From positions 248,001 to 312,000 of the forward strand of contig NZ_VOOS01000001.1 in NCBI RefSeq assembly GCF_007993035.1: a DNA stretch of 64,000 bases, given 5' to 3'. Under the pieces are notes generated by a model, which was not told the origin of the DNA, made no database searches, and saw only the letters and a list, made by a program, of their open reading frames with translations. A program made the translations under genes and the position numbers. How positions within the stretch are numbered: position 1 is the stretch's first letter; each line of letters opens with the position of its first letter. The DNA comes from Vicingus serpentipes. GTDB lineage: Bacteria; Bacteroidota; Bacteroidia; Flavobacteriales_E; Vicingaceae. Shown here one piece after another: positions 1 to 64,000 of this stretch.

Positions 1-1
1 T

Positions 2-307
2 TTAATGGTAAACGGACATACCGATGCACAAATGATTCCACACATTAAATACCAAGATAAAACAGTAGTTTTTATGGCTGATTTACTACCTTCTATTGGA
101 CATATTCCTGTGCCTTACGTAATGGGTTATGATACTCGACCTTTATTAACCTTAGATGAAAAAGCTGAATTTTTAAAAACGGCTGCTGACAAAGAATACA
201 TCTTATTTTTTGAGCACGACCATGTAAATGAATGTTGCACTGTACAACATACCGAGAAAGGTGTCCGTTTAAAAGATACATTTAAGTTTAATGAATTGTT
301 TAGCTAA
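2..307 (+). CDS. MBL-fold metallo-hydrolase, C-terminal part
   Basis: This is the last ~101 residues of a protein whose start lies before the window; the frame is open from base 2. It contains GHTDAQMIPHI, then a beta strand ending VFMADL with the bridging aspartate, and later FFEHDH. Spacing and residues match the C-terminal metal ligands (His, Asp, His) of metallo-beta-lactamase-fold hydrolases. These enzymes bind two metal ions and hydrolyse esters, thioesters or lactams; the substrate cannot be read here. The ATG at 5 is internal, because GHTDAQ is mid-domain. The next gene starts 3 bases after the stop. Confidence 0.75.
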   Translation, partial: LMVNGHTDAQMIPHIKYQDKTVVFMADLLPSIGHIPVPYVMGYDTRPLLTLDEKAEFLKTAADKEYILFFEHDHVNECCTVQHTEKGVRLKDTFKFNELFS

Positions 308-310
308 GGT

Positions 311-1105
311 TTGAGATTAAACACTACAAATTCATTAATTATTAGTTTTTGTTTGTTGTTTACACTAACAACAAAAGCACAGACTTGTGCTGTAGTATTT
401 GAAAGTAGTGATACCAATTTCTATTTTACTTCTAAATTGAATCAACAAATACAGAACTCCGTTTTTGTGAATAACATAAAACTAACGGGTTTAGAAGCTA
501 ACAATAAATATTTGGCTCAACTAAGATTTAAAAACGACACCATAGAACTTCAAGAAACCTTGTTTTTATTGGATGCAGGATTTACCCATTATTATAAGGT
601 TGACAAAAAAGGGATACACCTAAAAAAAATTGCCCCCACATTGGATGAAAAACCCGACCCTAACCAATATTTAGTGGTTTATGATGGATGGCAAAAGCCA
701 CAAAAACCTGTTGAAAGTTTAATTGACTCTAACGAAATAGTAAAAGATACTATTGAATTTGAGAGTCATTATCAATTAAATGATTACGAAGGAAAAATTG
801 GTTGCCCTTGGCCATTAAACGTTGATGATTTTAATGCACTTTTAATTGAAGTAAAACAGAAAAACTTAGAAGACGATAAACTTGCTTATTTAAAAGAACA
901 ACTTGATACTGCTTGTATTTTAACCGAGCAATTGAGTAAAATATTTACTGTTTTAGAATACGAAGAAAGTAAACTAGATTTTGGCTTGTTTATTTACCCT
1001 AAAACTTTCGATATTGACCGCTTTTTTGATATTGCCAAACAACACCTTAAATTTGAAAGTCACATCGAAGAGATTAGGAAACGGTATAAAGTAAAGAAAG
1101 AGTAA
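311..1105 (+). CDS. secreted DUF4476-family protein
   Basis: A 264-residue exported protein. It starts at a TTG with TAAGG directly upstream. That start gives an N-terminal hydrophobic signal peptide of about 24 residues ending TTKAQ, and no ATG start would keep it. The C-terminal ~90 residues (from CPWPLNVDDF, through several helices, to HLKFESHIEEI) resemble the DUF4476 helical domain that is common and uncharacterised in Bacteroidota. The N-terminal half has beta-strand character. The start lies 3 bp after the preceding gene, so the two may be co-transcribed. Function unknown. Confidence 0.75.
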   Translation: MRLNTTNSLIISFCLLFTLTTKAQTCAVVFESSDTNFYFTSKLNQQIQNSVFVNNIKLTGLEANNKYLAQLRFKNDTIELQETLFLLDAGFTHYYKVDKKGIHLKKIAPTLDEKPDPNQYLVVYDGWQKPQKPVESLIDSNEIVKDTIEFESHYQLNDYEGKIGCPWPLNVDDFNALLIEVKQKNLEDDKLAYLKEQLDTACILTEQLSKIFTVLEYEESKLDFGLFIYPKTFDIDRFFDIAKQHLKFESHIEEIRKRYKVKKE

Positions 1106-1371
1106 AATTTAGCTATATTTATTCACTCGCTTCACTTTTTGTAAATGACAAAAAAGACTACATAACTGCAATCGCATTTTTCGAATTAGGATTACGATAT
1201 TTTCCAGATTACCTTGATTTTTATGTCGATATTATTGAGTATTCTATGGTCTTAAACGATATGAAAAAAGTAGATCATTATAAAAATATTCTGCGCAATA
1301 AGACAATAGAAAGTTCTTATATGAATAGTTCAGAGAAAGAAGAACTATTGGAGTATATTAATAAAGAATAA
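1090..1371 (+). pseudogene. start-less C-terminal gene fragment (TPR-like helices)
   Basis: An open frame of ~94 codons runs from just after an in-frame TAA (1087-1089) to a TAA at 1369-1371. It has no ATG, GTG or TTG start before position 1246. The product reads like a real protein end: amphipathic helices with FFELGLRYFPDYLDFYVD, then charged helices ending EELLEYINKE. Such helical tails occur at the C-terminus of Bacteroidota esterase-like hydrolases. It overlaps the preceding gene by 16 bp. I read it as the remnant of a larger gene whose 5' part was lost. The alternative, an ATG start at 1246 giving 41 residues, is less likely. Confidence 0.5.
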
Positions 1372-1372
1372 A

Positions 1373-1507
1373 ACGTTTGCTAACAATGGCTATAAGTAAT
1401 TGCTTTTTCTCTCCTACTTTGGAAATTCCTGCGGAATTTCCAACTTGGTGTTTACTTGTAAAGTTAAGTGCTAAACCACGCAACTACTCATAGCCAAGAA
1501 CGTTAAA
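1373..1507. repeat. 130-bp palindromic element with nested hairpin
   Basis: The outer arms ACGTT...TGGCTATaAGTAaTTGC (1373-1403) and its near-complement (1480-1503) pair, apart from two mismatches and an unpaired TGCTAACAA-type bulge on the left arm. The centre holds a perfect hairpin, GGAAATTCC-TGC-GGAATTTCC (about 1421-1441). It starts immediately after the stop of the gene relic and ends at the stop of the next minus-strand gene. Long imperfect palindromes with a bulged GCTAAC arm recall integron attC sites or the structured intergenic repeats of flavobacteria. The canonical attC core (GTTRRRY) is not cleanly met. No second copy was seen in this window. Confidence 0.55.
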
Positions 1508-1508
1508 A

Positions 1509-4235
1509 CTACTCCCCAACCTTTAGCAATTTAGTTGAGAATACACCGTTTTTAGTTTTTACTTCAATAAAATAAACTCCATTAGGATAGTTGGAAATAT
1601 CTAGTTGAACAGTATTAAACTTCTTTAAGGTTTCTCCCAATACATTTTTAAGTGTAATGTATTCAATCATCTCATCACTTTTTATTGCAATTTTACCAGT
1701 TGTTGGGTTTGGAAATACCAAAGATTCGTTTTTATCCGTTAATTCTTCTATTCCAATCACATCAATATATTTAGTTTGTGCTGCATCAGCACTTGCTTGT
1801 ATATCAGATAAGCTATCACCTGCTATTATAGCAAAAGATATAATTTGACCTTCTCCAGGATTTAGAGTGAAATTACCTGAGCTTACAACATGCATTACAT
1901 CTTGTCCATTTGGAGCTCCTGCATTTAATCGGTTGGTTGCTATTGTCGTAAACTTTTCTGCGGTTGTAAAACCTCCATTCATATCTACTCCTCCTGCACC
2001 ACCTGAAACATAATCTATACTGTAATTATAAGCTGTAGATGCAGATAGTAATTTTATTGCTGCATATATGGTATCGGGTTCAAGCGAATGCACATACCCC
2101 ATTTTTCTTAGTGCATCGTATCCAGATTTATTTTTGTAAGCATCTTGTATATCCCAATCGGCAAACAATCCGACATGCAAATTTGTTAGTGGTGTTATTC
2201 CATTATTTTTAAGGTTATAAGTAACAATTATATACTTATCATCTGGTGCTGATGAGTAAGCGTAAGCATTATGTTCAACACTTAAATCTATAGGTGTTGG
2301 CAACAAAGGAGAATCATCAAATTGTCCAATTAAATCTATAGCAGATACATATGGTGGATTAAACATTACATTTTGTGCTGAACTAAAATCATTATCCTGC
2401 CCGCTTAACCCTCTAACAACATCAGCAACTCTTGTAGTCCCATCTCCAACCATTAAACCAGCTTCGTAAAGTAATTGCTCACCATTGTAAGAAAAACCTA
2501 ACCCAATAGTATTACCTGCATCTAAATACCCGATTCTACCTATACTGGTTATTGTTGAGCTAACCTGATTTTCAGTAATATTTATAAAGTTAGGGTTAAT
2601 CAACATTGTAAAATATTCGTTAATTGTATAACTACCATTAGAAATAGTGGCTTTAAATAATATTTCTTCATTTGACCCAGCTCCACTTAGTACTTCAACT
2701 AAAAAGGGATCTGTTGCATTATCTACTTGTTCCAAAGAACTTAAACTTGGCAAAGCTGTTGTACCATCAATTACATTTACAAAAGAGGAAAGACTACTCA
2801 GGGTTACATTTAACCCAGTTATAGCTGATAAATAGTTTAGGTAAGTTCCTGAAATTCTAACGGTATCGCCAGCTTCAAAAATTTGATTATTATTATCAGT
2901 AAAAGTTTTTGAAATTAATTCAACAAATTGAGCAGATGTAGATAAAGCATCAAACAAATCTAATCTACCATTTCCTAACTTGTCAAAATAAGTAAGATTT
3001 AACGGATTCATATCATCTGCAGTAGCTCTTAGTTGAGCTGCAACTTGCTGATTAGAATAGCTAGGAAACTGCGCTTTAACTACTGCTGCTGCTCCTGCAA
3101 CAACTGGAGCTGCCATAGACGTTCCTCCATTGTAGCCATAACTACCCGTATAATATGTACTCCACATTGCTTCACCAGGAGCAGAAATATCTACATAATA
3201 GCCATAGTTAGAGTTGTTCTTTTTAAAATCACTTTGCTCGGATGCTGCAACTGTTAATACACTTTCATAACCAGCAGGGTAAAACATAGTTTCTCCATCA
3301 TCGTTTCCACAAGCACCAATTACCAAACAGCCTTTATTTATTGTTGCGTAATCAATTACGTCCTTTTGAAACAACCCAGCAGTATAGCTTCCCCAAGAAC
3401 AATTAATAGTAAAACAACCGTGATCTGCTGCATAAACAACACCTTGATAGGCTTTTGTTAAAGCGCCTGTTGCATCAGAAATTTTTATAGGCAAAAATTT
3501 AGAGTTAAAACCAATGCTTGCTATTCCTGTTACATTATCAGTAACGGCGGCTGCTAATCCAGTTACATGAACACCATGAGCACTAGTATTATATTGTGCA
3601 CTATTATCTTCTTCTCCCATATCCCATCCCATATAGTTATCTACATAACCATCATTATCGTCATCTATTCCATTTATTGGATCTGCATAATTCTTTTTAC
3701 AATTTCCTAATAAATCAGGGTGTGTTTCATCCCAACCTGTATCGGTTATACCAATTACTACATTTGTATCTCCTTTGTTTATGTCCCATGCATTAAAAGC
3801 ATTTGTCATGGTTAAATGCCAATTTTTTAAAGGGTCAGCAGCATTAGTATCGCTAGGTGTATAAGCCAATTGAGGAACAATATACAATTCTACATACTGA
3901 AATATTGAAGCTTTTTTTAATTTACTAATCACTTCTTTTTCAGAGATATTAGAATCGTAATTTAATTGATATATTAAAGATAAATCAACCAATTTTTTAT
4001 TCAATTCTTGGCGATGATTCGGAAATATCTTTTTTAATTCAACAACATTAATCTCGTTACTGATTTTTTGAAAATTTATATGTTTGATTTCATTTTCTGT
4101 ACAGTTGTTTCGATAAGCTTCTTTAACTTTTAAAATAATGGTTTTTGGTAAAAAATCATCTACAACTTGAGACGACCCAACAAAAGAGCTTACTAAAAAG
4201 AAAAGTAATACTGAAATGTGCTTAAGACTGTTCAT
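1509..4235 (-). CDS. S8 (subtilisin-like) peptidase with T9SS sorting domain
   Basis: A 908-residue secreted serine protease. It has a signal peptide (to about residue 22, SSFVGSSQ), an inhibitor-like propeptide to about 130, and a peptidase domain with Asp165 (TDTGWDETHPDL), His223 (SAHGVHVTG), oxyanion Asn311 (GACGND) and Ser373 (GGTSMAAP). A long beta-rich region follows. The last ~75 residues form a type A T9SS C-terminal signal (VFPNPTTGKI ... NGVYFIEV ... STKLLKV). The protein should cross the outer membrane by the type IX system and be cell-surface bound or released. It follows another S8 gene 45 bp upstream on the same strand, probably co-transcribed. Confidence 0.93.
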   Translation of the reverse strand: MNSLKHISVLLFFLVSSFVGSSQVVDDFLPKTIILKVKEAYRNNCTENEIKHINFQKISNEINVVELKKIFPNHRQELNKKLVDLSLIYQLNYDSNISEKEVISKLKKASIFQYVELYIVPQLAYTPSDTNAADPLKNWHLTMTNAFNAWDINKGDTNVVIGITDTGWDETHPDLLGNCKKNYADPINGIDDDNDGYVDNYMGWDMGEEDNSAQYNTSAHGVHVTGLAAAVTDNVTGIASIGFNSKFLPIKISDATGALTKAYQGVVYAADHGCFTINCSWGSYTAGLFQKDVIDYATINKGCLVIGACGNDDGETMFYPAGYESVLTVAASEQSDFKKNNSNYGYYVDISAPGEAMWSTYYTGSYGYNGGTSMAAPVVAGAAAVVKAQFPSYSNQQVAAQLRATADDMNPLNLTYFDKLGNGRLDLFDALSTSAQFVELISKTFTDNNNQIFEAGDTVRISGTYLNYLSAITGLNVTLSSLSSFVNVIDGTTALPSLSSLEQVDNATDPFLVEVLSGAGSNEEILFKATISNGSYTINEYFTMLINPNFINITENQVSSTITSIGRIGYLDAGNTIGLGFSYNGEQLLYEAGLMVGDGTTRVADVVRGLSGQDNDFSSAQNVMFNPPYVSAIDLIGQFDDSPLLPTPIDLSVEHNAYAYSSAPDDKYIIVTYNLKNNGITPLTNLHVGLFADWDIQDAYKNKSGYDALRKMGYVHSLEPDTIYAAIKLLSASTAYNYSIDYVSGGAGGVDMNGGFTTAEKFTTIATNRLNAGAPNGQDVMHVVSSGNFTLNPGEGQIISFAIIAGDSLSDIQASADAAQTKYIDVIGIEELTDKNESLVFPNPTTGKIAIKSDEMIEYITLKNVLGETLKKFNTVQLDISNYPNGVYFIEVKTKNGVFSTKLLKVGE

Positions 4236-4280
4236 TTTACTAAATTACTTAAAATAGCATTCTATTTTTTAATGATTTAA

Positions 4281-6857
4281 TTAACGAGCTATTATTACCT
4301 TTTCAAGGTCGAAACCTACCTCTTTAAGTATTTTTAGATAATAAATTCCATTCGGTAAATGGCTTAAATCCAGATTGATTACAGATTGATTACTAACCTG
4401 TTCAGTATACAACTCACGACCTTGTATATCAATTAAAATCAACGACTTAATTGTTAAATCTTTAATTTCAGCTTTAAAAATTCCTTGAGTTGGATTTGGA
4501 TATAATTTTACACCTGAGGCACTATTCTGTTGTTGTACAGTTAAAATAATTACATTAATCGTATCGGAGTTTGATTTACATCCAAATGAATCAGAAACTT
4601 GTAGAAAGTAATCTCCATTACTTTGAGCAACTAAAATTGTATCATTTTCACCCACCAAGCTATCCGTATTATAATACCATTGTAAATCTAAATTAGTAGC
4701 ATAGATAAGTGTATCATTTCCTACAACGTTTATAAAGGGTTTAATTGGTAAAGGATGCCATGTAACGTTAATCGTATCACTCCATGATCTACAACCACTC
4801 TCATTAATAACCTCAGTATAAATACTATTTGTTGAATCTAAGTATATTGATGAAGTTGTATCTCCGGTTGACCATAAATAACTTGAATAAACTCCCGCAT
4901 TTATTTGAGCAGAATCACCATCACAAATATCAATATCAGTACCTAAACTGAACGTGAAGTTAGAGGTGTTTAGTGCTGCAAATGCATCAACCTTACCATA
5001 TCCAAAAGCAATGTTAGGGACCGAACCTGTATTTCCATCAGATTTAGCTGTGGAAGTAATTGCATTTTTAACCTCAGCCATTGTAGATGTATTACATTTT
5101 TCGAAATACAAAGCAGCTACACCTGCTATTACTGGTGAAGCCATTGAAGTCCCGCCATTATAACGATGCATTCCTCCTAACGCAATTCTCATTCTATTTG
5201 TTGGCGCTACCATATTTGCCGCAATAACTCCAGCAGAAACTGGTCCAATTACATAATCACCTGTTGCAGCAATGTCTGGCTTTAAAGTACCTCTTCTTGT
5301 TGGCCCTCTACTACTACTCGCAGCTCTAAACCCTGGTGTTTTACCTGTAAATCGTAAAATTGTATCAACATCTATATAAGTTGCTCTATTTACAAAATTA
5401 GCCACTGTTAATAATGACTCCACATTTTGAAAACTACTTACCATAGATTTAAGTGAATCTGGTAAAACATAGTTCACAATTTCTGGTAATATCGTTTCTA
5501 ATGGTAAAGGAGAATAAACATAATTTGAAGTTCCGAGTGCTGACATAGTCCAAACATCCATACGCCCATTACCAGTAGTTTTTAAACTAAATAGTAGTTG
5601 ATTAGAATCAGGCTCTTGCATATGCACTTGCATTAAATACTTATTACCTTGTAGTTCGGTATAAAAATCAACAATCCCTAAAACTTGTGATGAATCATTT
5701 TTAATGGTATCGGTTTGTAATCCTAAAATATTTTTAATGTTATAAAATGGTGTTGTCCCTCTTTCTTCATAAGTTCCTGATGGTAAATTTGCACCAACAG
5801 AAAATTCTACATTGTTAAAATCAGCTGTATCAGCCCATAATTCATAAAAAACAGAACCATAACCTAATGCAGATGAACCATTATATTTAAACCATGTAAA
5901 GGTTGTATCATTGGTTATTTGATGCTCTAAATGAAACTTATAGGTATTAAAATCACCCGCATTTCCAGCTGCAGCCACAAAAGCTCTTCCTTCTTTATAA
6001 TTAACAATACTATCAATTAATAAAGATGCAGCATCCTCTCCATCATGAGATCCAAAATAATCACCCATGCTAACATTTATAACACAAGGCATATTATAAC
6101 TATCAGCAACATCGTAGATAAAATTAACAGCATCTACAACTGTAGAAAGCCAATTTCCAACACCTTGATTACTAGCTACAACAACTAAATTAGATTCTGG
6201 AGCAACTCCCCTATAATTATTTACACCTAACCCATTACCAGCAGCTATTCCTGCTACATGAGTACCATGGTTAACACCATTATGGTCAACATGTGTGCAG
6301 TTGTTATTATTTATAGCACTAGAATCCCATACTTGACCATAACCATAGCTACTTGAACCGTCATCCGAATTATATTGATCCCAAATTGCTAAAATTCTTG
6401 TATTACCTAATGTATCTTTAAAATCAGGATGATAGATATCTATGCCGGTATCAATAAATCCTAAAACAACTCCTTTACCTGTATAAGGTTGATCTAAAGG
6501 CTCAACACCATTATGAATAGGAACAACATTATTGTGGATTATCATCGTATCATTTAGAACAGTTCCTTTAGATAAGCTATATTCTATAAAATCCACAAAA
6601 TCATTTTTTGAAAAATCTACAATCTTACCTGCTGGAACATCCACTTGAACAATATTGCCAGTACTTAGTTTTACTCTCCCTCCTAATTTATTCACTTCGC
6701 GCTTTATTTCTAAAACATCTCCATGCACAAAAAGAGCAATTAAATCTTCGCTTTTAGAACTATTTATTGCTGCTCTTAAACCAAAATTAACCTTTGCTTG
6801 CTGAGCATAAACACTAATAGAAATGAATACAATAAAAAATAAAACGAGTTTTTTCAT
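4281..6857 (-). CDS. S8 peptidase with Ig/PKD-like and T9SS sorting domains
   Basis: An 858-residue secreted subtilase with signal peptide (ISVYAQ, cut near residue 19) and a short propeptide. The catalytic triad is Asp136 (FIDTGIDIYHPDF), His200 (NHGTHVAG) and Ser571 (GGTSMASP). The large His-Ser spacing reflects an inserted jelly-roll-like segment (about 305-500). After the protease come two Ig/PKD-like modules (CDGDSAQINAG ... YLWSTGD; NGDYFLQVSD) and a T9SS tail (LYPNPTQGIF ... NGIYYLKI). It differs clearly in sequence and layout from the neighbouring subtilase, so the pair is not a recent tandem duplicate. It lies 17 bp after the HsdR-N-like gene. Confidence 0.93.
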   Translation of the reverse strand: MKKLVLFFIVFISISVYAQQAKVNFGLRAAINSSKSEDLIALFVHGDVLEIKREVNKLGGRVKLSTGNIVQVDVPAGKIVDFSKNDFVDFIEYSLSKGTVLNDTMIIHNNVVPIHNGVEPLDQPYTGKGVVLGFIDTGIDIYHPDFKDTLGNTRILAIWDQYNSDDGSSSYGYGQVWDSSAINNNNCTHVDHNGVNHGTHVAGIAAGNGLGVNNYRGVAPESNLVVVASNQGVGNWLSTVVDAVNFIYDVADSYNMPCVINVSMGDYFGSHDGEDAASLLIDSIVNYKEGRAFVAAAGNAGDFNTYKFHLEHQITNDTTFTWFKYNGSSALGYGSVFYELWADTADFNNVEFSVGANLPSGTYEERGTTPFYNIKNILGLQTDTIKNDSSQVLGIVDFYTELQGNKYLMQVHMQEPDSNQLLFSLKTTGNGRMDVWTMSALGTSNYVYSPLPLETILPEIVNYVLPDSLKSMVSSFQNVESLLTVANFVNRATYIDVDTILRFTGKTPGFRAASSSRGPTRRGTLKPDIAATGDYVIGPVSAGVIAANMVAPTNRMRIALGGMHRYNGGTSMASPVIAGVAALYFEKCNTSTMAEVKNAITSTAKSDGNTGSVPNIAFGYGKVDAFAALNTSNFTFSLGTDIDICDGDSAQINAGVYSSYLWSTGDTTSSIYLDSTNSIYTEVINESGCRSWSDTINVTWHPLPIKPFINVVGNDTLIYATNLDLQWYYNTDSLVGENDTILVAQSNGDYFLQVSDSFGCKSNSDTINVIILTVQQQNSASGVKLYPNPTQGIFKAEIKDLTIKSLILIDIQGRELYTEQVSNQSVINLDLSHLPNGIYYLKILKEVGFDLEKVIIAR

Positions 6858-6874
6858 GAGTTTAAATTACGGAT

Positions 6875-7333
6875 TTATTTAAAATCCAACTCACTATAAG
6901 ATGGAATTTCCTTGATAAATTCAAATGAGTTTTTAGAAAAATCGATTTTACAACAATAGTGATTTAACCCATTAGACACAATTAAGTATGGTACTTTAAA
7001 AACCACATTGTATCTTGAAATTTGTTCAAATGTTGCTTCAGTAATTTTAATTTTTGGCGCTTTAAATTCGATTAACACAATAGCGCTCCCATTTTTATCG
7101 TAAACTACTGCATCTGCTCTTTTTTGCAACTCATTTAATTTTAAACCCTTTTCAATAGCAATTAAACTGGCTGGATATTTTTTATCATGTAATAAAAACT
7201 GAATAAAATTTTGGCGCACCCATTCTTCTGGTGTGTTTACCAAATATTTTTTACGAATAAAATCGAAAATAAACTGTTTACCTCCCTCCTCTTTTAACTT
7301 TATAGGATAAGATGGCAAATTAAGTTGTAGCAT
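6875..7333 (-). CDS. HsdR-N-like PD-(D/E)XK domain protein
   Basis: A 152-residue single-domain protein resembling the N-terminal nuclease domain of type I restriction R subunits (HSDR_N type). It shows NTPEEWVRQ, then KRADAVVYDKNG and IVLIEFKAP, which match the D...ExK core of the PD-(D/E)XK fold. It has no helicase region and no hsdM or hsdS neighbour, so it is not part of a type I system here. Stand-alone copies like this are widespread in Bacteroidota and their role is unknown. It sits 3 bp after thyA on the same strand, implying co-transcription. Confidence 0.8.
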   Translation of the reverse strand: MLQLNLPSYPIKLKEEGGKQFIFDFIRKKYLVNTPEEWVRQNFIQFLLHDKKYPASLIAIEKGLKLNELQKRADAVVYDKNGSAIVLIEFKAPKIKITEATFEQISRYNVVFKVPYLIVSNGLNHYCCKIDFSKNSFEFIKEIPSYSELDFK

Positions 7334-7336
7334 TTT

Positions 7337-8161
7337 TTATAAAGAAACAGCTGCTTTTATATGTGGATGAGGATCATAACCCACCAATTCGAAATCTTCA
7401 AATTTAAAATCGAATATTGATTTTACATTTGGATTAATTTTCATTGTAGGTAAAGGTTTAGGTTCTCTTGTTAACTGCAATTTAGCTTGTTCAATATGAT
7501 TGTTATACAAATGAACGTCACCAAATGTATGTATAAACTCTCCATATTCTAAATCACAAACTTGTGCTACCATCATGGTAAACAAAGCATAAGATGCGAT
7601 ATTAAAAGGCACACCTAAGAATGTATCAGCACTTCGCTGGTACAATTGGCAAGACAACTTTCCTTCTGTTACATAAAATTGAAAAAAAGCATGGCAAGGT
7701 GGTAATGCGGCTTTATTATTAGCTACATTTTCTTCAAAAGAAACTGAAGTATCAGGCATTACGCTTGGATTCCATGCCGAAACCATTAACCTACGGCTAT
7801 TTGGATTTGTTTTTATTTGATGTATTAAATCTTTAATTTGATCAATTCCTTCACTATTCCAATTACGCCACTGATGACCATATACAGGGCCTAAATCACC
7901 ATTTTCATTTGCCCATCCATCCCAAATTTTCACACCATTTTCTTGCAAATACTTAATATTAGTATCGCCATTAATAAACCATAACAACTCGTGTATAATT
8001 GATTTTAAATGAAGTTTTTTTGTAGTTACACAAGGAAAACCTTCACTTAAATCGAAACGCATTTGATAACCAAAACAACTAATTGTTCCCGTTCCTGTTC
8101 GGTCTCCCTTTTGAACACCGTTTTCAAGAATATGGTCTAATAATTTTAAATACTGCTGCAT
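7337..8161 (-). CDS. thyA: thymidylate synthase
   Basis: A 274-residue cytoplasmic enzyme converting dUMP and 5,10-methylene-THF to dTMP and dihydrofolate. The family core is intact: dUMP-binding RTGTGT near residue 21, the catalytic Cys156 in [25 protein letters not shown] and HLYNNH. Compared with the ~264-residue enzyme of E. coli it carries a short insert ([13 protein letters not shown], about 138-150) just before the catalytic loop. The start is an ATG and the C-terminal IKAAVSL is complete. It is the first gene of a minus-strand run with the HsdR-N-like and S8 genes. Confidence 0.97.
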
Positions 8162-8244
8162 AATAAATTGAAAATTTAAGCGATAAAATTCGTAGAAAAT
8201 TCAGTTAAATTAATCGCTTGTTAATAATGTTTTATAACTTATGT

Positions 8245-8252
8245 TATATTTG
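8245..8252 (+). promoter_or_regulatory. -7 promoter element, near-leaderless gene
   Basis: TATATTTG matches the Bacteroidota -7 consensus TAnnTTTG exactly. It ends only 4 bases before the ATG of the membrane protein at 8257, so transcription would begin at or next to the start codon. There is no Shine-Dalgarno sequence. No clear TTTG -33 element was found at ideal spacing. Confidence 0.55.
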
Positions 8253-8256
8253 ATTT

Positions 8257-9573
8257 ATGAAGTTAAAAGCTACATCTTTAATCGCACTGCAAGGAGTACT
8301 TTTCATCATATTCTTAATTATCACTTCTGGTTTCAACCGGTTAGCTGCCGACGACTTTTATTACATTGGTGAATTAAGCACAAAATCAGTTAGCGAAGTT
8401 TACCAACATTTATATTTTAAATGGCATGGACGCTGGACTTCAAACTTTTCTCAAGTCATCAGTTTTAAGTTTTATGAATTTCCCTTTTTCTTATTCTTTG
8501 CAAACCTTATTTCATTTAGTTTTCTTTTTCTCAGTACTTATTCTTTAGCAGCTAATTTAAAAAAGAGATTTGTGCTTAACCTCAATAAAAATGAACTTAT
8601 TGTTTACACTTTTGTATTTCTAAGTGTTTTCTTTTTTTGTTGCGTTTCGCCCTCCTCTAGTTGGTTTTGGCACACTTCAGCTGTAGTTTATTTATGGAGT
8701 GTAACTGCATTTATTTATCTCTTTGCACTATTTATAAAGCCATCAACTTCAATTTTAGAATACGTTTTATTAGTTCTTAGTAGTATTTATTTGGGTGGTT
8801 CTAATGAGCCATTAGCACTTTTTAGTTTAGTTTTTTTAAGCTATCATTTTTATCAAACAAAAAAAGCGACAACTATTCTCTCTTTTAGTTTAATACTTAT
8901 CGCTTTTTTAATTAATTACTTTAGCAGTGGCACTACTTTTAGAGATGGAATTACCCCTAGCTTAAGCTTTGGCAATTTAATAGTATACACTGGCTATGGA
9001 ACACTTAAATTCTTTCTTTTTTCTAGCTACAAAACTTTTATTCCTGCATTGTTGCTGGCCTCACCTTTTTATTTGTTAGGACAAAAACAAAGTGCTGAAA
9101 AATCATTCTTTAATCCAAAAAAAGAACTCTTATTTTCATTTTTGTTTATTATATTTTTTGCAATCCTCAATCAATTGCTTGTTATTTATGCTTTGGGTGG
9201 CTTAGCTCCAGACAGATCAACAACAGCTAGTTCTATTTTAATTGCATTAGTTATAGTTCGATACTTATATTTATTAGGTAAACATCACAAACCAAACTAT
9301 TTGAAGTTAAAACTGATAATTATTTTTAATTGTATTGGACTATTTGTTTTTACAAGCATTACAAGTTATTATCATTTTAACTATGCTAAAGCTTATGATG
9401 AAAGAATGGAGGGAATAGCTAACTCCAGCGAAAAATTAATAACGGTCAGACCATTGCCTTTTTCAGGGTATATTTATTCTGCTGAAATTAGTACAGATAC
9501 AAACTATTTTTCTAACCAACATTTAAAAGCTGGGTTGGGTTTAGACCAAGAAATTAGACTTGATGTAAATTAA
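8257..9573 (+). CDS. polytopic membrane protein, DUF6056-like
   Basis: A 438-residue inner-membrane protein with about ten hydrophobic segments spread over the whole length and short polar loops. The N-terminal loop after the first segment carries FNRLAADDFYYIGEL and then WHGRWTSNF. An acidic ADDF motif followed by a GRW motif in the first periplasmic loop is typical of the DUF6056 group, which is thought to be related to GT-C glycosyltransferases. If so it may move a lipid-linked sugar, but this is inference. It stands alone between minus-strand genes and its stop is one base from the end of the convergent PD40 gene. Confidence 0.6.
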   Translation: MKLKATSLIALQGVLFIIFLIITSGFNRLAADDFYYIGELSTKSVSEVYQHLYFKWHGRWTSNFSQVISFKFYEFPFFLFFANLISFSFLFLSTYSLAANLKKRFVLNLNKNELIVYTFVFLSVFFFCCVSPSSSWFWHTSAVVYLWSVTAFIYLFALFIKPSTSILEYVLLVLSSIYLGGSNEPLALFSLVFLSYHFYQTKKATTILSFSLILIAFLINYFSSGTTFRDGITPSLSFGNLIVYTGYGTLKFFLFSSYKTFIPALLLASPFYLLGQKQSAEKSFFNPKKELLFSFLFIIFFAILNQLLVIYALGGLAPDRSTTASSILIALVIVRYLYLLGKHHKPNYLKLKLIIIFNCIGLFVFTSITSYYHFNYAKAYDERMEGIANSSEKLITVRPLPFSGYIYSAEISTDTNYFSNQHLKAGLGLDQEIRLDVN

Positions 9574-9574
9574 A

Positions 9575-11116
9575 TTATTCTTCTTTTAGTATGATGTCTT
9601 TCTTGATAACACTTCTAAAAGCATTTTTACCAAAAACTTCAATATCTTCCGTATATATATCATAACCTGGAACTTCAACCAACATATTAAACTTACCAAC
9701 TGGTAAAATCATAATATATCTACCCGTAATTGGGTTGGTTAAATAACTACCATACAACTCATCTGTTTGTAAATCTAATACCGAAATGAATACATCTTTA
9801 ATAATGTTGGTCGTATCTTGTGGAGTTACATAACCTTTTATTACAGTATATTCCGGGTCAACTTCATTAAATGTAACGCTATATAAATCATAATCACCAG
9901 AACCGCCTTCTCTAATAGCAGAAATGTAACCTGTACGACCACTTTCCGATTCTCTATAGTTGGTATTATCCTCAGGTGTATTCAAAGGGAAACCAACATT
10001 TTTAACATCAGACCAATTTCTTTTTACATTATCCCAAGTTGCTTTAAAAATATCATATCCTCCCATACTAGTATGCCCTTTTGAACTAAAATATAGCGTT
10101 TTGTGGTCAGCAGTAATGTTCGGGAAATCTTCATCAAAAGGAGTATTTACGGTTGGTCCTAAATTCTGAGCCGGTGCCCATTCTCCGTTTGGTAATTTTA
10201 GCGAAACATATAAATCTAAACCACCAAAGCCACCTGTTCTATCACTAGCAAAATAAATAGCATCTCCTTTTTTAGTAATAGAAGCAGCAATTTCATGATC
10301 CTTTGAGTTAATAACCTTAGGTAATTTAGTCAAATTCTTTACTTGATTATTTTCAAATTCCGCTATCAATAAATCACCAAAATGGTCGTCATTTTCAAAG
10401 TAAAATAATAAGATTTGACCATCTGCCGACATCCCTACTATTTCTTCCGAACCATTAAGCGTGTTAATGTTTTGGTCTAATTTTCTTGCTTTAGAAAAGC
10501 TACCATTCTTCACTTCGGAGATATAGATTTCAGAAAAATAATTTCCATTTATTTTTTTCTCACTCCCATCATCGCGCATTGAATTAAAAATAACAAACGA
10601 CTCATCTTTAGGAACAAATGGATAATAATCTTTAGTTGAAGAATTTACATTTTGTCCTAAATTTTTAAACGAAACATCTAATGGAAATTTCATTAACTCA
10701 ATTGCGTTGTAACAATATTCTATTTGCTTATTTACATCAATAATATTTTCTTCATTTCCAGTACCTAAACTTTTAAACTCTTCATATATTTTAATGGCAT
10801 CGGTAAAACGATAAGCAAAATGATAAGCTCTTCCTAATAAGTAATAGGTATTTGGATCTGGTCCATCAGCTTTAATCGCAGTTTCAAAATAAGGTACTGC
10901 TTTAGCTTTATCTATATTGGTATTTAAATAACAAACTCCAACTCTATAATGATACTTAGGGTTTTCTGGCTCTGTTTTTAACAGCTCTAAATAATCCATT
11001 AAAGCAACAGTAAAATTGCCATCATTAAAATGTTCAGCAGCTGTTTTTGGAGTTACTTCTTGAGCATAAAAAGCTAAAGAGCAAAGGGTTAAAATGGTTG
11101 TAATGAATAAACGCAT
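9575..11116 (-). CDS. TPR plus PD40 beta-propeller envelope protein
   Basis: A 513-residue exported protein with a signal peptide (LAFYAQ, about residue 18), three or so TPR helices (about 25-130), and a WD40-like PD40 propeller with repeated SSKG / FASDRTGGFGGLDLYVS blades (about 165-400). A C-terminal carboxypeptidase-regulatory-like beta-sandwich begins near TVIKGYV. This resembles the N-terminal two-thirds of Bacteroidota OmpA-family proteins such as those linked to T9SS/PorE, but the OmpA peptidoglycan-binding domain is absent. An envelope scaffold or sensor role is likely but unproven. A TAnnTTTG promoter lies at 11139-11146. Confidence 0.8.
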   Translation of the reverse strand: MRLFITTILTLCSLAFYAQEVTPKTAAEHFNDGNFTVALMDYLELLKTEPENPKYHYRVGVCYLNTNIDKAKAVPYFETAIKADGPDPNTYYLLGRAYHFAYRFTDAIKIYEEFKSLGTGNEENIIDVNKQIEYCYNAIELMKFPLDVSFKNLGQNVNSSTKDYYPFVPKDESFVIFNSMRDDGSEKKINGNYFSEIYISEVKNGSFSKARKLDQNINTLNGSEEIVGMSADGQILLFYFENDDHFGDLLIAEFENNQVKNLTKLPKVINSKDHEIAASITKKGDAIYFASDRTGGFGGLDLYVSLKLPNGEWAPAQNLGPTVNTPFDEDFPNITADHKTLYFSSKGHTSMGGYDIFKATWDNVKRNWSDVKNVGFPLNTPEDNTNYRESESGRTGYISAIREGGSGDYDLYSVTFNEVDPEYTVIKGYVTPQDTTNIIKDVFISVLDLQTDELYGSYLTNPITGRYIMILPVGKFNMLVEVPGYDIYTEDIEVFGKNAFRSVIKKDIILKEE

Positions 11117-11138
11117 CAGTTTAGTTTTAAATAGACGA

Positions 11139-11146
11139 CAAAAGTA
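11139..11146 (-). promoter_or_regulatory. -7 promoter element for the PD40 gene
   Basis: On the minus strand this reads TACTTTTG, an exact TAnnTTTG match. It lies 22 bases before the ATG at 11116, giving a short leader. The intergenic region also has to hold the divergent promoter for the gene at 11274. Confidence 0.5.
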
Positions 11147-11273
11147 TTATCTATTTCTACAAAACACAACATTTAATCGTCAAAATAAATATTGAATTAA
11201 ATTATTTAAAATGTTTTCAACCTGAGTTATATTTTATGTGGATAGAAAAAGTTAAATCACTTATATTTACATT

Positions 11274-14200
11274 ATGCGTCACCTGCTTTTAATAGTGTAC
11301 TTTTTATCTAGCTTGTTTTTGTTTTCTCAAAATCAACGGTTTAAGTCATTTTCTATTAAAGAAGGTTTAAGCCAAAGTACTGTTAACTGTATTATCCAAG
11401 ACCAAATGGGATTAATTTGGATTGGAACTCAAGATGGATTAAATAAATATGATGGTCATGAATTTACCCACTACAAAAAACAATATAACGATAGTAATAG
11501 CATTCCAGATAATAATATACAATCATTAACAGAAGATTCAAAAGGTAATATTTGGATTGGTACTTATGGTGGTGGAATTGCAATATATAACCCAAAATCA
11601 AACTCTTTCAAAAGGCTAAATTCATCAAATTCGTTATTATCTGATGACATTATTATGTGTTTTAAAGAGTTTCAAAACTCAATGTATATAGGAACTAAAA
11701 GAGGGGGCTTAAATACATTTAATTATGAAAATGAAAAAATTACACCTATAGAACTTGATAATAACACTCAAATTCAGGTTAGAGATATTGAAACATTTAA
11801 TAATACTGTATACGCTGCAACTAGCCTGGGTGGCATTCATTACTTTCAAAAAAGTGTTTGGGTAAAACTACTTGATACGATTCAAATTCAAACTATTCAC
11901 TCTATAAATAACCAACTTTTGTTAGGAGGAGTTCACGGCGAACTTTTCATGAGCAGTTCTAATTATTTTAAATTTAATAAACTAAAAATTGAAGGTCTAA
12001 AAAATGATGGAATTTGGGGGATTTGTTCTGACAATTCGAACAGTTTATGGTTAGGTACTTTTGGTGGAGGATTATTAAAAATAAACGCTACTAATTTTTC
12101 ATTAACACATACCTATAAAAATAATATAGAAGATATTAACTCCATCAGTCATGACGTAATACTTTCAATATTAAAAGATAAAGACGGCGGAATTTGGATA
12201 GGAACTTTAGGTGGCGGCATTAATTATTTTGAGCCTAGCAATCAAAACTTTACGCATTATAATGACATAAGTGGATTGAGCAACAATGTTGTAATGTCTT
12301 TTTTAGAAAATAAAGAGGAGTTATACATTGGTACTTATGGTGGAGGACTAAATTTATTTAATAAAAAAACAAATTCATTTAAGACGTTAGATAATGTTTC
12401 TGCAAAAATAATTAGATGCATCTATAAAGATAATGATGGCATTTTATGGCTTGGGACCTATGGTAATGGATTAATAGAATACAATCCTAAAACAGGTATT
12501 GCAAAACAGATATTAAATCAGGTTGCTGATGACGTATGGTGCATTACTGAGATAAACAACAACTTATGGTTTGGAACATGGGGCTCTGGATTAATTAAAT
12601 ATGATAAAAAAACAGCTAATTATACCCAATATTTAAGCAATGATGAATTTAATTCTATTAGTGAAAATACTGTATTAACTCTTGCTAAAACAAGTGATAA
12701 TAATTTATGGATTGGCACCTATGGTTCTGGTTTAAATTACTTTAATATTAGTAATGATGAATTTACTTCGTTTGGCTACAACGGAGCTACAAGTAAGGAA
12801 ACAAACAATAAAAAAATAAGAAGTATTTATGTTGACGAAAATAGTAATTTATGGATTGGTACAGATGGTGGTGGGTTAAACCATTACAACAACGAAAAGC
12901 AAACTTTTAGTTACATTACCACAGAACAAAATCTTCCTAACAATGTAGTTTATGGAGTTGTAGAGGATAAAAATAAAAACATTTGGGTGACAACTAATTA
13001 CGGATTGTGTAGGTACTCAAAAAAAAATAAATCAATTTCTAATTTTGATTATGACGATGGCTTACAAAATAATGAGTTTAATCAAGGAGCTTTATATTTT
13101 AAAGACGAACTTATTTATGCTGGAGGTATAAATGGATTTAATGTTTTCAATCCAAAAGAGGTTGAATCGTCAACTAAAAACACATTTACATTACTTACCT
13201 CAATGAAAGTGATGGGAAAAGAATTTAATCCTCCTATTCGCTTTTTAGATAGCATTAATTTAAATTATTCATCAAACTTTTTATCATTTCAATTTTCATA
13301 CATCGATTATTCTGGTAAAATACAATACAGATGCAAACTAGAAGGGTTTGATAAAGATTGGAATTATTTAGAAAATAGAAATTTTATGAATTACACCAAC
13401 TTGCCTCCTGGCAATTACTCATTAAAGTTTCAGGGAAAACGAATGGGAAATTGGAATAACAAGTATTCTATTTTAAAAATAAATATACCTCCACCTTTTT
13501 GGAAAACTTATTGGTTTTATCTCTTAATTATTGTTTTAGTTCTTGCTGGCTTTTACACTTTTTATGTGCTTAAACAAAAAAACCTTTTAAAACGAAATAC
13601 CGAATTAGAAAACATTGTGAAAGAACGAACTCGTGAAATTCATCAACAAAACATTAGCCTTGAAGAACAAAAAAAAGAAGTAGAATTACAAAAAGAAATT
13701 ACCGAATTAAAACACTACGAAATTCAATCTTCTATAAACTATGCAAGAAGAATTCAATCTGCCATTTTACCTTCAGCAAAAATTATAAGTCAATTTTTAC
13801 CCGAATCATTTGTACTATACAAACCAAAAGATATTGTTGCCGGAGATTTTTATTGGATGGAAAAAAAGAACGATAAAATTTTAATAGCTGCAGCAGATTG
13901 TACGGGTCATGGTGTTCCTGGAGCTATGGTAAGTGTAGTTTGTAACAATGCCTTAAATAGATCGGTAAGGGAACATGGGTTGACTAACCCTGCTGAAATT
14001 TTAAACAAATCTAGAGAGATTGTAATTGCTGAATTTGAAAAAAGTGAAGAAGAAGTAAAAGACGGGATGGACATTGCATTATGTAGTATAACAAAAAATG
14101 AAAAAAATTACATTTTAGAATACGCTGGAGCAAATAACCCTTTATGGATAATTAGAGGCAACGAATTAATAGAAACTAAAGCTAACAAACAACCTATTGG

Positions 14201-14468
14201 AAGTTTTAGAAGTTCGCAAGATTTTACTTCCCATACATTTACCTTAAAACCGAACGATACCATTTATATTTTTTCTGACGGATATGTCGACCAGTTTGGA
14301 GGAGAAAAAGGGAAAAAGTTTAAAGCAAAAGCCTTTAAAGAGCTGTTATTAAAAATAGTGAGTAAAACCATGGAAGAACAGAAATTGATTTTAGAAAAAA
14401 GTTTTGAAACTTGGAAAGGCGATCTCGAACAAATAGATGACGTTTGTGTAATAGGATTTAGATTATAA
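11274..14468 (+). CDS. two-component-type propeller sensor fused to SpoIIE phosphatase
   Basis: A 1064-residue membrane sensor. It has a signal peptide (FLFSQ), then about 14 ligand-binding propeller repeats of the 'regulator propeller' type (recurring IWIGTxGGGL, about 25-620), a Y_Y_Y beta-sandwich (about 660-735), one transmembrane helix (about 745-765), a long coiled coil (about 770-825), and a PP2C-like SpoIIE domain (DIVAGDFYWME, ADCTGHGVPGAMVS, IFSDGYVDQFGG). Where hybrid two-component proteins carry a histidine kinase, this one carries a Ser/Thr phosphatase. It probably links an extracellular signal to dephosphorylation of an anti-anti-sigma-type protein. No partner is encoded nearby. 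The stop overlaps the next ATG by one base. Confidence 0.9.
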   Translation: MRHLLLIVYFLSSLFLFSQNQRFKSFSIKEGLSQSTVNCIIQDQMGLIWIGTQDGLNKYDGHEFTHYKKQYNDSNSIPDNNIQSLTEDSKGNIWIGTYGGGIAIYNPKSNSFKRLNSSNSLLSDDIIMCFKEFQNSMYIGTKRGGLNTFNYENEKITPIELDNNTQIQVRDIETFNNTVYAATSLGGIHYFQKSVWVKLLDTIQIQTIHSINNQLLLGGVHGELFMSSSNYFKFNKLKIEGLKNDGIWGICSDNSNSLWLGTFGGGLLKINATNFSLTHTYKNNIEDINSISHDVILSILKDKDGGIWIGTLGGGINYFEPSNQNFTHYNDISGLSNNVVMSFLENKEELYIGTYGGGLNLFNKKTNSFKTLDNVSAKIIRCIYKDNDGILWLGTYGNGLIEYNPKTGIAKQILNQVADDVWCITEINNNLWFGTWGSGLIKYDKKTANYTQYLSNDEFNSISENTVLTLAKTSDNNLWIGTYGSGLNYFNISNDEFTSFGYNGATSKETNNKKIRSIYVDENSNLWIGTDGGGLNHYNNEKQTFSYITTEQNLPNNVVYGVVEDKNKNIWVTTNYGLCRYSKKNKSISNFDYDDGLQNNEFNQGALYFKDELIYAGGINGFNVFNPKEVESSTKNTFTLLTSMKVMGKEFNPPIRFLDSINLNYSSNFLSFQFSYIDYSGKIQYRCKLEGFDKDWNYLENRNFMNYTNLPPGNYSLKFQGKRMGNWNNKYSILKINIPPPFWKTYWFYLLIIVLVLAGFYTFYVLKQKNLLKRNTELENIVKERTREIHQQNISLEEQKKEVELQKEITELKHYEIQSSINYARRIQSAILPSAKIISQFLPESFVLYKPKDIVAGDFYWMEKKNDKILIAAADCTGHGVPGAMVSVVCNNALNRSVREHGLTNPAEILNKSREIVIAEFEKSEEEVKDGMDIALCSITKNEKNYILEYAGANNPLWIIRGNELIETKANKQPIGSFRSSQDFTSHTFTLKPNDTIYIFSDGYVDQFGGEKGKKFKAKAFKELLLKIVSKTMEEQKLILEKSFETWKGDLEQIDDVCVIGFRL

Positions 14469-14836
14469 TGAAAAACTTTTTTGCTATATTATTTGTATTG
14501 CTAATTGCAAGCTGCGGAAACGAAAGCGAACAACTCAGTAAATATGATACAGACTTTTTAAGGGCAAAAGAATCGGTAAGAAATTACATGAAAGAGAACC
14601 TTAAAGCTAATGAAGTAATTATTGAGGGAACGATTGGCGAATTAATTTATTTTACCCCTCCTATTGAATTAATAAATGCAAAAGACTCTACGATAAAATA
14701 TATCCATTACGAACAACAACATTTTGCACCTACACATAAAGATAGCATGTACCTTAAATGGAATTGGAATTTTTATAAGTTAGATGAAGACTTTAAGGTT
14801 ATAAATGTTACTCACCAGCCCGAAAAAAAAGATTAA
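14468..14836 (+). CDS. small lipoprotein
   Basis: A 122-residue protein with a lipoprotein signal: hydrophobic segment then LLIASCGNE, so Cys16 would be lipidated. The mature part is hydrophilic with no family I recognise. It overlaps the stop of the sensor-phosphatase by one base (TAATG), so the two are translated from one transcript, and the lipoprotein may act with that sensor at the envelope. No signal for cell-surface export is obvious. Confidence 0.7.
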   Translation: MKNFFAILFVLLIASCGNESEQLSKYDTDFLRAKESVRNYMKENLKANEVIIEGTIGELIYFTPPIELINAKDSTIKYIHYEQQHFAPTHKDSMYLKWNWNFYKLDEDFKVINVTHQPEKKD

Positions 14837-14916
14837 ATATTACAATACCCATAAGTTGAAATTATTGATTAACTTAGAAAAATAAGCTATAGTTAAACAA
14901 CTTAAAAACAATTGTA

Positions 14917-15075
14917 ATGGAAGATAAATGGGAATTTTACAAAGACAAAAGTGACGAATGGAGATGGAGAAGAACGGCTAGTAATGGTAGAATTGTAGGC
15001 GCCTCTTCCGAGGGATACAAAAACAAACAAGATTGTATTAATAATGCCATAAGAAATGGGTATTCTAAAGAATAA
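14917..15075 (+). CDS. YegP/DUF1508-family small protein
   Basis: A 52-residue protein beginning MEDKWEFYKDKSDEWRWRR, followed by GRIVGASSEGYKNK and DCINNAIRNG. This is a single copy of the DUF1508 (YegP) repeat, whose two halves are a WxWR-type strand and a helix after 'GYxxK'. YegP proteins usually have two repeats; one-repeat versions exist. It is short but the family match is strong. It follows the lipoprotein by 80 bp with no evident terminator. Function unknown. Confidence 0.75.
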   Translation: MEDKWEFYKDKSDEWRWRRTASNGRIVGASSEGYKNKQDCINNAIRNGYSKE

Positions 15076-15133
15076 AAGAAACCCTTTTTATAATATTATC
15101 TTTTTGACTTCTGCTTAAATTGGGGTTAGGAAA

Positions 15134-15271
15134 TTACTTAAAAAATGCTAAATAAATAGCCAATAAAGCAATTAGTATGGCTGGTAAAAATAATTTTAAA
15201 CCATACTTTTTATATAAGGGAATCCAATTTAACCCTTGATTATGTGCTGAATCGTTTCCTTCAATTTTCAT
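15134..15271 (-). CDS. 45-residue single-pass membrane micro-protein
   Basis: An ATG-started minus-strand frame of 45 residues. A polar N-terminus (MKIEGNDSAHNQGLNWIP) leads to a basic stretch (YKKYGLK) and one hydrophobic helix (LFLPAILIALLAIYLAFFK) to the stop. The arrangement fits a small inner-membrane protein with the N-terminus in the cytoplasm. The next upstream feature is tRNA-Met and its terminator on the same strand. No family recognised; the layout argues for a real gene but does not prove it. Confidence 0.5.
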   Translation of the reverse strand: MKIEGNDSAHNQGLNWIPLYKKYGLKLFLPAILIALLAIYLAFFK

Positions 15272-15335
15272 CTTACAAAATTAATCATTATTCAGAATCT
15301 TCCCCACTCCTTTGCTCCACTGCAAAGCATAAAAA

Positions 15336-15360
15336 AAGCAGTTACTTTTTGTAACTGCTT
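15336..15360 (-). terminator. Rho-independent terminator after tRNA-Met
   Basis: A perfect 10-bp stem (AAGCAGTTAC / GTAACTGCTT) with a 5-nt loop. On the minus strand a run of T follows directly. It lies 12 bases past the tRNA 3' end. Confidence 0.85.
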
Positions 15361-15371
15361 GATTTTTAGTG

Positions 15372-15445
15372 TAGCGAGAAGGAGATTTGAACTCCTGACC
15401 TCCGGGTTATGAATCCGGCGCTCTAACCAACTGAGCTACCTCGCC
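15372..15445 (-). tRNA. tRNA-Met (CAT)
   Basis: On the minus strand the 74 bases fold as a tRNA: acceptor GGCGAGG pairing with the 3' strand TCTCGCT (G-U at two positions), D-arm AGCTCAGTTGGTTAGAGC, anticodon loop TTCATAA with CAT at its centre, and T-arm AGGAG-TTCAAAT-CTCCT. CCA is not encoded. A CAT anticodon can be elongator Met, initiator Met or, after lysidine modification, Ile. The first acceptor pair is G-U rather than the mispair of initiators, which favours elongator Met. A terminator follows. Confidence 0.93.
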
Positions 15446-15579
15446 ATTAAGAGTTTGCAAATATAGTAGTTTTGTCATTTTATCAACAATTTGTTTCATT
15501 TTTTTTTCACTTAATATTTTCATTCAATATTTTTCATATATTGCAGGCTAGTCATTATCAACCTAAAACACATATTGAG

Positions 15580-15960
15580 ATGTCTGATAAAGTAAAATAT
15601 GAATTAGAGTTTGTGATTAAATCTTCACCAAGCTTATTGTATAGTTATATAGCAACACCTAGTGGTTTAGGCCAATGGTTTGCCGACAATGTTAACTCTA
15701 GAGGAGAACTATTTACATTTATTTGGGATGGTGCAGAAGAGCAAGCAAAATTAGTGAGTAAAAAAACAAACTCATCAGTTAAGTTTAAGTGGGTTGCAGA
15801 TGAAGATCCTGAAACTTATTTTGAACTTAAAATACAAATAGATGATTTAACAAAAGATGTTGCCTTAATGGTTACAGATTTTGCTGAAGAAGACGAAGTA
15901 GATGAAGCTAAACAATTATGGGAAGCACAATTGGATAATTTACATTCAATTATCGGTTAA
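15580..15960 (+). CDS. START-like domain protein (AHSA1-type)
   Basis: A 126-residue soluble protein beginning MSDKVKYELEFVIKSSP. The motifs SPSLLYSYIATPSGLGQWFAD, FIWDG and a C-terminal helix (AKQLWEAQLDNLHSIIG) match the short START-like/AHSA1 helix-grip fold common in Bacteroidota. This fold forms a hydrophobic cavity for an unknown ligand. A longer frame from 15472 adds a segment with no conservation pattern; the internal ATG at 15580 gives the normal family N-terminus. Its stop overlaps the convergent DUF4294 gene through a shared TTAA. Confidence 0.8.
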   Translation: MSDKVKYELEFVIKSSPSLLYSYIATPSGLGQWFADNVNSRGELFTFIWDGAEEQAKLVSKKTNSSVKFKWVADEDPETYFELKIQIDDLTKDVALMVTDFAEEDEVDEAKQLWEAQLDNLHSIIG

Positions 15961-16613
15961 ATTTTACCTTCCTCAATAAGTAAGACTATTCGCTCAATCA
16001 TTTCATCTTCCTCATTTACTTGAGGATTGTATCGCGATTTTAAATTGGCACTATATAATCGTGCTACACCTTGATAAACAAAGGCTTTAAATCCACCACG
16101 CATTTCTTTTATAATGTCGTAAGTAGATTCGCCTGTTTCCCTATCAATTAATTTTACTAAAACCCTACCCTGCGTTACCGACATTTTTTTAATAACGTCG
16201 GTAAATTCCTCTTTCAATTCTTTTTCTCTTTGTTTTAATAAAAGTCTTCGCTTACGTTTCGATTTTATTTTCATCAACTCCTCATTGTATTTATTCAATT
16301 TAGCAGAAGCTAACTTTGCATAAGGATAAACTTTAAGAACATGGTAGCGTAATCGTCTAAACTCTTTATCCTTATCGGCATCGCCATAAGGTCTAACTCC
16401 TACAATACGCACTGGAGAAAAAGTATAGGCATATGTTGTATCTCCATCCACAACAAAAGCTTGAACAACAGTTCCATCTGGACGTTTTTTCTCCACAACT
16501 TGAAAATTAGTGGTGTCGGTATTTTTTAAGCTATCTGCTTTAGTTAAGTTTTGAGCAAAAGCAAAACCACTTAAAAGTAATAAGGTAAATAATATGTATT
16601 GTTTCTGTTTCAG
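15957..16613 (-). CDS. DUF4294 secreted protein, probable CTG start
   Basis: The conserved body (TYAYTFSPVRIVGVRP, then basic helices RLRYHVLKVYPYAKLA, KSKRKRRLLLKQREKEL, and KEMRGGFKAFVYQGVARLYS) matches DUF4294, a Bacteroidota-specific exported family of unknown role. An in-frame GTG at 16496 would give 179 residues without a signal peptide. The frame continues upstream and encodes a convincing signal peptide (KQKQYILFTLLLLSGFAFAQ) whose only plausible initiator is CTG at 16613-16611, after an in-frame TAA. I therefore place the start there (218 residues). An ATT start two codons upstream is possible. Confidence 0.75.
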   Translation of the reverse strand: MKQKQYILFTLLLLSGFAFAQNLTKADSLKNTDTTNFQVVEKKRPDGTVVQAFVVDGDTTYAYTFSPVRIVGVRPYGDADKDKEFRRLRYHVLKVYPYAKLASAKLNKYNEELMKIKSKRKRRLLLKQREKELKEEFTDVIKKMSVTQGRVLVKLIDRETGESTYDIIKEMRGGFKAFVYQGVARLYSANLKSRYNPQVNEEDEMIERIVLLIEEGKI

Positions 16614-16662
16614 GGTATTAATTTTAAATTAAAATTAGAACTTTACATTCAATTATTTATAA

Positions 16663-17427
16663 ATGGCTTTAACTAAGGACGAAATACATCTATTATTAGA
16701 AGAAAAATACGACCAATTTAATCGGGTTTCTTTTATCGAGTCTGACCCAATTTCTATACCACATCTGTTTTCTAAAAAAGAAGACATTGAAATTGCTGGT
16801 TTTATAAGTGCTACTATAGCTTGGGGGCAACGCAAAACAATTATAAAAAATGCCAACCAGTTTGTTGAGTTCATGGATATGGAACCTTTTGATTTTGTAA
16901 TGAACCATAGTCAAAAAGAATTAAATCGTTTTGCAGATTTTAAACATCGTACGTTTAATAGCATTGATGCGCAATATTTTATTACTGCCTTAAAACATAT
17001 TTACACCATTCATGGAGGTTTAGAGCAAGTTTTTGCTAAACACCCTAAAAATATGCAGCTTAGTATTTCTAATTTTAAACGTGTATTTTTTGAAGAGAAC
17101 CATCCTCAACGAACTCAAAAACATATTTCCGATCCATTAAAAAATTCGGCTGCAAAGCGAATTAACATGTATTTGCGCTGGATGGTAAGAAAAGATAAAA
17201 GAGGAGTAGATTTTGGTTTGTGGAATAAAATTGATGCAAAAGATATTATGTGTCCATTAGATGTCCATTCTGGTAATGTTGCTCGAAAACTAGGTTTATT
17301 AACCCGAACACAAGACGATTGGAAAGCAACAATTGAATTAACTGATAGTTTAAAACAATTTGATATTAACGACCCTATTAAATATGACTTTAGTTTATTT
17401 GGCTTGGGAGTTTTTGAAAAATTTTAA
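16663..17427 (+). CDS. TIGR02757 (DUF2400) family protein
   Basis: A 254-residue soluble protein. It has the family features: SDPISIPHLFSKKEDIEIAGF near the N-terminus, ATIAWGQRKTIIKNA, KRINMYLRWMVRKDKRGVDFGLW near residue 165, and MCPLDVHSGNVARKLGLLTR. The C-terminal half resembles HhH-GPD DNA glycosylase-like folds, but biochemical function is unknown. Families of this type occur throughout Bacteroidota. It is followed without a gap by a small membrane-protein gene and a cupin, all on the plus strand. Confidence 0.85.
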   Translation: MALTKDEIHLLLEEKYDQFNRVSFIESDPISIPHLFSKKEDIEIAGFISATIAWGQRKTIIKNANQFVEFMDMEPFDFVMNHSQKELNRFADFKHRTFNSIDAQYFITALKHIYTIHGGLEQVFAKHPKNMQLSISNFKRVFFEENHPQRTQKHISDPLKNSAAKRINMYLRWMVRKDKRGVDFGLWNKIDAKDIMCPLDVHSGNVARKLGLLTRTQDDWKATIELTDSLKQFDINDPIKYDFSLFGLGVFEKF

Positions 17428-17586
17428 ATGAAACAAAATCAAGGAATAGCACATTTAGCTAGTATTTTTGTTTTACCTGTTTTGGTGATATCAATTTTTT
17501 ATGCGCCAATTTGGTTGAAAATTATTTTAGTCTTTATATTAATAGCAGCTGCTATTTATTTATGGAAAAACATTATAAAAAAATGA
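17428..17586 (+). CDS. 52-residue two-helix membrane micro-protein
   Basis: An ATG directly abutting the previous stop (TAAATG) opens a 52-residue frame: polar start MKQNQGIAHLAS, first hydrophobic helix IFVLPVLVISIFYAP, second helix WLKIILVFILIAAAIYLW, and a basic end KNIIKK. Its TGA overlaps the ATG of the following cupin gene (ATGA), which is strong evidence of translational coupling and that this is a real gene. No family recognised. Confidence 0.7.
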   Translation: MKQNQGIAHLASIFVLPVLVISIFYAPIWLKIILVFILIAAAIYLWKNIIKK

Positions 17587-18086
17587 CACTAGATTACTTA
17601 CAAATTGTAAATCAATTAGAAATGCTTCCCCATCCAGAAGGTGGTTATTATAAAGAAGAATACAGAAGTAAAGACATTATTCCAAATGCAGCTTTACCTC
17701 AATTTTCTGGTGATCGAAATTTTTGTACAAGCATCTATTTTTTATTGACTTCTGAAAATTTTTCGGGCTTTCATCGAATTAAGCAAGACGAAATATGGCA
17801 TTTTTATAGCGGTTCTCCCCTAGCTGTTCATGTTATTGATGAAGAAGGAATTTATACCAAACACATTATTGGCATGGACATCTTAGATGGTAAATACCCA
17901 CAATTAACAGTGCCTGCAAATTGTTGGTTTGCCTCTAGCGTTGTTAACGAAAACGATTATTCGTTTGTAGGTTGTACCGTTGCTCCTGGTTTCGATTTTG
18001 ATGATTTTGAATTAGCTAAAAAAGAAGAACTTTCAGCTATTTACCCTCAACATAAAAGTATTATAGAAAAATTAACGAGAATTTAA
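17583..18086 (+). CDS. cupin superfamily protein, DUF985 type
   Basis: A 167-residue protein beginning MTLDYLQIVNQLEMLPHPEGGYYKEEYRS. The LPHPEGGYYxE motif, TSIYFLL, FHRIKQDEIWHFYSG and the C-terminal CTVAPGFDFDDFELA match the DUF985 (Cupin_5) family, a beta-barrel related to sugar-binding cupins. A longer frame starting at 17511 would run through the upstream micro-gene in another frame and add unconserved residues; the ATGA overlap at 17583 sets the start. Its stop overlaps the convergent ABC-F gene through TTAA. Ligand unknown. Confidence 0.88.
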   Translation: MTLDYLQIVNQLEMLPHPEGGYYKEEYRSKDIIPNAALPQFSGDRNFCTSIYFLLTSENFSGFHRIKQDEIWHFYSGSPLAVHVIDEEGIYTKHIIGMDILDGKYPQLTVPANCWFASSVVNENDYSFVGCTVAPGFDFDDFELAKKEELSAIYPQHKSIIEKLTRI

Positions 18087-19945
18087 GCAAATTCAGATAA
18101 GGTTAACCATCTATCAGTTTTTTCATCTAATTGAGCCGTAATTTCCCCCAGTTCTTGCGTTAATCTTAATAATTCTTCATGATCAGAAACACTATTTACT
18201 AGTTGCTCATTTAATTTCTCTTTTTGTTCTTCTAGTTTTGGTATTTCCTTTTCAAGGTTTTCAAACTCTAGCTTTTCTTTGTAAGCCAGTTTAGTTTTAG
18301 GTTGTTCTTTTACTACTTGTTTCGGCGCCTCAACTTTTACAGGTTTTATCTTAGCTTGTTCTTCTAATTCTTTTCTATCGTTTCTGTAGTCAGTATATTT
18401 TCCTAAATAATCTTTTATTTTTCCATCTCCCTCAAACACGAATAAATGATCAACCAACTTATCCATAAAATACCTGTCGTGAGTAACTACAATTAAACAT
18501 CCTTGAAAATCATTTAAAAAATCTTCTAACACATTCAATGTCATCACATCCAAATCGTTGGTTGGCTCATCTAAAATTAAAAAATTTGGGTTTTTCATTA
18601 AGATGGTCAACAAATACAATCTTCTTCGCTCTCCCCCACTCAGCTTTGCAACCATGTTGTAATGCATATCTTTTGTAAACAAAAACTTTTCTAGCATTTG
18701 AGCAGCAGTCATTACTTTGCCTTTTGCCAATGGAATAATTTCGGCAATATCTTTTATGGTATCTATTACTCGTTTATCATCTTTTAAATTGATACCATTT
18801 TGAGTATAATAACCATAAACAACTGTTTCACCAGTATCAATTCCCCCTGAATCTGGTTGTTGAAGACCAGTTAGCATATCCAAGAATGTAGATTTACCCA
18901 CTCCATTTTTACCAACTATTCCAACTTTTTCAAATCGCTTAAATACATAACTAAAATCTTCTAAAATCGTTAAATCGCCAAAGGCCTTTTTAACATGATT
19001 TAGTTCTAATATTTTACTTCCTAATCGGGTAACATTTACTTCAATATCAACTTTACTTTTATCTAATTTTTGATGTGCTGTTGCTTCTGTTTTATAAAAA
19101 GATTCTTCTCTAGATTTTGCTTTTGTGCCCCTTGCTTTTGGCATCCTACGCATCCACTCTAATTCCTTCTTATAAAGATTTTTAGCTTTATCTACATGTG
19201 CTTCAAAATTCTCTATCCGTTCTTCTTTCTTTTCTAAGTAATAAGAGTAGTTACCATTGTATTTATACAATGATTTATTATCAAACTCAATAATTTCGTT
19301 ACACACACGCTCTAAAAAATACCTATCGTGGGTAACCATTAAAATAGTCACATTTTCTTTCGTTAAATACCCTTCCAACCATTCAATCATATCCAAATCA
19401 AGATGATTGGTTGGCTCATCAAGAATAATAAAATCAGGCTCTTCTATTAAAACTTGTGCTAAAGCAATTCGCTTTAGCTGCCCACCTGATAATTCTCCAA
19501 TTTTACGTTCTAAATCATGGATATTTAATTGACCTAAAATCTGCTTTATTCTAACTTCATAATCCCATGCTTTAAGAGTATCCATCTGCTCAAATGCTTT
19601 TTGCATTCTGTCATTATCATCCGGATTAAGAACCGCTTTTTCGTACTCTTTAATGGCTTCAATTTCACCAGAAGTAGATTTAAAAATGGTTTCACTAATG
19701 GTGTGCTGGTCTTCAAACTCTGGAGTTTGATGTAAATAACCAATTTTTATATCATTACGAAAAACTACATTTCCAGAATCATAACCTTCTTTACCAGCTA
19801 ATATCTTTAAAAAGGTAGACTTACCCGTTCCATTTTTAGCTATAAAAGCTACTTTTTGACCTTTGCTTATTCCAAAGGTTATGTTTTCAAACAACACTCT
19901 ATCGCCATACGATTTAGTTAATGCTTCAACTGAAAGATAATTCAT
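18083..19945 (-). CDS. ABC-F family ATPase (Uup-like)
   Basis: A 620-residue cytoplasmic protein with two ABC domains and no membrane segment. Domain 1 has Walker A AKNGTGKST (about 37-45), signature LSGGQLKRIALAQ and Walker B ILDEPTNHLD. Domain 2 has GKNGVGKST, LSGGERRRL and ILDEPTNDLD. An interdomain linker (about 240-310) and a charged C-terminal coiled coil (about 545-620, rich in E/K) place it nearest Uup/EttA-type ribosome- or branched-DNA-associated factors. The exact subgroup is uncertain. Confidence 0.92.
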   Translation of the reverse strand: MNYLSVEALTKSYGDRVLFENITFGISKGQKVAFIAKNGTGKSTFLKILAGKEGYDSGNVVFRNDIKIGYLHQTPEFEDQHTISETIFKSTSGEIEAIKEYEKAVLNPDDNDRMQKAFEQMDTLKAWDYEVRIKQILGQLNIHDLERKIGELSGGQLKRIALAQVLIEEPDFIILDEPTNHLDLDMIEWLEGYLTKENVTILMVTHDRYFLERVCNEIIEFDNKSLYKYNGNYSYYLEKKEERIENFEAHVDKAKNLYKKELEWMRRMPKARGTKAKSREESFYKTEATAHQKLDKSKVDIEVNVTRLGSKILELNHVKKAFGDLTILEDFSYVFKRFEKVGIVGKNGVGKSTFLDMLTGLQQPDSGGIDTGETVVYGYYTQNGINLKDDKRVIDTIKDIAEIIPLAKGKVMTAAQMLEKFLFTKDMHYNMVAKLSGGERRRLYLLTILMKNPNFLILDEPTNDLDVMTLNVLEDFLNDFQGCLIVVTHDRYFMDKLVDHLFVFEGDGKIKDYLGKYTDYRNDRKELEEQAKIKPVKVEAPKQVVKEQPKTKLAYKEKLEFENLEKEIPKLEEQKEKLNEQLVNSVSDHEELLRLTQELGEITAQLDEKTDRWLTLSEFA

Positions 19946-19985
19946 CTTTAATACTAGTTTTAATGAGTGTTGGATTTGGGTAAGC

Positions 19986-21017
19986 TTATTTCTTTTTCAA
20001 AACTCTATCTAATGATAAAGCAGCAAAATCATAATTTGAATTTATTTCTAACGCTTTTCTATAGTCTAATTCAGCTTGATCAAAATTGCCTAATTGCTCA
20101 TGACATAAACCTCTATTATAATAAGCTTCAAAATAATTTTTATCAGAGCCTATTGCTTCTGTATAAAAACCTATTGCTAAATCATAAACTTTCAAATACT
20201 CTTGATGAATATACCCTAAATTAAATAACGCTTCTCTGAATGGCTTTATAGCAATAATTTTATGGTAGGTTTCTATTGCTTCATTATATTCTCCATGTTC
20301 TTGACACCATAAGCCATAATGATACAAGGCTTCTGGACTTTCTGGTTTAATTCTAAGGGCATTTTTAATGTAGCCTTTTGCCAAGTCATTATCTTGATTG
20401 AAGTGTAAAACACCTAATTGAATATATGCATCATAATAATTACTTTCTTGCTCTACTGCTGTAATAAAACTTGAAATAGCTTTCGTTGTATCTTGCTGTT
20501 CATAAAAAACCATACCTTTTAAATAGTAAGCTTCAGCAGAATACATGTTTCTTTTTAAAGCAGCGTCAGCATATTCTATTGCTTGCTCATAATTTTGAAT
20601 AATAAAAGCTAGCCATCCTAATTCTATTCTAGCCTGAACATTATTATTATCAATAAATAAACATCTATCCAAAGTTCTTTTTGCATTCTGAAAATCATCA
20701 ACTTTCTTTTGCATTTCAGCTTTTAATAAATAAAATTCAGGTAACAATGAATCAATTTTTATTGCTCTATCAATATCTTCTATCGCGTAAAGAACTTCAT
20801 CATATTGCTCATACATCTGAGCTCTTTTCATGTATAAATTAGGATTGTTTGGGTCTGCTTTTAATTGTTCATTAATAACCTCAAATGCTGCATTTTTATA
20901 AGCTGTTAATGAATCAACTTCAACCTTTTCATTCTCTCCATTTTTTGGTTTAACAGTTTCATTACACGAATAAAATAAAATGGATGATACTAAAACAATA
21001 AAACTAAAAATTCTCAT
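19986..21017 (-). CDS. TPR lipoprotein
   Basis: A 343-residue protein with a lipoprotein signal (FIVLVSSILFYSCNE, Cys18 lipidated) and about eight consecutive tetratricopeptide repeats from residue 40 to the end (for example YYDAYIQLGVLHFNQDN, NYFEAYYNRGLCHEQLGN). It is likely an envelope-anchored scaffold. It starts 61 bp after recA, but a strong terminator lies between, so it probably has its own promoter. Specific partner unknown. Confidence 0.85.
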   Translation of the reverse strand: MRIFSFIVLVSSILFYSCNETVKPKNGENEKVEVDSLTAYKNAAFEVINEQLKADPNNPNLYMKRAQMYEQYDEVLYAIEDIDRAIKIDSLLPEFYLLKAEMQKKVDDFQNAKRTLDRCLFIDNNNVQARIELGWLAFIIQNYEQAIEYADAALKRNMYSAEAYYLKGMVFYEQQDTTKAISSFITAVEQESNYYDAYIQLGVLHFNQDNDLAKGYIKNALRIKPESPEALYHYGLWCQEHGEYNEAIETYHKIIAIKPFREALFNLGYIHQEYLKVYDLAIGFYTEAIGSDKNYFEAYYNRGLCHEQLGNFDQAELDYRKALEINSNYDFAALSLDRVLKKK

Positions 21018-21034
21018 AATTAATTAAATAAAAA

Positions 21035-21054
21035 AGTCCCGCAAATGCGGGACT
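21035..21054 (-). terminator. Rho-independent terminator of recA
   Basis: AGTCCCGC / GCGGGACT forms an 8-bp GC-rich stem around a 4-nt loop. On the minus strand it is followed by TTTTTA. It lies 25 bases past the recA stop. Confidence 0.9.
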
Positions 21055-21078
21055 CAAAGTTAAGTATAAAAACGAAAC

Positions 21079-22077
21079 TTATTCTGGATTTATTTCTGCA
21101 ACAATTTTTTGTTCGATTTCTTCCATTAACTCAGGATTATCTAATAGTAATTGTTTTACTGCATCTCTTCCCTGACCTAATTTTGTGTCGCCATAGCTAA
21201 ACCAACTTCCTGCTTTTTTAACAATATTTTTTTCTACTCCTATATCTATAATCTCTCCCACTTTAGATATTCCAGCACCATACATAATATCAAATTCAGC
21301 TTTACGGAAAGGTGGAGCTACTTTGTTTTTCACAATTTTAACTCTAGTTCTGTTCCCTACAACTTCGTCACCATCTTTAATTTGCGAAGCTCTTCTAACA
21401 TCAATACGAATAGAAGCATAAAATTTAAGTGCATTACCACCAGTTGTAGTTTCTGGATTTCCAAACATTACTCCAATTTTATCTCTTAACTGGTTAATGA
21501 ATATAGCAGTACAATTTGCTTTGTTAATTGAACCTGTTAATTTTCTTAGGGCCTTTGACATTAAACGAGCTTGTAAGCCCATTTGAGAATCTCCCATTTC
21601 ACCTTCAATTTCAGCTTTTGGAGTTAAAGCAGCTACAGAATCGACTACAATAATATCGACTGCCCCAGAACGAATTAGATTATCAGCAATTTCCAAAGCT
21701 TGCTCTCCATTATCAGGCTGAGATATTAATAAGTTTTCGACATCTACACCTAATGCAGCAGCATAAAATTGGTCAAAAGCATGTTCAGCATCAATAAATG
21801 CAGCAATACCACCTTTTTTCTGACATTCGGCAATAGCATGGATAGCTAAAGTTGTTTTACCAGATGATTCTGGCCCATATATTTCTACTATTCTTCCTTT
21901 TGGATAACCTTTAATACCTAAAGCTAAATCTAAAGTTAACGATCCCGAAGGAATTACATCTACATCTAAAACTGGAGCATCCCCAAGTTTCATTACAGTT
22001 CCTTTTCCATAGGTTTTTTCTAACCTATCCATCGTTAATTGTAGTGCTTTTAATTTTTCTGTGTTTACTTCAGCCAT
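21079..22077 (-). CDS. recA: recombinase RecA
   Basis: A 332-residue ATP-dependent strand-exchange protein for homologous recombination and SOS induction. It has Walker [10 protein letters not shown] (68-76), Walker [11 protein letters not shown], the L2 region with [25 protein letters not shown] (key residues around 200-225) and the C-terminal acidic tail. Length is typical of Bacteroidota. A TAnnTTTG element at 22122-22129 is the likely promoter. A near-perfect 30-bp palindrome just upstream of it may be an operator. Single gene between its own promoter and terminator. Confidence 0.98.
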
Positions 22078-22121
22078 GTGTATATTTTTTTAAAACTTAC
22101 CTTTAATTATTTTTAACTCTA

Positions 22122-22129
22122 CAAATATA
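22122..22129 (-). promoter_or_regulatory. recA -7 promoter element
   Basis: On the minus strand it reads TATATTTG, an exact TAnnTTTG match, 44 bases before the recA ATG. The expected -33 region falls inside the adjacent palindrome at 22132-22161. Confidence 0.6.
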
Positions 22130-22131
22130 AG

Positions 22132-22161
22132 TCAAAAAACCTACAATATGTAGTTTTTTGA
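22132..22161. promoter_or_regulatory. palindromic candidate operator upstream of recA
   Basis: The left arm TCAAAAAACCTACA and right arm TGTAGTTTTTTGA are complementary apart from one extra base, around a 3-nt ATA centre, giving core CTACA-ATA-TGTAG. It starts 2 bases upstream of the recA -7 element and would cover the -33 region. The position fits a repressor site (LexA-like or another), but the sequence does not match the classical E. coli or Bacillus SOS box. A terminator role is less likely because no gene ends here on the plus strand and the facing Bcp gene ends 94 bp away. Confidence 0.45.
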
Positions 22162-22254
22162 AATTATTTTAAAAAACCTAATAAAATCAATAAGTTCAGT
22201 ACTATTAAAATACAATAAAATTGAGATTTAAAACAAAATCAAGAACTTTTAAAT

Positions 22255-22716
22255 CTAATTCAACTCTTCTAATATTTGCTCAGTATGGTTTTTTGTTTTT
22301 ACTTTTTCAATAACTTTTTCAATAATTCCTTCTTCATTAATAACAAAAGTAGTTCGGTGAATTCCATCGTAAGTTTTTCCCATAAATTTTTTAGGTCCCC
22401 AAACTCCATAAGCATTAATTACTTTTTTATCGACATCTGCCAATAAAGTAAATGGCAAATCATATTTCTCAATAAAACGATTGTGTTTTTTCTCATCATC
22501 AGCACTTACACCAACCACTTCAAATCCTTTTTTTATAAGATCACTATAATTATCTCTTAAATTACAAGATTCTACTGTACAACCAGGAGTTAAATCTTTA
22601 GGATAAAAATAAAGTATTACTTTTTTTCCTTTAAATTCTGATAAATGACGTACAATTCCATTTTGGTCAGCAACTCCAAAATCTGGAGCTTTATCTCCTT
22701 CTTTCAACATATTCAT
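22255..22716 (-). CDS. bcp: thioredoxin-dependent thiol peroxidase (Bcp/PrxQ)
   Basis: A 153-residue peroxiredoxin that reduces peroxides using thioredoxin. The catalytic loop FYPKDLTPGCTVESC carries the peroxidatic Cys46 and the resolving Cys51, the spacing of the atypical 2-Cys BCP/PrxQ class. GVSADDEKKHNRF and FVINEEGIIEKV complete the fold. The ATG at 22716 is used here; the second ATG two codons in is equally possible. No partner gene is adjacent. Confidence 0.95.
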   Translation of the reverse strand: MNMLKEGDKAPDFGVADQNGIVRHLSEFKGKKVILYFYPKDLTPGCTVESCNLRDNYSDLIKKGFEVVGVSADDEKKHNRFIEKYDLPFTLLADVDKKVINAYGVWGPKKFMGKTYDGIHRTTFVINEEGIIEKVIEKVKTKNHTEQILEELN

Positions 22717-22806
22717 AGTTTAATTTTTATTTAGGTTAAAATTAGAAATTATAGCTGAAATAAAACATTAATTTACTGTGTTCGTTTACTTAATAAAACA
22801 CTGTTT

Positions 22807-23391
22807 ATGAAAAAACAATTTTTAAGTCTTGTCATAATTTTTAGTCTTTCGAATTTTGTAATAAGTCAAAATACATTTTTCACACAATTATCAGATGCTG
22901 GAATTGAACTTACTCAACAAAATATAACTTATGATCCAAGTTACTTTTCTATAGATTATCCAAATGGAGATGTTCCTGAAGGAAAAGGCGTATGCACAGA
23001 TGTAATTATTAGAGCATATAGAAAATTAAATATCGACTTGCAAAAAGAAGTACATGAAGATATGATAGCTAATTTTAATAAATACCCTAAAAATTGGGGG
23101 CTATCAAAAACTGATGAAAATATCGATCACAGAAGAGTTCCAAACTTAATGGTGTTTTTTTCAAAGTTTGGAAAAGTTAAAAGTACTTCTAGAAATGCTA
23201 AAGATTATTTGCCTGGAGATATTGTTTGTTGGAACTTAGGTGGTGGAACTACACACATTGGTTTAGTGGTTAACAAAAAATCTGATGATGGAAAAAGATA
23301 CTTAATTGTTCATAATATAGGGAACGGCCAAGAGCTATCAGATTGTTTGTTTGATTACAAAATAATTGGACATTACAGCTATATGAAGTAA
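22807..23391 (+). CDS. secreted DUF1287 protein
   Basis: A 194-residue exported protein with signal peptide (LSNFVISQ) followed by the DUF1287 fold: GVCTDVIIRAYR near residue 60 with the conserved Cys, HRRVPNLMVFF, LPGDIVCWNLGGGTTHIGLV with Cys and His, and VHNIG. The Cys-His-His arrangement resembles NlpC/P60-like cysteine hydrolases, which would make it a cell-wall amidase or peptidase; this is inference from residues only. Its stop and that of the convergent lgt gene are one base apart. Confidence 0.88.
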   Translation: MKKQFLSLVIIFSLSNFVISQNTFFTQLSDAGIELTQQNITYDPSYFSIDYPNGDVPEGKGVCTDVIIRAYRKLNIDLQKEVHEDMIANFNKYPKNWGLSKTDENIDHRRVPNLMVFFSKFGKVKSTSRNAKDYLPGDIVCWNLGGGTTHIGLVVNKKSDDGKRYLIVHNIGNGQELSDCLFDYKIIGHYSYMK

Positions 23392-23392
23392 A

Positions 23393-24544
23393 CTATAAAA
23401 TCGATGTCGATTTCTTAGTAAAATAGATAGCGCCTAGAACTCCAAAAGTCATAAACAAAATAGCTATTATTTGAGCTTGAGAAAGGGTTAATCCTAAAAC
23501 ATCATATAATGGATTTATTCTAATAAACTCGATAAAGAATCTTTCTAAACCATTAAAAGCTAAATAAATTGAAAACATTACTCCTGGTGCTGATATTTTT
23601 TTTCGAATAGACCATAATATACCAAAAATTATAAAAGCCATTATGGTTTCATAAAACGGTGTCGGCCATGCTTTTCCTGTAATACTTTCCAATCCCATTT
23701 GCATAAAATCTTGTTGAAGATTTATTCCTAAAACATTATTATGATAATCGAAAGCCCACATCCACTCAGGTAAAAAGCTAATAGCATTGGGCATTGGTAA
23801 ATCATTTGGCATTCCCCAATCTCCATCTCCTGAAAGTTGACAACCAATTCGTCCAATACCATAAGCTAACATTAAAGCTGGAGCACTAGAATCAACTACA
23901 TGTAAAATTGAAAGTCCTTTTTTCTTGGCAAAATAAATTACCGCTCCACCACCAACAATCAATCCGCCATAAATACTCAAACCACTTCCAGCAAAAATTA
24001 CATCAATCGGGTTATCAATTAACCGAGGGATATCTTCTATCATATCAAACAACTTAGCACCTATTATACCGCCAATAGCGGCAATAAATGTCATTGTTCC
24101 AACTAATTGATATGGATGTACTGTTTCTTTAACAATTATTGGCTCTGGCAATCGTTGCTTTTCTCCTTCCCTATATCTTAAATAAGCTAAAATTGCCGCA
24201 AACACAACCCCTCCTAATAAATTACCCTGAGAAGACAACATAAATCCTTGTGGATCAGCCGCCATTTTATCATAATGTAATATCCCTTCAAGTAGTTTAA
24301 ATCCAATTAAAAAACCAAACAAAGCATTACTAAGTAATTCTGTGACACTAGCTTTCTCTCCTTTTACAACATCTCTTTCAAAAGAAAAAACAAGTTTGTT
24401 TTCTTCTTTTCGTTTCATTTCTAAAACAAAAAATTGATGAGCTATAATAAATGCAATAGCCACCATAAAGCCAAACATAGGAAATGGAAGGACGATGTTA
24501 GTTCCCAAAAAATAGTTGATTAAATCTGATAAAAATGGAAACAT
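23393..24544 (-). CDS. lgt: prolipoprotein diacylglyceryl transferase
   Basis: A 383-residue polytopic inner-membrane enzyme that transfers diacylglycerol to the lipobox Cys of prolipoproteins. The Lgt signature RIGCQLSGDGDWG lies near residue 230, with YGGLIVGG upstream and GLERFFIEFIR near the C-terminus. It is about 90 residues longer than the E. coli enzyme because of an enlarged region after the first helices (about 40-160, including a charged loop). The many lipoproteins in this window would be its substrates. It is 3 bp from the mtaB stop, same strand. Confidence 0.93.
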   Translation of the reverse strand: MFPFLSDLINYFLGTNIVLPFPMFGFMVAIAFIIAHQFFVLEMKRKEENKLVFSFERDVVKGEKASVTELLSNALFGFLIGFKLLEGILHYDKMAADPQGFMLSSQGNLLGGVVFAAILAYLRYREGEKQRLPEPIIVKETVHPYQLVGTMTFIAAIGGIIGAKLFDMIEDIPRLIDNPIDVIFAGSGLSIYGGLIVGGGAVIYFAKKKGLSILHVVDSSAPALMLAYGIGRIGCQLSGDGDWGMPNDLPMPNAISFLPEWMWAFDYHNNVLGINLQQDFMQMGLESITGKAWPTPFYETIMAFIIFGILWSIRKKISAPGVMFSIYLAFNGLERFFIEFIRINPLYDVLGLTLSQAQIIAILFMTFGVLGAIYFTKKSTSIL

Positions 24545-24547
24545 AAT

Positions 24548-25870
24548 TTAGTTTAAAATTTGATTTTGAACATTTAATAAATTAACTTCAACAACACCTT
24601 CAAAATCTACTTTTTCCAATTTTACTTCTTGTATTGTATTTTCTAAATCAACATTATAAGGCACTTTAACTTTTACATAGTTTTCTGTAAAACCATTTAA
24701 GAATCCTTCATGTTCTTCGCTTTCAAATAAAACAGTTGCAGTTGAACCAATATTTTCAGCATAAAACTGTCTTTTCTTTTTTTCAGATAAAATATGAAGC
24801 ATTTTACTTCGATCACTTCGAACCGATTTTGGTACTACTTCACTCATTTTGTTAGCTGTCGTATTTTGTCTTTCAGAATAAGTAAATACATGTAAATAAG
24901 AAACTGGCAATTCATTTAAAAAATTATAAGTCTCTAAAAAGTCTTCCTCAGTTTCTCCTGGAAATCCAACAATAACATCTACTCCAATACAACAGTGTGG
25001 CATTAGTTTTTTTATTGTACCAACCCTATCAGCATATAATTCTCTTTTATACTTCCTTCGCATTGCTTCTAATATTTTATTAGAACCTGATTGTAATGGA
25101 ATATGAACATGTGGCATGAATTTGTTCGAATTACTTACAAATTCAATGATTTCATTAGCTAATAAATTAGGTTCGATAGATGATATTCTAAATCGTTCTA
25201 TTCCCTCTACCTTATCCAATTCTTTTACTAAATCAAAAAAGTTTTCTCCTTCCCCTTGTCCAAAATCGCCAATATTAACTCCTGTTAATACAACTTCATT
25301 AATATTTGAATTAGCAACTTCTCTTGCTACCTTTATTGTTTCTTCTACTGAGTTATTTCTACTTTTTCCTCTAGCTAAAGGAATTGTGCAAAACGTACAG
25401 AAATAATCACATCCATCTTGAATTTTCAAAAAAGATCGAGTTCTATCTCCCTTTGAATAAGAAGGGATAAAATCTTTTACTTCTTTTATTTTAGAAGCAT
25501 GAACTTCGGCAGTATCTTTTTTAGTAATGGATGAAAAATGCTCTACAATTTTAAATTTTTCAGAAGCTCCAAGCACCATATCCACACCTTGAATTTGAGC
25601 TATCTCTTCTGGCTTTAGTTGAGCATAACAACCAATAATAGCAATAAAAGCTTCTGGATTAACCTTTAAAGCTTTTTTAACCAATTGTTTACATTTTTTA
25701 TCAGCATTTTCGGTAACCGAACAAGTATTGATAACATAAACATCAGGCGTTTCATTAAACTCAACACGAGCAAATCCTTCTTCTTCAAACATTCTAGCGA
25801 TAGAAGATGTTTCAGAAAAATTTAGCTTGCATCCTAAAGTATATAATGAAACTTTTTTATTGGAAATCAT
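24548..25870 (-). CDS. mtaB: tRNA t6A methylthiotransferase MtaB
   Basis: A 440-residue radical SAM enzyme that converts t6A37 to ms2t6A37 in ANN-decoding tRNAs. The N-terminal UPF0004 domain has cluster cysteines at 14, 50 and 81 (TLGCKLN, NTCSVTENA, GCYAQ). The radical SAM cluster motif is Cys154-x3-Cys158-x2-Cys161 (GCDYFCTFC), and a TRAM domain follows. CKLNFSE and the length favour MtaB over MiaB or RimO. A TAnnTTTG element at 25876-25883 ends 5 bases before the ATG. Confidence 0.95.
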   Translation of the reverse strand: MISNKKVSLYTLGCKLNFSETSSIARMFEEEGFARVEFNETPDVYVINTCSVTENADKKCKQLVKKALKVNPEAFIAIIGCYAQLKPEEIAQIQGVDMVLGASEKFKIVEHFSSITKKDTAEVHASKIKEVKDFIPSYSKGDRTRSFLKIQDGCDYFCTFCTIPLARGKSRNNSVEETIKVAREVANSNINEVVLTGVNIGDFGQGEGENFFDLVKELDKVEGIERFRISSIEPNLLANEIIEFVSNSNKFMPHVHIPLQSGSNKILEAMRRKYKRELYADRVGTIKKLMPHCCIGVDVIVGFPGETEEDFLETYNFLNELPVSYLHVFTYSERQNTTANKMSEVVPKSVRSDRSKMLHILSEKKKRQFYAENIGSTATVLFESEEHEGFLNGFTENYVKVKVPYNVDLENTIQEVKLEKVDFEGVVEVNLLNVQNQILN

Positions 25871-25875
25871 AACTG

Positions 25876-25883
25876 CAAAATTA
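25876..25883 (-). promoter_or_regulatory. -7 promoter element for mtaB, near-leaderless
   Basis: On the minus strand TAATTTTG matches TAnnTTTG and lies 5 bases before the mtaB ATG, so the transcript would start close to the start codon. Confidence 0.5.
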
Positions 25884-25922
25884 AAGCATTATGTTCAATT
25901 AGAAGCTTTGGTGAATGAATAT

Positions 25923-26363
25923 TTACCTAACCAATACTAATTCAAATTTATTCACCTTTAAATTGGGATGATTGTTTTTAATTAATGTAGGTCGAATTGA
26001 AAAAACTCCATCTGAAGGAGGAATAAAATTACCTTCTAATTTGCCATAAAACTTCCAATGTGTAACTCCATCTAATTCGGTTTTTACCTCATCCAATTTT
26101 GGAGATGCCAATAATGGGTCTAGCCCTCCTTTTATAAGTTGTTCTTCTCCTCTATAAAACTCAAAATCCATAACCATTAATGGCAATTCAGTATATTCTA
26201 TATCACAATCAATATATAAATCGATTTCTTGTTGCTTTTCACAATCAACTTGAATACTAACATTCTTATTTTTAAACACATCAACCCTTGCTATTTCTGA
26301 TGTGCAAGAAAAAAAGATTATTATAAAAAAAATGAAAACTATGTACCCTTTATTTGAATTCAT
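25923..26363 (-). CDS. lipoprotein of unknown function
   Basis: A 146-residue protein with a hydrophobic signal and lipobox FFSCTSE (Cys20). The mature part is beta-rich (SIQVDCEKQQEIDLYID, WKFYGKLEGNF, FSIRPTLI) and ends VNKFELVLVR. Size and fold resemble GldH-type gliding lipoproteins in general terms, but key GldH sequence features are not evident, so I do not assign it. It overlaps the hydrolase stop by 14 bp and is co-transcribed with it. Confidence 0.65.
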   Translation of the reverse strand: MNSNKGYIVFIFFIIIFFSCTSEIARVDVFKNKNVSIQVDCEKQQEIDLYIDCDIEYTELPLMVMDFEFYRGEEQLIKGGLDPLLASPKLDEVKTELDGVTHWKFYGKLEGNFIPPSDGVFSIRPTLIKNNHPNLKVNKFELVLVR

Positions 26364-27294
26364 TGATAAATTGAATTATTTCATTTGCCAATTGGGGTAC
26401 ATTTTTTAAAGTAGGGTTAGAATAGGTCGCAATATTCTCTTCTTGATTTAATGGTGCTAATTTAAATACATGATTCATCCCTTCTATTAAAATTAGCTTA
26501 CTCTTAGAATTAGCTTTATGCAACAAATCAGCATCTTCTTTTGACACTTGAATATCAGTTGTTCCTTGTATTATTAATGAAGGAACTGAAAGTTTCGCAA
26601 TTTCATGTGTTGGATTATATTTTATCCAAGAAATCATATAGGGTTGAACCGAAGGTCGAAATATTGAAAACAGCATTGGATTTATATCCCCAACGGTATC
26701 TCCCTCTTTTAATTTATCAAAAACACGATTTACTTCTTCTTTAATTAAATCTGGTTGAGTTTCTAGTTGCTTTTTTATAATTTCATCTGCAGGTATTCCT
26801 GTTCCTGCAATTGAAATAAAACCAGCTGTATTAGTTTTTTGAGCTACTATCATTCCAATTAAAGAACCCTCGCTATGCCCTATAATAATTACTTTTTTAA
26901 ATCTATATTCTTGCGTTAATAATTCTACCCAATTAATAACATCATCAATATAAATTTCAAACCGAAGATCTTCCTCTTTAACAATTGCATCCGCACTTTC
27001 TCCAATACCTCTTTTGTCAATTCTTAATGAAGGAATTTCTTTTGCAATTAAATCTTCAGCTAAATATTTTAAGGAGTTGTTTTTCCCTTTAATCATTAAT
27101 GAATTCCCATCTCTATCTGTTGGTCCAGATCCAGGAATAATTAAAACAACTAAATAGTCATTAGCTGGAGAAGTAAGAAGTGTTCCGTAAAGATTTACAT
27201 TATTATAATTTAGCTCTATTTCTTGTTCTTTAAAATTTTGAGAAAAAGAGAATTGTGAACTAAAAATTGCTATAAAAAAAAGGATTTTTTTCAT
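26350..27294 (-). CDS. secreted alpha/beta hydrolase
   Basis: A 314-residue exported hydrolase, counted from the ATG at 27294; a GTG at 27309 would add five residues inside the preceding gene's end. It has a signal peptide (FSSQFSFSQ), an oxyanion-region motif IIPGSGPTDRDG, the nucleophile elbow GHSEGS, the acid in GTTDIQVS and His in GMNHVFK. It fits the dienelactone-hydrolase-like/BAAT group and probably cleaves an ester in the periplasm. The upstream neighbour is the polyprenyl glycosylphosphotransferase, so a polysaccharide-modifying role (for example deacylation) is possible but unproven. Confidence 0.85.
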   Translation of the reverse strand: MKKILFFIAIFSSQFSFSQNFKEQEIELNYNNVNLYGTLLTSPANDYLVVLIIPGSGPTDRDGNSLMIKGKNNSLKYLAEDLIAKEIPSLRIDKRGIGESADAIVKEEDLRFEIYIDDVINWVELLTQEYRFKKVIIIGHSEGSLIGMIVAQKTNTAGFISIAGTGIPADEIIKKQLETQPDLIKEEVNRVFDKLKEGDTVGDINPMLFSIFRPSVQPYMISWIKYNPTHEIAKLSVPSLIIQGTTDIQVSKEDADLLHKANSKSKLILIEGMNHVFKLAPLNQEENIATYSNPTLKNVPQLANEIIQFINEFK

Positions 27295-27298
27295 CTTA

Positions 27299-28717
27299 CT
27301 ATTTTCCACTTCCTTTTACAACTATCATTACAGTATAGATTAATATTTTAAAATCAACTAGTAAAGACATGTTTTCAATGTAAATGATATCAAATTTTAA
27401 TCGTTCAATCATTTCATCAACATTCTCTGCATAACCGTACTTAACTTGCCCCCATGAAGTTATTCCTGGAGTAACTTTCAGTAAATGATTATAATGAGGT
27501 GCTTCTTTTACAATTTGATCAATAAAAAATTGTCTTTCAGGTCGAGGTCCAACCAAACTCATATCGCCAATTAGTACATTATAAAATTGAGGAATTTCAT
27601 CAAGTCTGACTTTACGCATAAAACGTCCAAACTTAGTAATTCTCATATCCTTTTGGCTAGATAATGCTGGCCCATCTTTCTCAGCATCTTCACACATCGA
27701 TCTAAATTTATGAATCATAAAAGGTTTTCCATGTATTCCTATGCGTTCTTGAGAGAAAAAAGCAGGTCCTTTAGAAGTTGAAATAACAATTATAGCCGTA
27801 AAAAGATATAATGGAGAAAATACTATTAAGACAATTAAAGAAACTACCACATCGATAATTCTCTTCATTATTTTTTGCCATTGAGGCATTATTTCTTTTG
27901 TAATTACAATTAAGGGGGTTCCAAAAATTGAAGACATTTTAACTGATCCCGAAAGTATATCATACATATCAGGAATAATCTTAATAATAACTGGCAAACC
28001 TTCTAAAACAGTAATAATATTACCTAAACTTTTATGTTCAGAAGATTCTACTGCAATGATCACTTCCTCTATTTGATTTGTTTCGATAGTTGTTCTAAGA
28101 TTTACACAATTACCTAGATGAGGCAAAAAATCACTAAGCATAAACTTTTCACTTTCATCATTTACATGAGTAAAGCCTACTAAACGATTTCCTGAAGAAT
28201 GTTTTTGATTTGTTATTTCTTTATATAAATCAACAGCATTTTGATTTGCACCAATAATTAAAGTATTGAATCCAATTTTTCTGTTTTTAATCCTAATCCC
28301 AGTATAGGTAGTTAGAATTAACCTGAATATTACTGTAATTGAAAAATGATATGTAAATAAAGTAAAATATGATTTATAATATTGCTTATAAGAAGCTATC
28401 TCATCATCTAAAATAACTACAAAAAACAAAATTAAAGTTCCAATAATTGAGATTAAAAATGTTTGTCCAAATTCTTTTAATCTTGATTTTCGATATATAT
28501 TTTTATAAGTTCCTGTAATAAAATAAAGTACTAACCAAAACAAAGGAATAACCGCTAAAGCATAATAAAAGTTTTGATCAAATGAAATTGAGATTTCATA
28601 TCCGAACTTTGCAGGTTCTACATAAGATTTTCGATAAATAAAAAACAAAGCCCAAGTGATAGCAGCTGCAATAACATCTAATGCTACATATTTTAATGCA
28701 TGCAGTTTTTTATTCAT
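27299..28717 (-). CDS. polyprenyl glycosylphosphotransferase (sugar transferase)
   Basis: A 472-residue membrane enzyme starting surface polysaccharide synthesis by placing a sugar-1-phosphate on undecaprenyl phosphate. It has four N-terminal TM helices (about 10-130), a Rossmann-like CoA-binding region (about 145-260), a TM hairpin (VVSLIVLIVFSPLYLFT) and the catalytic bacterial transferase domain (FMIHKFRSMCEDAEKDGP, KVRLDEIPQFYNVLIGDMSLVGPRPER, with the motif split across residues about 335-405, and VTPGITSWGQ). The layout is that of the WcaJ/WbaP class. It lies 11 kb from the nucleotide-sugar operon, which probably supplies it. Confidence 0.93.
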   Translation of the reverse strand: MNKKLHALKYVALDVIAAAITWALFFIYRKSYVEPAKFGYEISISFDQNFYYALAVIPLFWLVLYFITGTYKNIYRKSRLKEFGQTFLISIIGTLILFFVVILDDEIASYKQYYKSYFTLFTYHFSITVIFRLILTTYTGIRIKNRKIGFNTLIIGANQNAVDLYKEITNQKHSSGNRLVGFTHVNDESEKFMLSDFLPHLGNCVNLRTTIETNQIEEVIIAVESSEHKSLGNIITVLEGLPVIIKIIPDMYDILSGSVKMSSIFGTPLIVITKEIMPQWQKIMKRIIDVVVSLIVLIVFSPLYLFTAIIVISTSKGPAFFSQERIGIHGKPFMIHKFRSMCEDAEKDGPALSSQKDMRITKFGRFMRKVRLDEIPQFYNVLIGDMSLVGPRPERQFFIDQIVKEAPHYNHLLKVTPGITSWGQVKYGYAENVDEMIERLKFDIIYIENMSLLVDFKILIYTVMIVVKGSGK

Positions 28718-29553
28718 TATAAGTGAATCAGTTTTAAATTATCAATTTTAAAATCAGGTTCTTGAAGATTATTCTGAAATCCAAAGAAAATTTTATAATC
28801 GTTAGAAGCTGGTCTAGTTTGTATTGCTTCCGTAAAATTTAAATAAATTTTATTCCAGCTACTTGAAGTGTTTAAATAAAATAATCCCAATTGTTCTGAA
28901 TCAGCATACAAACCAACCAAAACAGGTTTATTTGTTTTAAAATTTAATTCTAAGAAAACTGGACTACCGAATCTTGGTAATGTGGAGAATCCTGGGGTGT
29001 TACATTCAAAAAAATCCATTAGCGGAGTTAATACAACTTCTCCAGCATAACTACCTTCAAATACATCTGAGGTAGTTTTATTCATTACTGTGTCTGAAAT
29101 TACATTGTATAAAAAAGGTAAACTAGCAGACTCAAAATCTTCCATCCAATAAAAAGTTGTACCGGAAGTATAAGTTGTTGTAGGATTAATTTCTATAGTT
29201 TTCTCTTTTTCTAATTGAATTTGCTTTGAGTAGCCATTATAAAATAAATAACGTTCTCTACGTTCAGCAATACCATTCTCTTTAATTCCAGGGTAAACTT
29301 CTAATTTAAAGCTACCTTCTTTGACCACTGGAAATCTTACTGGTAATTCAAAAACTCCAAGTAACTCTTGATCAAGATAAACCCATGCATCAGTAATTTT
29401 GTGTGAAGAAGTCCCTTGTTCTGGAGTTGTTGTTAGGGTGAAATTATTGATATATATATACGCAGGAATATCAGCCTCTAATTCTTGTTTGTTACAAGAA
29501 ACTAAAGTCCAACCAATAAAAAGCAATAAAATATAATTTTTTACGTTGTGCAA
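28717..29553 (-). CDS. lipoprotein next to sugar transferase, TTG start
   Basis: A 278-residue lipoprotein (signal with LVSCNKQ, Cys20). The start is a TTG, because an in-frame stop lies two codons upstream. The mature part has an N-terminal beta-sandwich (DAWVYLDQELLGVFELP, PEGA-like) and a C-terminal jelly-roll-like half (YWMEDFESASLP ... KIFFGFQNN ... FKIDNLKLIHL). The stop overlaps the sugar transferase start by one base. Conserved coupling to that gene suggests an envelope role in polysaccharide export or anchoring. A TAnnTTTG element at 29600-29607 can drive it. Confidence 0.72.
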   Translation of the reverse strand: MHNVKNYILLLFIGWTLVSCNKQELEADIPAYIYINNFTLTTTPEQGTSSHKITDAWVYLDQELLGVFELPVRFPVVKEGSFKLEVYPGIKENGIAERRERYLFYNGYSKQIQLEKEKTIEINPTTTYTSGTTFYWMEDFESASLPFLYNVISDTVMNKTTSDVFEGSYAGEVVLTPLMDFFECNTPGFSTLPRFGSPVFLELNFKTNKPVLVGLYADSEQLGLFYLNTSSSWNKIYLNFTEAIQTRPASNDYKIFFGFQNNLQEPDFKIDNLKLIHL

Positions 29554-29599
29554 AACTTAAAAATATCAACCTAAACGCAGGCTCTCCATTAATATTGTG

Positions 29600-29607
29600 C
29601 AAATGTA
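29600..29607 (-). promoter_or_regulatory. -7 promoter element before the lipoprotein gene
   Basis: On the minus strand TACATTTG, an exact TAnnTTTG match, 46 bases before the TTG start at 29553 and directly past the stop of the upstream oxidoreductase. Confidence 0.45.
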
Positions 29608-30597
29608 TTAATCTTCTATTAATGACAAGGATATTTTTAACTTTTCTACTATTTTATGAGCTACATCAAGTGCATTATAGCCATCATGTATACTAACTGG
29701 AGGGGTAGTATTTTGGTTAATTGAATTTGCAAATTGTTGTAATTCTTCCTGAATCGCATTTACTTCTTTCACCTTTGGCTTTTCAAAATTTATTTGCTTT
29801 TGACCTTTACCTTCTCCTAACTCAAGAATAACTGCTAAAGGATCTGGATCTCCTTCAACATTTTGAAGTTTTACAATTTCACTTTGTTTTTCAAGAAAAT
29901 CAATTGCTACATAAGCATCGCGTTGAAACAATCTTGTTTTACGCATATTTTTTAATGAAATTCTACTGGCAGTTAAGTTCGCTACACATCCATTATCAAA
30001 CTCTATTCTTGCATTTGCTATATCTGGAGTATCAGAAACAACAGCTACACCGCTCGCACTAATTTTTTTAATGTTAGATTTTACAACACTCAAAATAATA
30101 TCTAAATCATGTATCATTAAATCCAATACTACAGGTACATCTGTTCCTCTTGGATTAAATTGTGCTAAACGATGTGTTTCAATAAACATTGGATTATTTA
30201 TGAAAGGTAAAGCCGCAGTAAAAGCTGGATTAAATCGTTCAACATGTCCAACTTGAACTTTCACATTTGCTTCTTCAGATAATTCTATCAGTTGTTTTGC
30301 TTCTTCTACAGTATTTGTAATCGGTTTTTCAATAAAAACATGTTTTGAAAGTTTTAATGCTTTTGAAGCACATTCAAAATGAGACAAGGTTGGCGTAACA
30401 ATATCAACTGCATCGACAGCATTGATAAGTTCATCCATATTGTCAAAAGCTTTCACTCCAAATTCTTGCTCAACTTTTAATCTATTTTCTGTATCTAAAT
30501 CGAAAAAACCAACTAATTCAAAATCAGCAATTTCTTTTAGCAATCTAACATGAATTTTACCTAAATGACCTGCTCCTATTACTCCTATTTTTAACAT
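29608..30597 (-). CDS. Gfo/Idh/MocA-family oxidoreductase
   Basis: A 329-residue NAD(P)-dependent dehydrogenase. The Rossmann motif GVIGAGHLGKIHVRLL is at the N-terminus, EKPITNTVEEA near residue 93 carries the conserved lysine and proline, and VLDLMIHDLDIIL supplies the His of the active site. The C-terminal half is the mixed alpha/beta substrate domain. Substrate is likely a sugar or nucleotide sugar. It precedes the lipoprotein, sugar transferase and hydrolase genes on the same strand. A promoter element TATTTTTG is seen at 30615-30622. Confidence 0.88.
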   Translation of the reverse strand: MLKIGVIGAGHLGKIHVRLLKEIADFELVGFFDLDTENRLKVEQEFGVKAFDNMDELINAVDAVDIVTPTLSHFECASKALKLSKHVFIEKPITNTVEEAKQLIELSEEANVKVQVGHVERFNPAFTAALPFINNPMFIETHRLAQFNPRGTDVPVVLDLMIHDLDIILSVVKSNIKKISASGVAVVSDTPDIANARIEFDNGCVANLTASRISLKNMRKTRLFQRDAYVAIDFLEKQSEIVKLQNVEGDPDPLAVILELGEGKGQKQINFEKPKVKEVNAIQEELQQFANSINQNTTPPVSIHDGYNALDVAHKIVEKLKISLSLIED

Positions 30598-30614
30598 CCG
30601 CTTTTATTTTGAAA

Positions 30615-30622
30615 CAAAAATA
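30615..30622 (-). promoter_or_regulatory. -7 promoter element for the oxidoreductase
   Basis: On the minus strand TATTTTTG, an exact TAnnTTTG match, 17 bases before the ATG at 30597. Confidence 0.5.
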
Positions 30623-30750
30623 GTTCTAATGCATTCCTTAGAATAAAAGCAGTGTAAATATTATTAACAACTAAAGTTTAATAATAAGCACAAAGAATAA
30701 ATTAAAAAGCAATAGTTTCTTATTTACTTTGCCGCACTTAAAAAATAAAA

Positions 30751-31401
30751 TTGAGCGATACATACAGACATAAAGGCCAACGAAAATTATTAGCTAAATT
30801 ATTAGCCGAAAAAGGCATAAATTGTCCTGATGTTTTATTAGCAATAGAAACTGTACCTCGCCATTTATTTATACCAGATACCGCACTTCATAAATATGCT
30901 TATGAAGATAATGCTTTCCCTATAGGTTCTGGACAAACCATTTCTCAACCTTATACTATTGCTTTTCAAACTCAAATGCTTGAAATAAAAAAGCGTGAAA
31001 AAGTATTGGAAATTGGTACAGGCTCAGGATATCAAACTGCTGTTTTATTAGAAGTTGGCGCTAAAGTTTTTTCTATTGAAAGACAAAAAGCTTTATTTGA
31101 CAGAACTAAAAACTTCTTACCTTCTATTGGCTATAACGCAAAACTTTTTTATGGCGATGGCTATGCTGGGTTGCCTTCTTTTGCACCTTTCGATAAAATT
31201 ATTGTTACTGCTGGTGCGCCATATATTCCAGAAGATTTATTAAGCCAACTTAAAATAGGTGGAATAATGATGATACCTGTAGGAGATGATGATGATAAAA
31301 TCATGAAAAAGGTAATTAAAAAAGGCGAAAAATCTTTTGAAGTTGAAGAACTTGGAATCTTTAGATTTGTTCCTTTATTAAAAGAAAAAGGAAACGATTA
31401 A
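30751..31401 (+). CDS. pcm: protein-L-isoaspartate O-methyltransferase
   Basis: A 216-residue SAM-dependent repair enzyme that methylates isoaspartyl residues. It shows VPRHLFIPD, GSGQTISQPY (the PCMT substrate-binding signature), the SAM motif LEIGTGSGYQTAVL, and IIVTAGAPYIPEDLL. The start codon is TTG (MSDTYRHKGQR); no ATG or GTG lies nearby in frame, and the N-terminus matches family length. Followed by truA 42 bp downstream, which has its own promoter. Confidence 0.95.
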   Translation: MSDTYRHKGQRKLLAKLLAEKGINCPDVLLAIETVPRHLFIPDTALHKYAYEDNAFPIGSGQTISQPYTIAFQTQMLEIKKREKVLEIGTGSGYQTAVLLEVGAKVFSIERQKALFDRTKNFLPSIGYNAKLFYGDGYAGLPSFAPFDKIIVTAGAPYIPEDLLSQLKIGGIMMIPVGDDDDKIMKKVIKKGEKSFEVEELGIFRFVPLLKEKGND

Positions 31402-31427
31402 TTCAATTTTTACACTAGTAATTTCCT

Positions 31428-31435
31428 TACTTTTG
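31428..31435 (+). promoter_or_regulatory. -7 promoter element for truA, near-leaderless
   Basis: TACTTTTG matches TAnnTTTG; its final G is the first base of an in-frame GTG that could be mistaken for the start. The ATG at 31444 lies 8 bases downstream, where transcription should begin, so the GTG start is unlikely. Confidence 0.55.
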
Positions 31436-31443
31436 TGGCTCAA

Positions 31444-32184
31444 ATGAGCAGATTTTTTATCCAAATAAAATATAAAGGAACAAATTATCATGGGTGGCAG
31501 GTGCAACCCAATGCGAACTCAGTGCAGGCTGAAGTTAACAAAGCTTTAAGCACATTATTTCAAGAAGAAATTTTAGTTGTAGGCGCAGGCAGAACTGATA
31601 CTGGCGTTCATGCTACTGATTTTTTTGCTCATTTTGAAACAGAAAAAGAATTTGAAAATGAACATGTTTGCTATAAGTTAAACTGTATTTTACCTAAAGA
31701 TATTTCTTGTTCTAAAGTATTTAAAGTGAATGATGATGTTCATGCTCGTTTTTCTGCAACAGAGCGCACTTATGAATATTGGATTACTCCAACTAAAAAT
31801 CCATTTTTAATAGATGGTGCTTATTTTTTTAGCCATGATTTAGAAATTGAAAAAATGAATGAAGCGGCTAAATTATTGATTCGAAAAGCTGATTTCTCTT
31901 GTTTTAGCAAAAGTAATACTGACACTTTTACAAACGATTGTACAATTAATAAGGCAATTTGGGAGGAGAAAAATGATGTTTTAGTTTTTACCATTTCTGC
32001 CGACCGTTTCCTTAGAAATATGGTTAGAGCTATAGTAGGAACTTTACTTGATGTTGGTTTAGGTAAAATTAAACCACAAGAAATAGAAAATATAATTGCT
32101 TCAAAAAATAGAAATGATGCTGGAACTAGTGTTCCTGCTCATGGCTTGTATTTAACTAAAATAAACTACCCAACTAATGGCTAA
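31444..32184 (+). CDS. truA: tRNA pseudouridine(38-40) synthase
   Basis: A 246-residue enzyme that isomerises uridines 38-40 of tRNA anticodon arms. The N-terminus MSRFFIQIKYKGTNYHGWQ, catalytic Asp in GAGRTDTGVHA, and FLRNMVRAIVGTLLDVG are all present. The start is put at the ATG 31444 rather than the GTG 31435, because the latter falls inside the promoter element. The 3' end overlaps the following ABC transporter by 8 bp, so they are co-transcribed. Confidence 0.95.
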   Translation: MSRFFIQIKYKGTNYHGWQVQPNANSVQAEVNKALSTLFQEEILVVGAGRTDTGVHATDFFAHFETEKEFENEHVCYKLNCILPKDISCSKVFKVNDDVHARFSATERTYEYWITPTKNPFLIDGAYFFSHDLEIEKMNEAAKLLIRKADFSCFSKSNTDTFTNDCTINKAIWEEKNDVLVFTISADRFLRNMVRAIVGTLLDVGLGKIKPQEIENIIASKNRNDAGTSVPAHGLYLTKINYPTNG

Positions 32185-33946
32185 AAGTGTTTCAGGAAGT
32201 GCTTTCGACGTGCCATTATTTAAACGAATAATGGCTTATGTAAAACCTTACAATAAGGTATTTTACATCACTTCTGCAATAAGCATCGTTTTAGCTTTTA
32301 TGGCATGGATTCGTCCGGTATTAATTCAAGTAACGATTGACGAAAACATAAAAAAACTTGACAAAGAAGGTTTATTGATGATGACCTTAATTTTAATTGG
32401 GGTTTTAATTATCGAATCTATTTTAGAATACTTTTTTAATTACTTAAGTAACCTTTTAGGACAAAATGTAATTAGAGATTTAAGAAATCAAGTTTTTAAA
32501 CATGTAATTAGCTTTAAATTAAAACACTTCGACAACACACCAATTGGTCAGTTGGTTACACGAACAGTATCGGACATTGAAACTATTGCAGAAATGTTTT
32601 CTGGTGGAATACTAGTAATTATTAGTGATTTACTAAAAATATTTACCATCATCACCTACATGTTTATTAAACAGTGGGATCTAGCTCTAATTACCTTAAT
32701 TCCTATTCCTATTTTGTTTTTTGCTACATCTATATTTAAGCGAGTAATTAAAAAAGCTTTTCAAGAAGTTAGAGAGCAAGTATCTGTATTAAATACATTT
32801 GTTCAAGAGCACATTACAGGAATGTCAATTGTCCAAATTTTCAATCGTGAGGAGGTTGAAATGGATAAGTTTTCTGACATTAATAAAAAACATAGAGCAG
32901 CGCATATTAAAACCGTTTGGGCTTATTCTATTTTCTTTCCAATAGTTGAAATGCTTTCTGCTGCTTCTATTGCTTTACTGGTTTGGTATGGATTTAAAGA
33001 AGTTGCTGAACAACATGCTACTCCTGGAATTATTTTCTCTTTTATTCTATTTATATACATGTTGTATCGCCCAATCAGGCAGTTAGCTGATCGTTTTAAT
33101 ACACTGCAAATGGGTATGGTAAGTTCTGAGCGTGTTTTTAAAGTGCTTGACACCAATTCAACAATCGAAAATAACGGCACACTTTCTCCTATAAATCTTA
33201 CTGGAAATATTAAGTTTAAAGATGTTTGGTTTGCATACAATGATGAAGATTGGGTATTGAAAAATATTTCTATCGACATGAAAAAAGGAGAATCTTTAGC
33301 TTTAGTTGGTGCAACAGGAGCTGGAAAATCTTCCATCATAAATTTATTGGGCAGATATTACGAAATCAATAAAGGAGAAATTACTATTGACGACATTAAC
33401 ATTAATGATTTTGATTTAAATCATTTAAGAAAAACAATGTCTATTGTTTTACAAGATGTCTTCTTATTTTCTGATTCAATATTAAATAACATTACGCTTT
33501 ACAGCGAAGAAATAACAAAAGAACAAGTAATTGAGGCCGCAAAAAAAATAGGTGCACATGAATTTATTGCTGCCTTACCAAACGGCTATGAATATAATGT
33601 AAAAGAGCGAGGTGCTTTATTATCTGTTGGACAACGTCAACTTATTTCATTTATCCGAGCTTATGTTCACCAGCCAGAAATTTTAATTCTTGATGAGGCA
33701 ACATCTTCTATCGACAGTGAGTCAGAAGCCTTAATTCAACATGCAACTGATGTAATTACCGAAAACCGAACTTCTATTATCGTTGCTCACCGTTTATCAA
33801 CCATTAAAAATGCTGATAAAATATTAGTAATTGATAAAGGAGAAATAATGGAAGAGGGCAATCATTTTGAATTGATTAAAAAAGATGGTTATTACAAAAA
33901 GCTGTATGACTATCAATTTAAAAATCAAATTGAAGATGAACAATAA
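32177..33946 (+). CDS. ABC transporter, fused permease-ATPase (MsbA-like)
   Basis: A 589-residue half-transporter working as a homodimer. Six TM helices occupy about residues 20-310, with coupling-helix region QVFKHVISFKLKHFDNTPIGQL. The ATPase has Walker A GATGAGKSS, Q-loop VLQDVFLFSD, signature LSVGQRQLISFIR, Walker B ILILDEATSSID and H-loop IVAHRL. The signature reads LSVGQ rather than LSGGQ, which is common in this Bacteroidota subgroup. Such exporters move lipids or drugs; the cargo is not known. It overlaps truA by 8 bp. Confidence 0.93.
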   Translation: MAKSVSGSAFDVPLFKRIMAYVKPYNKVFYITSAISIVLAFMAWIRPVLIQVTIDENIKKLDKEGLLMMTLILIGVLIIESILEYFFNYLSNLLGQNVIRDLRNQVFKHVISFKLKHFDNTPIGQLVTRTVSDIETIAEMFSGGILVIISDLLKIFTIITYMFIKQWDLALITLIPIPILFFATSIFKRVIKKAFQEVREQVSVLNTFVQEHITGMSIVQIFNREEVEMDKFSDINKKHRAAHIKTVWAYSIFFPIVEMLSAASIALLVWYGFKEVAEQHATPGIIFSFILFIYMLYRPIRQLADRFNTLQMGMVSSERVFKVLDTNSTIENNGTLSPINLTGNIKFKDVWFAYNDEDWVLKNISIDMKKGESLALVGATGAGKSSIINLLGRYYEINKGEITIDDININDFDLNHLRKTMSIVLQDVFLFSDSILNNITLYSEEITKEQVIEAAKKIGAHEFIAALPNGYEYNVKERGALLSVGQRQLISFIRAYVHQPEILILDEATSSIDSESEALIQHATDVITENRTSIIVAHRLSTIKNADKILVIDKGEIMEEGNHFELIKKDGYYKKLYDYQFKNQIEDEQ

Positions 33947-33989
33947 ACCGCTTCATTATCAGTTAAACTCTAATCATTTTAGCTTTTGT

Positions 33990-33997
33990 TATATTTG
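33990..33997 (+). promoter_or_regulatory. -7 promoter element, near-leaderless lipoprotein gene
   Basis: TATATTTG, an exact TAnnTTTG match, 7 bases before the ATG at 34005. Confidence 0.55.
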
Positions 33998-34004
33998 CAT
34001 TTAA

Positions 34005-35453
34005 ATGAAAAAGGTACCATTCATATTAATTGGCTTATTAATCATTGTTTCATTTTCTTGTAGAAAAGATGATGTAATTACTGATACCAATGCGCAATTA
34101 AGTTTTTCTACCGACACATTACTTATCGACACTGTTTTTACCACACTTGGTTCTACGACCAAACGTTTAATGGTTTACAATAGAAACGATAGTAAAATTA
34201 GAATTTCAAGTATTTCGTTAGATGGGGGAGAAAGCTCTCAATTTAGAATAAATGTTGATGGAGCATCCGGAAATATACACACCGACATAGAAATTGAAGC
34301 CAACGATAGTTTATTTATTTTTATTGAGGTTACCATTGACCCAAATGCCACAAACGATTTATTTATTGTTAAAGAAAATATTCGATTTATTACTAATGGG
34401 AATAACCAAAGTGTTGCCCTAGTAGCATGGGGACAAGATGCTCATTATTTTGTTGCTAATCAATTTAGTTCTAGCCTTCCTCCTCTTGTATATTTAGATA
34501 AAGATACTTCTGCCGGAGCATTAAACGTAACTTGGCCAAACGACAAGCCTTATGTAATTTATGGTGGTTATTTAACCCTAGATGGAAATGATAAATTAAC
34601 GATAGATAAAGGAGTAAGAATTCATTTACACAACAATGCAGGACTTTGGGTTTATAAAGGTGGGAACATCATTATTAATGGAACTAAAGATGAACCTGTA
34701 ACTTTTCAGGGAACGAGATTAGAATCTAGCTACAAAGATGTTGCTGGGCAATGGGACAGAATATGGATTAATGAAGGTAGTGTTGACAACGTATTCAACT
34801 ATGTTAAAATTAAAAACGCTTACATTGGTATTCAGGCAGAAACCCTACCTTTTGAACCAAACACAGCTTTAAGTAGCAATAAATTAATCTTAAATAATTG
34901 TGAAATTCATAACTCTTCTGCTGTAGGGATTTTAGCTACCAACTACCAGATAGAAAGCGAAAATTCGTTAATTACCAATTGTGGACAATACAACTTATTA
35001 GTTACTGGAGGCGGTAAATACAACTTTAACCATACCACAATTGCTAACTATTGGCCCGACGGATTCAGAGAAACTCCAGCGATTTATATGCAAAACTACT
35101 ACACCGATATTAATGGAGCTACACAAGTTAGAAATATAGATTCTGCATTATTTAAAAACTGTATTATTGCTGGTAGTGAAGATAATGAATTTGTAACAGA
35201 AGTACTTTCGCCTGGTGCTATTAATTATAAAGTGAGTTATTCTTTGCTTAAAACAAATGCTGCTACTCCAGCTCCTAACTTCGAAAATTTAGCTCCTTAT
35301 TTTAGTAGCTCTGTTTTTGTTGATACCCAACTCGATTTCCATTTAATTGGTGGTTCACCTGCAATAAATAAAGGTATTATCTCTTCGGTTACAACCGACC
35401 ATGATGGTGTAACTAGAAATAACCCACCAGACCTTGGGGCGTACGAAGAATAA
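34005..35453 (+). CDS. lipoprotein with right-handed beta-helix
   Basis: A 482-residue lipoprotein (IVSFSCRKDD, Cys19). After an Ig-like N-terminal domain (about 30-150: TLGSTTKRLMVYNRND) it has repeated short strands typical of parallel beta-helices (NAGLWVYKGGNIIINGT, FNYVKIKNAYIGIQ, LILNNCEIHNSSAVGILATN). The C-terminal end SPAINKG ... DLGAYEE is the 'choice-of-anchor Q'-like cap. Such proteins bind or cleave polysaccharides, but no catalytic residues can be named. Surface exposure is plausible. Confidence 0.8.
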   Translation: MKKVPFILIGLLIIVSFSCRKDDVITDTNAQLSFSTDTLLIDTVFTTLGSTTKRLMVYNRNDSKIRISSISLDGGESSQFRINVDGASGNIHTDIEIEANDSLFIFIEVTIDPNATNDLFIVKENIRFITNGNNQSVALVAWGQDAHYFVANQFSSSLPPLVYLDKDTSAGALNVTWPNDKPYVIYGGYLTLDGNDKLTIDKGVRIHLHNNAGLWVYKGGNIIINGTKDEPVTFQGTRLESSYKDVAGQWDRIWINEGSVDNVFNYVKIKNAYIGIQAETLPFEPNTALSSNKLILNNCEIHNSSAVGILATNYQIESENSLITNCGQYNLLVTGGGKYNFNHTTIANYWPDGFRETPAIYMQNYYTDINGATQVRNIDSALFKNCIIAGSEDNEFVTEVLSPGAINYKVSYSLLKTNAATPAPNFENLAPYFSSSVFVDTQLDFHLIGGSPAINKGIISSVTTDHDGVTRNNPPDLGAYEE

Positions 35454-35552
35454 TATACTTGACTTTCTCCTAAAAAACCGCTACCTTCGTTTATCAACCG
35501 ATTAAATCGCATTGAAACGCGACTTAGACAGGCGATAAACGAAAATCAAAAA

Positions 35553-36014
35553 TTGCCAAATATAATTTCTATAAAAAAAGAACTTTATCTGCATTGCTTA
35601 AGCATTGCAGAGGATAGAATTGTTTCGCTCCAACATATTTTAAAAGAAACTCAACAAGCTGCAAACAACGAAACCAAAAGCAGTGCTGGCGACAAACACG
35701 AAACAGGACGTGCTATGGCTCAATTAGAAACCGAAAAACTAACTACACAACTGAGTGAGGCTTTAAAAATAAAACAAAGTTTAACTCAAATTAATCCCGA
35801 ATTGGTGGCTAAAAATGGTTCATTAGGCAGTGTAATTTACACTAACAAAGGGAACTTTTACATAGCTGCAAGTATTGGTAAAGTAGAAATAGCAAACGAG
35901 TTATTTTTTGCAATCTCTCCAGCGTCGCCTATTGGGAAATTATTGCTCACAAAAAAAGAGAAGGAAACCTTCTCTTTTAATGGTAATAAATATATAATTT
36001 CTAATATAATTTAA
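35553..36014 (+). CDS. GreA/GreB-like protein, TTG start
   Basis: A 153-residue protein with an N-terminal helical hairpin (KKELYLHCLSIAEDRIVSLQHILKETQQAANNET, then KHETGRAMAQLETEKLTTQLSEAL) and a C-terminal FKBP-like beta domain (GSVIYTNKGNFYIAAS ... ISPASPIGKLLL). This is the transcript-cleavage-factor layout, in the shorter Bacteroidota version that lacks a clear acidic tip pair and is often misnamed. It likely docks in the RNA polymerase secondary channel. The only sensible initiator is TTG at 35553; the frame is open upstream to 35463 without a start codon. Ends in a 4-bp overlap with yebC. Confidence 0.72.
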   Translation: MPNIISIKKELYLHCLSIAEDRIVSLQHILKETQQAANNETKSSAGDKHETGRAMAQLETEKLTTQLSEALKIKQSLTQINPELVAKNGSLGSVIYTNKGNFYIAASIGKVEIANELFFAISPASPIGKLLLTKKEKETFSFNGNKYIISNII

Positions 36015-36733
36015 TCTTCTAATTGAGCATCCATAGTATGGTAAACGTTTTGAACGTCGTCATCTTCCTCAATTTTTTCTAATAATTTATTTACATCTGC
36101 TTCCTGCTCTGGTGTTAGTTGCTTTGTAACTTGTGCTATACGCTCAAATCCAGATGATAAAATTTCTTTGTTATTTTCTTCTAAGTATTTTTGAATAGAC
36201 CCAAAACTTTCGAATGGAGCATAAATAATAATACCATCATCATCCACAAAAACTTCTTCTGCTCCATAATCAATCAATTCTAATTCTAATTCTTCTGGGT
36301 CTGTACCATCATTTTCAATTCTAAAGTTACACGTGTGGTCAAACATAAAAACAACTGAACCAGAAGTACCTAATGCACCATCACACTTACTAAAATAGCT
36401 ACGTAAATTAGCAACAGTTCTATTGTTATTATCAGAAGCAGTTTCTACTAAAATAGCAATTCCGTGAGGAGCATATCCTTCAAAAACGATTTCTTTGTAG
36501 TTACTCGTATCTTTATCTGTAGCTCTTTTTATTGCTCTCTCTACATTGTCTTTAGGCATGTTTGCTGCCTTAGCATTTTGCATTACAGCTCTTAATCTAG
36601 AGTTTGATTCAGGATCTGGACCACCCTCTTTAATTGCCATTACAATATCTTTACCTATTCTGGTAAAAGTTCTCGACATCTGCCCCCATCTTTTAAATTT
36701 TCGGGCTTTTCTAAATTCAAATGCTCTTCCCAT
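36011..36733 (-). CDS. yebC: YebC/PmpR-family DNA-binding or translation factor
   Basis: A 240-residue protein beginning MGRAFEFRKARKFKRWGQMSR, with the family's KRWxxMSRxFTRIGKDI region, NMPKDNVERAIKRA near residue 58, and YEGYAPHG-type VFEGYAPHGIAILVE. C-terminal domains 2 and 3 are acidic (PEEEADVNKLLEKIEEDDDVQNVY-like end). YebC proteins were named as regulators, and members have also been linked to relief of ribosome stalling at proline tracts. It follows ribBA by 1 bp in the same direction. Confidence 0.93.
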   Translation of the reverse strand: MGRAFEFRKARKFKRWGQMSRTFTRIGKDIVMAIKEGGPDPESNSRLRAVMQNAKAANMPKDNVERAIKRATDKDTSNYKEIVFEGYAPHGIAILVETASDNNNRTVANLRSYFSKCDGALGTSGSVVFMFDHTCNFRIENDGTDPEELELELIDYGAEEVFVDDDGIIIYAPFESFGSIQKYLEENNKEILSSGFERIAQVTKQLTPEQEADVNKLLEKIEEDDDVQNVYHTMDAQLED

Positions 36734-36734
36734 T

Positions 36735-37949
36735 TTATTTATTCATTTTTAAAGAGTGACCCATTTTATCTCTCTTAGTCTCTAAATAATTTTTATTATG
36801 TTTATTCGATTCAATTTCTATAGATACATTTTCTGTAATCTCTAAACCGTAACCTATTAAACCTGTTCTCTTTTTAGGATTATTACTCATTAATTTAATT
36901 TTAGAAACGCCTAAGTCTCTTAAAATTTGAGCTCCTACACCATAATCTCTTTGGTCTGCCTGAAAGCCTAATTCTATATTTGCTTCAACCGTATCTCTCC
37001 CTTCTTCTTGCAATTTATAAGCTTTCAATTTATTTAACAATCCTATCCCTCTCCCCTCTTGATTCATGTAAACAATTACCCCCTTACCAGCTTCTTCAAT
37101 CATTTCCATTGCTTTCTGTAATTGAGGCCCGCAATCGCATCTGCACGAACCAAATATATCACCAGTCATACAAGATGAGTGAACTCGCACTAAAATAGGT
37201 TCATCTTTTTCCCAAGTTCCTTTTACCAGAGCCAAATGATCCATTTCATTCGTGGTTTGCTTATAAGCTACCAAATCAAAATCACCAACTTCAGTAGGCA
37301 TTTTTACTGAAACTTCTCTTTTAATAAGTGTTTCATGCTTTAAACGATAAGCAATTAAGTCTTTTATTGAAACTATTTTTAAATCAAACTTTTTAGCAAT
37401 AGGAAGTAAATCAGGCAAACGAGCCATCGTTCCATCTTCGTTCATTATTTCAACAATAACTCCTGCTGGTTCAAAACCTGCCAAACGAGCTAAATCAATA
37501 GCCGCTTCAGTATGTCCTGCTCTTCTTAATACTCCACCTTTTTTTGCTTTAAGCGGAAAAATATGACCAGGCTTTCCTAGTTCTTCGTTTCTTGTTTCAG
37601 GGTTTATTAATGCCTGTATTGTTTTTGCTCTATCGCTAGCAGAAATACCTGTAGTACAACCATGTCCTATTAAATCAACAGATACTGTAAATGGTGTTTC
37701 ATAAGCAGCATTATTAGAAGTAACCATTAAATCCAACCCTAACTCAACACATCTGTCTTCAACCAAAGGAGCACAAATTAAACCTCGACCGTGAGTAGCC
37801 ATAAAATTTATCATTTCAGGCGTAACAGTTCTTGCTGCAGCTACAAAGTCACCTTCATTTTCTCTATCTTCATCATCTACAACAATAATAACTTTTCCAG
37901 CCTTAATGTCTTCGATTGCTTCCTCTATTTTATTTAACTTTGTATCCAT
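36735..37949 (-). CDS. ribBA: bifunctional DHBP synthase / GTP cyclohydrolase II
   Basis: A 404-residue riboflavin enzyme. Residues about 1-205 form RibB ([38 protein letters not shown]), which makes 3,4-dihydroxy-2-butanone 4-phosphate. Residues about 210-400 form RibA, with zinc ligands in [18 protein letters not shown] and the substrate motif NQEGRGIGL, which opens GTP. Both active sites look intact. The start is the ATG at 37949, not the TTG one codon earlier. No FMN riboswitch is visible upstream. Probably co-transcribed with yebC. Confidence 0.95.
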
Positions 37950-38024
37950 CAACTATAATTTTAAGCAAAGTTAATGATAAGTTATAAGTGAGAATAGAAA
38001 AACACTATTAAGTTACAGGTAAAA

Positions 38025-38444
38025 ATGGCAAAAATTTTAGCAATTGATTATGGACAAAAAAGAGTTGGTTTTGCAGCTACCGATGATTTACAAATTATTG
38101 CAAGTGGATTAACAACTGTTCATGTTAAAGATTGTATTGCTTTTATTGAAGAATACTTAACAAAAAATGATGTAGAATGTATTGTTATTGGTGAAGCAAA
38201 AGACTTACAAAACAATCCTTCTGAATCTGCTCGTTTTATAGAACCCTTTGTTAAACACTTAAGCAGGAAGTTTCCAACTATTAAACTAGAGCGAGTTGAT
38301 GAAAGATTTACATCTAAAATGGCTTTTCAAACCATGATAGATAGTGGATTAAAAAAGAAGGCTAGACAAAACAAAGCCTTAATAGATGAAATTAGTGCCA
38401 CCATAATTTTACAATCTTACCTGGAGCAGAAAAATAGCTTTTAA
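38025..38444 (+). CDS. ruvX: RuvX/YqgF family Holliday junction resolvase
   Basis: A 139-residue RNase H-fold protein. It starts MAKILAIDYGQKRVGFA with the first catalytic Asp, has GEAKDLQNNPSESARFIEPF, the conserved VDERFTSKMA with Glu, and IDEISATIILQSYLE with the C-terminal acidic residue. These are the YqgF/RuvX catalytic positions. The family is linked to rRNA processing and Holliday junction resolution. It is followed 12 bp later by the DUF4442 gene. Confidence 0.92.
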   Translation: MAKILAIDYGQKRVGFAATDDLQIIASGLTTVHVKDCIAFIEEYLTKNDVECIVIGEAKDLQNNPSESARFIEPFVKHLSRKFPTIKLERVDERFTSKMAFQTMIDSGLKKKARQNKALIDEISATIILQSYLEQKNSF

Positions 38445-38456
38445 GCTAATTATTTT

Positions 38457-38906
38457 ATGAATAGACACTTATTAAAATTTGGATTAAATCTTTGGCCTCC
38501 ATTTATTGGTACTGGAATTTGGATTAAAGAAATTACATCTGATTACAGTTACATAAAAATTGAGATGAAGCTTAAACCATGGAACAAAAATATTGTAGGA
38601 AGTCATTTTGGTGGTTCGCTTTATGCCATGACAGACCCTTTTTATATGCTAATGCTCTTACACTTATTAGGAAAGGATTACATTGTATGGGATAAATCGG
38701 CCAAAATAAACTTTATTAAGCCCGGAAAAGAAACCGTTTTTGCTGAGTTTAGTTTATCAAAACAGCAAATTGAAGAAATTAAACACATTACTGATAATCA
38801 GTACAAATACGAACCAACTTTTAATGTTGCTATAAAAAATATAAAAGGTGAAGTAATTGCCGAAGTTGAGAAAGTGCTTTACATTAGGAAAAAGAATAAA
38901 GCTTAA
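38457..38906 (+). CDS. DUF4442 hotdog-fold thioesterase-like protein
   Basis: A 149-residue protein with the hotdog layout of the DUF4442 group: GTGIWIKEITSDYSYIKIEMKLKPWNKNIVGSHFGGSLYAM (split: start near residue 20; the 'NxxGxxFGGSLYAM' helix near 48-62), DPFYMLMLLHLLG and a C-terminal strand KGEVIAEVEKVLYIRKK. Related proteins hydrolyse acyl-CoA thioesters, but substrate is unknown. Part of a plus-strand run with ruvX. Confidence 0.85.
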   Translation: MNRHLLKFGLNLWPPFIGTGIWIKEITSDYSYIKIEMKLKPWNKNIVGSHFGGSLYAMTDPFYMLMLLHLLGKDYIVWDKSAKINFIKPGKETVFAEFSLSKQQIEEIKHITDNQYKYEPTFNVAIKNIKGEVIAEVEKVLYIRKKNKA

Positions 38907-38916
38907 ATTTAGAGTT

Positions 38917-39876
38917 ATGATTTATTTAAAAAATTACCTCACCTTTTTAGTAATTATTACTTTAACTCTATACTCTTGTAAAAAAGATGTTGAAATTATT
39001 GAAGAGAAAGATGAAGGATTAAAAACTGAAAATGTAATAATTATAATAATAGATGGCCCTCGTTACGCTGAAACTTGGGGAGATAATTCTCATGAAAATA
39101 TTCCATATTTAGCAAAAACTATTAAACTTAAAGGAATTGTTAATACAAACTTTTTCAATAATGGATTTACCTATACCTTACCTGGTCATTTAGCATTATC
39201 AACTGGACGCTACTACCCTATTGACAATTTTGGAGGCGAACTTCCACCTTTCCCTTCAATTTATCAATACTATAAACAAACTTACCCAGATAAAAATTGT
39301 TGGATAATATCTAGTAAGGATAAAATTGAATTACTTTCAAACACTTCAGAATCTGATTACAACAACAAATATTTAGCAAATACTGATTGTGGTATAAATG
39401 GACTAGGAAGTGGTTATAGAGAAGATAGTATAACAACTTATAATACAATTAATATTTTAACAAATGAACACCCTAGTTTAGTTTTGATAAACCTAAAAGA
39501 CCCCGACACATGGGGTCATGCAAATAACTGGGAAAAATATATAGAATCAATTAAAAAAAGTGATGAATATATAAATGAAATTGTTAGTTTAATTGATACA
39601 AATCCTTACTACAAAGATAAAACAACCTTATTTATTACGAATGATCATGGACGCCACGAGGATGCTTATGGAGGGTTTCAAAACCATGGAGATAATTGCG
39701 AAGGATGCAGACACATTATGTTTTTCGGATATGGCCCAGATTTTAAAAAGAATTCAACAATTGACACTCGATATGAGTTAGTAGATATCGCTAATACTAC
39801 AGCGAAACTTTTAAACTTTAACTTACCTAATTCTAATGGAATTGTAATGGAAGAATTATTCGAAAAGAATAATTAA
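38917..39876 (+). CDS. alkaline-phosphatase-superfamily lipoprotein
   Basis: A 319-residue lipoprotein (LTLYSCKKD, Cys17) starting at ATG 38917. A longer reading from 38857 would overlap the previous gene by 50 bp and bury the signal peptide. The fold is that of sulfatases and phosphonate-monoester hydrolases: IIIIIDGPRYAETWG (metal Asp), FTYTLPGHLALSTGRY (nucleophile position Thr), DPDTWGHANNW, TLFITNDHGRHED (metal Asp-His) and FQNHGDNCEGCRHI (His). All metal positions seem present, so it is probably an active phosphoesterase or sulfatase at the envelope. Convergent 4-bp overlap with the CpsB-like gene. Confidence 0.83.
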   Translation: MIYLKNYLTFLVIITLTLYSCKKDVEIIEEKDEGLKTENVIIIIIDGPRYAETWGDNSHENIPYLAKTIKLKGIVNTNFFNNGFTYTLPGHLALSTGRYYPIDNFGGELPPFPSIYQYYKQTYPDKNCWIISSKDKIELLSNTSESDYNNKYLANTDCGINGLGSGYREDSITTYNTINILTNEHPSLVLINLKDPDTWGHANNWEKYIESIKKSDEYINEIVSLIDTNPYYKDKTTLFITNDHGRHEDAYGGFQNHGDNCEGCRHIMFFGYGPDFKKNSTIDTRYELVDIANTTAKLLNFNLPNSNGIVMEELFEKNN

Positions 39877-40616
39877 AGACTGGCGTTTAAAAGACCTTTT
39901 TCAGTTAGTAGGTTAAAGTATTTTGAGTTCGAAAAGTCTTTTAGAATTTTTAAATGTTCTATTCGATGACAATCAGTTCCAACAAAGTCAACAAGATTAG
40001 CATCGATTAATTTTTCACCCATTTTTTTAACCTCTGGTCCATAATGTCCTGTAAGAGACAACAAATTTAATTGCAGTAAAACACTTTTAGCGTTTACTTC
40101 TTCAAACTTTTCAAAGTTTTTATGCCAATAGTTATATCGTTCTGGGTGAGCTAATATTGGCTTATATCCACTTGTTTGGAACTTAAATACAACTTCCTGA
40201 AAATTTTGTGGTTCTTGCATAAATGGCAATTCAAACAATACATAATTATCTCCAAAAGTTAAAATTTGTTTAGTGTCAATTAATTTTTCTAAACCATCAT
40301 CTAAATTGTATTCTGCGGCAGCAAACAATTCAATATCAATTGCTTGTTTTTTTAATTCCTCTCGTACATTTTCTAAACCTCCTAAAATAATCTCTGGCGT
40401 ATTTTTATAATAATCACACATAATATGTGGTGTGGTTATTATTTTAGAGTAACCCATAGCTTTAAACTCTTTAATTAAACTAATAGTCGTTTCCATGTCT
40501 GGAGAACCATCATCTATTCCTGGAATTAAATGCGAATGCATATCTGCATTAAAAACAGAAAAGTCTATGGGTAAATAGACTTCTTTTTTTTTGAATATGT
40601 TTTTAAAAAAACTCAT
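39873..40616 (-). CDS. CpsB/YwqE-type PHP tyrosine phosphatase
   Basis: A 247-residue metal-dependent phosphatase of the PHP family. Metal ligands appear in DMHSHLIPGIDDGSPD (His-x-His and Asp), ITTPHIM, AAEYNLD, LAHPERY and FVGTDCHR. In capsule clusters of Firmicutes and Bacteroidota this enzyme dephosphorylates the BY-kinase that controls polysaccharide chain length. No BY-kinase gene lies in this window. It is the last gene of the nucleotide-sugar operon and its start overlaps the epimerase stop by one base. Confidence 0.88.
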   Translation of the reverse strand: MSFFKNIFKKKEVYLPIDFSVFNADMHSHLIPGIDDGSPDMETTISLIKEFKAMGYSKIITTPHIMCDYYKNTPEIILGGLENVREELKKQAIDIELFAAAEYNLDDGLEKLIDTKQILTFGDNYVLFELPFMQEPQNFQEVVFKFQTSGYKPILAHPERYNYWHKNFEKFEEVNAKSVLLQLNLLSLTGHYGPEVKKMGEKLIDANLVDFVGTDCHRIEHLKILKDFSNSKYFNLLTEKGLLNASL

Positions 40617-41611
40617 TAATCTTTATCAATATAATTTTCTTTAAACCAATCTATAGTTACTGCTAAACCATCATCTATACTAAATTCAGGGTTAAAACCT
40701 GTTAATTCTTTTGCTAACGATATATTAGCAAGCGAATCTTTTACATCTCCAGGTCTATCTTCTCTATATATTGGTTCAACAGTGTTTCCTACTGTATTTC
40801 TTATTTTAAAAAACAAATCATTAATCGTTGTTCTACCTCCAAAGGCAATGTTTAAAATTTTTCCTTTTACATCTTTATCAGTAAACAATGATTTTATATT
40901 TGCCTGAACTGCATTTTCAACAAAGGTAAAATCTCTACTTTGCTCGCCATCACCATTAATATAAGGTGATTTATTTTTTAGAACAGCCTCCATAAATAAA
41001 GGAATTGCCGCTGCATAAGGTCCATTAGGACTTTGGTTTGGGCCAAAAACATTAAAATATCTTAAACCAACTACATCCAAATCGTAAGTTCTTGCAAAAA
41101 CCTCAGCATATAATTCTTTTGTTCTCTTACTTACGGCATAAGGAGACAAAGGGTTTCCTATTCTACTTTCAACCTTAGGTAACTCTTGACTATCACCATA
41201 AACTGAAGATGAACTTGCAAAAACTACTCGCTTAACATTTGCATCTTTTGCACAAGTTAATATTGTAAGTAAACCTGTTGTATTAGCATGATGAGTAGCT
41301 AAAGGATTTTCGATAGAACGTGGAACAGAACCTAAAGCAGCTTGGTGAGAAACATAATCAACCTCTGCCATAATTCTTGACACTAAATCAAAATCAGTTA
41401 TATCTCCTTCAATAAATTGAAAATTAGGCTGACCAAAAAATTGAGCAATATTTTCCTTGTAACCATTAGATAAATTATCAAGTACTATTACATTTCCAGC
41501 ATTATACTTCATTAAATATGTTACAATGTTAGAACCTATAAATCCTGCCCCTCCTGTAACTAAAAAAGTTAACTTTGAAATATCTTGTTGATGAAAATCT
41601 TTATCGTACAT
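40616..41611 (-). CDS. NAD-dependent UDP-hexose(NAc) 4-epimerase-like SDR
   Basis: A 331-residue short-chain dehydrogenase with TGGAGFIGSN at residue 17-26, the Asp of VIVLDNLSNG, the catalytic SSSVYGDS and YAVSKRTKE (Tyr-x3-Lys), and RYFNVFGPNQ. Overall closest to WbpP/Gne-type enzymes that interconvert UDP-GlcNAc/GalNAc or the uronic acid forms. Exact substrate cannot be set from sequence by eye. Stop/start overlaps by one base with both neighbours, so it sits firmly inside the operon. Confidence 0.88.
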   Translation of the reverse strand: MYDKDFHQQDISKLTFLVTGGAGFIGSNIVTYLMKYNAGNVIVLDNLSNGYKENIAQFFGQPNFQFIEGDITDFDLVSRIMAEVDYVSHQAALGSVPRSIENPLATHHANTTGLLTILTCAKDANVKRVVFASSSSVYGDSQELPKVESRIGNPLSPYAVSKRTKELYAEVFARTYDLDVVGLRYFNVFGPNQSPNGPYAAAIPLFMEAVLKNKSPYINGDGEQSRDFTFVENAVQANIKSLFTDKDVKGKILNIAFGGRTTINDLFFKIRNTVGNTVEPIYREDRPGDVKDSLANISLAKELTGFNPEFSIDDGLAVTIDWFKENYIDKD

Positions 41612-42672
41612 TATCTTTCTGCGTATTGTTTCTCGTAGTATTTTTGGTAATCTCCAGAGGTTACATTATTTAACCATTCTTCATTACCCAAATACCAATC
41701 AATTGTATTTTCTAACCCTTCTTCAAACTGTAAAGAAGGAACCCAACCTAAATCATTTTTAAGTTTAGTTGCGTCTATTGCATAACGCATATCGTGTCCT
41801 GCTCTATCTGTAACATAAGTAATTAGTTGCTCAGAAGTTCCTTCTGTTCGTCCTAACTTCTTATCCATTACTTTACAAACCACTTTTATTAAATCAATGT
41901 TAGTCCATTCATTATGTCCTCCTATATTATAAGTTTCACCAAGAGCAGATTTATGGAAAATTACATCAATTGCTCTAGCATGATCTTCTACCCATAACCA
42001 ATCTCTAATATTTTCTCCTTTACCATAAACAGGAAGAGGCTTATTATTTTTTATATTATGAATAAAAAGTGGCACTAGTTTTTCAGGAAATTGATGCGAA
42101 CCATAATTATTTGAACAATTAGAAATAACAACTGGCAAGCCATAAGTATGATAGTAAGCTCTTACTAAATGGTCTGAACTTGCTTTTGAAGATGAATATG
42201 GGCTTCTTGGATCATAAGGTGTTGTTTCTAAAAACATCCCTGTTTCGCCTAACGAACCATAAACCTCATCTGTAGAAACGTGGTAAAAAAGTTTGTCTTT
42301 ATAATTGTCTTTCCAATTAAATTTTGCTGCATTTAACAAGTTTGCCGTACCCACAACATTCGTCATTATAAAATCCATCGGACTTTCAATTGAACGGTCA
42401 ACGTGAGATTCTGCTGCTAAATGAATAACAGCATCAAACTGGTAATCAGCAAACAATTTATTTATAAAATCAGTATCAACAATGTCCCCTTTTACAAACT
42501 CATAATTAGAAGCATTCTCAACCTCTTTAAGGTTTTCAAGATTACCAGCATAAGTTAACTTATCTAAGTTAACAATCATGTAATCAGGATATTTGTTCAC
42601 TAATAATTTAACCAAATGAGAACCGATAAATCCAGCTCCACCTGTAACACATATTTTCTTACTAAAACTCAT
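41611..42672 (-). CDS. rfbB: dTDP-glucose 4,6-dehydratase
   Basis: A 353-residue enzyme that makes dTDP-4-keto-6-deoxyglucose. It has TGGAGFIGSHLV, NLDKLTYAGNLENL (family-specific), HLAAESHVDRSI, HVSTDEVYGSLG with the Asp-Glu catalytic pair, YSSSKASSDHLVRAY (Tyr-x3-Lys) and NCSNNYGSHQFPEKLVP. The rfbA, rfbC and rfbD partners are not in the window, so they must lie elsewhere or a different 6-deoxysugar branch is used. Confidence 0.95.
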   Translation of the reverse strand: MSFSKKICVTGGAGFIGSHLVKLLVNKYPDYMIVNLDKLTYAGNLENLKEVENASNYEFVKGDIVDTDFINKLFADYQFDAVIHLAAESHVDRSIESPMDFIMTNVVGTANLLNAAKFNWKDNYKDKLFYHVSTDEVYGSLGETGMFLETTPYDPRSPYSSSKASSDHLVRAYYHTYGLPVVISNCSNNYGSHQFPEKLVPLFIHNIKNNKPLPVYGKGENIRDWLWVEDHARAIDVIFHKSALGETYNIGGHNEWTNIDLIKVVCKVMDKKLGRTEGTSEQLITYVTDRAGHDMRYAIDATKLKNDLGWVPSLQFEEGLENTIDWYLGNEEWLNNVTSGDYQKYYEKQYAER

Positions 42673-42673
42673 A

Positions 42674-43969
42674 CTATAAACTCCAATAGGTTAATTCTTT
42701 AATTTTTCCTTTATATATTCCTTTTAAATCTACCAAAACTGCTTTTGAAGTAGTAATAGATTTAAAATATTGTTCATCTAAATTTGTATAATCTTTATGA
42801 TTTACAGCAACAACAACGGCATCATAATTATTAGCTATGTTGTTAGTTAATCCATAACCATATTCTTTCTTTAAATGCTGAGAATCAGCATGAGGGTCAA
42901 TCACATCAACCGAAGCGCCAAAAGAGATAAACTCGTTCACAACATCAGCAACTTTAGAATTACGTATATCGCTAACATCCTCTTTAAATGTAGCTCCCAT
43001 TATTAAGACTCTAGCTTCGGCAATATTTTTACCTGAAGCAATAATTTTTTTAACTGTTTGTTTTGCTACATAACCTCCCATACTATCATTAACGAAACGA
43101 CCAGCATTAATAATTTGTGCATGATAACCTAATTCTTTTGCCTTAAACGTTAAGTAATAAGGATCTACACCAATACAATGTCCTCCAACTAAGCCAGGGA
43201 AAAATTTCAAGAAATTCCATTTTGTTCCTGCCGCTTCTAAAACATCATAAGTATTAATTCCCATTTTATTAAAAATAATAGAAAGCTCATTAACTAATGC
43301 TATATTTAAATCTCGCTGAGTGTTTTCTATAATTTTTGCAGCTTCCGCGACTCTAATTGTAGTTGCTCTGTGAACCCCAGCTTTTACTACTGTTTCATAA
43401 ACTTTAGCAATTTCTTCTAATGATTCTTCACAACAACCAGAAACAACTTTTACCACATTTGTTAATGTGTGTTTTGTATCTCCTGGATTTATACGTTCTG
43501 GAGAATACCCAACTTTAAAATCATTTTTAAATTTTAAACCCGAAACTTCTTCTAAAACAGGAATACAATCTTCTTCAGTACAACCTGGATAAACAGTTGA
43601 TTCAAAAACAACATAATCTCCTTTCTTTAATACTTTACCTACTGTTTTTGAGGCTCCAATTAAAGGTGTTAAATCAGGTAAATTGTGATTATCAATTGGT
43701 GTTGGTACAGCTACTACAAAAAATGTAACAGCTTTTAAGTCTTCCAAATCTGCTGTAAAATGAATGTTACAACCTTCAAAAGCTGAAGCATCTAATTCTT
43801 CACTTGGATCTTGATTATTACGCATCATTTCAACACGTTCTTGATTAATATCAAACCCAACAACTTGCATAGTTTTTGCAAATTCAAGCGCTATTGGCAA
43901 TCCAACATAACCTAATCCTATTACACCTATTTTTGTTTCTTTATCTTTTAATTGATTATAAATACTCAT
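42674..43969 (-). CDS. UDP-N-acetyl-hexosamine 6-dehydrogenase (WbpA/TviB-like)
   Basis: A 431-residue four-electron dehydrogenase that oxidises C6 of a UDP-HexNAc to the uronic acid. It shows GVIGLGYVGLPIALEFA, VFESTVYPGCTEEDCIP (typical of the TviB/WbpO/WbpA group rather than Ugd), catalytic Cys in GGHCIGVDPYYL, and GATFKEDVSDIRNSKV. Together with the following Gfo/Idh, acetyltransferase and DegT genes it matches the WbpA-B-D-E route to UDP-2,3-diacetamido-2,3-dideoxy-glucuronate. Starts one base after the oxidoreductase stop. Confidence 0.92.
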   Translation of the reverse strand: MSIYNQLKDKETKIGVIGLGYVGLPIALEFAKTMQVVGFDINQERVEMMRNNQDPSEELDASAFEGCNIHFTADLEDLKAVTFFVVAVPTPIDNHNLPDLTPLIGASKTVGKVLKKGDYVVFESTVYPGCTEEDCIPVLEEVSGLKFKNDFKVGYSPERINPGDTKHTLTNVVKVVSGCCEESLEEIAKVYETVVKAGVHRATTIRVAEAAKIIENTQRDLNIALVNELSIIFNKMGINTYDVLEAAGTKWNFLKFFPGLVGGHCIGVDPYYLTFKAKELGYHAQIINAGRFVNDSMGGYVAKQTVKKIIASGKNIAEARVLIMGATFKEDVSDIRNSKVADVVNEFISFGASVDVIDPHADSQHLKKEYGYGLTNNIANNYDAVVVAVNHKDYTNLDEQYFKSITTSKAVLVDLKGIYKGKIKELTYWSL

Positions 43970-43970
43970 C

Positions 43971-45008
43971 TTATTTCTTTAAAACAGAGCTATCTCTTAA
44001 TTTATAAATTCTTTCTATAATTTCAACAACCTTCAAACCTTCTAATGCGTTTGTGGTTGCGGTTGTTCTTCCGTTTAATGTGTCAATAACATTTTCAATA
44101 ACGTAATGATGATTTGCTGCAGATCCTTTATAAGGACCATAATCATTCGGAGGATTAGCCGCAGGTAATTTTGGCATTTCATAACCATCAATATTACATA
44201 CTTCTACTTCATTCATGTATTGTCCACCAATTTTAACACTTCCATTTTTTCCAATAATAGTAATGCTACTTTCTAAATTTTGTGTTGCAACTGCGGTTGA
44301 GTAATTTAAACTACCCATTCCTCCATCTACAAAATCAAAAGAAACAAAACCAGAATCTTCAAAATCAGTAGACTCTTGATGTGTAAAATCTTTAAATTTC
44401 CCTTGAATATTAGTTATATCTCCAAACAACCAATACATAATATCAATAAAATGAGAAAACTGAGTAAATAATGTACCGCCATCTAGGTCTGTTGTTCCTT
44501 TCCATCCTCCACTTTTGTAGTATCGTGAATCTCTATTCCAATAGCAATTAAGTTGAACCATGAAAATTTCACCCAAAACTTTGGTTTCAATCAACTCTTT
44601 AATCCAAACTGATGGAGGAGAATAACGATTCTGCATTACTGCAAAAACCTGTTTGTTATTTCTTAACGCTTTAAAAATAACCTCCTCACATTTTGCTTTA
44701 GATAGTCCTATTGGCTTTTCCACAACCACATGACAACCTTTATCTAGTGCAAGAGTTGCTTGAGAAGAATGCAATCCATTAGGTGTGCAAATATTAACAA
44801 CATCAATATTCAAACCGTCACTCAACAACTCTTCAATACTATTATAAAAAGGAACATTATATTTTTCGATTCCTAAAGTTTCTTTCGCTGCAACATCAGA
44901 TAATGCGACCAATTCAGCTTCAGAATTACCAATAATCATTTCGGCATGTCGTTTTCCAATATGACCACAGCCTACAACTGCAAATTTTATTTTTTTTGGT
45001 TCAGCCAT
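43971..45008 (-). CDS. WbpB-like nucleotide-sugar 3-oxidase (Gfo/Idh/MocA)
   Basis: A 345-residue NAD-dependent oxidoreductase with VVGCGHIGKRHAEMI, EKPIGLSKAKCEE and DLDGGTLFTQFSHFIDIMYWLFG (active-site His; long motif near residues 182-205). Size and context match WbpB/WlbA, which oxidise C3 of UDP-GlcNAcA so that an aminotransferase can add the 3-amino group. The neighbouring acetyltransferase and dehydrogenase support this. The one-base overlap with the acetyltransferase start indicates translational coupling. Confidence 0.88.
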   Translation of the reverse strand: MAEPKKIKFAVVGCGHIGKRHAEMIIGNSEAELVALSDVAAKETLGIEKYNVPFYNSIEELLSDGLNIDVVNICTPNGLHSSQATLALDKGCHVVVEKPIGLSKAKCEEVIFKALRNNKQVFAVMQNRYSPPSVWIKELIETKVLGEIFMVQLNCYWNRDSRYYKSGGWKGTTDLDGGTLFTQFSHFIDIMYWLFGDITNIQGKFKDFTHQESTDFEDSGFVSFDFVDGGMGSLNYSTAVATQNLESSITIIGKNGSVKIGGQYMNEVEVCNIDGYEMPKLPAANPPNDYGPYKGSAANHHYVIENVIDTLNGRTTATTNALEGLKVVEIIERIYKLRDSSVLKK

Positions 45009-45583
45009 TATTTACTGATTTTAAATACTCTATTATTTTCTAATTTATATTTCTCTTTGCTTTCAAAACATTCTGCTTCTCCGTCTGAATTAAATTCTAA
45101 ACGATGTCCATACTCACTAATCCATCCTATTTGCTTTGCAGGATTACCAACTAACAATGCATAAGGAAGTACTTCTTTAGTCACAACTGCTCCTGCTCCT
45201 ATAAAAGCAAACTCTCCAATATTATTCCCGCAAACTATAGTTGCGTTTGCACCTATAGACACCCCTTTTCTAACAATAGTTTTAGCATATTCGTTTTTTC
45301 TATTAATTGCGCTTCTTGGATTTATTACATTAGTAAAAACCATTGAAGGGCCTAAAAAAACATCATCTTCGCAAATAACTCCGGTATAAATTGAAACATT
45401 GTTTTGAACTTTTACATTATTTCCCAAAATAACCTCAGGAGACACGACTACATTTTGACCTATGTTACAATTATTTCCAATCTTGCAATTGGGCATAATA
45501 TGAGAGAAGTGCCATATTTTAGTACCATCTCCTATTTGACAGCCTTCATCAATAACTGCCGTTTCGTGGCTAAAATAACTCAT
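45008..45583 (-). CDS. WbpD/WlbB-like 3-N-acetyltransferase
   Basis: A 191-residue left-handed beta-helix acyltransferase. Hexapeptide repeats run from [15 protein letters not shown] to [17 protein letters not shown], with the typical [14 protein letters not shown] at the end. The N-terminus ([20 protein letters not shown]) is diagnostic of WbpD/WlbB enzymes, which acetylate the 3-amino group of UDP-GlcNAc3NA. It overlaps both neighbours by one base. Confidence 0.92.
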
Positions 45584-46566
45584 TACTTAACGTATTCGTC
45601 AAAATTTTTATGTTCAACTTTATTTAATTGTTCTGGAGATAAACTTTTAAAATATTCATAAGTTATCTTTAACCCTTCTGCTCTATTTACTTTAGGTTCC
45701 CAACCTAAAATACTACGTGCTTTATCAATATTTGGTTGACGCTGCATTGGATCATTAACTGGTAAATCTTTGTAAATAATCTTTTGGTCAGTTCCAGTCA
45801 ATTTAATAATCTCTTTGCAAAAATCTAAAATTGTAATTTCATCAGGGTTACCAATATTAACAGGTAAAGCATAATCGCTTAATAGCAAACGATAAATCCC
45901 TTCAATTAAATCGTCAACATAACAAAAAGATCTAGTTTGATTTCCTTCACCAAAAACAGTTAAATCTTCACCTCTTAGTGCTTGACCTATAAAAGCTGGT
46001 AGAACTCTACCATCGTTTAATCGCATTCTTGGACCATATGTATTAAAAATTCTTACTATTCGAGTTTCAACACCATGGTAAGTATGGTAAGCCATTGTTA
46101 TTGCTTCTTGAAAACGTTTTGCTTCATCATAAACTCCTCTTGGCCCTATTGGATTTACGTTTCCATAATATTCTTCTGTCTGAGGATGAACTAAAGGATC
46201 TCCATAAACTTCAGAAGTAGAAGCGATCAACATTCTTGCATTTTTAGCTTTAGCTAAACCTAACAAATTATGCGTTCCTAATGATCCTACTTTTAATGTT
46301 TGTATTGGAATTTTCAAGTAATCTATTGGACTAGCTGGTGATGCAAAATGTAAGATATAATCTAAATCACCTTCTAAATCAATATGCTCTGATACATCAT
46401 GATTGATAAACTCAAAATTTTCATCTCCTTTTAAATGCTCAATATTTTTTAAATCTCCTGTTATTAAGTTGTCCATTGCGATAACATAATAACCTTCTTT
46501 TAAAAATCTATCACATAAATGTGAGCCTAAAAATCCTGCAGCTCCTGTAATTAATACTCTTTTCAT
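45583..46566 (-). CDS. UDP-glucuronate decarboxylase (UDP-xylose synthase)
   Basis: A 327-residue SDR with [44 protein letters not shown] (typical of UXS enzymes), [18 protein letters not shown] (Tyr-x3-Lys) and [10 protein letters not shown]. It converts UDP-glucuronate, made by the adjacent Ugd, to UDP-xylose. The two genes are 3 bp apart. Confidence 0.93.
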
Positions 46567-46569
46567 AAA

Positions 46570-47886
46570 TTATCCTCTTACCAAAATTCGACCTATACTA
46601 TTATAATAAAACCCAAGTTCTTTCATTTCTTGAGTATCATATAAATTACGCCCATCAAAAATTACTTTTTGATTCATCTTTTCTGCCATTAAGTCAAAAT
46701 CAGGGTTCCTAAACACTTGCCATTCTGTAGCTATCACTAGGGCATCAGCATTAACAATAGCCGAATCTCTATCTTCAACAAATGTAACTTTATCACCATA
46801 CTTTGATTTAACGTTTTCCATTGCTTCAGGGTCAAATGCTACAATAGTTGCTCCTTCTTCAAGTAATTCATTAATAATATATAAAGCAGGTGCTTCACGA
46901 ATATCATCTGTATCTGGCTTAAAAGCCAATCCCCATAATGCTATAGTTTTTCCTTTTAAGTCACCTTTAAAAAAGTCCTTTATTTTAGGAACAATTATCG
47001 TTTTTTGCTTTTCGTTTACATCCATTACTGAATCTAAAATCTGAAAATCATACCCAAACTCTTTTCCTGATTTTGCTAAAGCTTGAACATCTTTAGGAAA
47101 ACAACTTCCTCCATAACCAATCCCTGGAAACAAGAAACGTTTACCAATTCTTGAATCAGAACCGATACCGATTCTTACCATATCAACATCAGCACCAACT
47201 TTTTCACAAAAGTTAGCTATCTCATTCATAAAGGTAATTTTAGTTGCTAAAAATGAATTCGCTGCATACTTAGTTAATTCAGCTGATTTTTCATCCATAA
47301 AGATAATTGGATTACCTTGACGAACATAAGGTTTATACAAATCTCCCATTACTTTTTTTGCCTTCTCAGAACTTGTTCCAATGACAACTCTATCAGGTTT
47401 CAAAAAATCATCTACTGCATAACCTTCCCTTAAAAACTCAGGATTAGAAACTACATCGAATAAATCAGTAGAAAGATTTGCAGCTAATGCCGCAGTAACT
47501 TTATCTGCAGTTCCAACTGGAACGGTACTTTTATCTACAATTACTTTATAATCAGTTATAATTTTACCTAAGTCATCTGCAACACCTAAAATATAAGATA
47601 AATCTGCAGAACCATCTTCATCCGGAGGAGTTGGTAATGCCAAAAAGATAATCTTTGCATCTTTGATTGCATCATTAAGACTAGTTGTAAATTCTAATCT
47701 TCCTTGCTTAATATTTCGTTCAAATAAAACATCTAAATGCGGTTCGTAAATTGGCACCACACCATTTTTCATTTTATTTACTTTGTTTTCATCTATATCA
47801 ACACAAACTACATGGTTTCCTGTTTCTGCGAAACATGTTCCGGTTACTAACCCTACATAGCCTGTTCCTACAACTGCAATTTTCAT
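46570..47886 (-). CDS. UDP-glucose 6-dehydrogenase
   Basis: A 438-residue dehydrogenase making UDP-glucuronate. It has VVGTGYVGLVTGTCFAETG, DKSTVPVGTAD, SNPEFLREGYAVDDF, the catalytic Cys in GGSCFPKDVQAL and WGLAFKPDTDDIREAP. These are the hallmarks of the UDP-glucose enzyme, distinct from the UDP-HexNAc dehydrogenase in the same operon. The gene symbol is ugd or tuaD in different organisms. Confidence 0.95.
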   Translation of the reverse strand: MKIAVVGTGYVGLVTGTCFAETGNHVVCVDIDENKVNKMKNGVVPIYEPHLDVLFERNIKQGRLEFTTSLNDAIKDAKIIFLALPTPPDEDGSADLSYILGVADDLGKIITDYKVIVDKSTVPVGTADKVTAALAANLSTDLFDVVSNPEFLREGYAVDDFLKPDRVVIGTSSEKAKKVMGDLYKPYVRQGNPIIFMDEKSAELTKYAANSFLATKITFMNEIANFCEKVGADVDMVRIGIGSDSRIGKRFLFPGIGYGGSCFPKDVQALAKSGKEFGYDFQILDSVMDVNEKQKTIIVPKIKDFFKGDLKGKTIALWGLAFKPDTDDIREAPALYIINELLEEGATIVAFDPEAMENVKSKYGDKVTFVEDRDSAIVNADALVIATEWQVFRNPDFDLMAEKMNQKVIFDGRNLYDTQEMKELGFYYNSIGRILVRG

Positions 47887-47896
47887 AAAATTATAA

Positions 47897-49030
47897 TTAT
47901 TTTTTATTTACAAATTCTTTAACTGAATCAGTTATATATTTTAATTGTTCTTCCGTTAATTCTGTATGCATTGGTAATGAAAAAACAGAACCACACAATG
48001 CATTAGTTACTTCAAAATCTTCGTGTTTCATACTCGGAGTTTTATAAGCATCTTGAGTGTGTAAAGGAACTGGATAATAAATCATACATGGCACCCCTTT
48101 TTCTCCTAAATATTTTTGAAGCTCAAAATGATCAATTCCACACCCTACAAGTGTATACTGATGAAAAGCGTGGCTAGATTTAGGATCTCTAAATGGTGTT
48201 TTTATATGTTCATTACCAGCAAAAGCGTCATCGTAATAAGCTGCCGCTTTATTTCTTGCTTGGTTATAACTATCTAATTCTCTTAGTTTGATTCTTAGAA
48301 TTGCTGCTTGAATAGAGTCTAAACGAGAATTAACACCTAATCGAGGATAATAATAACGTTCTCCCATTCCATGATTTACGATAGAACGACACAGTTCTGC
48401 TAAATTATCGTCATTAGTAAATAAAGCTCCACCATCTCCATAGCATCCTAAATTTTTAGATGGAAAAAAAGATGTTGTCCCTATATTCCCAATTGTTCCA
48501 GCTTTTTTTGTTACTCCATTTTCAAAAGTATATTCAGCGCCAATTGCTTGAGCATTATCTTCAACTACATAAATATTATGCTTGTTGGCAACTTCCATTA
48601 TAGCCTCCATATTAGCACATTGTCCGAATAAATGTACAGGAACAATTGCTTTAGTTTTTGGTGTTATTACTTTTTTAAGTTTTTCAATGTCAACACAAAA
48701 AGTATTAGGATCTACATCAATTAAAACGGGTGTTAATTGCAACAAACCTATAACCTCAACCGTTGCTGCAAATGTAAAATCTGAAGTTATAACCTCATCA
48801 CCAGGTTCTAGACCTAATGCCATTAGAGCAATTTGTAAAGCATCAGTTCCATTTGCACAAGGTATAACATGTTTTACACCTAAATAAGCTTCCAATTCTT
48901 CTTGAAAAGCTTTTACTTCTGGACCATTTATAAACGCTGATGTTTCAACTACATTTATTATTGCTTTATCAACTTCACTTTTAATTTTTTGATATTGACC
49001 TTTTAGGTCAACCATTTGAATATCTTTCAT
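47897..49030 (-). CDS. DegT/DnrJ-family aminotransferase (WbpE-like)
   Basis: A 377-residue PLP enzyme, first gene of the operon. It has PCANGTDALQIALMAL, VEDNAQAIGAEY, SFFPSKNLGCYGDGG with the PLP lysine, and RLDSIQAAILRIKL. In the context of WbpA/B/D genes it should transaminate the 3-keto intermediate to UDP-GlcNAc3NA. Only sequence context, not an active-site feature, sets the substrate. Confidence 0.92.
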   Translation of the reverse strand: MKDIQMVDLKGQYQKIKSEVDKAIINVVETSAFINGPEVKAFQEELEAYLGVKHVIPCANGTDALQIALMALGLEPGDEVITSDFTFAATVEVIGLLQLTPVLIDVDPNTFCVDIEKLKKVITPKTKAIVPVHLFGQCANMEAIMEVANKHNIYVVEDNAQAIGAEYTFENGVTKKAGTIGNIGTTSFFPSKNLGCYGDGGALFTNDDNLAELCRSIVNHGMGERYYYPRLGVNSRLDSIQAAILRIKLRELDSYNQARNKAAAYYDDAFAGNEHIKTPFRDPKSSHAFHQYTLVGCGIDHFELQKYLGEKGVPCMIYYPVPLHTQDAYKTPSMKHEDFEVTNALCGSVFSLPMHTELTEEQLKYITDSVKEFVNKK

Positions 49031-49167
49031 ATAATTGGTTATATACTTAGCAAAGGATGCTAAATTAACTAAAAAGATAGTTAAAAATGTTAATTTTTAA
49101 GCATAAATAACCCAAACTCAATAAGAGCAATTATTATTTCGTTATTTTGTGTTTTACGGTTTATTAA

Positions 49168-49926
49168 ATGAAGCATTATTTTCTAATTTTAGGATTACTT
49201 TTTAGCATCGTTGCATTTGGACAGGTGAATACATTTTCTACACCTAAAGACTCTGCTTTTACAATTCCAATGATTACTGCTTCTTATGCTCACCAATGGT
49301 CAGCAGGAGATTTATCTAATCGCTTTGGACATAACAATAATGTTGGTGGAAGCTTTGCTATTAAAAATAAAAATCATTGGTACTATGGAATTAAAGGGAA
49401 TTTTATTTGGGGAAATAAAGTAAATGAAAATACAATTTTAAGCGATTTACTTACAGAAGATAGTTATATCATTGATAATGAAGGTAGACTTACTTCAGTA
49501 TTTTTAGAAGAAAGAGGTTCCTCATTCTTTTTAGTAGGTGGTAAATTGTTTAATGTTTTAACAAAAAACAATAATTCAGGTATCTTAGTTTATGGAGGTT
49601 TTGGAACACTTCACCATAAAATTAGAATTGCATTTAAAGATGAAGTGAATACCTTATCAGAAGAAAATAAAAAAGGATACGATCGCTTGTCATTTGGCTA
49701 TGCAATAAATGGTTTTATAGGCTATATGCATTTAAGTAAAAATAGATTTCTAAACTTTTTTGGAGGATTTGACTACACACAAGGTTGGACTAAAAGTTTA
49801 AGAAAATACAATTATGACACACAACAAGCTGACACTAAAGTTTCAAACGATATTCTTTACGGCATTAGGCTAGGTTGGATTATTAGATTAAACAAAAGAA
49901 CTCAACAAGAATATTATTATGATTAA
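49168..49926 (+). CDS. outer-membrane beta-barrel-like protein
   Basis: A 252-residue exported protein (signal SIVAFGQ) with alternating strands (ASYAHQWSAGDLSNRFG, HWYYGIKGNFIWG, GILVYGGFGTLHHKI, FLNFFGGFDYTQG, LYGIRLGWIIRL) that fit a small outer-membrane barrel. I do not recognise a named family. It begins 138 bp from the divergent sugar operon and is followed 7 bp later by the Kdo transferase, so a role in envelope or LPS biology is possible. Confidence 0.7.
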   Translation: MKHYFLILGLLFSIVAFGQVNTFSTPKDSAFTIPMITASYAHQWSAGDLSNRFGHNNNVGGSFAIKNKNHWYYGIKGNFIWGNKVNENTILSDLLTEDSYIIDNEGRLTSVFLEERGSSFFLVGGKLFNVLTKNNNSGILVYGGFGTLHHKIRIAFKDEVNTLSEENKKGYDRLSFGYAINGFIGYMHLSKNRFLNFFGGFDYTQGWTKSLRKYNYDTQQADTKVSNDILYGIRLGWIIRLNKRTQQEYYYD

Positions 49927-49933
49927 TAGCTAA

Positions 49934-51148
49934 ATGAAGCTTATTTATCAAATATCAGTACTTAGCTACTCATCCCTAATTCATATTGCTAGTTTTTTTA
50001 ATCCTAAAGCAAAACAATGGGTCGAAGGAAGAAAAAACATCTTTAACCTTATTGCCTCTACTATAAAGCCTTCAGATAAAATTGCTTGGTTTCACTGTGC
50101 AAGTTTAGGCGAATTTGAACAAGGCAAACCCGTGATAGAAGGTTTTAAAAAAAAGTATCCCGACCATAAAATATTAATTACATTTTTCTCTCCTTCTGGT
50201 TATGAATTGAGAAAAAACTATGGAAATGCCGATTACGTATTTTACCTGCCTATTGACACAAAAAAAAATGCTAAAAAATTTATAAAAACAATACAGCCTA
50301 ATGTTGCTTTTTTTGTCAAATACGAATTTTGGAATTTTTACCTTGAAGAACTTTTTAATAAAAAAATACCAACATATTTAATTTCAGGAGTATTTAGAAA
50401 AAATCAATTGTTTTTTAAGTGGTACGGGGCGTGGTACAAGAAAATGCTTGCTTACTTTAATCATTTCTTTTTGCAAAATAAAGCTTCTGAAAATCTTTTA
50501 AAAGAAATAGGTTATTCAAATGCTACTATAAGTGGTGACACTAGATTTGATAGGGTTTACGAAAACAGCTTATCACCAGAAGAATTACCGATAATTAAAG
50601 CTTTCAAAAGTGATCAAAAAATTATTATTGGCGGAAGTAGTTGGCCTGAAGAAGAAAATATTTTAGCAAAATATTATCAATCAAATCAATCCAATTTTAA
50701 ATTGATAATTGCCCCACATAACATTTCTGAAAACCATATCCAACAAATAGAAAAACTATTTAATAATAATTGTATTCGACACTCTGAAGCAACCCTTAAA
50801 AATATAGGTACCCAAAATGTTTTAATTATTGATAATATTGGAATCCTCTCTAACATTTATCAATACACAGACATAGCACTTATTGGAGGTGGTTTTACAG
50901 GTGCATTGCATAATATTTTAGAACCAACCAGTTTTGGAAATACTATATTTTTTGGACCTAAACACCAAAAATTTCACGAAGCACAAAACTTAATAAACGC
51001 TGGAGGAGCTATAACTATTTCAACTGAATTTGATTTTGCTAAATCAATTAATGAAATTATTCCAAAACTTGACATTATAAAAAAACAAAATATTGCCTTT
51101 ATTGCCAATAACAAAGGAGCTACAAATATCATTTTAAGTAAAGTTTAA
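49934..51148 (+). CDS. waaA: 3-deoxy-D-manno-octulosonic acid transferase
   Basis: A 404-residue inner-membrane-anchored GT30 glycosyltransferase that adds Kdo to lipid A. It has an N-terminal hydrophobic anchor, HCASLGEFEQGKPVIEG near residue 54 (with the catalytic Glu), FFSPSGYE, VKYEFWNFY, SGVFRKNQ, and GGGFTGALHNILEPTSFG near residue 315. The next gene starts on the base after its stop. Confidence 0.94.
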   Translation: MKLIYQISVLSYSSLIHIASFFNPKAKQWVEGRKNIFNLIASTIKPSDKIAWFHCASLGEFEQGKPVIEGFKKKYPDHKILITFFSPSGYELRKNYGNADYVFYLPIDTKKNAKKFIKTIQPNVAFFVKYEFWNFYLEELFNKKIPTYLISGVFRKNQLFFKWYGAWYKKMLAYFNHFFLQNKASENLLKEIGYSNATISGDTRFDRVYENSLSPEELPIIKAFKSDQKIIIGGSSWPEEENILAKYYQSNQSNFKLIIAPHNISENHIQQIEKLFNNNCIRHSEATLKNIGTQNVLIIDNIGILSNIYQYTDIALIGGGFTGALHNILEPTSFGNTIFFGPKHQKFHEAQNLINAGGAITISTEFDFAKSINEIIPKLDIIKKQNIAFIANNKGATNIILSKV

Positions 51149-51706
51149 ATGGATATTCTTGATTTAAAAAAAAATCTACGAAAAGAAATGCTAATTAAAA
51201 GAGCTGAAATTGAGACTTCTTTTAAGCAATCATACGATTTATGGATTTGTAATCAATTAGCTGTATTGATTGAAGAAAAAAACTATAGGATTATACATGC
51301 TTATTTACCAATGGGTAAAGAAATTGACATCACCCCTTTATTAAAAACTTTATTAAATAAAAACAAAATTGTTGTCACACCAAAAACACTTCCAAATAGA
51401 AAATTAGAAAATAGAATTCTTAATTCTCTTGAAAAAATAGAAAAAGGAATTTTTGGCACTACTCATCCTTCAACCCCTGAAGAGTATGATGGTAAATTTG
51501 ACTTGATAATTGTTCCTGGACTGGCATTTGACAATCAAAATCACCGATTAGGATATGGAGGTGGATATTACGACAACTTCCTGACTAATCATCCTGAAGC
51601 CTACAAAATAGGTATATTCTATCCAGAACAGAAAGTAGATAATGTTCCAACTGAGATACATGACATTTGTTTAAATGAAATTTTGGTTAGCAACAATCCT
51701 CTTTAG
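51149..51706 (+). CDS. 5-formyltetrahydrofolate cyclo-ligase
   Basis: A 185-residue ATP-dependent enzyme that converts 5-formyl-THF to 5,10-methenyl-THF. It has an N-terminal basic helix LRKEMLIKR, AYLPMGKEIDITPLL, and the conserved C-terminal block VPGLAFDNQNHRLGYGGGYYDNFL (key residues G-G-G-Y-Y-D near 130-145). The ATG abuts the waaA stop (TTTAAATGG), so the two are co-transcribed. Confidence 0.94.
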   Translation: MDILDLKKNLRKEMLIKRAEIETSFKQSYDLWICNQLAVLIEEKNYRIIHAYLPMGKEIDITPLLKTLLNKNKIVVTPKTLPNRKLENRILNSLEKIEKGIFGTTHPSTPEEYDGKFDLIIVPGLAFDNQNHRLGYGGGYYDNFLTNHPEAYKIGIFYPEQKVDNVPTEIHDICLNEILVSNNPL

Positions 51707-51721
51707 CCCTATTTTTCTTAA

Positions 51722-51729
51722 TACCTTTG
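51722..51729 (+). promoter_or_regulatory. -7 promoter element for the DEAD-like gene
   Basis: TACCTTTG matches TAnnTTTG exactly, 22 bases before the ATG at 51752. Confidence 0.5.
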
Positions 51730-51751
51730 CATTATAAACTGATTTTTAATT

Positions 51752-52366
51752 ATGTCTTTCAAAAAGTTATTACCCTGTATTAAAGAAAATTTAGAAAAAT
51801 TTGAATTTGAAAATCCTAAACCTATACAAAAACAACTTATCCCTAAAATTAAAGGTGGTGCAAATTTTATTGGTATTGCACCAGAAGGAGCAGGTAAAAC
51901 GACTAATTTAATTATCAGTACAATCCAAAAATTAAATGGTGAGGCCTTTGAAGATGTTCCTCGAGCATTAGTTTTCGCAAAAGATAAACAGGCAGTTTTA
52001 AAACTCGAAGAAGAGTTTAATAAATGGATTAAGAATACCGATTTACGAATTGCCATTGCTTATGAGGAAGGTAAAATTGATGATCAGAAAGATGCTATTT
52101 ATGTAGGCTCAGACATCGTAATTGGAACCCCAAAGCGTTTGAATAAAATATATTTTCAAAATGGATTAAACTTGGCTAACCTTCAACTTTTAATAATAGA
52201 AGATGCTGAATTTTTAATAGGAACAAGTTTTCATACTGAAATTCATAGAATTGTAGAAAGTTTAGCAAAATGCCAATATTTAGTTTTTGCAAATAAGTTT
52301 GATCATAAGATTGAAAAGTTACAAGAACTTTATATGGAAGATGCCCAAGTTATTGACATTGAATAA
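51752..52366 (+). CDS. orphan DEAD-box N-terminal (RecA1) domain, degenerate
   Basis: A 204-residue protein covering only the first RecA-like domain of a DEAD-box helicase: an F and Q-motif region (FENPKPIQKQLIPKI), Walker A PEGAGKTT near residue 48, IGTPKRLNKI (motif Ib) and a Walker B region reading IIEDAEFL in place of DEAD. There is no second RecA domain and no frame beyond the stop that could supply one. Only one of the two acidic/Ala residues of the DEAD box fits, so ATP hydrolysis and unwinding are doubtful. It may be an RNA-binding relative, or a truncated helicase under conservation. Confidence 0.78.
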   Translation: MSFKKLLPCIKENLEKFEFENPKPIQKQLIPKIKGGANFIGIAPEGAGKTTNLIISTIQKLNGEAFEDVPRALVFAKDKQAVLKLEEEFNKWIKNTDLRIAIAYEEGKIDDQKDAIYVGSDIVIGTPKRLNKIYFQNGLNLANLQLLIIEDAEFLIGTSFHTEIHRIVESLAKCQYLVFANKFDHKIEKLQELYMEDAQVIDIE

Positions 52367-52371
52367 CTAAA

Positions 52372-52731
52372 TTATTCTTCGGAAAACACCTTTATAATAT
52401 CCATAGAACTTAGCATTCCAACTACATTCCCATCATCCATAATTACTAGATGATGAACCCCATGTTTAACCATCATTTTAGCAGCATCTTTTACTCTATT
52501 GTTTTTTAAACCAATATGTACATTTCTTGACATTACATCTCGAACAAATAAAGATTCATTATGAACGGCAACTAAGTCACTCGAAGATATAACTCCTGAA
52601 ATTGTTCCATCTTCTTCCAATACAGGCACTGCATTTATATTCTTTCGAATAAACATATCTTTTAAATTAGCAATTTTTACTCCTGGCTGAGTTACTACAA
52701 TCGGACTAGTCATTATTTCTTCAACTCTCAT
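52372..52731 (-). CDS. tandem CBS-domain protein
   Basis: A 119-residue protein of two CBS motifs (VEEIMTSPIVVTQPGVKI ... NAVPVLEEDGTISGVISSSDL; VRDVMSRNVHIGLKNNRV ... HHLVIMDDGNVVGMLSSMDII). A CBS pair binds adenosyl ligands such as AMP or ATP and acts as an energy sensor. No effector domain is attached, so a partner protein is expected. It is convergent with the DEAD-like gene, 5 bp apart. Confidence 0.9.
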   Translation of the reverse strand: MRVEEIMTSPIVVTQPGVKIANLKDMFIRKNINAVPVLEEDGTISGVISSSDLVAVHNESLFVRDVMSRNVHIGLKNNRVKDAAKMMVKHGVHHLVIMDDGNVVGMLSSMDIIKVFSEE

Positions 52732-52962
52732 TGTTTTGTTTTTAGTTCGTTATAAAGATAAATTATAATGATTAAATAGATAATGATAAAAATCACCTCT
52801 CAATATAATTGCAATTTACCTATCTATTTTATTTGTTCATCATAAATTATAAATATGATAATCTAAAGAAAGTGAAACATTTCAAGCTCTCTATAGAAGC
52901 TTGAAGCTATTCTAATAATACCTTTAAACAAAAATACCCAACTGAAGTTGAAGCTTTAAAAT

Positions 52963-52993
52963 AGGAAATAACTGTATTGTCGAACCAGATTGA
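52963..52993. repeat. 31-bp direct repeat, copy 1
   Basis: A 31-bp sequence running from AGGAAATAAC to CCAGATTGA, repeated at 55087-55117 with 29 of 31 positions the same and in the same orientation. It ends 2 bp from the stop codon of the SpoIIE phosphatase gene. Confidence 0.8.
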
Positions 52994-52995
52994 AC

Positions 52996-54927
52996 CTAAA
53001 CTCTAACACCTATAACACAGACATCATCAATCTGTTCTAAATCTCCTTTCCAAGTTTCAAATGCTTCATCAATGATTTGCTTTTGGTCTTCCATTAATTT
53101 ATCTTGAATGCTTAAGAGTAATTCTCTGAATGCTTTGACTTTAAATTTCTTGCCTTTTTCTCCACCAAATTGGTCCACATAACCATCAGAAAAAATATAA
53201 ATTGAATCTCCTTTTTGTAAATCAAAACTATGTGTTGTATAGGGTTCTGGATTATCAAACTTTCCGATAGGTTGCTTATTCGCTTTTGTTTCTATTATTT
53301 CTCCTTTACGGATTATCCACAATGGATTATGTGCTCCAGCATATTGTAGTTTGTTGTCTGCTATACTACATAATGCTATGTCCATCCCATCTTTTACTTC
53401 ATCTTCACTCTTTTCAAATTCTTGTATTACTATTTCTCTTGTCTTGTCTAATATCTGTCCGGGGTCGGTTAAGCCATGCTCTCTAACTGCTCGATTTAAT
53501 CCGTTGTTACACACCACACTTACCATGGCTCCTGGCACTCCATGTCCGGTGCAATCTGCTGCTGCCAATAAAATGGCATTCTTAGTAGGCTCAAGCCAAT
53601 AGAAATCACCAGCAACTATATCTTTAGGTTTATATAGGATAAAACTGTTTTGTAAATGTTTTGAAATTAATTTATTTGGAGGTAAAATAGCCGTTTGTAT
53701 TCTTTTAGCATAGGCAATAGAATCTATGGTTTCTTTATTTTTTCTGTCTAATTCATTATATGAATTGTTAAGGGTGATTTTTTGATTCTCTATTATAATG
53801 TTTTGCTTTCTTGAAATATGTAATTTTTGAAATATTATTACTAAAAGAATCAATAATATTAGTGTAGAAATAATTATAATATTTCTAATAAATTTTTGGT
53901 GGCTGATTTCTTCTGTAGCTTTAAACTCTATTAATTCTTGTTTTGCGACCATTTCAATTTGCTTCTTTTCAGCTTGATAATTAAGTAAGCTTGCAACTGA
54001 CTTTTGTTGTTGAGAAGTATTGTATAGACTTGAATATGCTTTATGATATTTTTCTAAATAAAATAAGGCTTTATTTTTTTTATTTTGAGCTTTATAAAGC
54101 TGATATAATTGTTGCGTCCCTTTAAGTAATGGTTCAATTAATTTAATACTATCAGCTATTAAAACTCCTCCTTTAAGGCTACTTTCTGCTTTTATTATTT
54201 TGTTTTGTTCAAAGTATGTTTGCCCTGCGCTTACTAAATAATATGCTTTCTCTCTGATTAAATTAAGAGAGTCTGTTTTATAATAATTATGTAATATTTT
54301 ATAGTGAAAATCTGAAGAATCGATTTGACCTAAAAAGCTATAGCATCTAGCTATTGAAGAATGAAATAATATTTGATTTCCATAATCAAGATGAGAATTA
54401 AGTTCAATCCCTTTTTTTAGATAGACAATTGCTGTGTCATACATTCCTTGAGGCATGAAGTAATCTAAACCAATATTACCATAATACCCGACTAAATAAT
54501 CATCCCCCATATTGTTTTGTCTTATTAGATCTATATATTTTGAGAAGAATATTTTTGATTTTTCAAAATCATTAATTATTGCATACATATCACTTAAATT
54601 ATAGTAACAGTTACTTATACCTATCTGATCTTTGTTTTTTTCATATAAATAAAGAGCAAGGAAAGAATAAGAAATACATTTAGGAGCATTTCCTTTTGAA
54701 AAATAATGAGAAGATAATTTGTCGTAGTATTTAGCCCTTAATGAATCACTTTTTATTTTAAATCCAATGTCATAATCCTGTTCTATTTCAATCGAAACAT
54801 AAGAATCAAGAGCTTTCGAGTTGTCATTATGTTTTTCAATTTCAATTAATAAAGAATCAATATTGACTTCAGAAAAAACTTGTTGTAGTAATATTAATGA
54901 GATTAGAGTTAGAATGAATCTAGCCAT
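52996..54927 (-). CDS. TPR-SpoIIE phosphatase
   Basis: A 643-residue protein. It has a signal peptide (QQVFSEV), several TPR helices (about 60-310), a transmembrane helix (about 345-365), a coiled-coil stretch (about 370-400) and a SpoIIE/PP2C-like domain with DIVAGDFYWLE, ADCTGHGVPGAMVS, KDGMDIALCS and FSDGYVDQFGG. The phosphatase half is closely similar to that of the sensor at 11274-14468 (ending WKGDLEQIDDVCVIG in both), so they are paralogues with different sensory halves. It probably dephosphorylates a STAS-type anti-sigma antagonist not encoded here. Flanked by a 31-bp direct repeat. Confidence 0.9.
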   Translation of the reverse strand: MARFILTLISLILLQQVFSEVNIDSLLIEIEKHNDNSKALDSYVSIEIEQDYDIGFKIKSDSLRAKYYDKLSSHYFSKGNAPKCISYSFLALYLYEKNKDQIGISNCYYNLSDMYAIINDFEKSKIFFSKYIDLIRQNNMGDDYLVGYYGNIGLDYFMPQGMYDTAIVYLKKGIELNSHLDYGNQILFHSSIARCYSFLGQIDSSDFHYKILHNYYKTDSLNLIREKAYYLVSAGQTYFEQNKIIKAESSLKGGVLIADSIKLIEPLLKGTQQLYQLYKAQNKKNKALFYLEKYHKAYSSLYNTSQQQKSVASLLNYQAEKKQIEMVAKQELIEFKATEEISHQKFIRNIIIISTLILLILLVIIFQKLHISRKQNIIIENQKITLNNSYNELDRKNKETIDSIAYAKRIQTAILPPNKLISKHLQNSFILYKPKDIVAGDFYWLEPTKNAILLAAADCTGHGVPGAMVSVVCNNGLNRAVREHGLTDPGQILDKTREIVIQEFEKSEDEVKDGMDIALCSIADNKLQYAGAHNPLWIIRKGEIIETKANKQPIGKFDNPEPYTTHSFDLQKGDSIYIFSDGYVDQFGGEKGKKFKVKAFRELLLSIQDKLMEDQKQIIDEAFETWKGDLEQIDDVCVIGVRV

Positions 54928-55052
54928 TATTTATTTTTTGAAATGAGTTTATTAAAAAGGGTAGAATTTTTTCATGATAAAAATAAATAAATAGCTGAAA
55001 ACACCAAAATGTTGTACCTATGTTGTACAAATTGCAATTTTAGGCATAAAAA

Positions 55053-55080
55053 AAGGGTTTCAATTTTCATTGAAACCCTT
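55053..55080 (-). terminator. strong hairpin upstream of the phosphatase gene
   Basis: AAGGGTTTCAAT / ATTGAAACCCTT forms a 12-bp perfect stem with a 4-nt loop, followed by T-runs in both directions (seven A's on the left, TTTTG on the right). A bidirectional Rho-independent terminator. It stands 126 bp upstream of the phosphatase start, where no gene now ends on the minus strand. Confidence 0.8.
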
Positions 55081-55086
55081 TTGTAC

Positions 55087-55117
55087 AGGAAATGATTGTA
55101 TTGTCGAACCAGATTGA
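55087..55117. repeat. 31-bp direct repeat, copy 2
   Basis: Same orientation and 29/31 identity with 52963-52993. It lies 6 bp to the right of the strong hairpin. The two copies bracket the phosphatase gene, 2.1 kb apart. Confidence 0.8.
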
Positions 55118-55165
55118 GTGATAAACATCATTTTTTGGGACTTATTCAAAGATTATTTTTGCTTT

Positions 55166-55714
55166 ATGAACTTTAAACTAATCTTGGCTATAGTTTTATG
55201 TTTGGAGCTATCCTATTCTTTTGCACAGTCGAACACTCCAATCTTTCTCGGAATACAACCTGCTGTGACTATAGAACCATCTTATGTAGAAGGTGAGCTA
55301 GATGTAAACATACTTCCAATTGTTGTAGAGCTATCAATTAGCAATAGAGTTAACTTTAGGATATTGCCTACTTTGAATTATCATTTCGGAGGTACAAAAC
55401 AAGGAATTTCCGACATTGGATTTTATACGGTTTTTCCAGTTTTTATGAAAAATCAAGAAGAGCGAAACTATCCTTATGGTATTTATGTAGGGCCTTTGCT
55501 AGGTCTAGGAAGGAATCTTATTAATGATCATTATACAACGACATTAGCAATTGAGCCTGGCTACTTCTTTAAAACGAAAAAGAGATTCACAATTTGTACG
55601 GGGTTGCAACTTGGTGGTTCTTATTTTTTGTATGACTCTCAGCCCAACAAATGGGTGTTCCATTGGGGGCCAAAAGTAAGTTTAGGGTTCTGGATAGGGA
55701 ACTCAAAAAAATAA
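55166..55714 (+). CDS. small outer-membrane barrel-like protein
   Basis: A 182-residue exported protein starting at ATG 55166 (signal LSYSFAQ); an upstream in-frame reading from 55118 would put extra polar residues before the signal peptide. The mature part shows strands of alternating hydrophobicity (ISNRVNFRILPTLNYHFGG, FYTVFPVFM, YPYGIYVGPLLGLG, VFHWGPKVSLGFWIG) consistent with an 8-strand barrel. No named family recognised. It is the last chromosomal gene before the element's left junction. Confidence 0.7.
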   Translation: MNFKLILAIVLCLELSYSFAQSNTPIFLGIQPAVTIEPSYVEGELDVNILPIVVELSISNRVNFRILPTLNYHFGGTKQGISDIGFYTVFPVFMKNQEERNYPYGIYVGPLLGLGRNLINDHYTTTLAIEPGYFFKTKKRFTICTGLQLGGSYFLYDSQPNKWVFHWGPKVSLGFWIGNSKK

Positions 55715-55771
55715 TTTGTCCTTAATTCTGCCCCTACTACTTCTCCCTTAAACACAAACTTTCAACAAACA

Positions 55772-55804
55772 AAAAAGCCTCCCAGAATAATCTAGAAGGC
55801 TTTT
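55772..55804 (-). terminator. hairpin, probable former tRNA terminator
   Basis: AAAAGCCT (55773-55780) pairs with AGGCTTTT (55797-55804); AGA/TCT inside the loop can extend the stem imperfectly. On the minus strand a run of T follows. It lies 2 bp from a tRNA 3'-end-like sequence, where a tRNA terminator is expected. Confidence 0.6.
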
Positions 55805-55805
55805 G

Positions 55806-55821
55806 TACTCGAGATGGGAAT
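55806..55821 (-). other. candidate attachment site (tRNA 3'-end fragment)
   Basis: Read on the minus strand, the sequence ATTCCCATCTCGAGTA fits the last 16 bases of a tRNA: end of the T-loop, T-stem strand CCCAT, acceptor strand CTCGAGT and discriminator A. The bases to its right do not supply the rest of a T-arm. A terminator-like hairpin follows at once on the left. This is what remains on the chromosome side when an element enters a tRNA 3' end. The whole tRNA should lie at the element's other end, outside the window. Confidence 0.6.
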
Positions 55822-55958
55822 ACCAAGGGTTAAATTCGATACTTTTAACAAACTCAATAAAATCATTAAAAAATCTTATAAATTCAACAATACAAAGGTT
55901 TTTATATTATTTTAACTAATATATTTAAGTTGAAGTAAATCTAAATAAATTTAACAAC

Positions 55959-55990
55959 GGTTTGTAATAGGTTTGTAATAGGTTTGTATT
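55959..55990. repeat. three 11-bp tandem repeats upstream of the integrase
   Basis: GGTTTGTAATA occurs at 55959-55969 and 55970-55980, then GGTTTGTAtt at 55981-55990. Position between the attachment site and the integrase promoter suggests arm-type binding sites for the recombinase or excisionase, or an operator. The middle copy also supplies the promoter's TTTG. Confidence 0.75.
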
Positions 55991-56003
55991 TTTAGTATTT
56001 TTG
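55972..56003 (+). promoter_or_regulatory. integrase promoter
   Basis: TTTG (55972-55975), 20 bases, then TATTTTTG (55996-56003) match the Bacteroidota -33/-7 promoter. The -33 box is inside the second tandem repeat, so a protein bound to the repeats would block transcription. The -7 box overlaps a TTG at 56001 that might be taken for the start. Confidence 0.6.
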
Positions 56004-56027
56004 ATATGTTCAAACAAAATCTTAAAA

Positions 56028-57332
56028 ATGGCAACTGTAAATTATCGACTGGTAAAAATCAAGACCTCATCAAAAAGTCAAATTCACGTTTATATCTCTT
56101 TGGGGCGTGGTAATGTTATCTTAAAAAAAACAGGGTTCACAATTAGCCCGAATGACTGGAGTACGACAACTAAAAGACCAAAGCAAAACGATGCACACTT
56201 AAAAAATCTATTCAATAAACTAAACAAACTATCAAATTACATTTACGAACAAATTAATGAAGCCGAAATAAAGGGCGAAATAATTAACTCATTTTGGTTA
56301 GAAAATGTTATTGATACACACTTTAATCGATTAGGCAAAATCAACCTCAACAATAATTTACTTACTACACAAATAGAATACATAATTGACAATGCAAACA
56401 CTCGTAAAATAAAAGGGACCTCAAAAGTGGGGTTATCACAAAACAGGATTAAAGGCTATGTTACTTTTTTCAACCTCATCTTGCGATATGAGAAACACCT
56501 AAAATGTAAAATAAGATTAACCGATATTAATAACTCATTTGTTGATAAATTCACAAACTGGTTAATGAATAAAGAAAACTATTCTATTAACTATTCAGGT
56601 AAAATGTTAGACAATCTAAAAACGATTTGTTTAGATGCAAAAAAAAGAGGTATCAAAATAAATGACTTTGCACCTAATATAGAAAGTTTTAAAGAGATTA
56701 AAAAAGACAAAGATATTATTACACTTTCATTTGATGAACTTGAAATAATAAGAAACAAAGAACTAACAAAAGACCATTTAATTAATGTTAGAAAATGGTT
56801 GTTAATCGGTTGTGAAATAGGACAAAGAGGGGGCGACCTTTTAAACCTAACAAAAGACAATCTTAGATACATTGAGAATAATTTAGTAATTGATATTACT
56901 CAACAAAAGACTGGCAAAAATGTAACTATACCTATTTACAAAGATTATATTGAGTATATTCTTACAAAAGAATTTCCTTACAAAATATCAAACCAAAAAT
57001 TTAACCAGTATCTTAAAGACCTATGTAAAGAATGTAATATTAATGAGGTTGTATCTGGCAAAAAGTACGACAACAAAAAGAAACGTAAAGTTTCGGGTAA
57101 TTTCCCTAAATATGAGTTAATTACATCACACTCTTTAAGACGTTCTTTTGCAACGAATTACTATAAACACATACCTACTCCAATACTAATAGAAATAACA
57201 GGACACTCAAAAGAAAGTATGTTTTTAGAATACATCGGAAAACCAAAAGACAAAGACGAAAACGCAAAACTGTTTTTGAAACTGGTTAAAGAAATGAATA
57301 ATAAAACAGAAAACAATTTAAAAGCAGTATAA
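56028..57332 (+). CDS. tyrosine recombinase / integrase
   Basis: A 434-residue site-specific recombinase. The N-terminal arm-binding domain starts MATVNYRLVKIKTSSKSQIH; a SAM-like core-binding domain covers about 95-205; the catalytic domain has Arg267 (IGQRGGD), His368 and Arg371 (HSLRRSF), His393 (GHSKES) and the nucleophile Tyr402 (FLEYIG). This is the five-domain-arm type of Bacteroidota conjugative and mobilizable elements. The ATG at 56028 is chosen; an earlier TTG at 56001 falls in the promoter. The stop overlaps the RteC-like ATG by one base. Confidence 0.93.
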   Translation: MATVNYRLVKIKTSSKSQIHVYISLGRGNVILKKTGFTISPNDWSTTTKRPKQNDAHLKNLFNKLNKLSNYIYEQINEAEIKGEIINSFWLENVIDTHFNRLGKINLNNNLLTTQIEYIIDNANTRKIKGTSKVGLSQNRIKGYVTFFNLILRYEKHLKCKIRLTDINNSFVDKFTNWLMNKENYSINYSGKMLDNLKTICLDAKKRGIKINDFAPNIESFKEIKKDKDIITLSFDELEIIRNKELTKDHLINVRKWLLIGCEIGQRGGDLLNLTKDNLRYIENNLVIDITQQKTGKNVTIPIYKDYIEYILTKEFPYKISNQKFNQYLKDLCKECNINEVVSGKKYDNKKKRKVSGNFPKYELITSHSLRRSFATNYYKHIPTPILIEITGHSKESMFLEYIGKPKDKDENAKLFLKLVKEMNNKTENNLKAV

Positions 57333-58066
57333 TGGAAAATTGTAAAGAAATAGAAATACTTTTATCAAATTCAGAATTAAAAGAAGAGATAGAAATTATT
57401 GATTTTTTGGGAGTTGAAGAGAAAAGCTATAAACTTACAAATGAAATATTTTTTTATGAAAATCTACAAATGTTATACTACAAAAGCAATGAAGAAAACT
57501 ATTTTTGGCAATATTGCAATCTTTCAACATACAAAAAAACATTCGATGAAAGATTTGAAATCTACAAAAAAACATACACTGATGCAGAATTAAACGATTT
57601 CATATCTAAAGAATTAACATTACTCAATAGTTATTTAAAACATGATTTCGACGGTAATGTTATTTGCTTATATTATACTTCAACAATTAACCCAGATATA
57701 AAATTCCCTATATATAATGATTGTTTAGATGAATTTAGAGATGTATTAATTTTATCTAACCAAAAAAAAATAAGTTTCTTGGAAAAAGAAATAACTAAAC
57801 AGATTAAAGTAATAAACTCTTCAAATATTAAATTTACTGGAACTCAAACCGATTTTATTGAATTAGTTAAAGCACTAATTGAGAATGAAAGTCTAAAAGG
57901 AAACAGTCAAAAAGAAATAATTGAAACACTTTCAAATTTCCTAAACATTAAGATTAATAATCCTGATAAATTGATACAAGATTTAAAGAAAAGAAATAAC
58001 GGTAGTGAAACCTTATTTTTAGATTCCCTCAAAGAAACCCTATACGATTATATTAATTCTACTTAA
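57332..58066 (+). CDS. RteC-like protein
   Basis: A 244-residue protein whose last ~80 residues (KFTGTQTDFIELVKALIE, LSNFLNIKINN, LKKRNNGSETLFLDSLKETLYDYI) match the RteC C-terminal region. In Bacteroides conjugative transposons RteC switches on excision genes by binding an upstream site. The N-terminal ~150 residues are lysine- and asparagine-rich with no recognised domain. It is translationally coupled to the integrase (one-base overlap) and lies just ahead of the excisionase-like gene, the arrangement expected for an excision regulator. Confidence 0.75.
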   Translation: MENCKEIEILLSNSELKEEIEIIDFLGVEEKSYKLTNEIFFYENLQMLYYKSNEENYFWQYCNLSTYKKTFDERFEIYKKTYTDAELNDFISKELTLLNSYLKHDFDGNVICLYYTSTINPDIKFPIYNDCLDEFRDVLILSNQKKISFLEKEITKQIKVINSSNIKFTGTQTDFIELVKALIENESLKGNSQKEIIETLSNFLNIKINNPDKLIQDLKKRNNGSETLFLDSLKETLYDYINST

Positions 58067-58078
58067 ATAAAAAACAAA

Positions 58079-58102
58079 CGTTAGTTACCCCGTTAGTTAC
58101 CC
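58079..58102. repeat. two 12-bp tandem repeats before the excisionase-like gene
   Basis: CGTTAGTTACCC at 58079-58090 and again at 58091-58102, followed by a C-rich run (CACCCCCC). RteC-type activators bind paired repeats upstream of xis genes, so this is a candidate site for the RteC-like protein just upstream. Confidence 0.7.
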
Positions 58103-58131
58103 TCACCCCCCTTTAAACAGTTGTTATTTAG

Positions 58132-58160
58132 CCTAAAATAATATTAACAAATATTTTAGG
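58132..58160. repeat. inverted repeat next to the excisionase-like start
   Basis: CCTAAAATA (58132-58140) and TATTTTAGG (58152-58160) form 9-bp arms around 11 bases, ending 2 bp before the ATG at 58163. It could be an autoregulatory operator or an mRNA hairpin that hides the start codon. Confidence 0.65.
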
Positions 58161-58162
58161 TT

Positions 58163-58441
58163 ATGAAACAAATTCAATTATTAAATGTAACTCCAGACGA
58201 GTTAAAAAAAGAAATTACAACTGATTTAAAAAATCAATTAGATGAGTTCTTAAAGAACTTTAAACCAAAACAACCAAATGAATATTACACACGCAAAGAG
58301 GTTGCAGACCTTTTTAAAGTGGATATTTCTACAATTCATAATTGGTGCAAGTCTGGACGATTGAAGCCTCTCGGCATAGGTAATAGAGTGTATTTTTTAA
58401 GGTCTGATATAGACAAGTGTTTAACCCCCTTAAATTCTTAG
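58163..58441 (+). CDS. excisionase-like helix-turn-helix protein
   Basis: A 92-residue protein with a winged-helix HTH_17 domain at about 41-88 (YYTRKEVADLFKVDISTIHNW ... GIGNRVYFLRSDID, with the recognition helix STIHNWCKSG). This is the Xis/TorI-like form found beside Bacteroidota tyrosine integrases. It probably binds the element's ends and drives excision, or regulates its own and the downstream replication gene. The leading helix (about 1-40) is charged and may mediate dimerisation. Confidence 0.9.
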   Translation: MKQIQLLNVTPDELKKEITTDLKNQLDEFLKNFKPKQPNEYYTRKEVADLFKVDISTIHNWCKSGRLKPLGIGNRVYFLRSDIDKCLTPLNS

Positions 58442-58445
58442 TCTT

Positions 58446-58844
58446 ATGAATACAGGCAATAATAACTTCGTTCGACATATTTACAAGATAAGTAAAGAAC
58501 TAAAATCTTATACAGTTTATGATTTAGTAAAGGTTGAGAACTCTAAACAACTACTAACAGAAATAGCAAGAATAGAACCTTTTTTAAACTATTCTAATGC
58601 AAAGAACTTTAACGACTACTTTAGGATTAAAAATAAATCGAGTTGGCAAAAATCCAGTTGTATTACTGGAGTAAAACCAACAACAATAGAGGGTTTATTC
58701 TTCGGCGATTGTACAAGGGCTAACCTTATCGGTAATACTTCAAAAAGTCTTTTATTTTTCTACTTCGATAAAGACAAAAAGAGGTTAATTGTAGACGTTT
58801 TATGGACTATTACCCACACAACGACAATTTACTTAATAAGCTAA
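58446..58844 (+). CDS. element protein of unknown function
   Basis: A 132-residue basic protein starting 4 bp after the HTH gene, so in the same operon. It has a tyrosine/lysine-rich N-terminal half and the strands TTIEGLFFGDCTRA and NTSKSLLFFYFDKDKKRLIVDVLWT. No family recognised. Its place between excisionase-like and replication-initiator-like genes is like that of accessory mobilisation or replication proteins. Confidence 0.65.
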   Translation: MNTGNNNFVRHIYKISKELKSYTVYDLVKVENSKQLLTEIARIEPFLNYSNAKNFNDYFRIKNKSSWQKSSCITGVKPTTIEGLFFGDCTRANLIGNTSKSLLFFYFDKDKKRLIVDVLWTITHTTTIYLIS

Positions 58845-58959
58845 TAACAGGCTATAAAATCAATTAGAGAGGATAAAAAAAGAGGGATTGTTCAAGCCCC
58901 TCAATTTATTCAAAGTTGTTATACAGGCAACTGTAATAACATTATCAAAGTTACTTATT

Positions 58960-59901
58960 TTGATTGACTATCTTAAAATAAAATTGGTTAACTATTCGGC
59001 AAATAATTTACTTGAAAGTAACTTATTAAACTTTGGTAGAAATATAAATGAGGCAACAGGCGAAATAATTAACACAAATAAAAAAGGCGAAACAATAACG
59101 CCTCATCAAACTGCATACTACAAAGGGTTAACTTTTGTTATTTATGATACTGGGAGTATTTTTATAAGTGGTTCAATTCATAAATACTATTACAACGGTT
59201 TACACAACTTCAAAGATTTTGGCATTCATGAAATTAATCATGTTCTAAATGATTTTAAAGACAATTTTAAGATAACACCCGAACAATGTATTTTAAAAAA
59301 TATTGAGCTCGGGGCAAACTTAATACCACCAATAAAAACAGAAACCATTTTAAACGGTTGTTTACTCCATAAAACAAAACCATTTGAATTTAAATATAAT
59401 TCGGATGAGGGCAAATACCTACAATGCTCACATTCTCAGTATTGGGTTAAGATATATGATAAAAGAAAACACTATCAAAAACACTTTAATATTGAAAATG
59501 ATATACTTCGTTTTGAGTTAAAATTTAATCGAATGGAGTACTTCAACAAGAAAGACATATACACACTTAAAGACCTTATAAAATCCAATTTAAGGCGGTT
59601 TAAAGACCGCTTACTTACTGAATGGAATAATGTTTTATTTTACGATAAAACAAGTATTAATAAAAGCCAAAAACAACTCCAATATAGCAACCCATATTAT
59701 TGGTTAGAACTTAAATCACAAAACTTTAAATACCACAGAAACGAATTAAATAAACTAATTAATCAAAACCCTAAAAACATCAAAGGACAAATTACCAAAC
59801 TACTATCTAAAAAGATTGATATAGTAAATTCAAAAACTAACCAAAATGACACTTTATATATATTGTCAAATCGGATAGTAAATAAACCAAGTAGAATTTA
59901 A
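58960..59901 (+). CDS. replication-initiator-like protein
   Basis: A 313-residue protein counted from a TTG (IDYLKIKLVN follows), which gives the usual N-terminus for this group; a TTG at 58888 would add 24 hydrophobic residues. Features: YDTGSIFISGSIHKYYY, the helix NIELGANL, WVKIYDKRKHYQKH with a candidate catalytic Tyr, and ILRFELKFNRMEYF. This layout resembles the rolling-circle/Rep_trans initiators of phages and plasmids (II/X-like) found on flavobacterial integrated elements. I infer that the excised circle can replicate. A few bases after its stop the strand switches. Confidence 0.65.
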   Translation: MIDYLKIKLVNYSANNLLESNLLNFGRNINEATGEIINTNKKGETITPHQTAYYKGLTFVIYDTGSIFISGSIHKYYYNGLHNFKDFGIHEINHVLNDFKDNFKITPEQCILKNIELGANLIPPIKTETILNGCLLHKTKPFEFKYNSDEGKYLQCSHSQYWVKIYDKRKHYQKHFNIENDILRFELKFNRMEYFNKKDIYTLKDLIKSNLRRFKDRLLTEWNNVLFYDKTSINKSQKQLQYSNPYYWLELKSQNFKYHRNELNKLINQNPKNIKGQITKLLSKKIDIVNSKTNQNDTLYILSNRIVNKPSRI

Positions 59902-59919
59902 TTGATTGGTTTAAAAAAT

Positions 59920-60432
59920 CTACTTAGCATAACGGTTTAACCATTTAATGACAACATAAACCAATCGAATTGACCAAGCAGAAAAGAAAAAAGGAAAAGG
60001 ATTTCTAAAAAACCAAATAACATCATTATGAAGTCTATTTCTTAATGGCTCCCAATAAACAAGTATATATAATAAAAAATCTAAAGCAAATATCATTATA
60101 ATAATAATTGCTTCCCTTTTAAAATTTATAGCAAATTTTCTTTTGAAATCAGAATAATCTTTTTCTTTTTTAGAAACCTCAACTTCTACTTTTTTAGAAA
60201 ATTCTACCTCAACTTTCTCTGATTTTGACACAGAAGGAATTGGGGGTGGTACTGATATTAACAGTGACATTAAATCATCTACTTCTTTTGCTTTTTTCCA
60301 ATCTGGAAATCCTTTAGACCATACTAAAGTTTCATCAGTAATTCTGATGCTTTTAGCTATCAGTTCTTCCTTTGTAAAAGGACCTTCTTGTTTATTATCT
60401 ATAACAATAAAATATTTTTTGTTATTTATCAT
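59920..60432 (-). CDS. GYF_2-domain membrane protein
   Basis: A 170-residue protein with an N-terminal GYF_2 domain (KYFIVIDNKQEGPFTKEEL ... TLVWSKGFPDWKKAKEVDDL, about 5-55), a proline patch (SVPPPIPS) that itself resembles a GYF ligand, a short charged coiled coil (KVEVEFSKKVEVEVSKK), and two hydrophobic helices (about 110-132 and 143-165). GYF domains bind proline-rich peptides. It overlaps the metalloprotease-MORN gene by 4-11 bp and is translated right after it, so the two products probably act together. Confidence 0.8.
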   Translation of the reverse strand: MINNKKYFIVIDNKQEGPFTKEELIAKSIRITDETLVWSKGFPDWKKAKEVDDLMSLLISVPPPIPSVSKSEKVEVEFSKKVEVEVSKKEKDYSDFKRKFAINFKREAIIIIMIFALDFLLYILVYWEPLRNRLHNDVIWFFRNPFPFFFSAWSIRLVYVVIKWLNRYAK

Positions 60433-62125
60433 AATAATCAGTGTTTGCTATATAATAATCAATATTATTTTTCTTAACTCCATATTTATTAAACAAATAA
60501 ATTATTTCATCCTTAAAAATTAATCGATCACCTACATATATTCGTCGATTTTTATTGATTATCTCTTCAATTTCCAGTTTACTAAATATCATCTCAATTT
60601 TTTGAAGGCGGTATTCATGAAAAAACTTTTTACTATTAACAATTCCAACTGTTGTTTCTTTTCTTATTACTGAAAAATACCCAGGTTTTGAAACTAATAA
60701 GCCATATGAAGTTTCAGGAAACATTAAATCTCTACCAATCAAAAAACTACCATTTACATCACTTTCAACAACAATGGAACTACCATCAGTACCTACCATT
60801 TTAACTTTAACATTTGAAAGTGGAATAGAGTCTAAATCTAATACTGTGCCTGAAATATTATAAAATTGAATAACACTAATAGGATGATCGGTTGAGTCAA
60901 CATCATTAACAACATCATTAACTATGTAATAACCTTGTACCAAGGCATAATTATCAAACCTACCAACATAAACATTCCCAACATGATTAATCACTTTACC
61001 TTTAACTATAAGACCATCAATAAAATCACCTTTTTGATAAGTATGACTTGTTAAAATTGTAAATTGACCTGTAACATTACCTTTTTTATCTATATAATCA
61101 TCACAATCACCAGACAAACAACCTCCTCTTATTCTTGGTATTTGTTCACCTTTTATCCAAAAACCACTACTATTTCCATTTTCTACACTAAAAGTCCTTG
61201 CAAAACCATCTTTTAAATCATTTTCCCATGTACCAGAATAAAAAGATGAATTATTATAAACCATTTTACCAAAGCCATCTTTTTTCCCTCTATCCCAATT
61301 ACCCTTATATTTACTTCCATCAATATAAGTTCTCTCCCCTAAACCCTTTTGAAAATTATTCTCCCACATTCCTTTATATATATCACCATTATTCCAATAA
61401 TAAATACCATGACCGTTTCTTTTCCCATTTAAAAATTCACCTTCATATGTGCCATTTTTATATTTTTTAATTCCCTGACCAGCTAAACAATCTCCTTTGA
61501 GACAAATATTTACAGCTCCTGACTTTGCTTTGTCGTAACCATTTTTAATGGCTTGCAACCTTTTATCAAGCTTTGGATGAGTACTATTTAAATCATTATC
61601 ATTATTAGACACTATTGTTAATGCACTTTGACATTGCTCTAATGTCGCTCCAAGCTTCCCTAAGACAAACCCTGAAAACTCATCTGCCTCTAACTCTTGT
61701 TTTCTTCTTTCACTTAAAACTTTAGGCTCAATTGTTCCTGCAGAATATAATAAAGCCTCTACAGTATGTCCATTAATATGATGACCTATTTCATGGGCTA
61801 ATATTGACATCTTGCTCCAAGAATCAGAATTATTTGCAATACCATCTAAAAAACCCTTATCATACACAATGTATCTAACACCATTAAATGTTGTAGCAAA
61901 ACAATTCTGCATATCGTCACATGGCAACAAAACAAAACTTTTAGAAGCACCAATTACATCAAGTATCTTACTAACCGAAACCTCAGAGTATTTGTCTTTA
62001 GTTTGTGATTCAAAATCACAATAAAAATCCTCAAAACTGATTGTTTTATTGTAACCACAAATTTGTGCTACAGTAGAATTTAGAAGAAATAATGAAACTA
62101 TTAATATTGATAATATATTTTTCAT
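60422..62125 (-). CDS. secreted HEIGH metalloprotease with MORN repeats
   Basis: A 567-residue exported protein (signal LNSTVAQ). It has an M48-like zinc protease domain with HEIGHH near residues 111-116 and ELEADEF as likely third ligand, then at least four MORN repeats (GTYEGEFLNGKRNGHGIYY, GDIYKGMWENNFQKGLG, and two more, about 215-305), a second group of weaker repeats, a carboxypeptidase-regulatory-like beta-sandwich (about 425-500) and a charged C-terminal tail. The protease lacks the membrane helices of HtpX. The ATG at 62125 is preferred over TTG at 62131. MORN repeats usually bind lipids or proteins, so the enzyme may be targeted to a membrane. Confidence 0.85.
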   Translation of the reverse strand: MKNILSILIVSLFLLNSTVAQICGYNKTISFEDFYCDFESQTKDKYSEVSVSKILDVIGASKSFVLLPCDDMQNCFATTFNGVRYIVYDKGFLDGIANNSDSWSKMSILAHEIGHHINGHTVEALLYSAGTIEPKVLSERRKQELEADEFSGFVLGKLGATLEQCQSALTIVSNNDNDLNSTHPKLDKRLQAIKNGYDKAKSGAVNICLKGDCLAGQGIKKYKNGTYEGEFLNGKRNGHGIYYWNNGDIYKGMWENNFQKGLGERTYIDGSKYKGNWDRGKKDGFGKMVYNNSSFYSGTWENDLKDGFARTFSVENGNSSGFWIKGEQIPRIRGGCLSGDCDDYIDKKGNVTGQFTILTSHTYQKGDFIDGLIVKGKVINHVGNVYVGRFDNYALVQGYYIVNDVVNDVDSTDHPISVIQFYNISGTVLDLDSIPLSNVKVKMVGTDGSSIVVESDVNGSFLIGRDLMFPETSYGLLVSKPGYFSVIRKETTVGIVNSKKFFHEYRLQKIEMIFSKLEIEEIINKNRRIYVGDRLIFKDEIIYLFNKYGVKKNNIDYYIANTDYYDK

Positions 62126-62218
62126 AATCAAACTTATAAAATATGTATTTAAAATACAAAAGCAAATAAATACTACACTTAACAGTCAACAGGGGTATTT
62201 CTATTTTATCCAATTGAT

Positions 62219-62254
62219 AAGGGGGCTTACAAATGACAATTATCTACCCCCCTT
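62219..62254. repeat. G/C-run inverted repeat in AT-rich gap
   Basis: AAGGGGG (62219-62225) faces CCCCCCTT (62247-62254) around a 21-nt loop. The 333-bp stretch 62126-62458 is otherwise AT-rich and holds no clear gene. It also has a 44-codon plus-strand frame without a start (ending at 62466) that I do not call a gene. A terminator role is weak because no T-run follows. Confidence 0.5.
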
Positions 62255-62458
62255 TTCTATCTTAAATTTTCAATACAAAACTTACTTAAAACTTAAATAA
62301 TAAAACAATACTATATACCTATATAATATAAAGAGATTCAACTAATAAAAGAATAACTGCTAAATTAGTTTTAGAGATTGAAAAAGAGCTGGTTAAACCT
62401 ACTCCAATCTCTCATCCTTTAATAAAAATAAATCATACCAAAATGGAAAGAATATCTA

Positions 62459-64000
62459 TTAATTAAGGATTTTTATTTTTTGGGTAAACACCAAACTTTT
62501 TCCTTCTATAACTTTTATAAAAAACACTCCATCTTTAGCAAAACTATTAGTGTTTATAAAGTCATTTCCGTTAATCATTTCTGAAAAAACCATCTCACCT
62601 AATAAATTATAAACTTCAACTTTAAGATTATCATAATCTTTAGCATCAATATAGATTATATCTTTTGTTGGGTTTGGATAAACTGAAATATTTAAATTTT
62701 TGTGATAATCTTCAATATTAGTTACAAATGAAATGCAAGATGATGTATCAATACATCCATTTTGATTGATTTCTACAGCATAATTACCAATAGAATTTGG
62801 AATGAAAAATTGATTTGATTCACCCAATATGGGTTCAAAATTATTATCACAATTTAACCATTTATATAATGCCCCAGTCGCGTTTGAAAACAAAATATTT
62901 TGATTAACTGATACAGTAGTATCGACTAAATTTATAGTTAAATCAATAGTAATAACGCTATCGCAACCTATATGGTTTAGTAAAGTATCATTATATATAC
63001 CTGATGAATCCCAAACATAGTTACCGCTTGGTGAAGTATATGAAAAACATTCATTTAAAATTACGTTTGAAGTTGAAGGTAAACATCCTTCAAAATACTT
63101 TACATAAAAAGTTTGGGTTCCAGAAAGATTTAATTGACTTGGTGTAGGATCAAAATCAACACCTAATGTTGAGTTAATTTTTCCTGTTATATATATATTG
63201 CTTTGACTATCAATCAATATTTGTTGGGGAACATCACTATTTTGACCACCTATAACATTACTAAAAACATAATTTCTATTAGCATCATACTTAACAACAA
63301 AAATATCAAGTGAACCTTGACTTTGAGAAGGTGAAATATCATAATCAGTATTTAATAATATTTCATTTGTATACTCCCCATAAACATACAATTCATTAGA
63401 AGAATTTGTTACACATGAATTTGTTGTACTGTGTCCATTACCATTAAATACTTTTACCGAATTATAGTTTAAACTTGAATCTAAACTGAGTATAAACCCT
63501 GAATTTGTGAATTCAGAAGTTTTATAATCTACCCCTAAACCTGGGTTAAAATCAACTGTCTCTCTGAATCTACCCAACAGTATTAATTCGTTTGTTTCTG
63601 AGATATGAAAGTTTGTAGACTCATCATGATCTATGCCACCAATAGTAACTGCATTTAAAAAATTACCATTTAAATCTAATTTTAATAAAAATAAATCACT
63701 TTGACCATTTGTTGTTCTATTAATTAAATTAGATGGATTTGGATCAAGATCTATCGTTCCATTATACATCCCATAGATATATAAATTTTCATTTCCATCA
63801 ATTTTAACTGATCTACTAAAAACATATGAAGAAGAAATCTGCTTCACCCATAATAAGTTACCTGTAGTTTTGTCCAATTTTTGTATAAATAACCCAGAAG
63901 AATTTTCAGGGTACAAATAATAAGTTCCAATATTTGGATCAAAATCTGCTGAGTCTGAAAATTGACCAATTACATAAACACCAGTAGAAGTAGAAACTAT
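62459..64000 (-). CDS. T9SS-secreted beta-propeller protein, N-terminus outside window
   Basis: At least 513 residues are in frame from the right edge to the stop. They comprise repeated propeller-type blades (LFLLKLDLNGNFLNAVTIGG, IFVVKYDANRNYVFSNVIGG, each near a 'DPNP' or 'DFDPTPS' calcium-like loop), an Ig/PKD-like module (NSIGNYAVEINQNGC) and a T9SS sorting tail (VYPNPTKDIIYID ... FFIKVIEG). A TTG at 63916 is not the start, because the blade pattern continues to the window edge. The role is likely a surface or released adhesin-like protein. Confidence 0.88.
   Translation of the reverse strand: MVSTSTGVYVIGQFSDSADFDPNIGTYYLYPENSSGLFIQKLDKTTGNLLWVKQISSSYVFSRSVKIDGNENLYIYGMYNGTIDLDPNPSNLINRTTNGQSDLFLLKLDLNGNFLNAVTIGGIDHDESTNFHISETNELILLGRFRETVDFNPGLGVDYKTSEFTNSGFILSLDSSLNYNSVKVFNGNGHSTTNSCVTNSSNELYVYGEYTNEILLNTDYDISPSQSQGSLDIFVVKYDANRNYVFSNVIGGQNSDVPQQILIDSQSNIYITGKINSTLGVDFDPTPSQLNLSGTQTFYVKYFEGCLPSTSNVILNECFSYTSPSGNYVWDSSGIYNDTLLNHIGCDSVITIDLTINLVDTTVSVNQNILFSNATGALYKWLNCDNNFEPILGESNQFFIPNSIGNYAVEINQNGCIDTSSCISFVTNIEDYHKNLNISVYPNPTKDIIYIDAKDYDNLKVEVYNLLGEMVFSEMINGNDFINTNSFAKDGVFFIKVIEGKSLVFTQKIKILN

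Follow-up and report, generated by a model that had tools for sequence, protein, structure and literature searches.

A putative 8.9-kb integrative element at tRNA-Leu(UAA) of Vicingus serpentipes and covariation of arm-type repeats with integrase residues among its relatives

The stretch of DNA analysed here (hereafter the window; 64,000 nucleotides, C1:248001-312000, where C1 is contig NZ_VOOS01000001.1 of Vicingus serpentipes) holds near its right end a series of genes that begins at a remnant of a tRNA gene. This remnant, a 19-bp copy of the 3' end of tRNA-Leu(UAA) that we designate attL, lies at 55801-55819 on the minus strand, together with a hairpin and T-run (55772-55804, minus strand) predicted to be the original terminator of the host tRNA-Leu gene, pushed away by the insertion. 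To the right follow three GGTTTGTA(A/T) repeats spaced 11 bp apart (55959-55989, plus strand, starting at 55959, 55970 and 55981), likely the left arm-type sites, and the gene of a tyrosine integrase of 434 aa (56028-57332, plus strand). Further genes on the plus strand encode an RteC-domain protein (PF09357; 57332-58066) that is a possible excision regulator, an excisionase-like HTH_17 protein (58163-58441), a 132-aa protein of unknown function that had no Pfam match (58446-58844), and E5, a protein of 313 aa (58960-59901) predicted to be a rolling-circle replication initiator or a related relaxase. Cargo genes on the minus strand encode a GYF_2-domain protein (59920-60432), an M48 peptidase with MORN repeats (60422-62131) and an SBBP beta-propeller protein with a T9SS sorting tail (62459-64000), whose start lies beyond the window end. 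The integrated element would occupy 55801-64000 of the window and run on to C1:312742, 742 bp beyond its end.

A preliminary description of this DNA had singled out a 16-mer (55806-55821) that, read on the minus strand, comprises the last part of a T-loop, then CCCAT as T-stem strand, CTCGAGT as acceptor strand and the discriminator A. This reading holds, as do the terminator-like hairpin it placed directly beside the 16-mer (folding at -19.7 kcal/mol, z -5.2) and the lack of a tRNA body nearby, the sole tRNA found in the window by ARAGORN and Rfam being a tRNA-Met at window position 15.4 kb. The element was further expected to reach past the window to an intact tRNA, and a second core copy is indeed found 8.9 kb to the right, at the 3' end of a complete minus-strand tRNA-Leu(UAA) gene (C1:312728-312812), followed rightward by genes for tRNA-Gly, tRNA-Arg and tRNA-Pro. 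The 16-mer has a single exact copy in the assembly (2.92 Mb, 34 contigs), and its sole one-mismatch site is the 3' end of that tRNA gene (C1:312729-312744). What was predicted there, the same 16 or more bp within a complete minus-strand tRNA, is thus present as a repeat of 19 bp, while the 16-mer itself carries one mismatch. The exact repeat, TTTTGTACTCGAGATGGGA, starts at C1:303801 and C1:312724, 8,923 bp apart, with the right copy (C1:312724-312742) 724-742 bp beyond the window end; within the window it spans 55801-55819, so the last two bases of the 16-mer fall outside it. Chance was ruled out as the source of the repeat by an expectation of ~1e-5 copies of the 19-mer (2.92 Mb, both strands, base composition).

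By the Islander principle, an island is recognised from an intact tDNA, a displaced fragment of it on one and the same replicon, and an integrase gene lying between the two; this is the arrangement found here. Terminator-like hairpins lie 3' of both core copies, with outer stem letters alike and a different inner stem and loop, and therefore the element seems to carry its own terminator next to its tRNA 3' end. When the host flanks were joined in silico, a complete tRNA-Leu(UAA) with the left hairpin resulted.

The window's integrase was aligned with its sister, and a scan of named genomes with this alignment yielded 17 related loci, 15 of them titled Flavobacterium. Thirteen of the 17 have a repeated tRNA 3' end 210-271 bp upstream of the integrase start and, closing the element on the other side, an intact minus-strand tRNA, the targets being tRNA-Leu(UAG) (7), Leu(CAA) (2), Arg(UCG) (2), Leu(UAA) (1) and Cys(GCA) (1). 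Including that of the window, 14 elements are delimited in this way, measuring 3.6-11.6 kb with the tRNA. The integrase cluster is found in all 14, the HTH cluster in 13, E5 in seven, the RteC-domain protein in four and the 132-aa protein in three. Hairpins with z < -3 are present on the element side of 14/14 and on the host side of 13/14; the host-side hairpin of L129 passes with 55 nt and fails with 50 nt, and that of L123 fails altogether. L120, L124, L126 and L130 have no tRNA-delimited right end (L120 and L124 are on contigs of 8.2 and 7.3 kb); tRNA-Leu-like left fragments were seen by eye in the first three and none in L130. Among 80 genus-level loci (genus g73), which were taken from the best matches listed and overlap the named loci, 40 have a repeat of at least 13 bp at a tRNA or tmRNA and the other 40, some on short contigs, have none. 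The integrase tree, in which two targets were labelled from the left fragment alone, places the three Leu(CAA) elements in one supported group and ten Leu(UAG) and Arg(UCG) elements in another; arm motifs are mixed within both groups, and L118 and the window's element, both at Leu(UAA), do not fall together.

Some of these elements have contents of their own. L127 of Flavobacterium fluvii (13229-18963) is a tRNA-Leu(CAA) element with a small terminase subunit (PF03592, Terminase_2), a tape measure protein (PF20155) and DUF6291, and is possibly a phage satellite. L129 (2811-4832) encodes a protein with BT4734-like_N and AAA_25 domains in place of the E5 cluster, which suggests that replication modules are exchanged between these elements. 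The smallest delimited element, L123 (9743-13367; 3.6 kb with the tRNA), has a Fic-domain protein beside the integrase, and an ORF of the HTH cluster was not found in it.

The preliminary description had also named an observation that would speak against an insertion, the same junction in relatives without the integrase; it was seen in none of 60 genomes, the window's own included. The 15-mer GTACTCGAGATGGGA is present in three of the 60 (twice in G000, twice in G028, once in G024). In G002, of the same genus, the tRNA-Leu is element-free and a homologue of the window gene at 51752 lies at 1.3 kb with no element between, in partial synteny only; in the stretches read of G001 and G003 (that of G003 ends 1.7 kb past the tRNA) a left-flank homologue was not found. 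In G028, a homologue of the window's SpoIIE-like gene (46% over 593 residues) lies to the left of the left junction, at 0.7 kb and separated from it by one ORF. The neighbourhoods in G002 and G028 support a presumed insertion between the left flank and the tRNA, but an empty allele from the same species did not turn up. The G028 locus itself (L100, contig C7, 7179-14784) has a tRNA-Leu fragment and an intact gene flanking a 7.5-kb cassette, with a 58-bp match reaching the anticodon loop. Judged from its ORFs, the cassette holds sugar-nucleotide-like genes (radical SAM, aminotransferase, glycosyltransferases, NeuA- and NeuB-like), and no integrase was recognised among them; since this junction and these genes differ from those of the window, we read it as a separate insertion. 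In G019 (L107, contig C18) the whole tRNA-Leu(UAA) gene occurs twice (2655-2739 and 13661-13745), about 11 kb apart, and between the copies lies an integrase 34% identical to the window's over the C-terminal part. A distant integrase (34% identical; L106, G013:C12) starts 238 bp from an intact tmRNA 3' end (15993, 16231).

Second copies of the tRNA-Leu(UAA) 3' part were found in the window's genome, G028 and G019 among 14 family loci with that tRNA (stretches of 5.6-20 kb, surveyed with a short query that missed the tRNA itself in two loci). Such repeated use of one tRNA in the family (3/14 loci) would be in keeping with two or more elements in tandem: an older one would have left the tRNA fragment at 55801, and a younger one, ending elsewhere, would own the integrase at 56028. 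We consider this highly improbable, as the 15-mer core occurs in the genome twice and no more, repeats like those before the integrase are found in the 17-kb locus only just inside both core copies, and the distances agree with those of 13 other elements. It is also barely conceivable that a misjoined contig has brought a tRNA fragment next to an integrase with which it has nothing to do: the assembly is a draft (34 contigs), but the contig in question measures 872 kb, and 13 loci of other genomes, several of them titled as named strains, show the layout again. We are nearly certain that the junction is one end, attL, of an integrative element of 8.9 kb, and that the element's integrase recombined a core no longer than 19 bp at the tRNA-Leu(UAA) 3' end. 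The left core copy and its hairpin would be the displaced 3' end and terminator of the host tRNA gene, and the tRNA gene at the right end would be whole because the element supplied its own copy of the tRNA 3' end and a second terminator-like hairpin. The reconstruction draws on what can be read directly in the nucleotides: the repeat, the intact tRNA, a hairpin at either end, the genes carried and the like layout in relatives.

Matches to PF00589 and PF13102 bear out the tyrosine integrase that had been noted at 56028. Residues R267, K294, H368, R371, H393 and Y402 are invariant in 18 integrases, and we take them to be the catalytic residues of the window's enzyme. Its N-terminus (residues about 1-45 forming the predicted arm-binding domain) was modelled with strands 3-10, 17-24 and 30-39 and a helix 56-82 (whole-model pTM only 0.47), a prediction that fits an arm-binding domain of three strands and a helix. 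In the mechanism we envisage, the catalytic part would cut the core while the N-terminal domain would hold the 11-bp-spaced arm repeats at both ends, so that the integrase would bridge core and arms as the lambda and CTnDOT integrases do. The HTH and RteC proteins might steer excision, and the Rep-fold protein might replicate or mobilise the putative excised circle.

This last role would fall to E5, whose start was shifted from the listed 58888 to a TTG at 58960 to fit homologues. E5 had no Pfam match above the curated cut-off and no useful family match, and among 46 genomes of the family it is present only in the window's genome and in G024 (38% identical). With its model (mean pLDDT 71, built from seven sequences), Foldseek placed four chains of 4cij on top (E 1e-4 to 7e-4, TM-scores only 0.32-0.45), and a second structure aligner returned 4cwe, 4cij and 4cwc (Z 12.0-11.3, 218-227 residues, ~4.5 A), followed by an unrelated fold at Z 6.7. 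The predicted fold is that of rolling-circle initiators, and E5 could serve replication or mobilisation because MobT relaxases are kin to the rolling-circle initiator family (PMC5704250). A canonical relaxase was not found by Pfam in the element, and mating-pore or coupling-protein genes were not recognised among its eight proteins, the last one scanned without its start. An ICE was rejected, as no conjugation genes were recognised in the element. Among the cargo, the M48 protein has matches in 49 of 60 genomes (own included), those in other genomes covering at most about 200 of its 569 residues. In PADLOC the HTH protein comes under mad1 (E 2e-11) and the M48 protein, as a weak match (E 0.002), under capP; we do not read them as defence genes because the NCBIfam HTH MAD1 match reaches 22.7 of 80 bits, far under the cut-off.

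An integrase, an excisionase-like HTH gene and a Rep would also be compatible with a phage satellite, and the HTH protein matches the small-terminase family phrog_57 (E 1e-5), while L127, a related element, encodes a tape measure protein and, by Pfam, a small terminase subunit. That the window's element is a satellite or decayed prophage rather than a mobilisable island is nevertheless unlikely in our view. Seven HTH, regulator or excisionase PHROG families outrank the terminase family for the HTH protein; four of the eight proteins match PHROGs at all (E <= 0.01), namely the integrase, the HTH protein and two that match families of unknown function, one of these also a metallo-protease; and no capsid, portal or tail family is among the element's PHROG matches listed. 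Viral contigs were scanned three times, with the initiator, with the integrase and with the integrase alignment, and no relative was confirmed.

The integrative element has repeats of a second kind, besides its core. The three left repeats have a partner pair at C1:312651 and 312662, which begins 77 bp from the far tRNA end, and a spaced TTTGTAA pair occurs in the 17-kb locus at these two places only. In each of the 14 delimited elements, two tandem repeats lie 54-93 bp upstream of the integrase start, and a pair that matches them lies 74-78 bp from the tRNA end. Left and right repeats differ by 0 to 3 mismatches over three 9-base comparisons (14 elements, stretches searched), and none of 200 shuffles in 2-base blocks matched the real agreement in any of the 14. 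Left and right arms show two mismatches in the window's element, three in L119, two in L123 and one in L131, and the left pair of L123 agrees more closely with the right ends of five other elements than with that of L123 itself. The motif varies between elements (GTTTGGCAA, GTTGGGCAA, GTCGGGCAA and others). A larger set contained 38 elements whose right end is delimited by a tRNA and whose left pair is resolved; base 4 agrees in one or both right repeats of 37 of these, and in both repeats of 36. Judging by their sequence and placement, the 11-bp-spaced repeats are likely arm-type sites. The left set does stand at a possible operator position, upstream of the integrase start, and might control int transcription instead; we hold this to be very unlikely, given that the matching repeats lie inside the far end, by the tRNA and away from the int promoter, and that the repeats covary with the N-terminal domain of the integrase.

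From this covariation it seems probable that the arm-binding domain reads the arm sites by a residue-to-base code. Residue 22 would read base 4 (R-G, Y-T, Q-A, S-C), residue 24 base 3 (S-T, R/K-G, I/V-C), residue 27 base 1 (R-G, Q-A) and residue 10 base 7, probably on the other strand (R-C, Q-T, K-A). Elements would then switch specificity by changing these residues along with the repeats at both ends, maybe in one exchange. The sample consisted of 21 usable loci out of 29 at class level (L137-L165), 22 of the first set and 80 at genus level (from the best matches listed), altogether 123 integrases, of which 101 remained at <95% identity and 90 after 11 without well-resolved arm repeats had been dropped. 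Readings were obtained for five of the 11 (R-G in L140 and L271, R-A in L160 and L163, R-C in L268), the others (L273, L274, L149, L153, L156 and L164) being unresolved.

The idea of Y-T and R-G pairs between residue 22 and base 4 was formed on the first 21 integrases. The 69 further ones (<95% identical to the first 21 and to each other, with scoring set after the sequences were seen) gave R-G 55 times, Y-T five, Q-A three and S-C once, against R-T in three and R-A in two; the Q-A and S-C pairs had not been predicted beforehand. Over all 90, the counts are R-G 68, Y-T 13, Q-A 3, S-C 1, R-T 3 (L255, L258, L261) and R-A 2 (L244, L257), with L241 and L138, whose two left repeats differ (G, A), counted by the first. 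For residue 24 and base 3 they are S-T 57, R-G 9, K-G 6, I-C 6, V-C 5, T-C 2, T-T 2, S-C 2 and S-A 1; for residue 27 and base 1, R-G 82, Q-A 5, K-G 1, V-A 1 and F-A 1; and for residue 10 and base 7, R-C 41, Q-T 37, K-A 7 and others 5. Ranked by mutual information over joint entropy (3,555 pairs, 395 positions), the 11 strongest residue-base pairs all fall within residues 10-34, the first outside having rank 12. The test was not blind, as later repeats and N-termini were seen before reference motifs and thresholds were fixed. The repeat register was chosen against reference motifs with base 4 masked and bases 1, 3 and 7 unmasked, and hence the pairing of residue 22 with base 4 alone is free of register bias.

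Shared ancestry was taken into account with trees. On a tree without the contact residues, 13 of the 16 changes at residue 22 coincide with a base-4 change on the branch (200 shuffles: mean 2.2, max 6), and coincident changes number 9/15 for residue 24 and base 3 (mean 2.6, max 6), 11/13 for residue 10 and base 7 (mean 2.7, max 6) and 3/4 for residue 27 and base 1 (mean 0.2, max 2). On a tree of the arm-binding region alone, where shuffles ignore relatedness, coincident branches against the shuffle maximum were 10 vs 4 (22 and 4), 10 vs 7 (10 and 7) and 3 vs 2 (27 and 1); the seven for residue 24 and base 3 were equalled by a shuffle (max 7). On a tree without the arm-binding domain, base-4 labels were scattered like shuffled ones (22 changes vs a mean of 20.8). 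The predicted structure has residues 20, 22 and 24 alternating on strand 17-24 and residues 32 and 34 doing so on strand 30-39, with residue 10 at the end of strand 3-10 and residue 27 in the turn that follows strand 17-24. Contacts of the R-G and Q-A type are standard in the major groove.

One pair of elements, L121 and L122, bears on how specificity might change. L121, from an uncultured Flavobacterium, combines Y22 with GTTTGGCAA, and L122, from F. frigoris, combines R22 with GTTGGGCAA. Their integrases are 93-99% identical in nucleotides 121-1080, while the right ends, the stretches from attL to int and the first 120 nucleotides are 85-87% identical and the motifs differ at both ends. In the excised circle the right end, the attL-int stretch and the start of int would be contiguous, and therefore one exchange could replace them all together. 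Against this simple picture, the end of the gene diverges too (87, 94 and 67% in three windows past nucleotide 1080). A switch of specificity by one exchange could be proposed from this one pair only. No earlier report of such a code or element group was noticed in the literature searched, a search that left most subscription papers outside.

In kind, the element is ordinary, a tRNA-targeting island as formalised by Islander (PMC4383910) and near NBU1 and the Riemerella 10K island. Regenerated tDNA and displaced fragment mark the two ends of Islander islands (PMC4383910), the same end design as in the window's element with no difference in principle; element-borne terminators seem untreated there, since the word "terminator" is absent from the main text of that paper. 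NBU1, a mobilisable element of Bacteroides, likewise has a tyrosine integrase (IntN1) at the 3' end of a tRNA-Leu gene, but also a MobP relaxase (PMC5704250), whereas no relaxase of this kind was recognised in the window's element. The latter differs in its Rep-fold protein, RteC-domain protein and T9SS cargo. NBU1 is reportedly of similar size.

Riemerella anatipestifer belongs to the same order as the window's host. Its 10K genomic island (about 10 kb) resembles our element in size and in an integrase of the tyrosine type next to a tRNA; its integration and excision were tested by experiment (PMC6764341). The island uses tRNA-Arg and a 53-bp repeat, compared with tRNA-Leu and 19 bp here, and the printed 53-bp att repeat ends on our reading in a hairpin and T-run (PMC6764341). 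IntCTnDOT-type recombinases, a subgroup of Bacteroidetes tyrosine recombinases with an N-terminal arm-binding domain, include NBU1 (PMC8138268); the accessible part of that account contains no residue-to-base code for arm sites. The integrase of Vicingus has features of the type, a PF00589 domain and what we presume to be the catalytic R, K, H-x-x-R, H and Y.

The junction offers a clean worked example of tRNA targeting in Flavobacteriales, with exact ends, and matched arm repeats at both ends can help in delimiting elements where the tRNA repeat is weak. The covariation may be the part that specialists do not expect, and it predicts, in a directly testable form, by which residue of the integrase each arm-site base is read. 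Should the code hold, arm specificity could be told from the sequence, which would raise the question why elements change it, for instance whether they thereby avoid cross-talk with co-resident elements.
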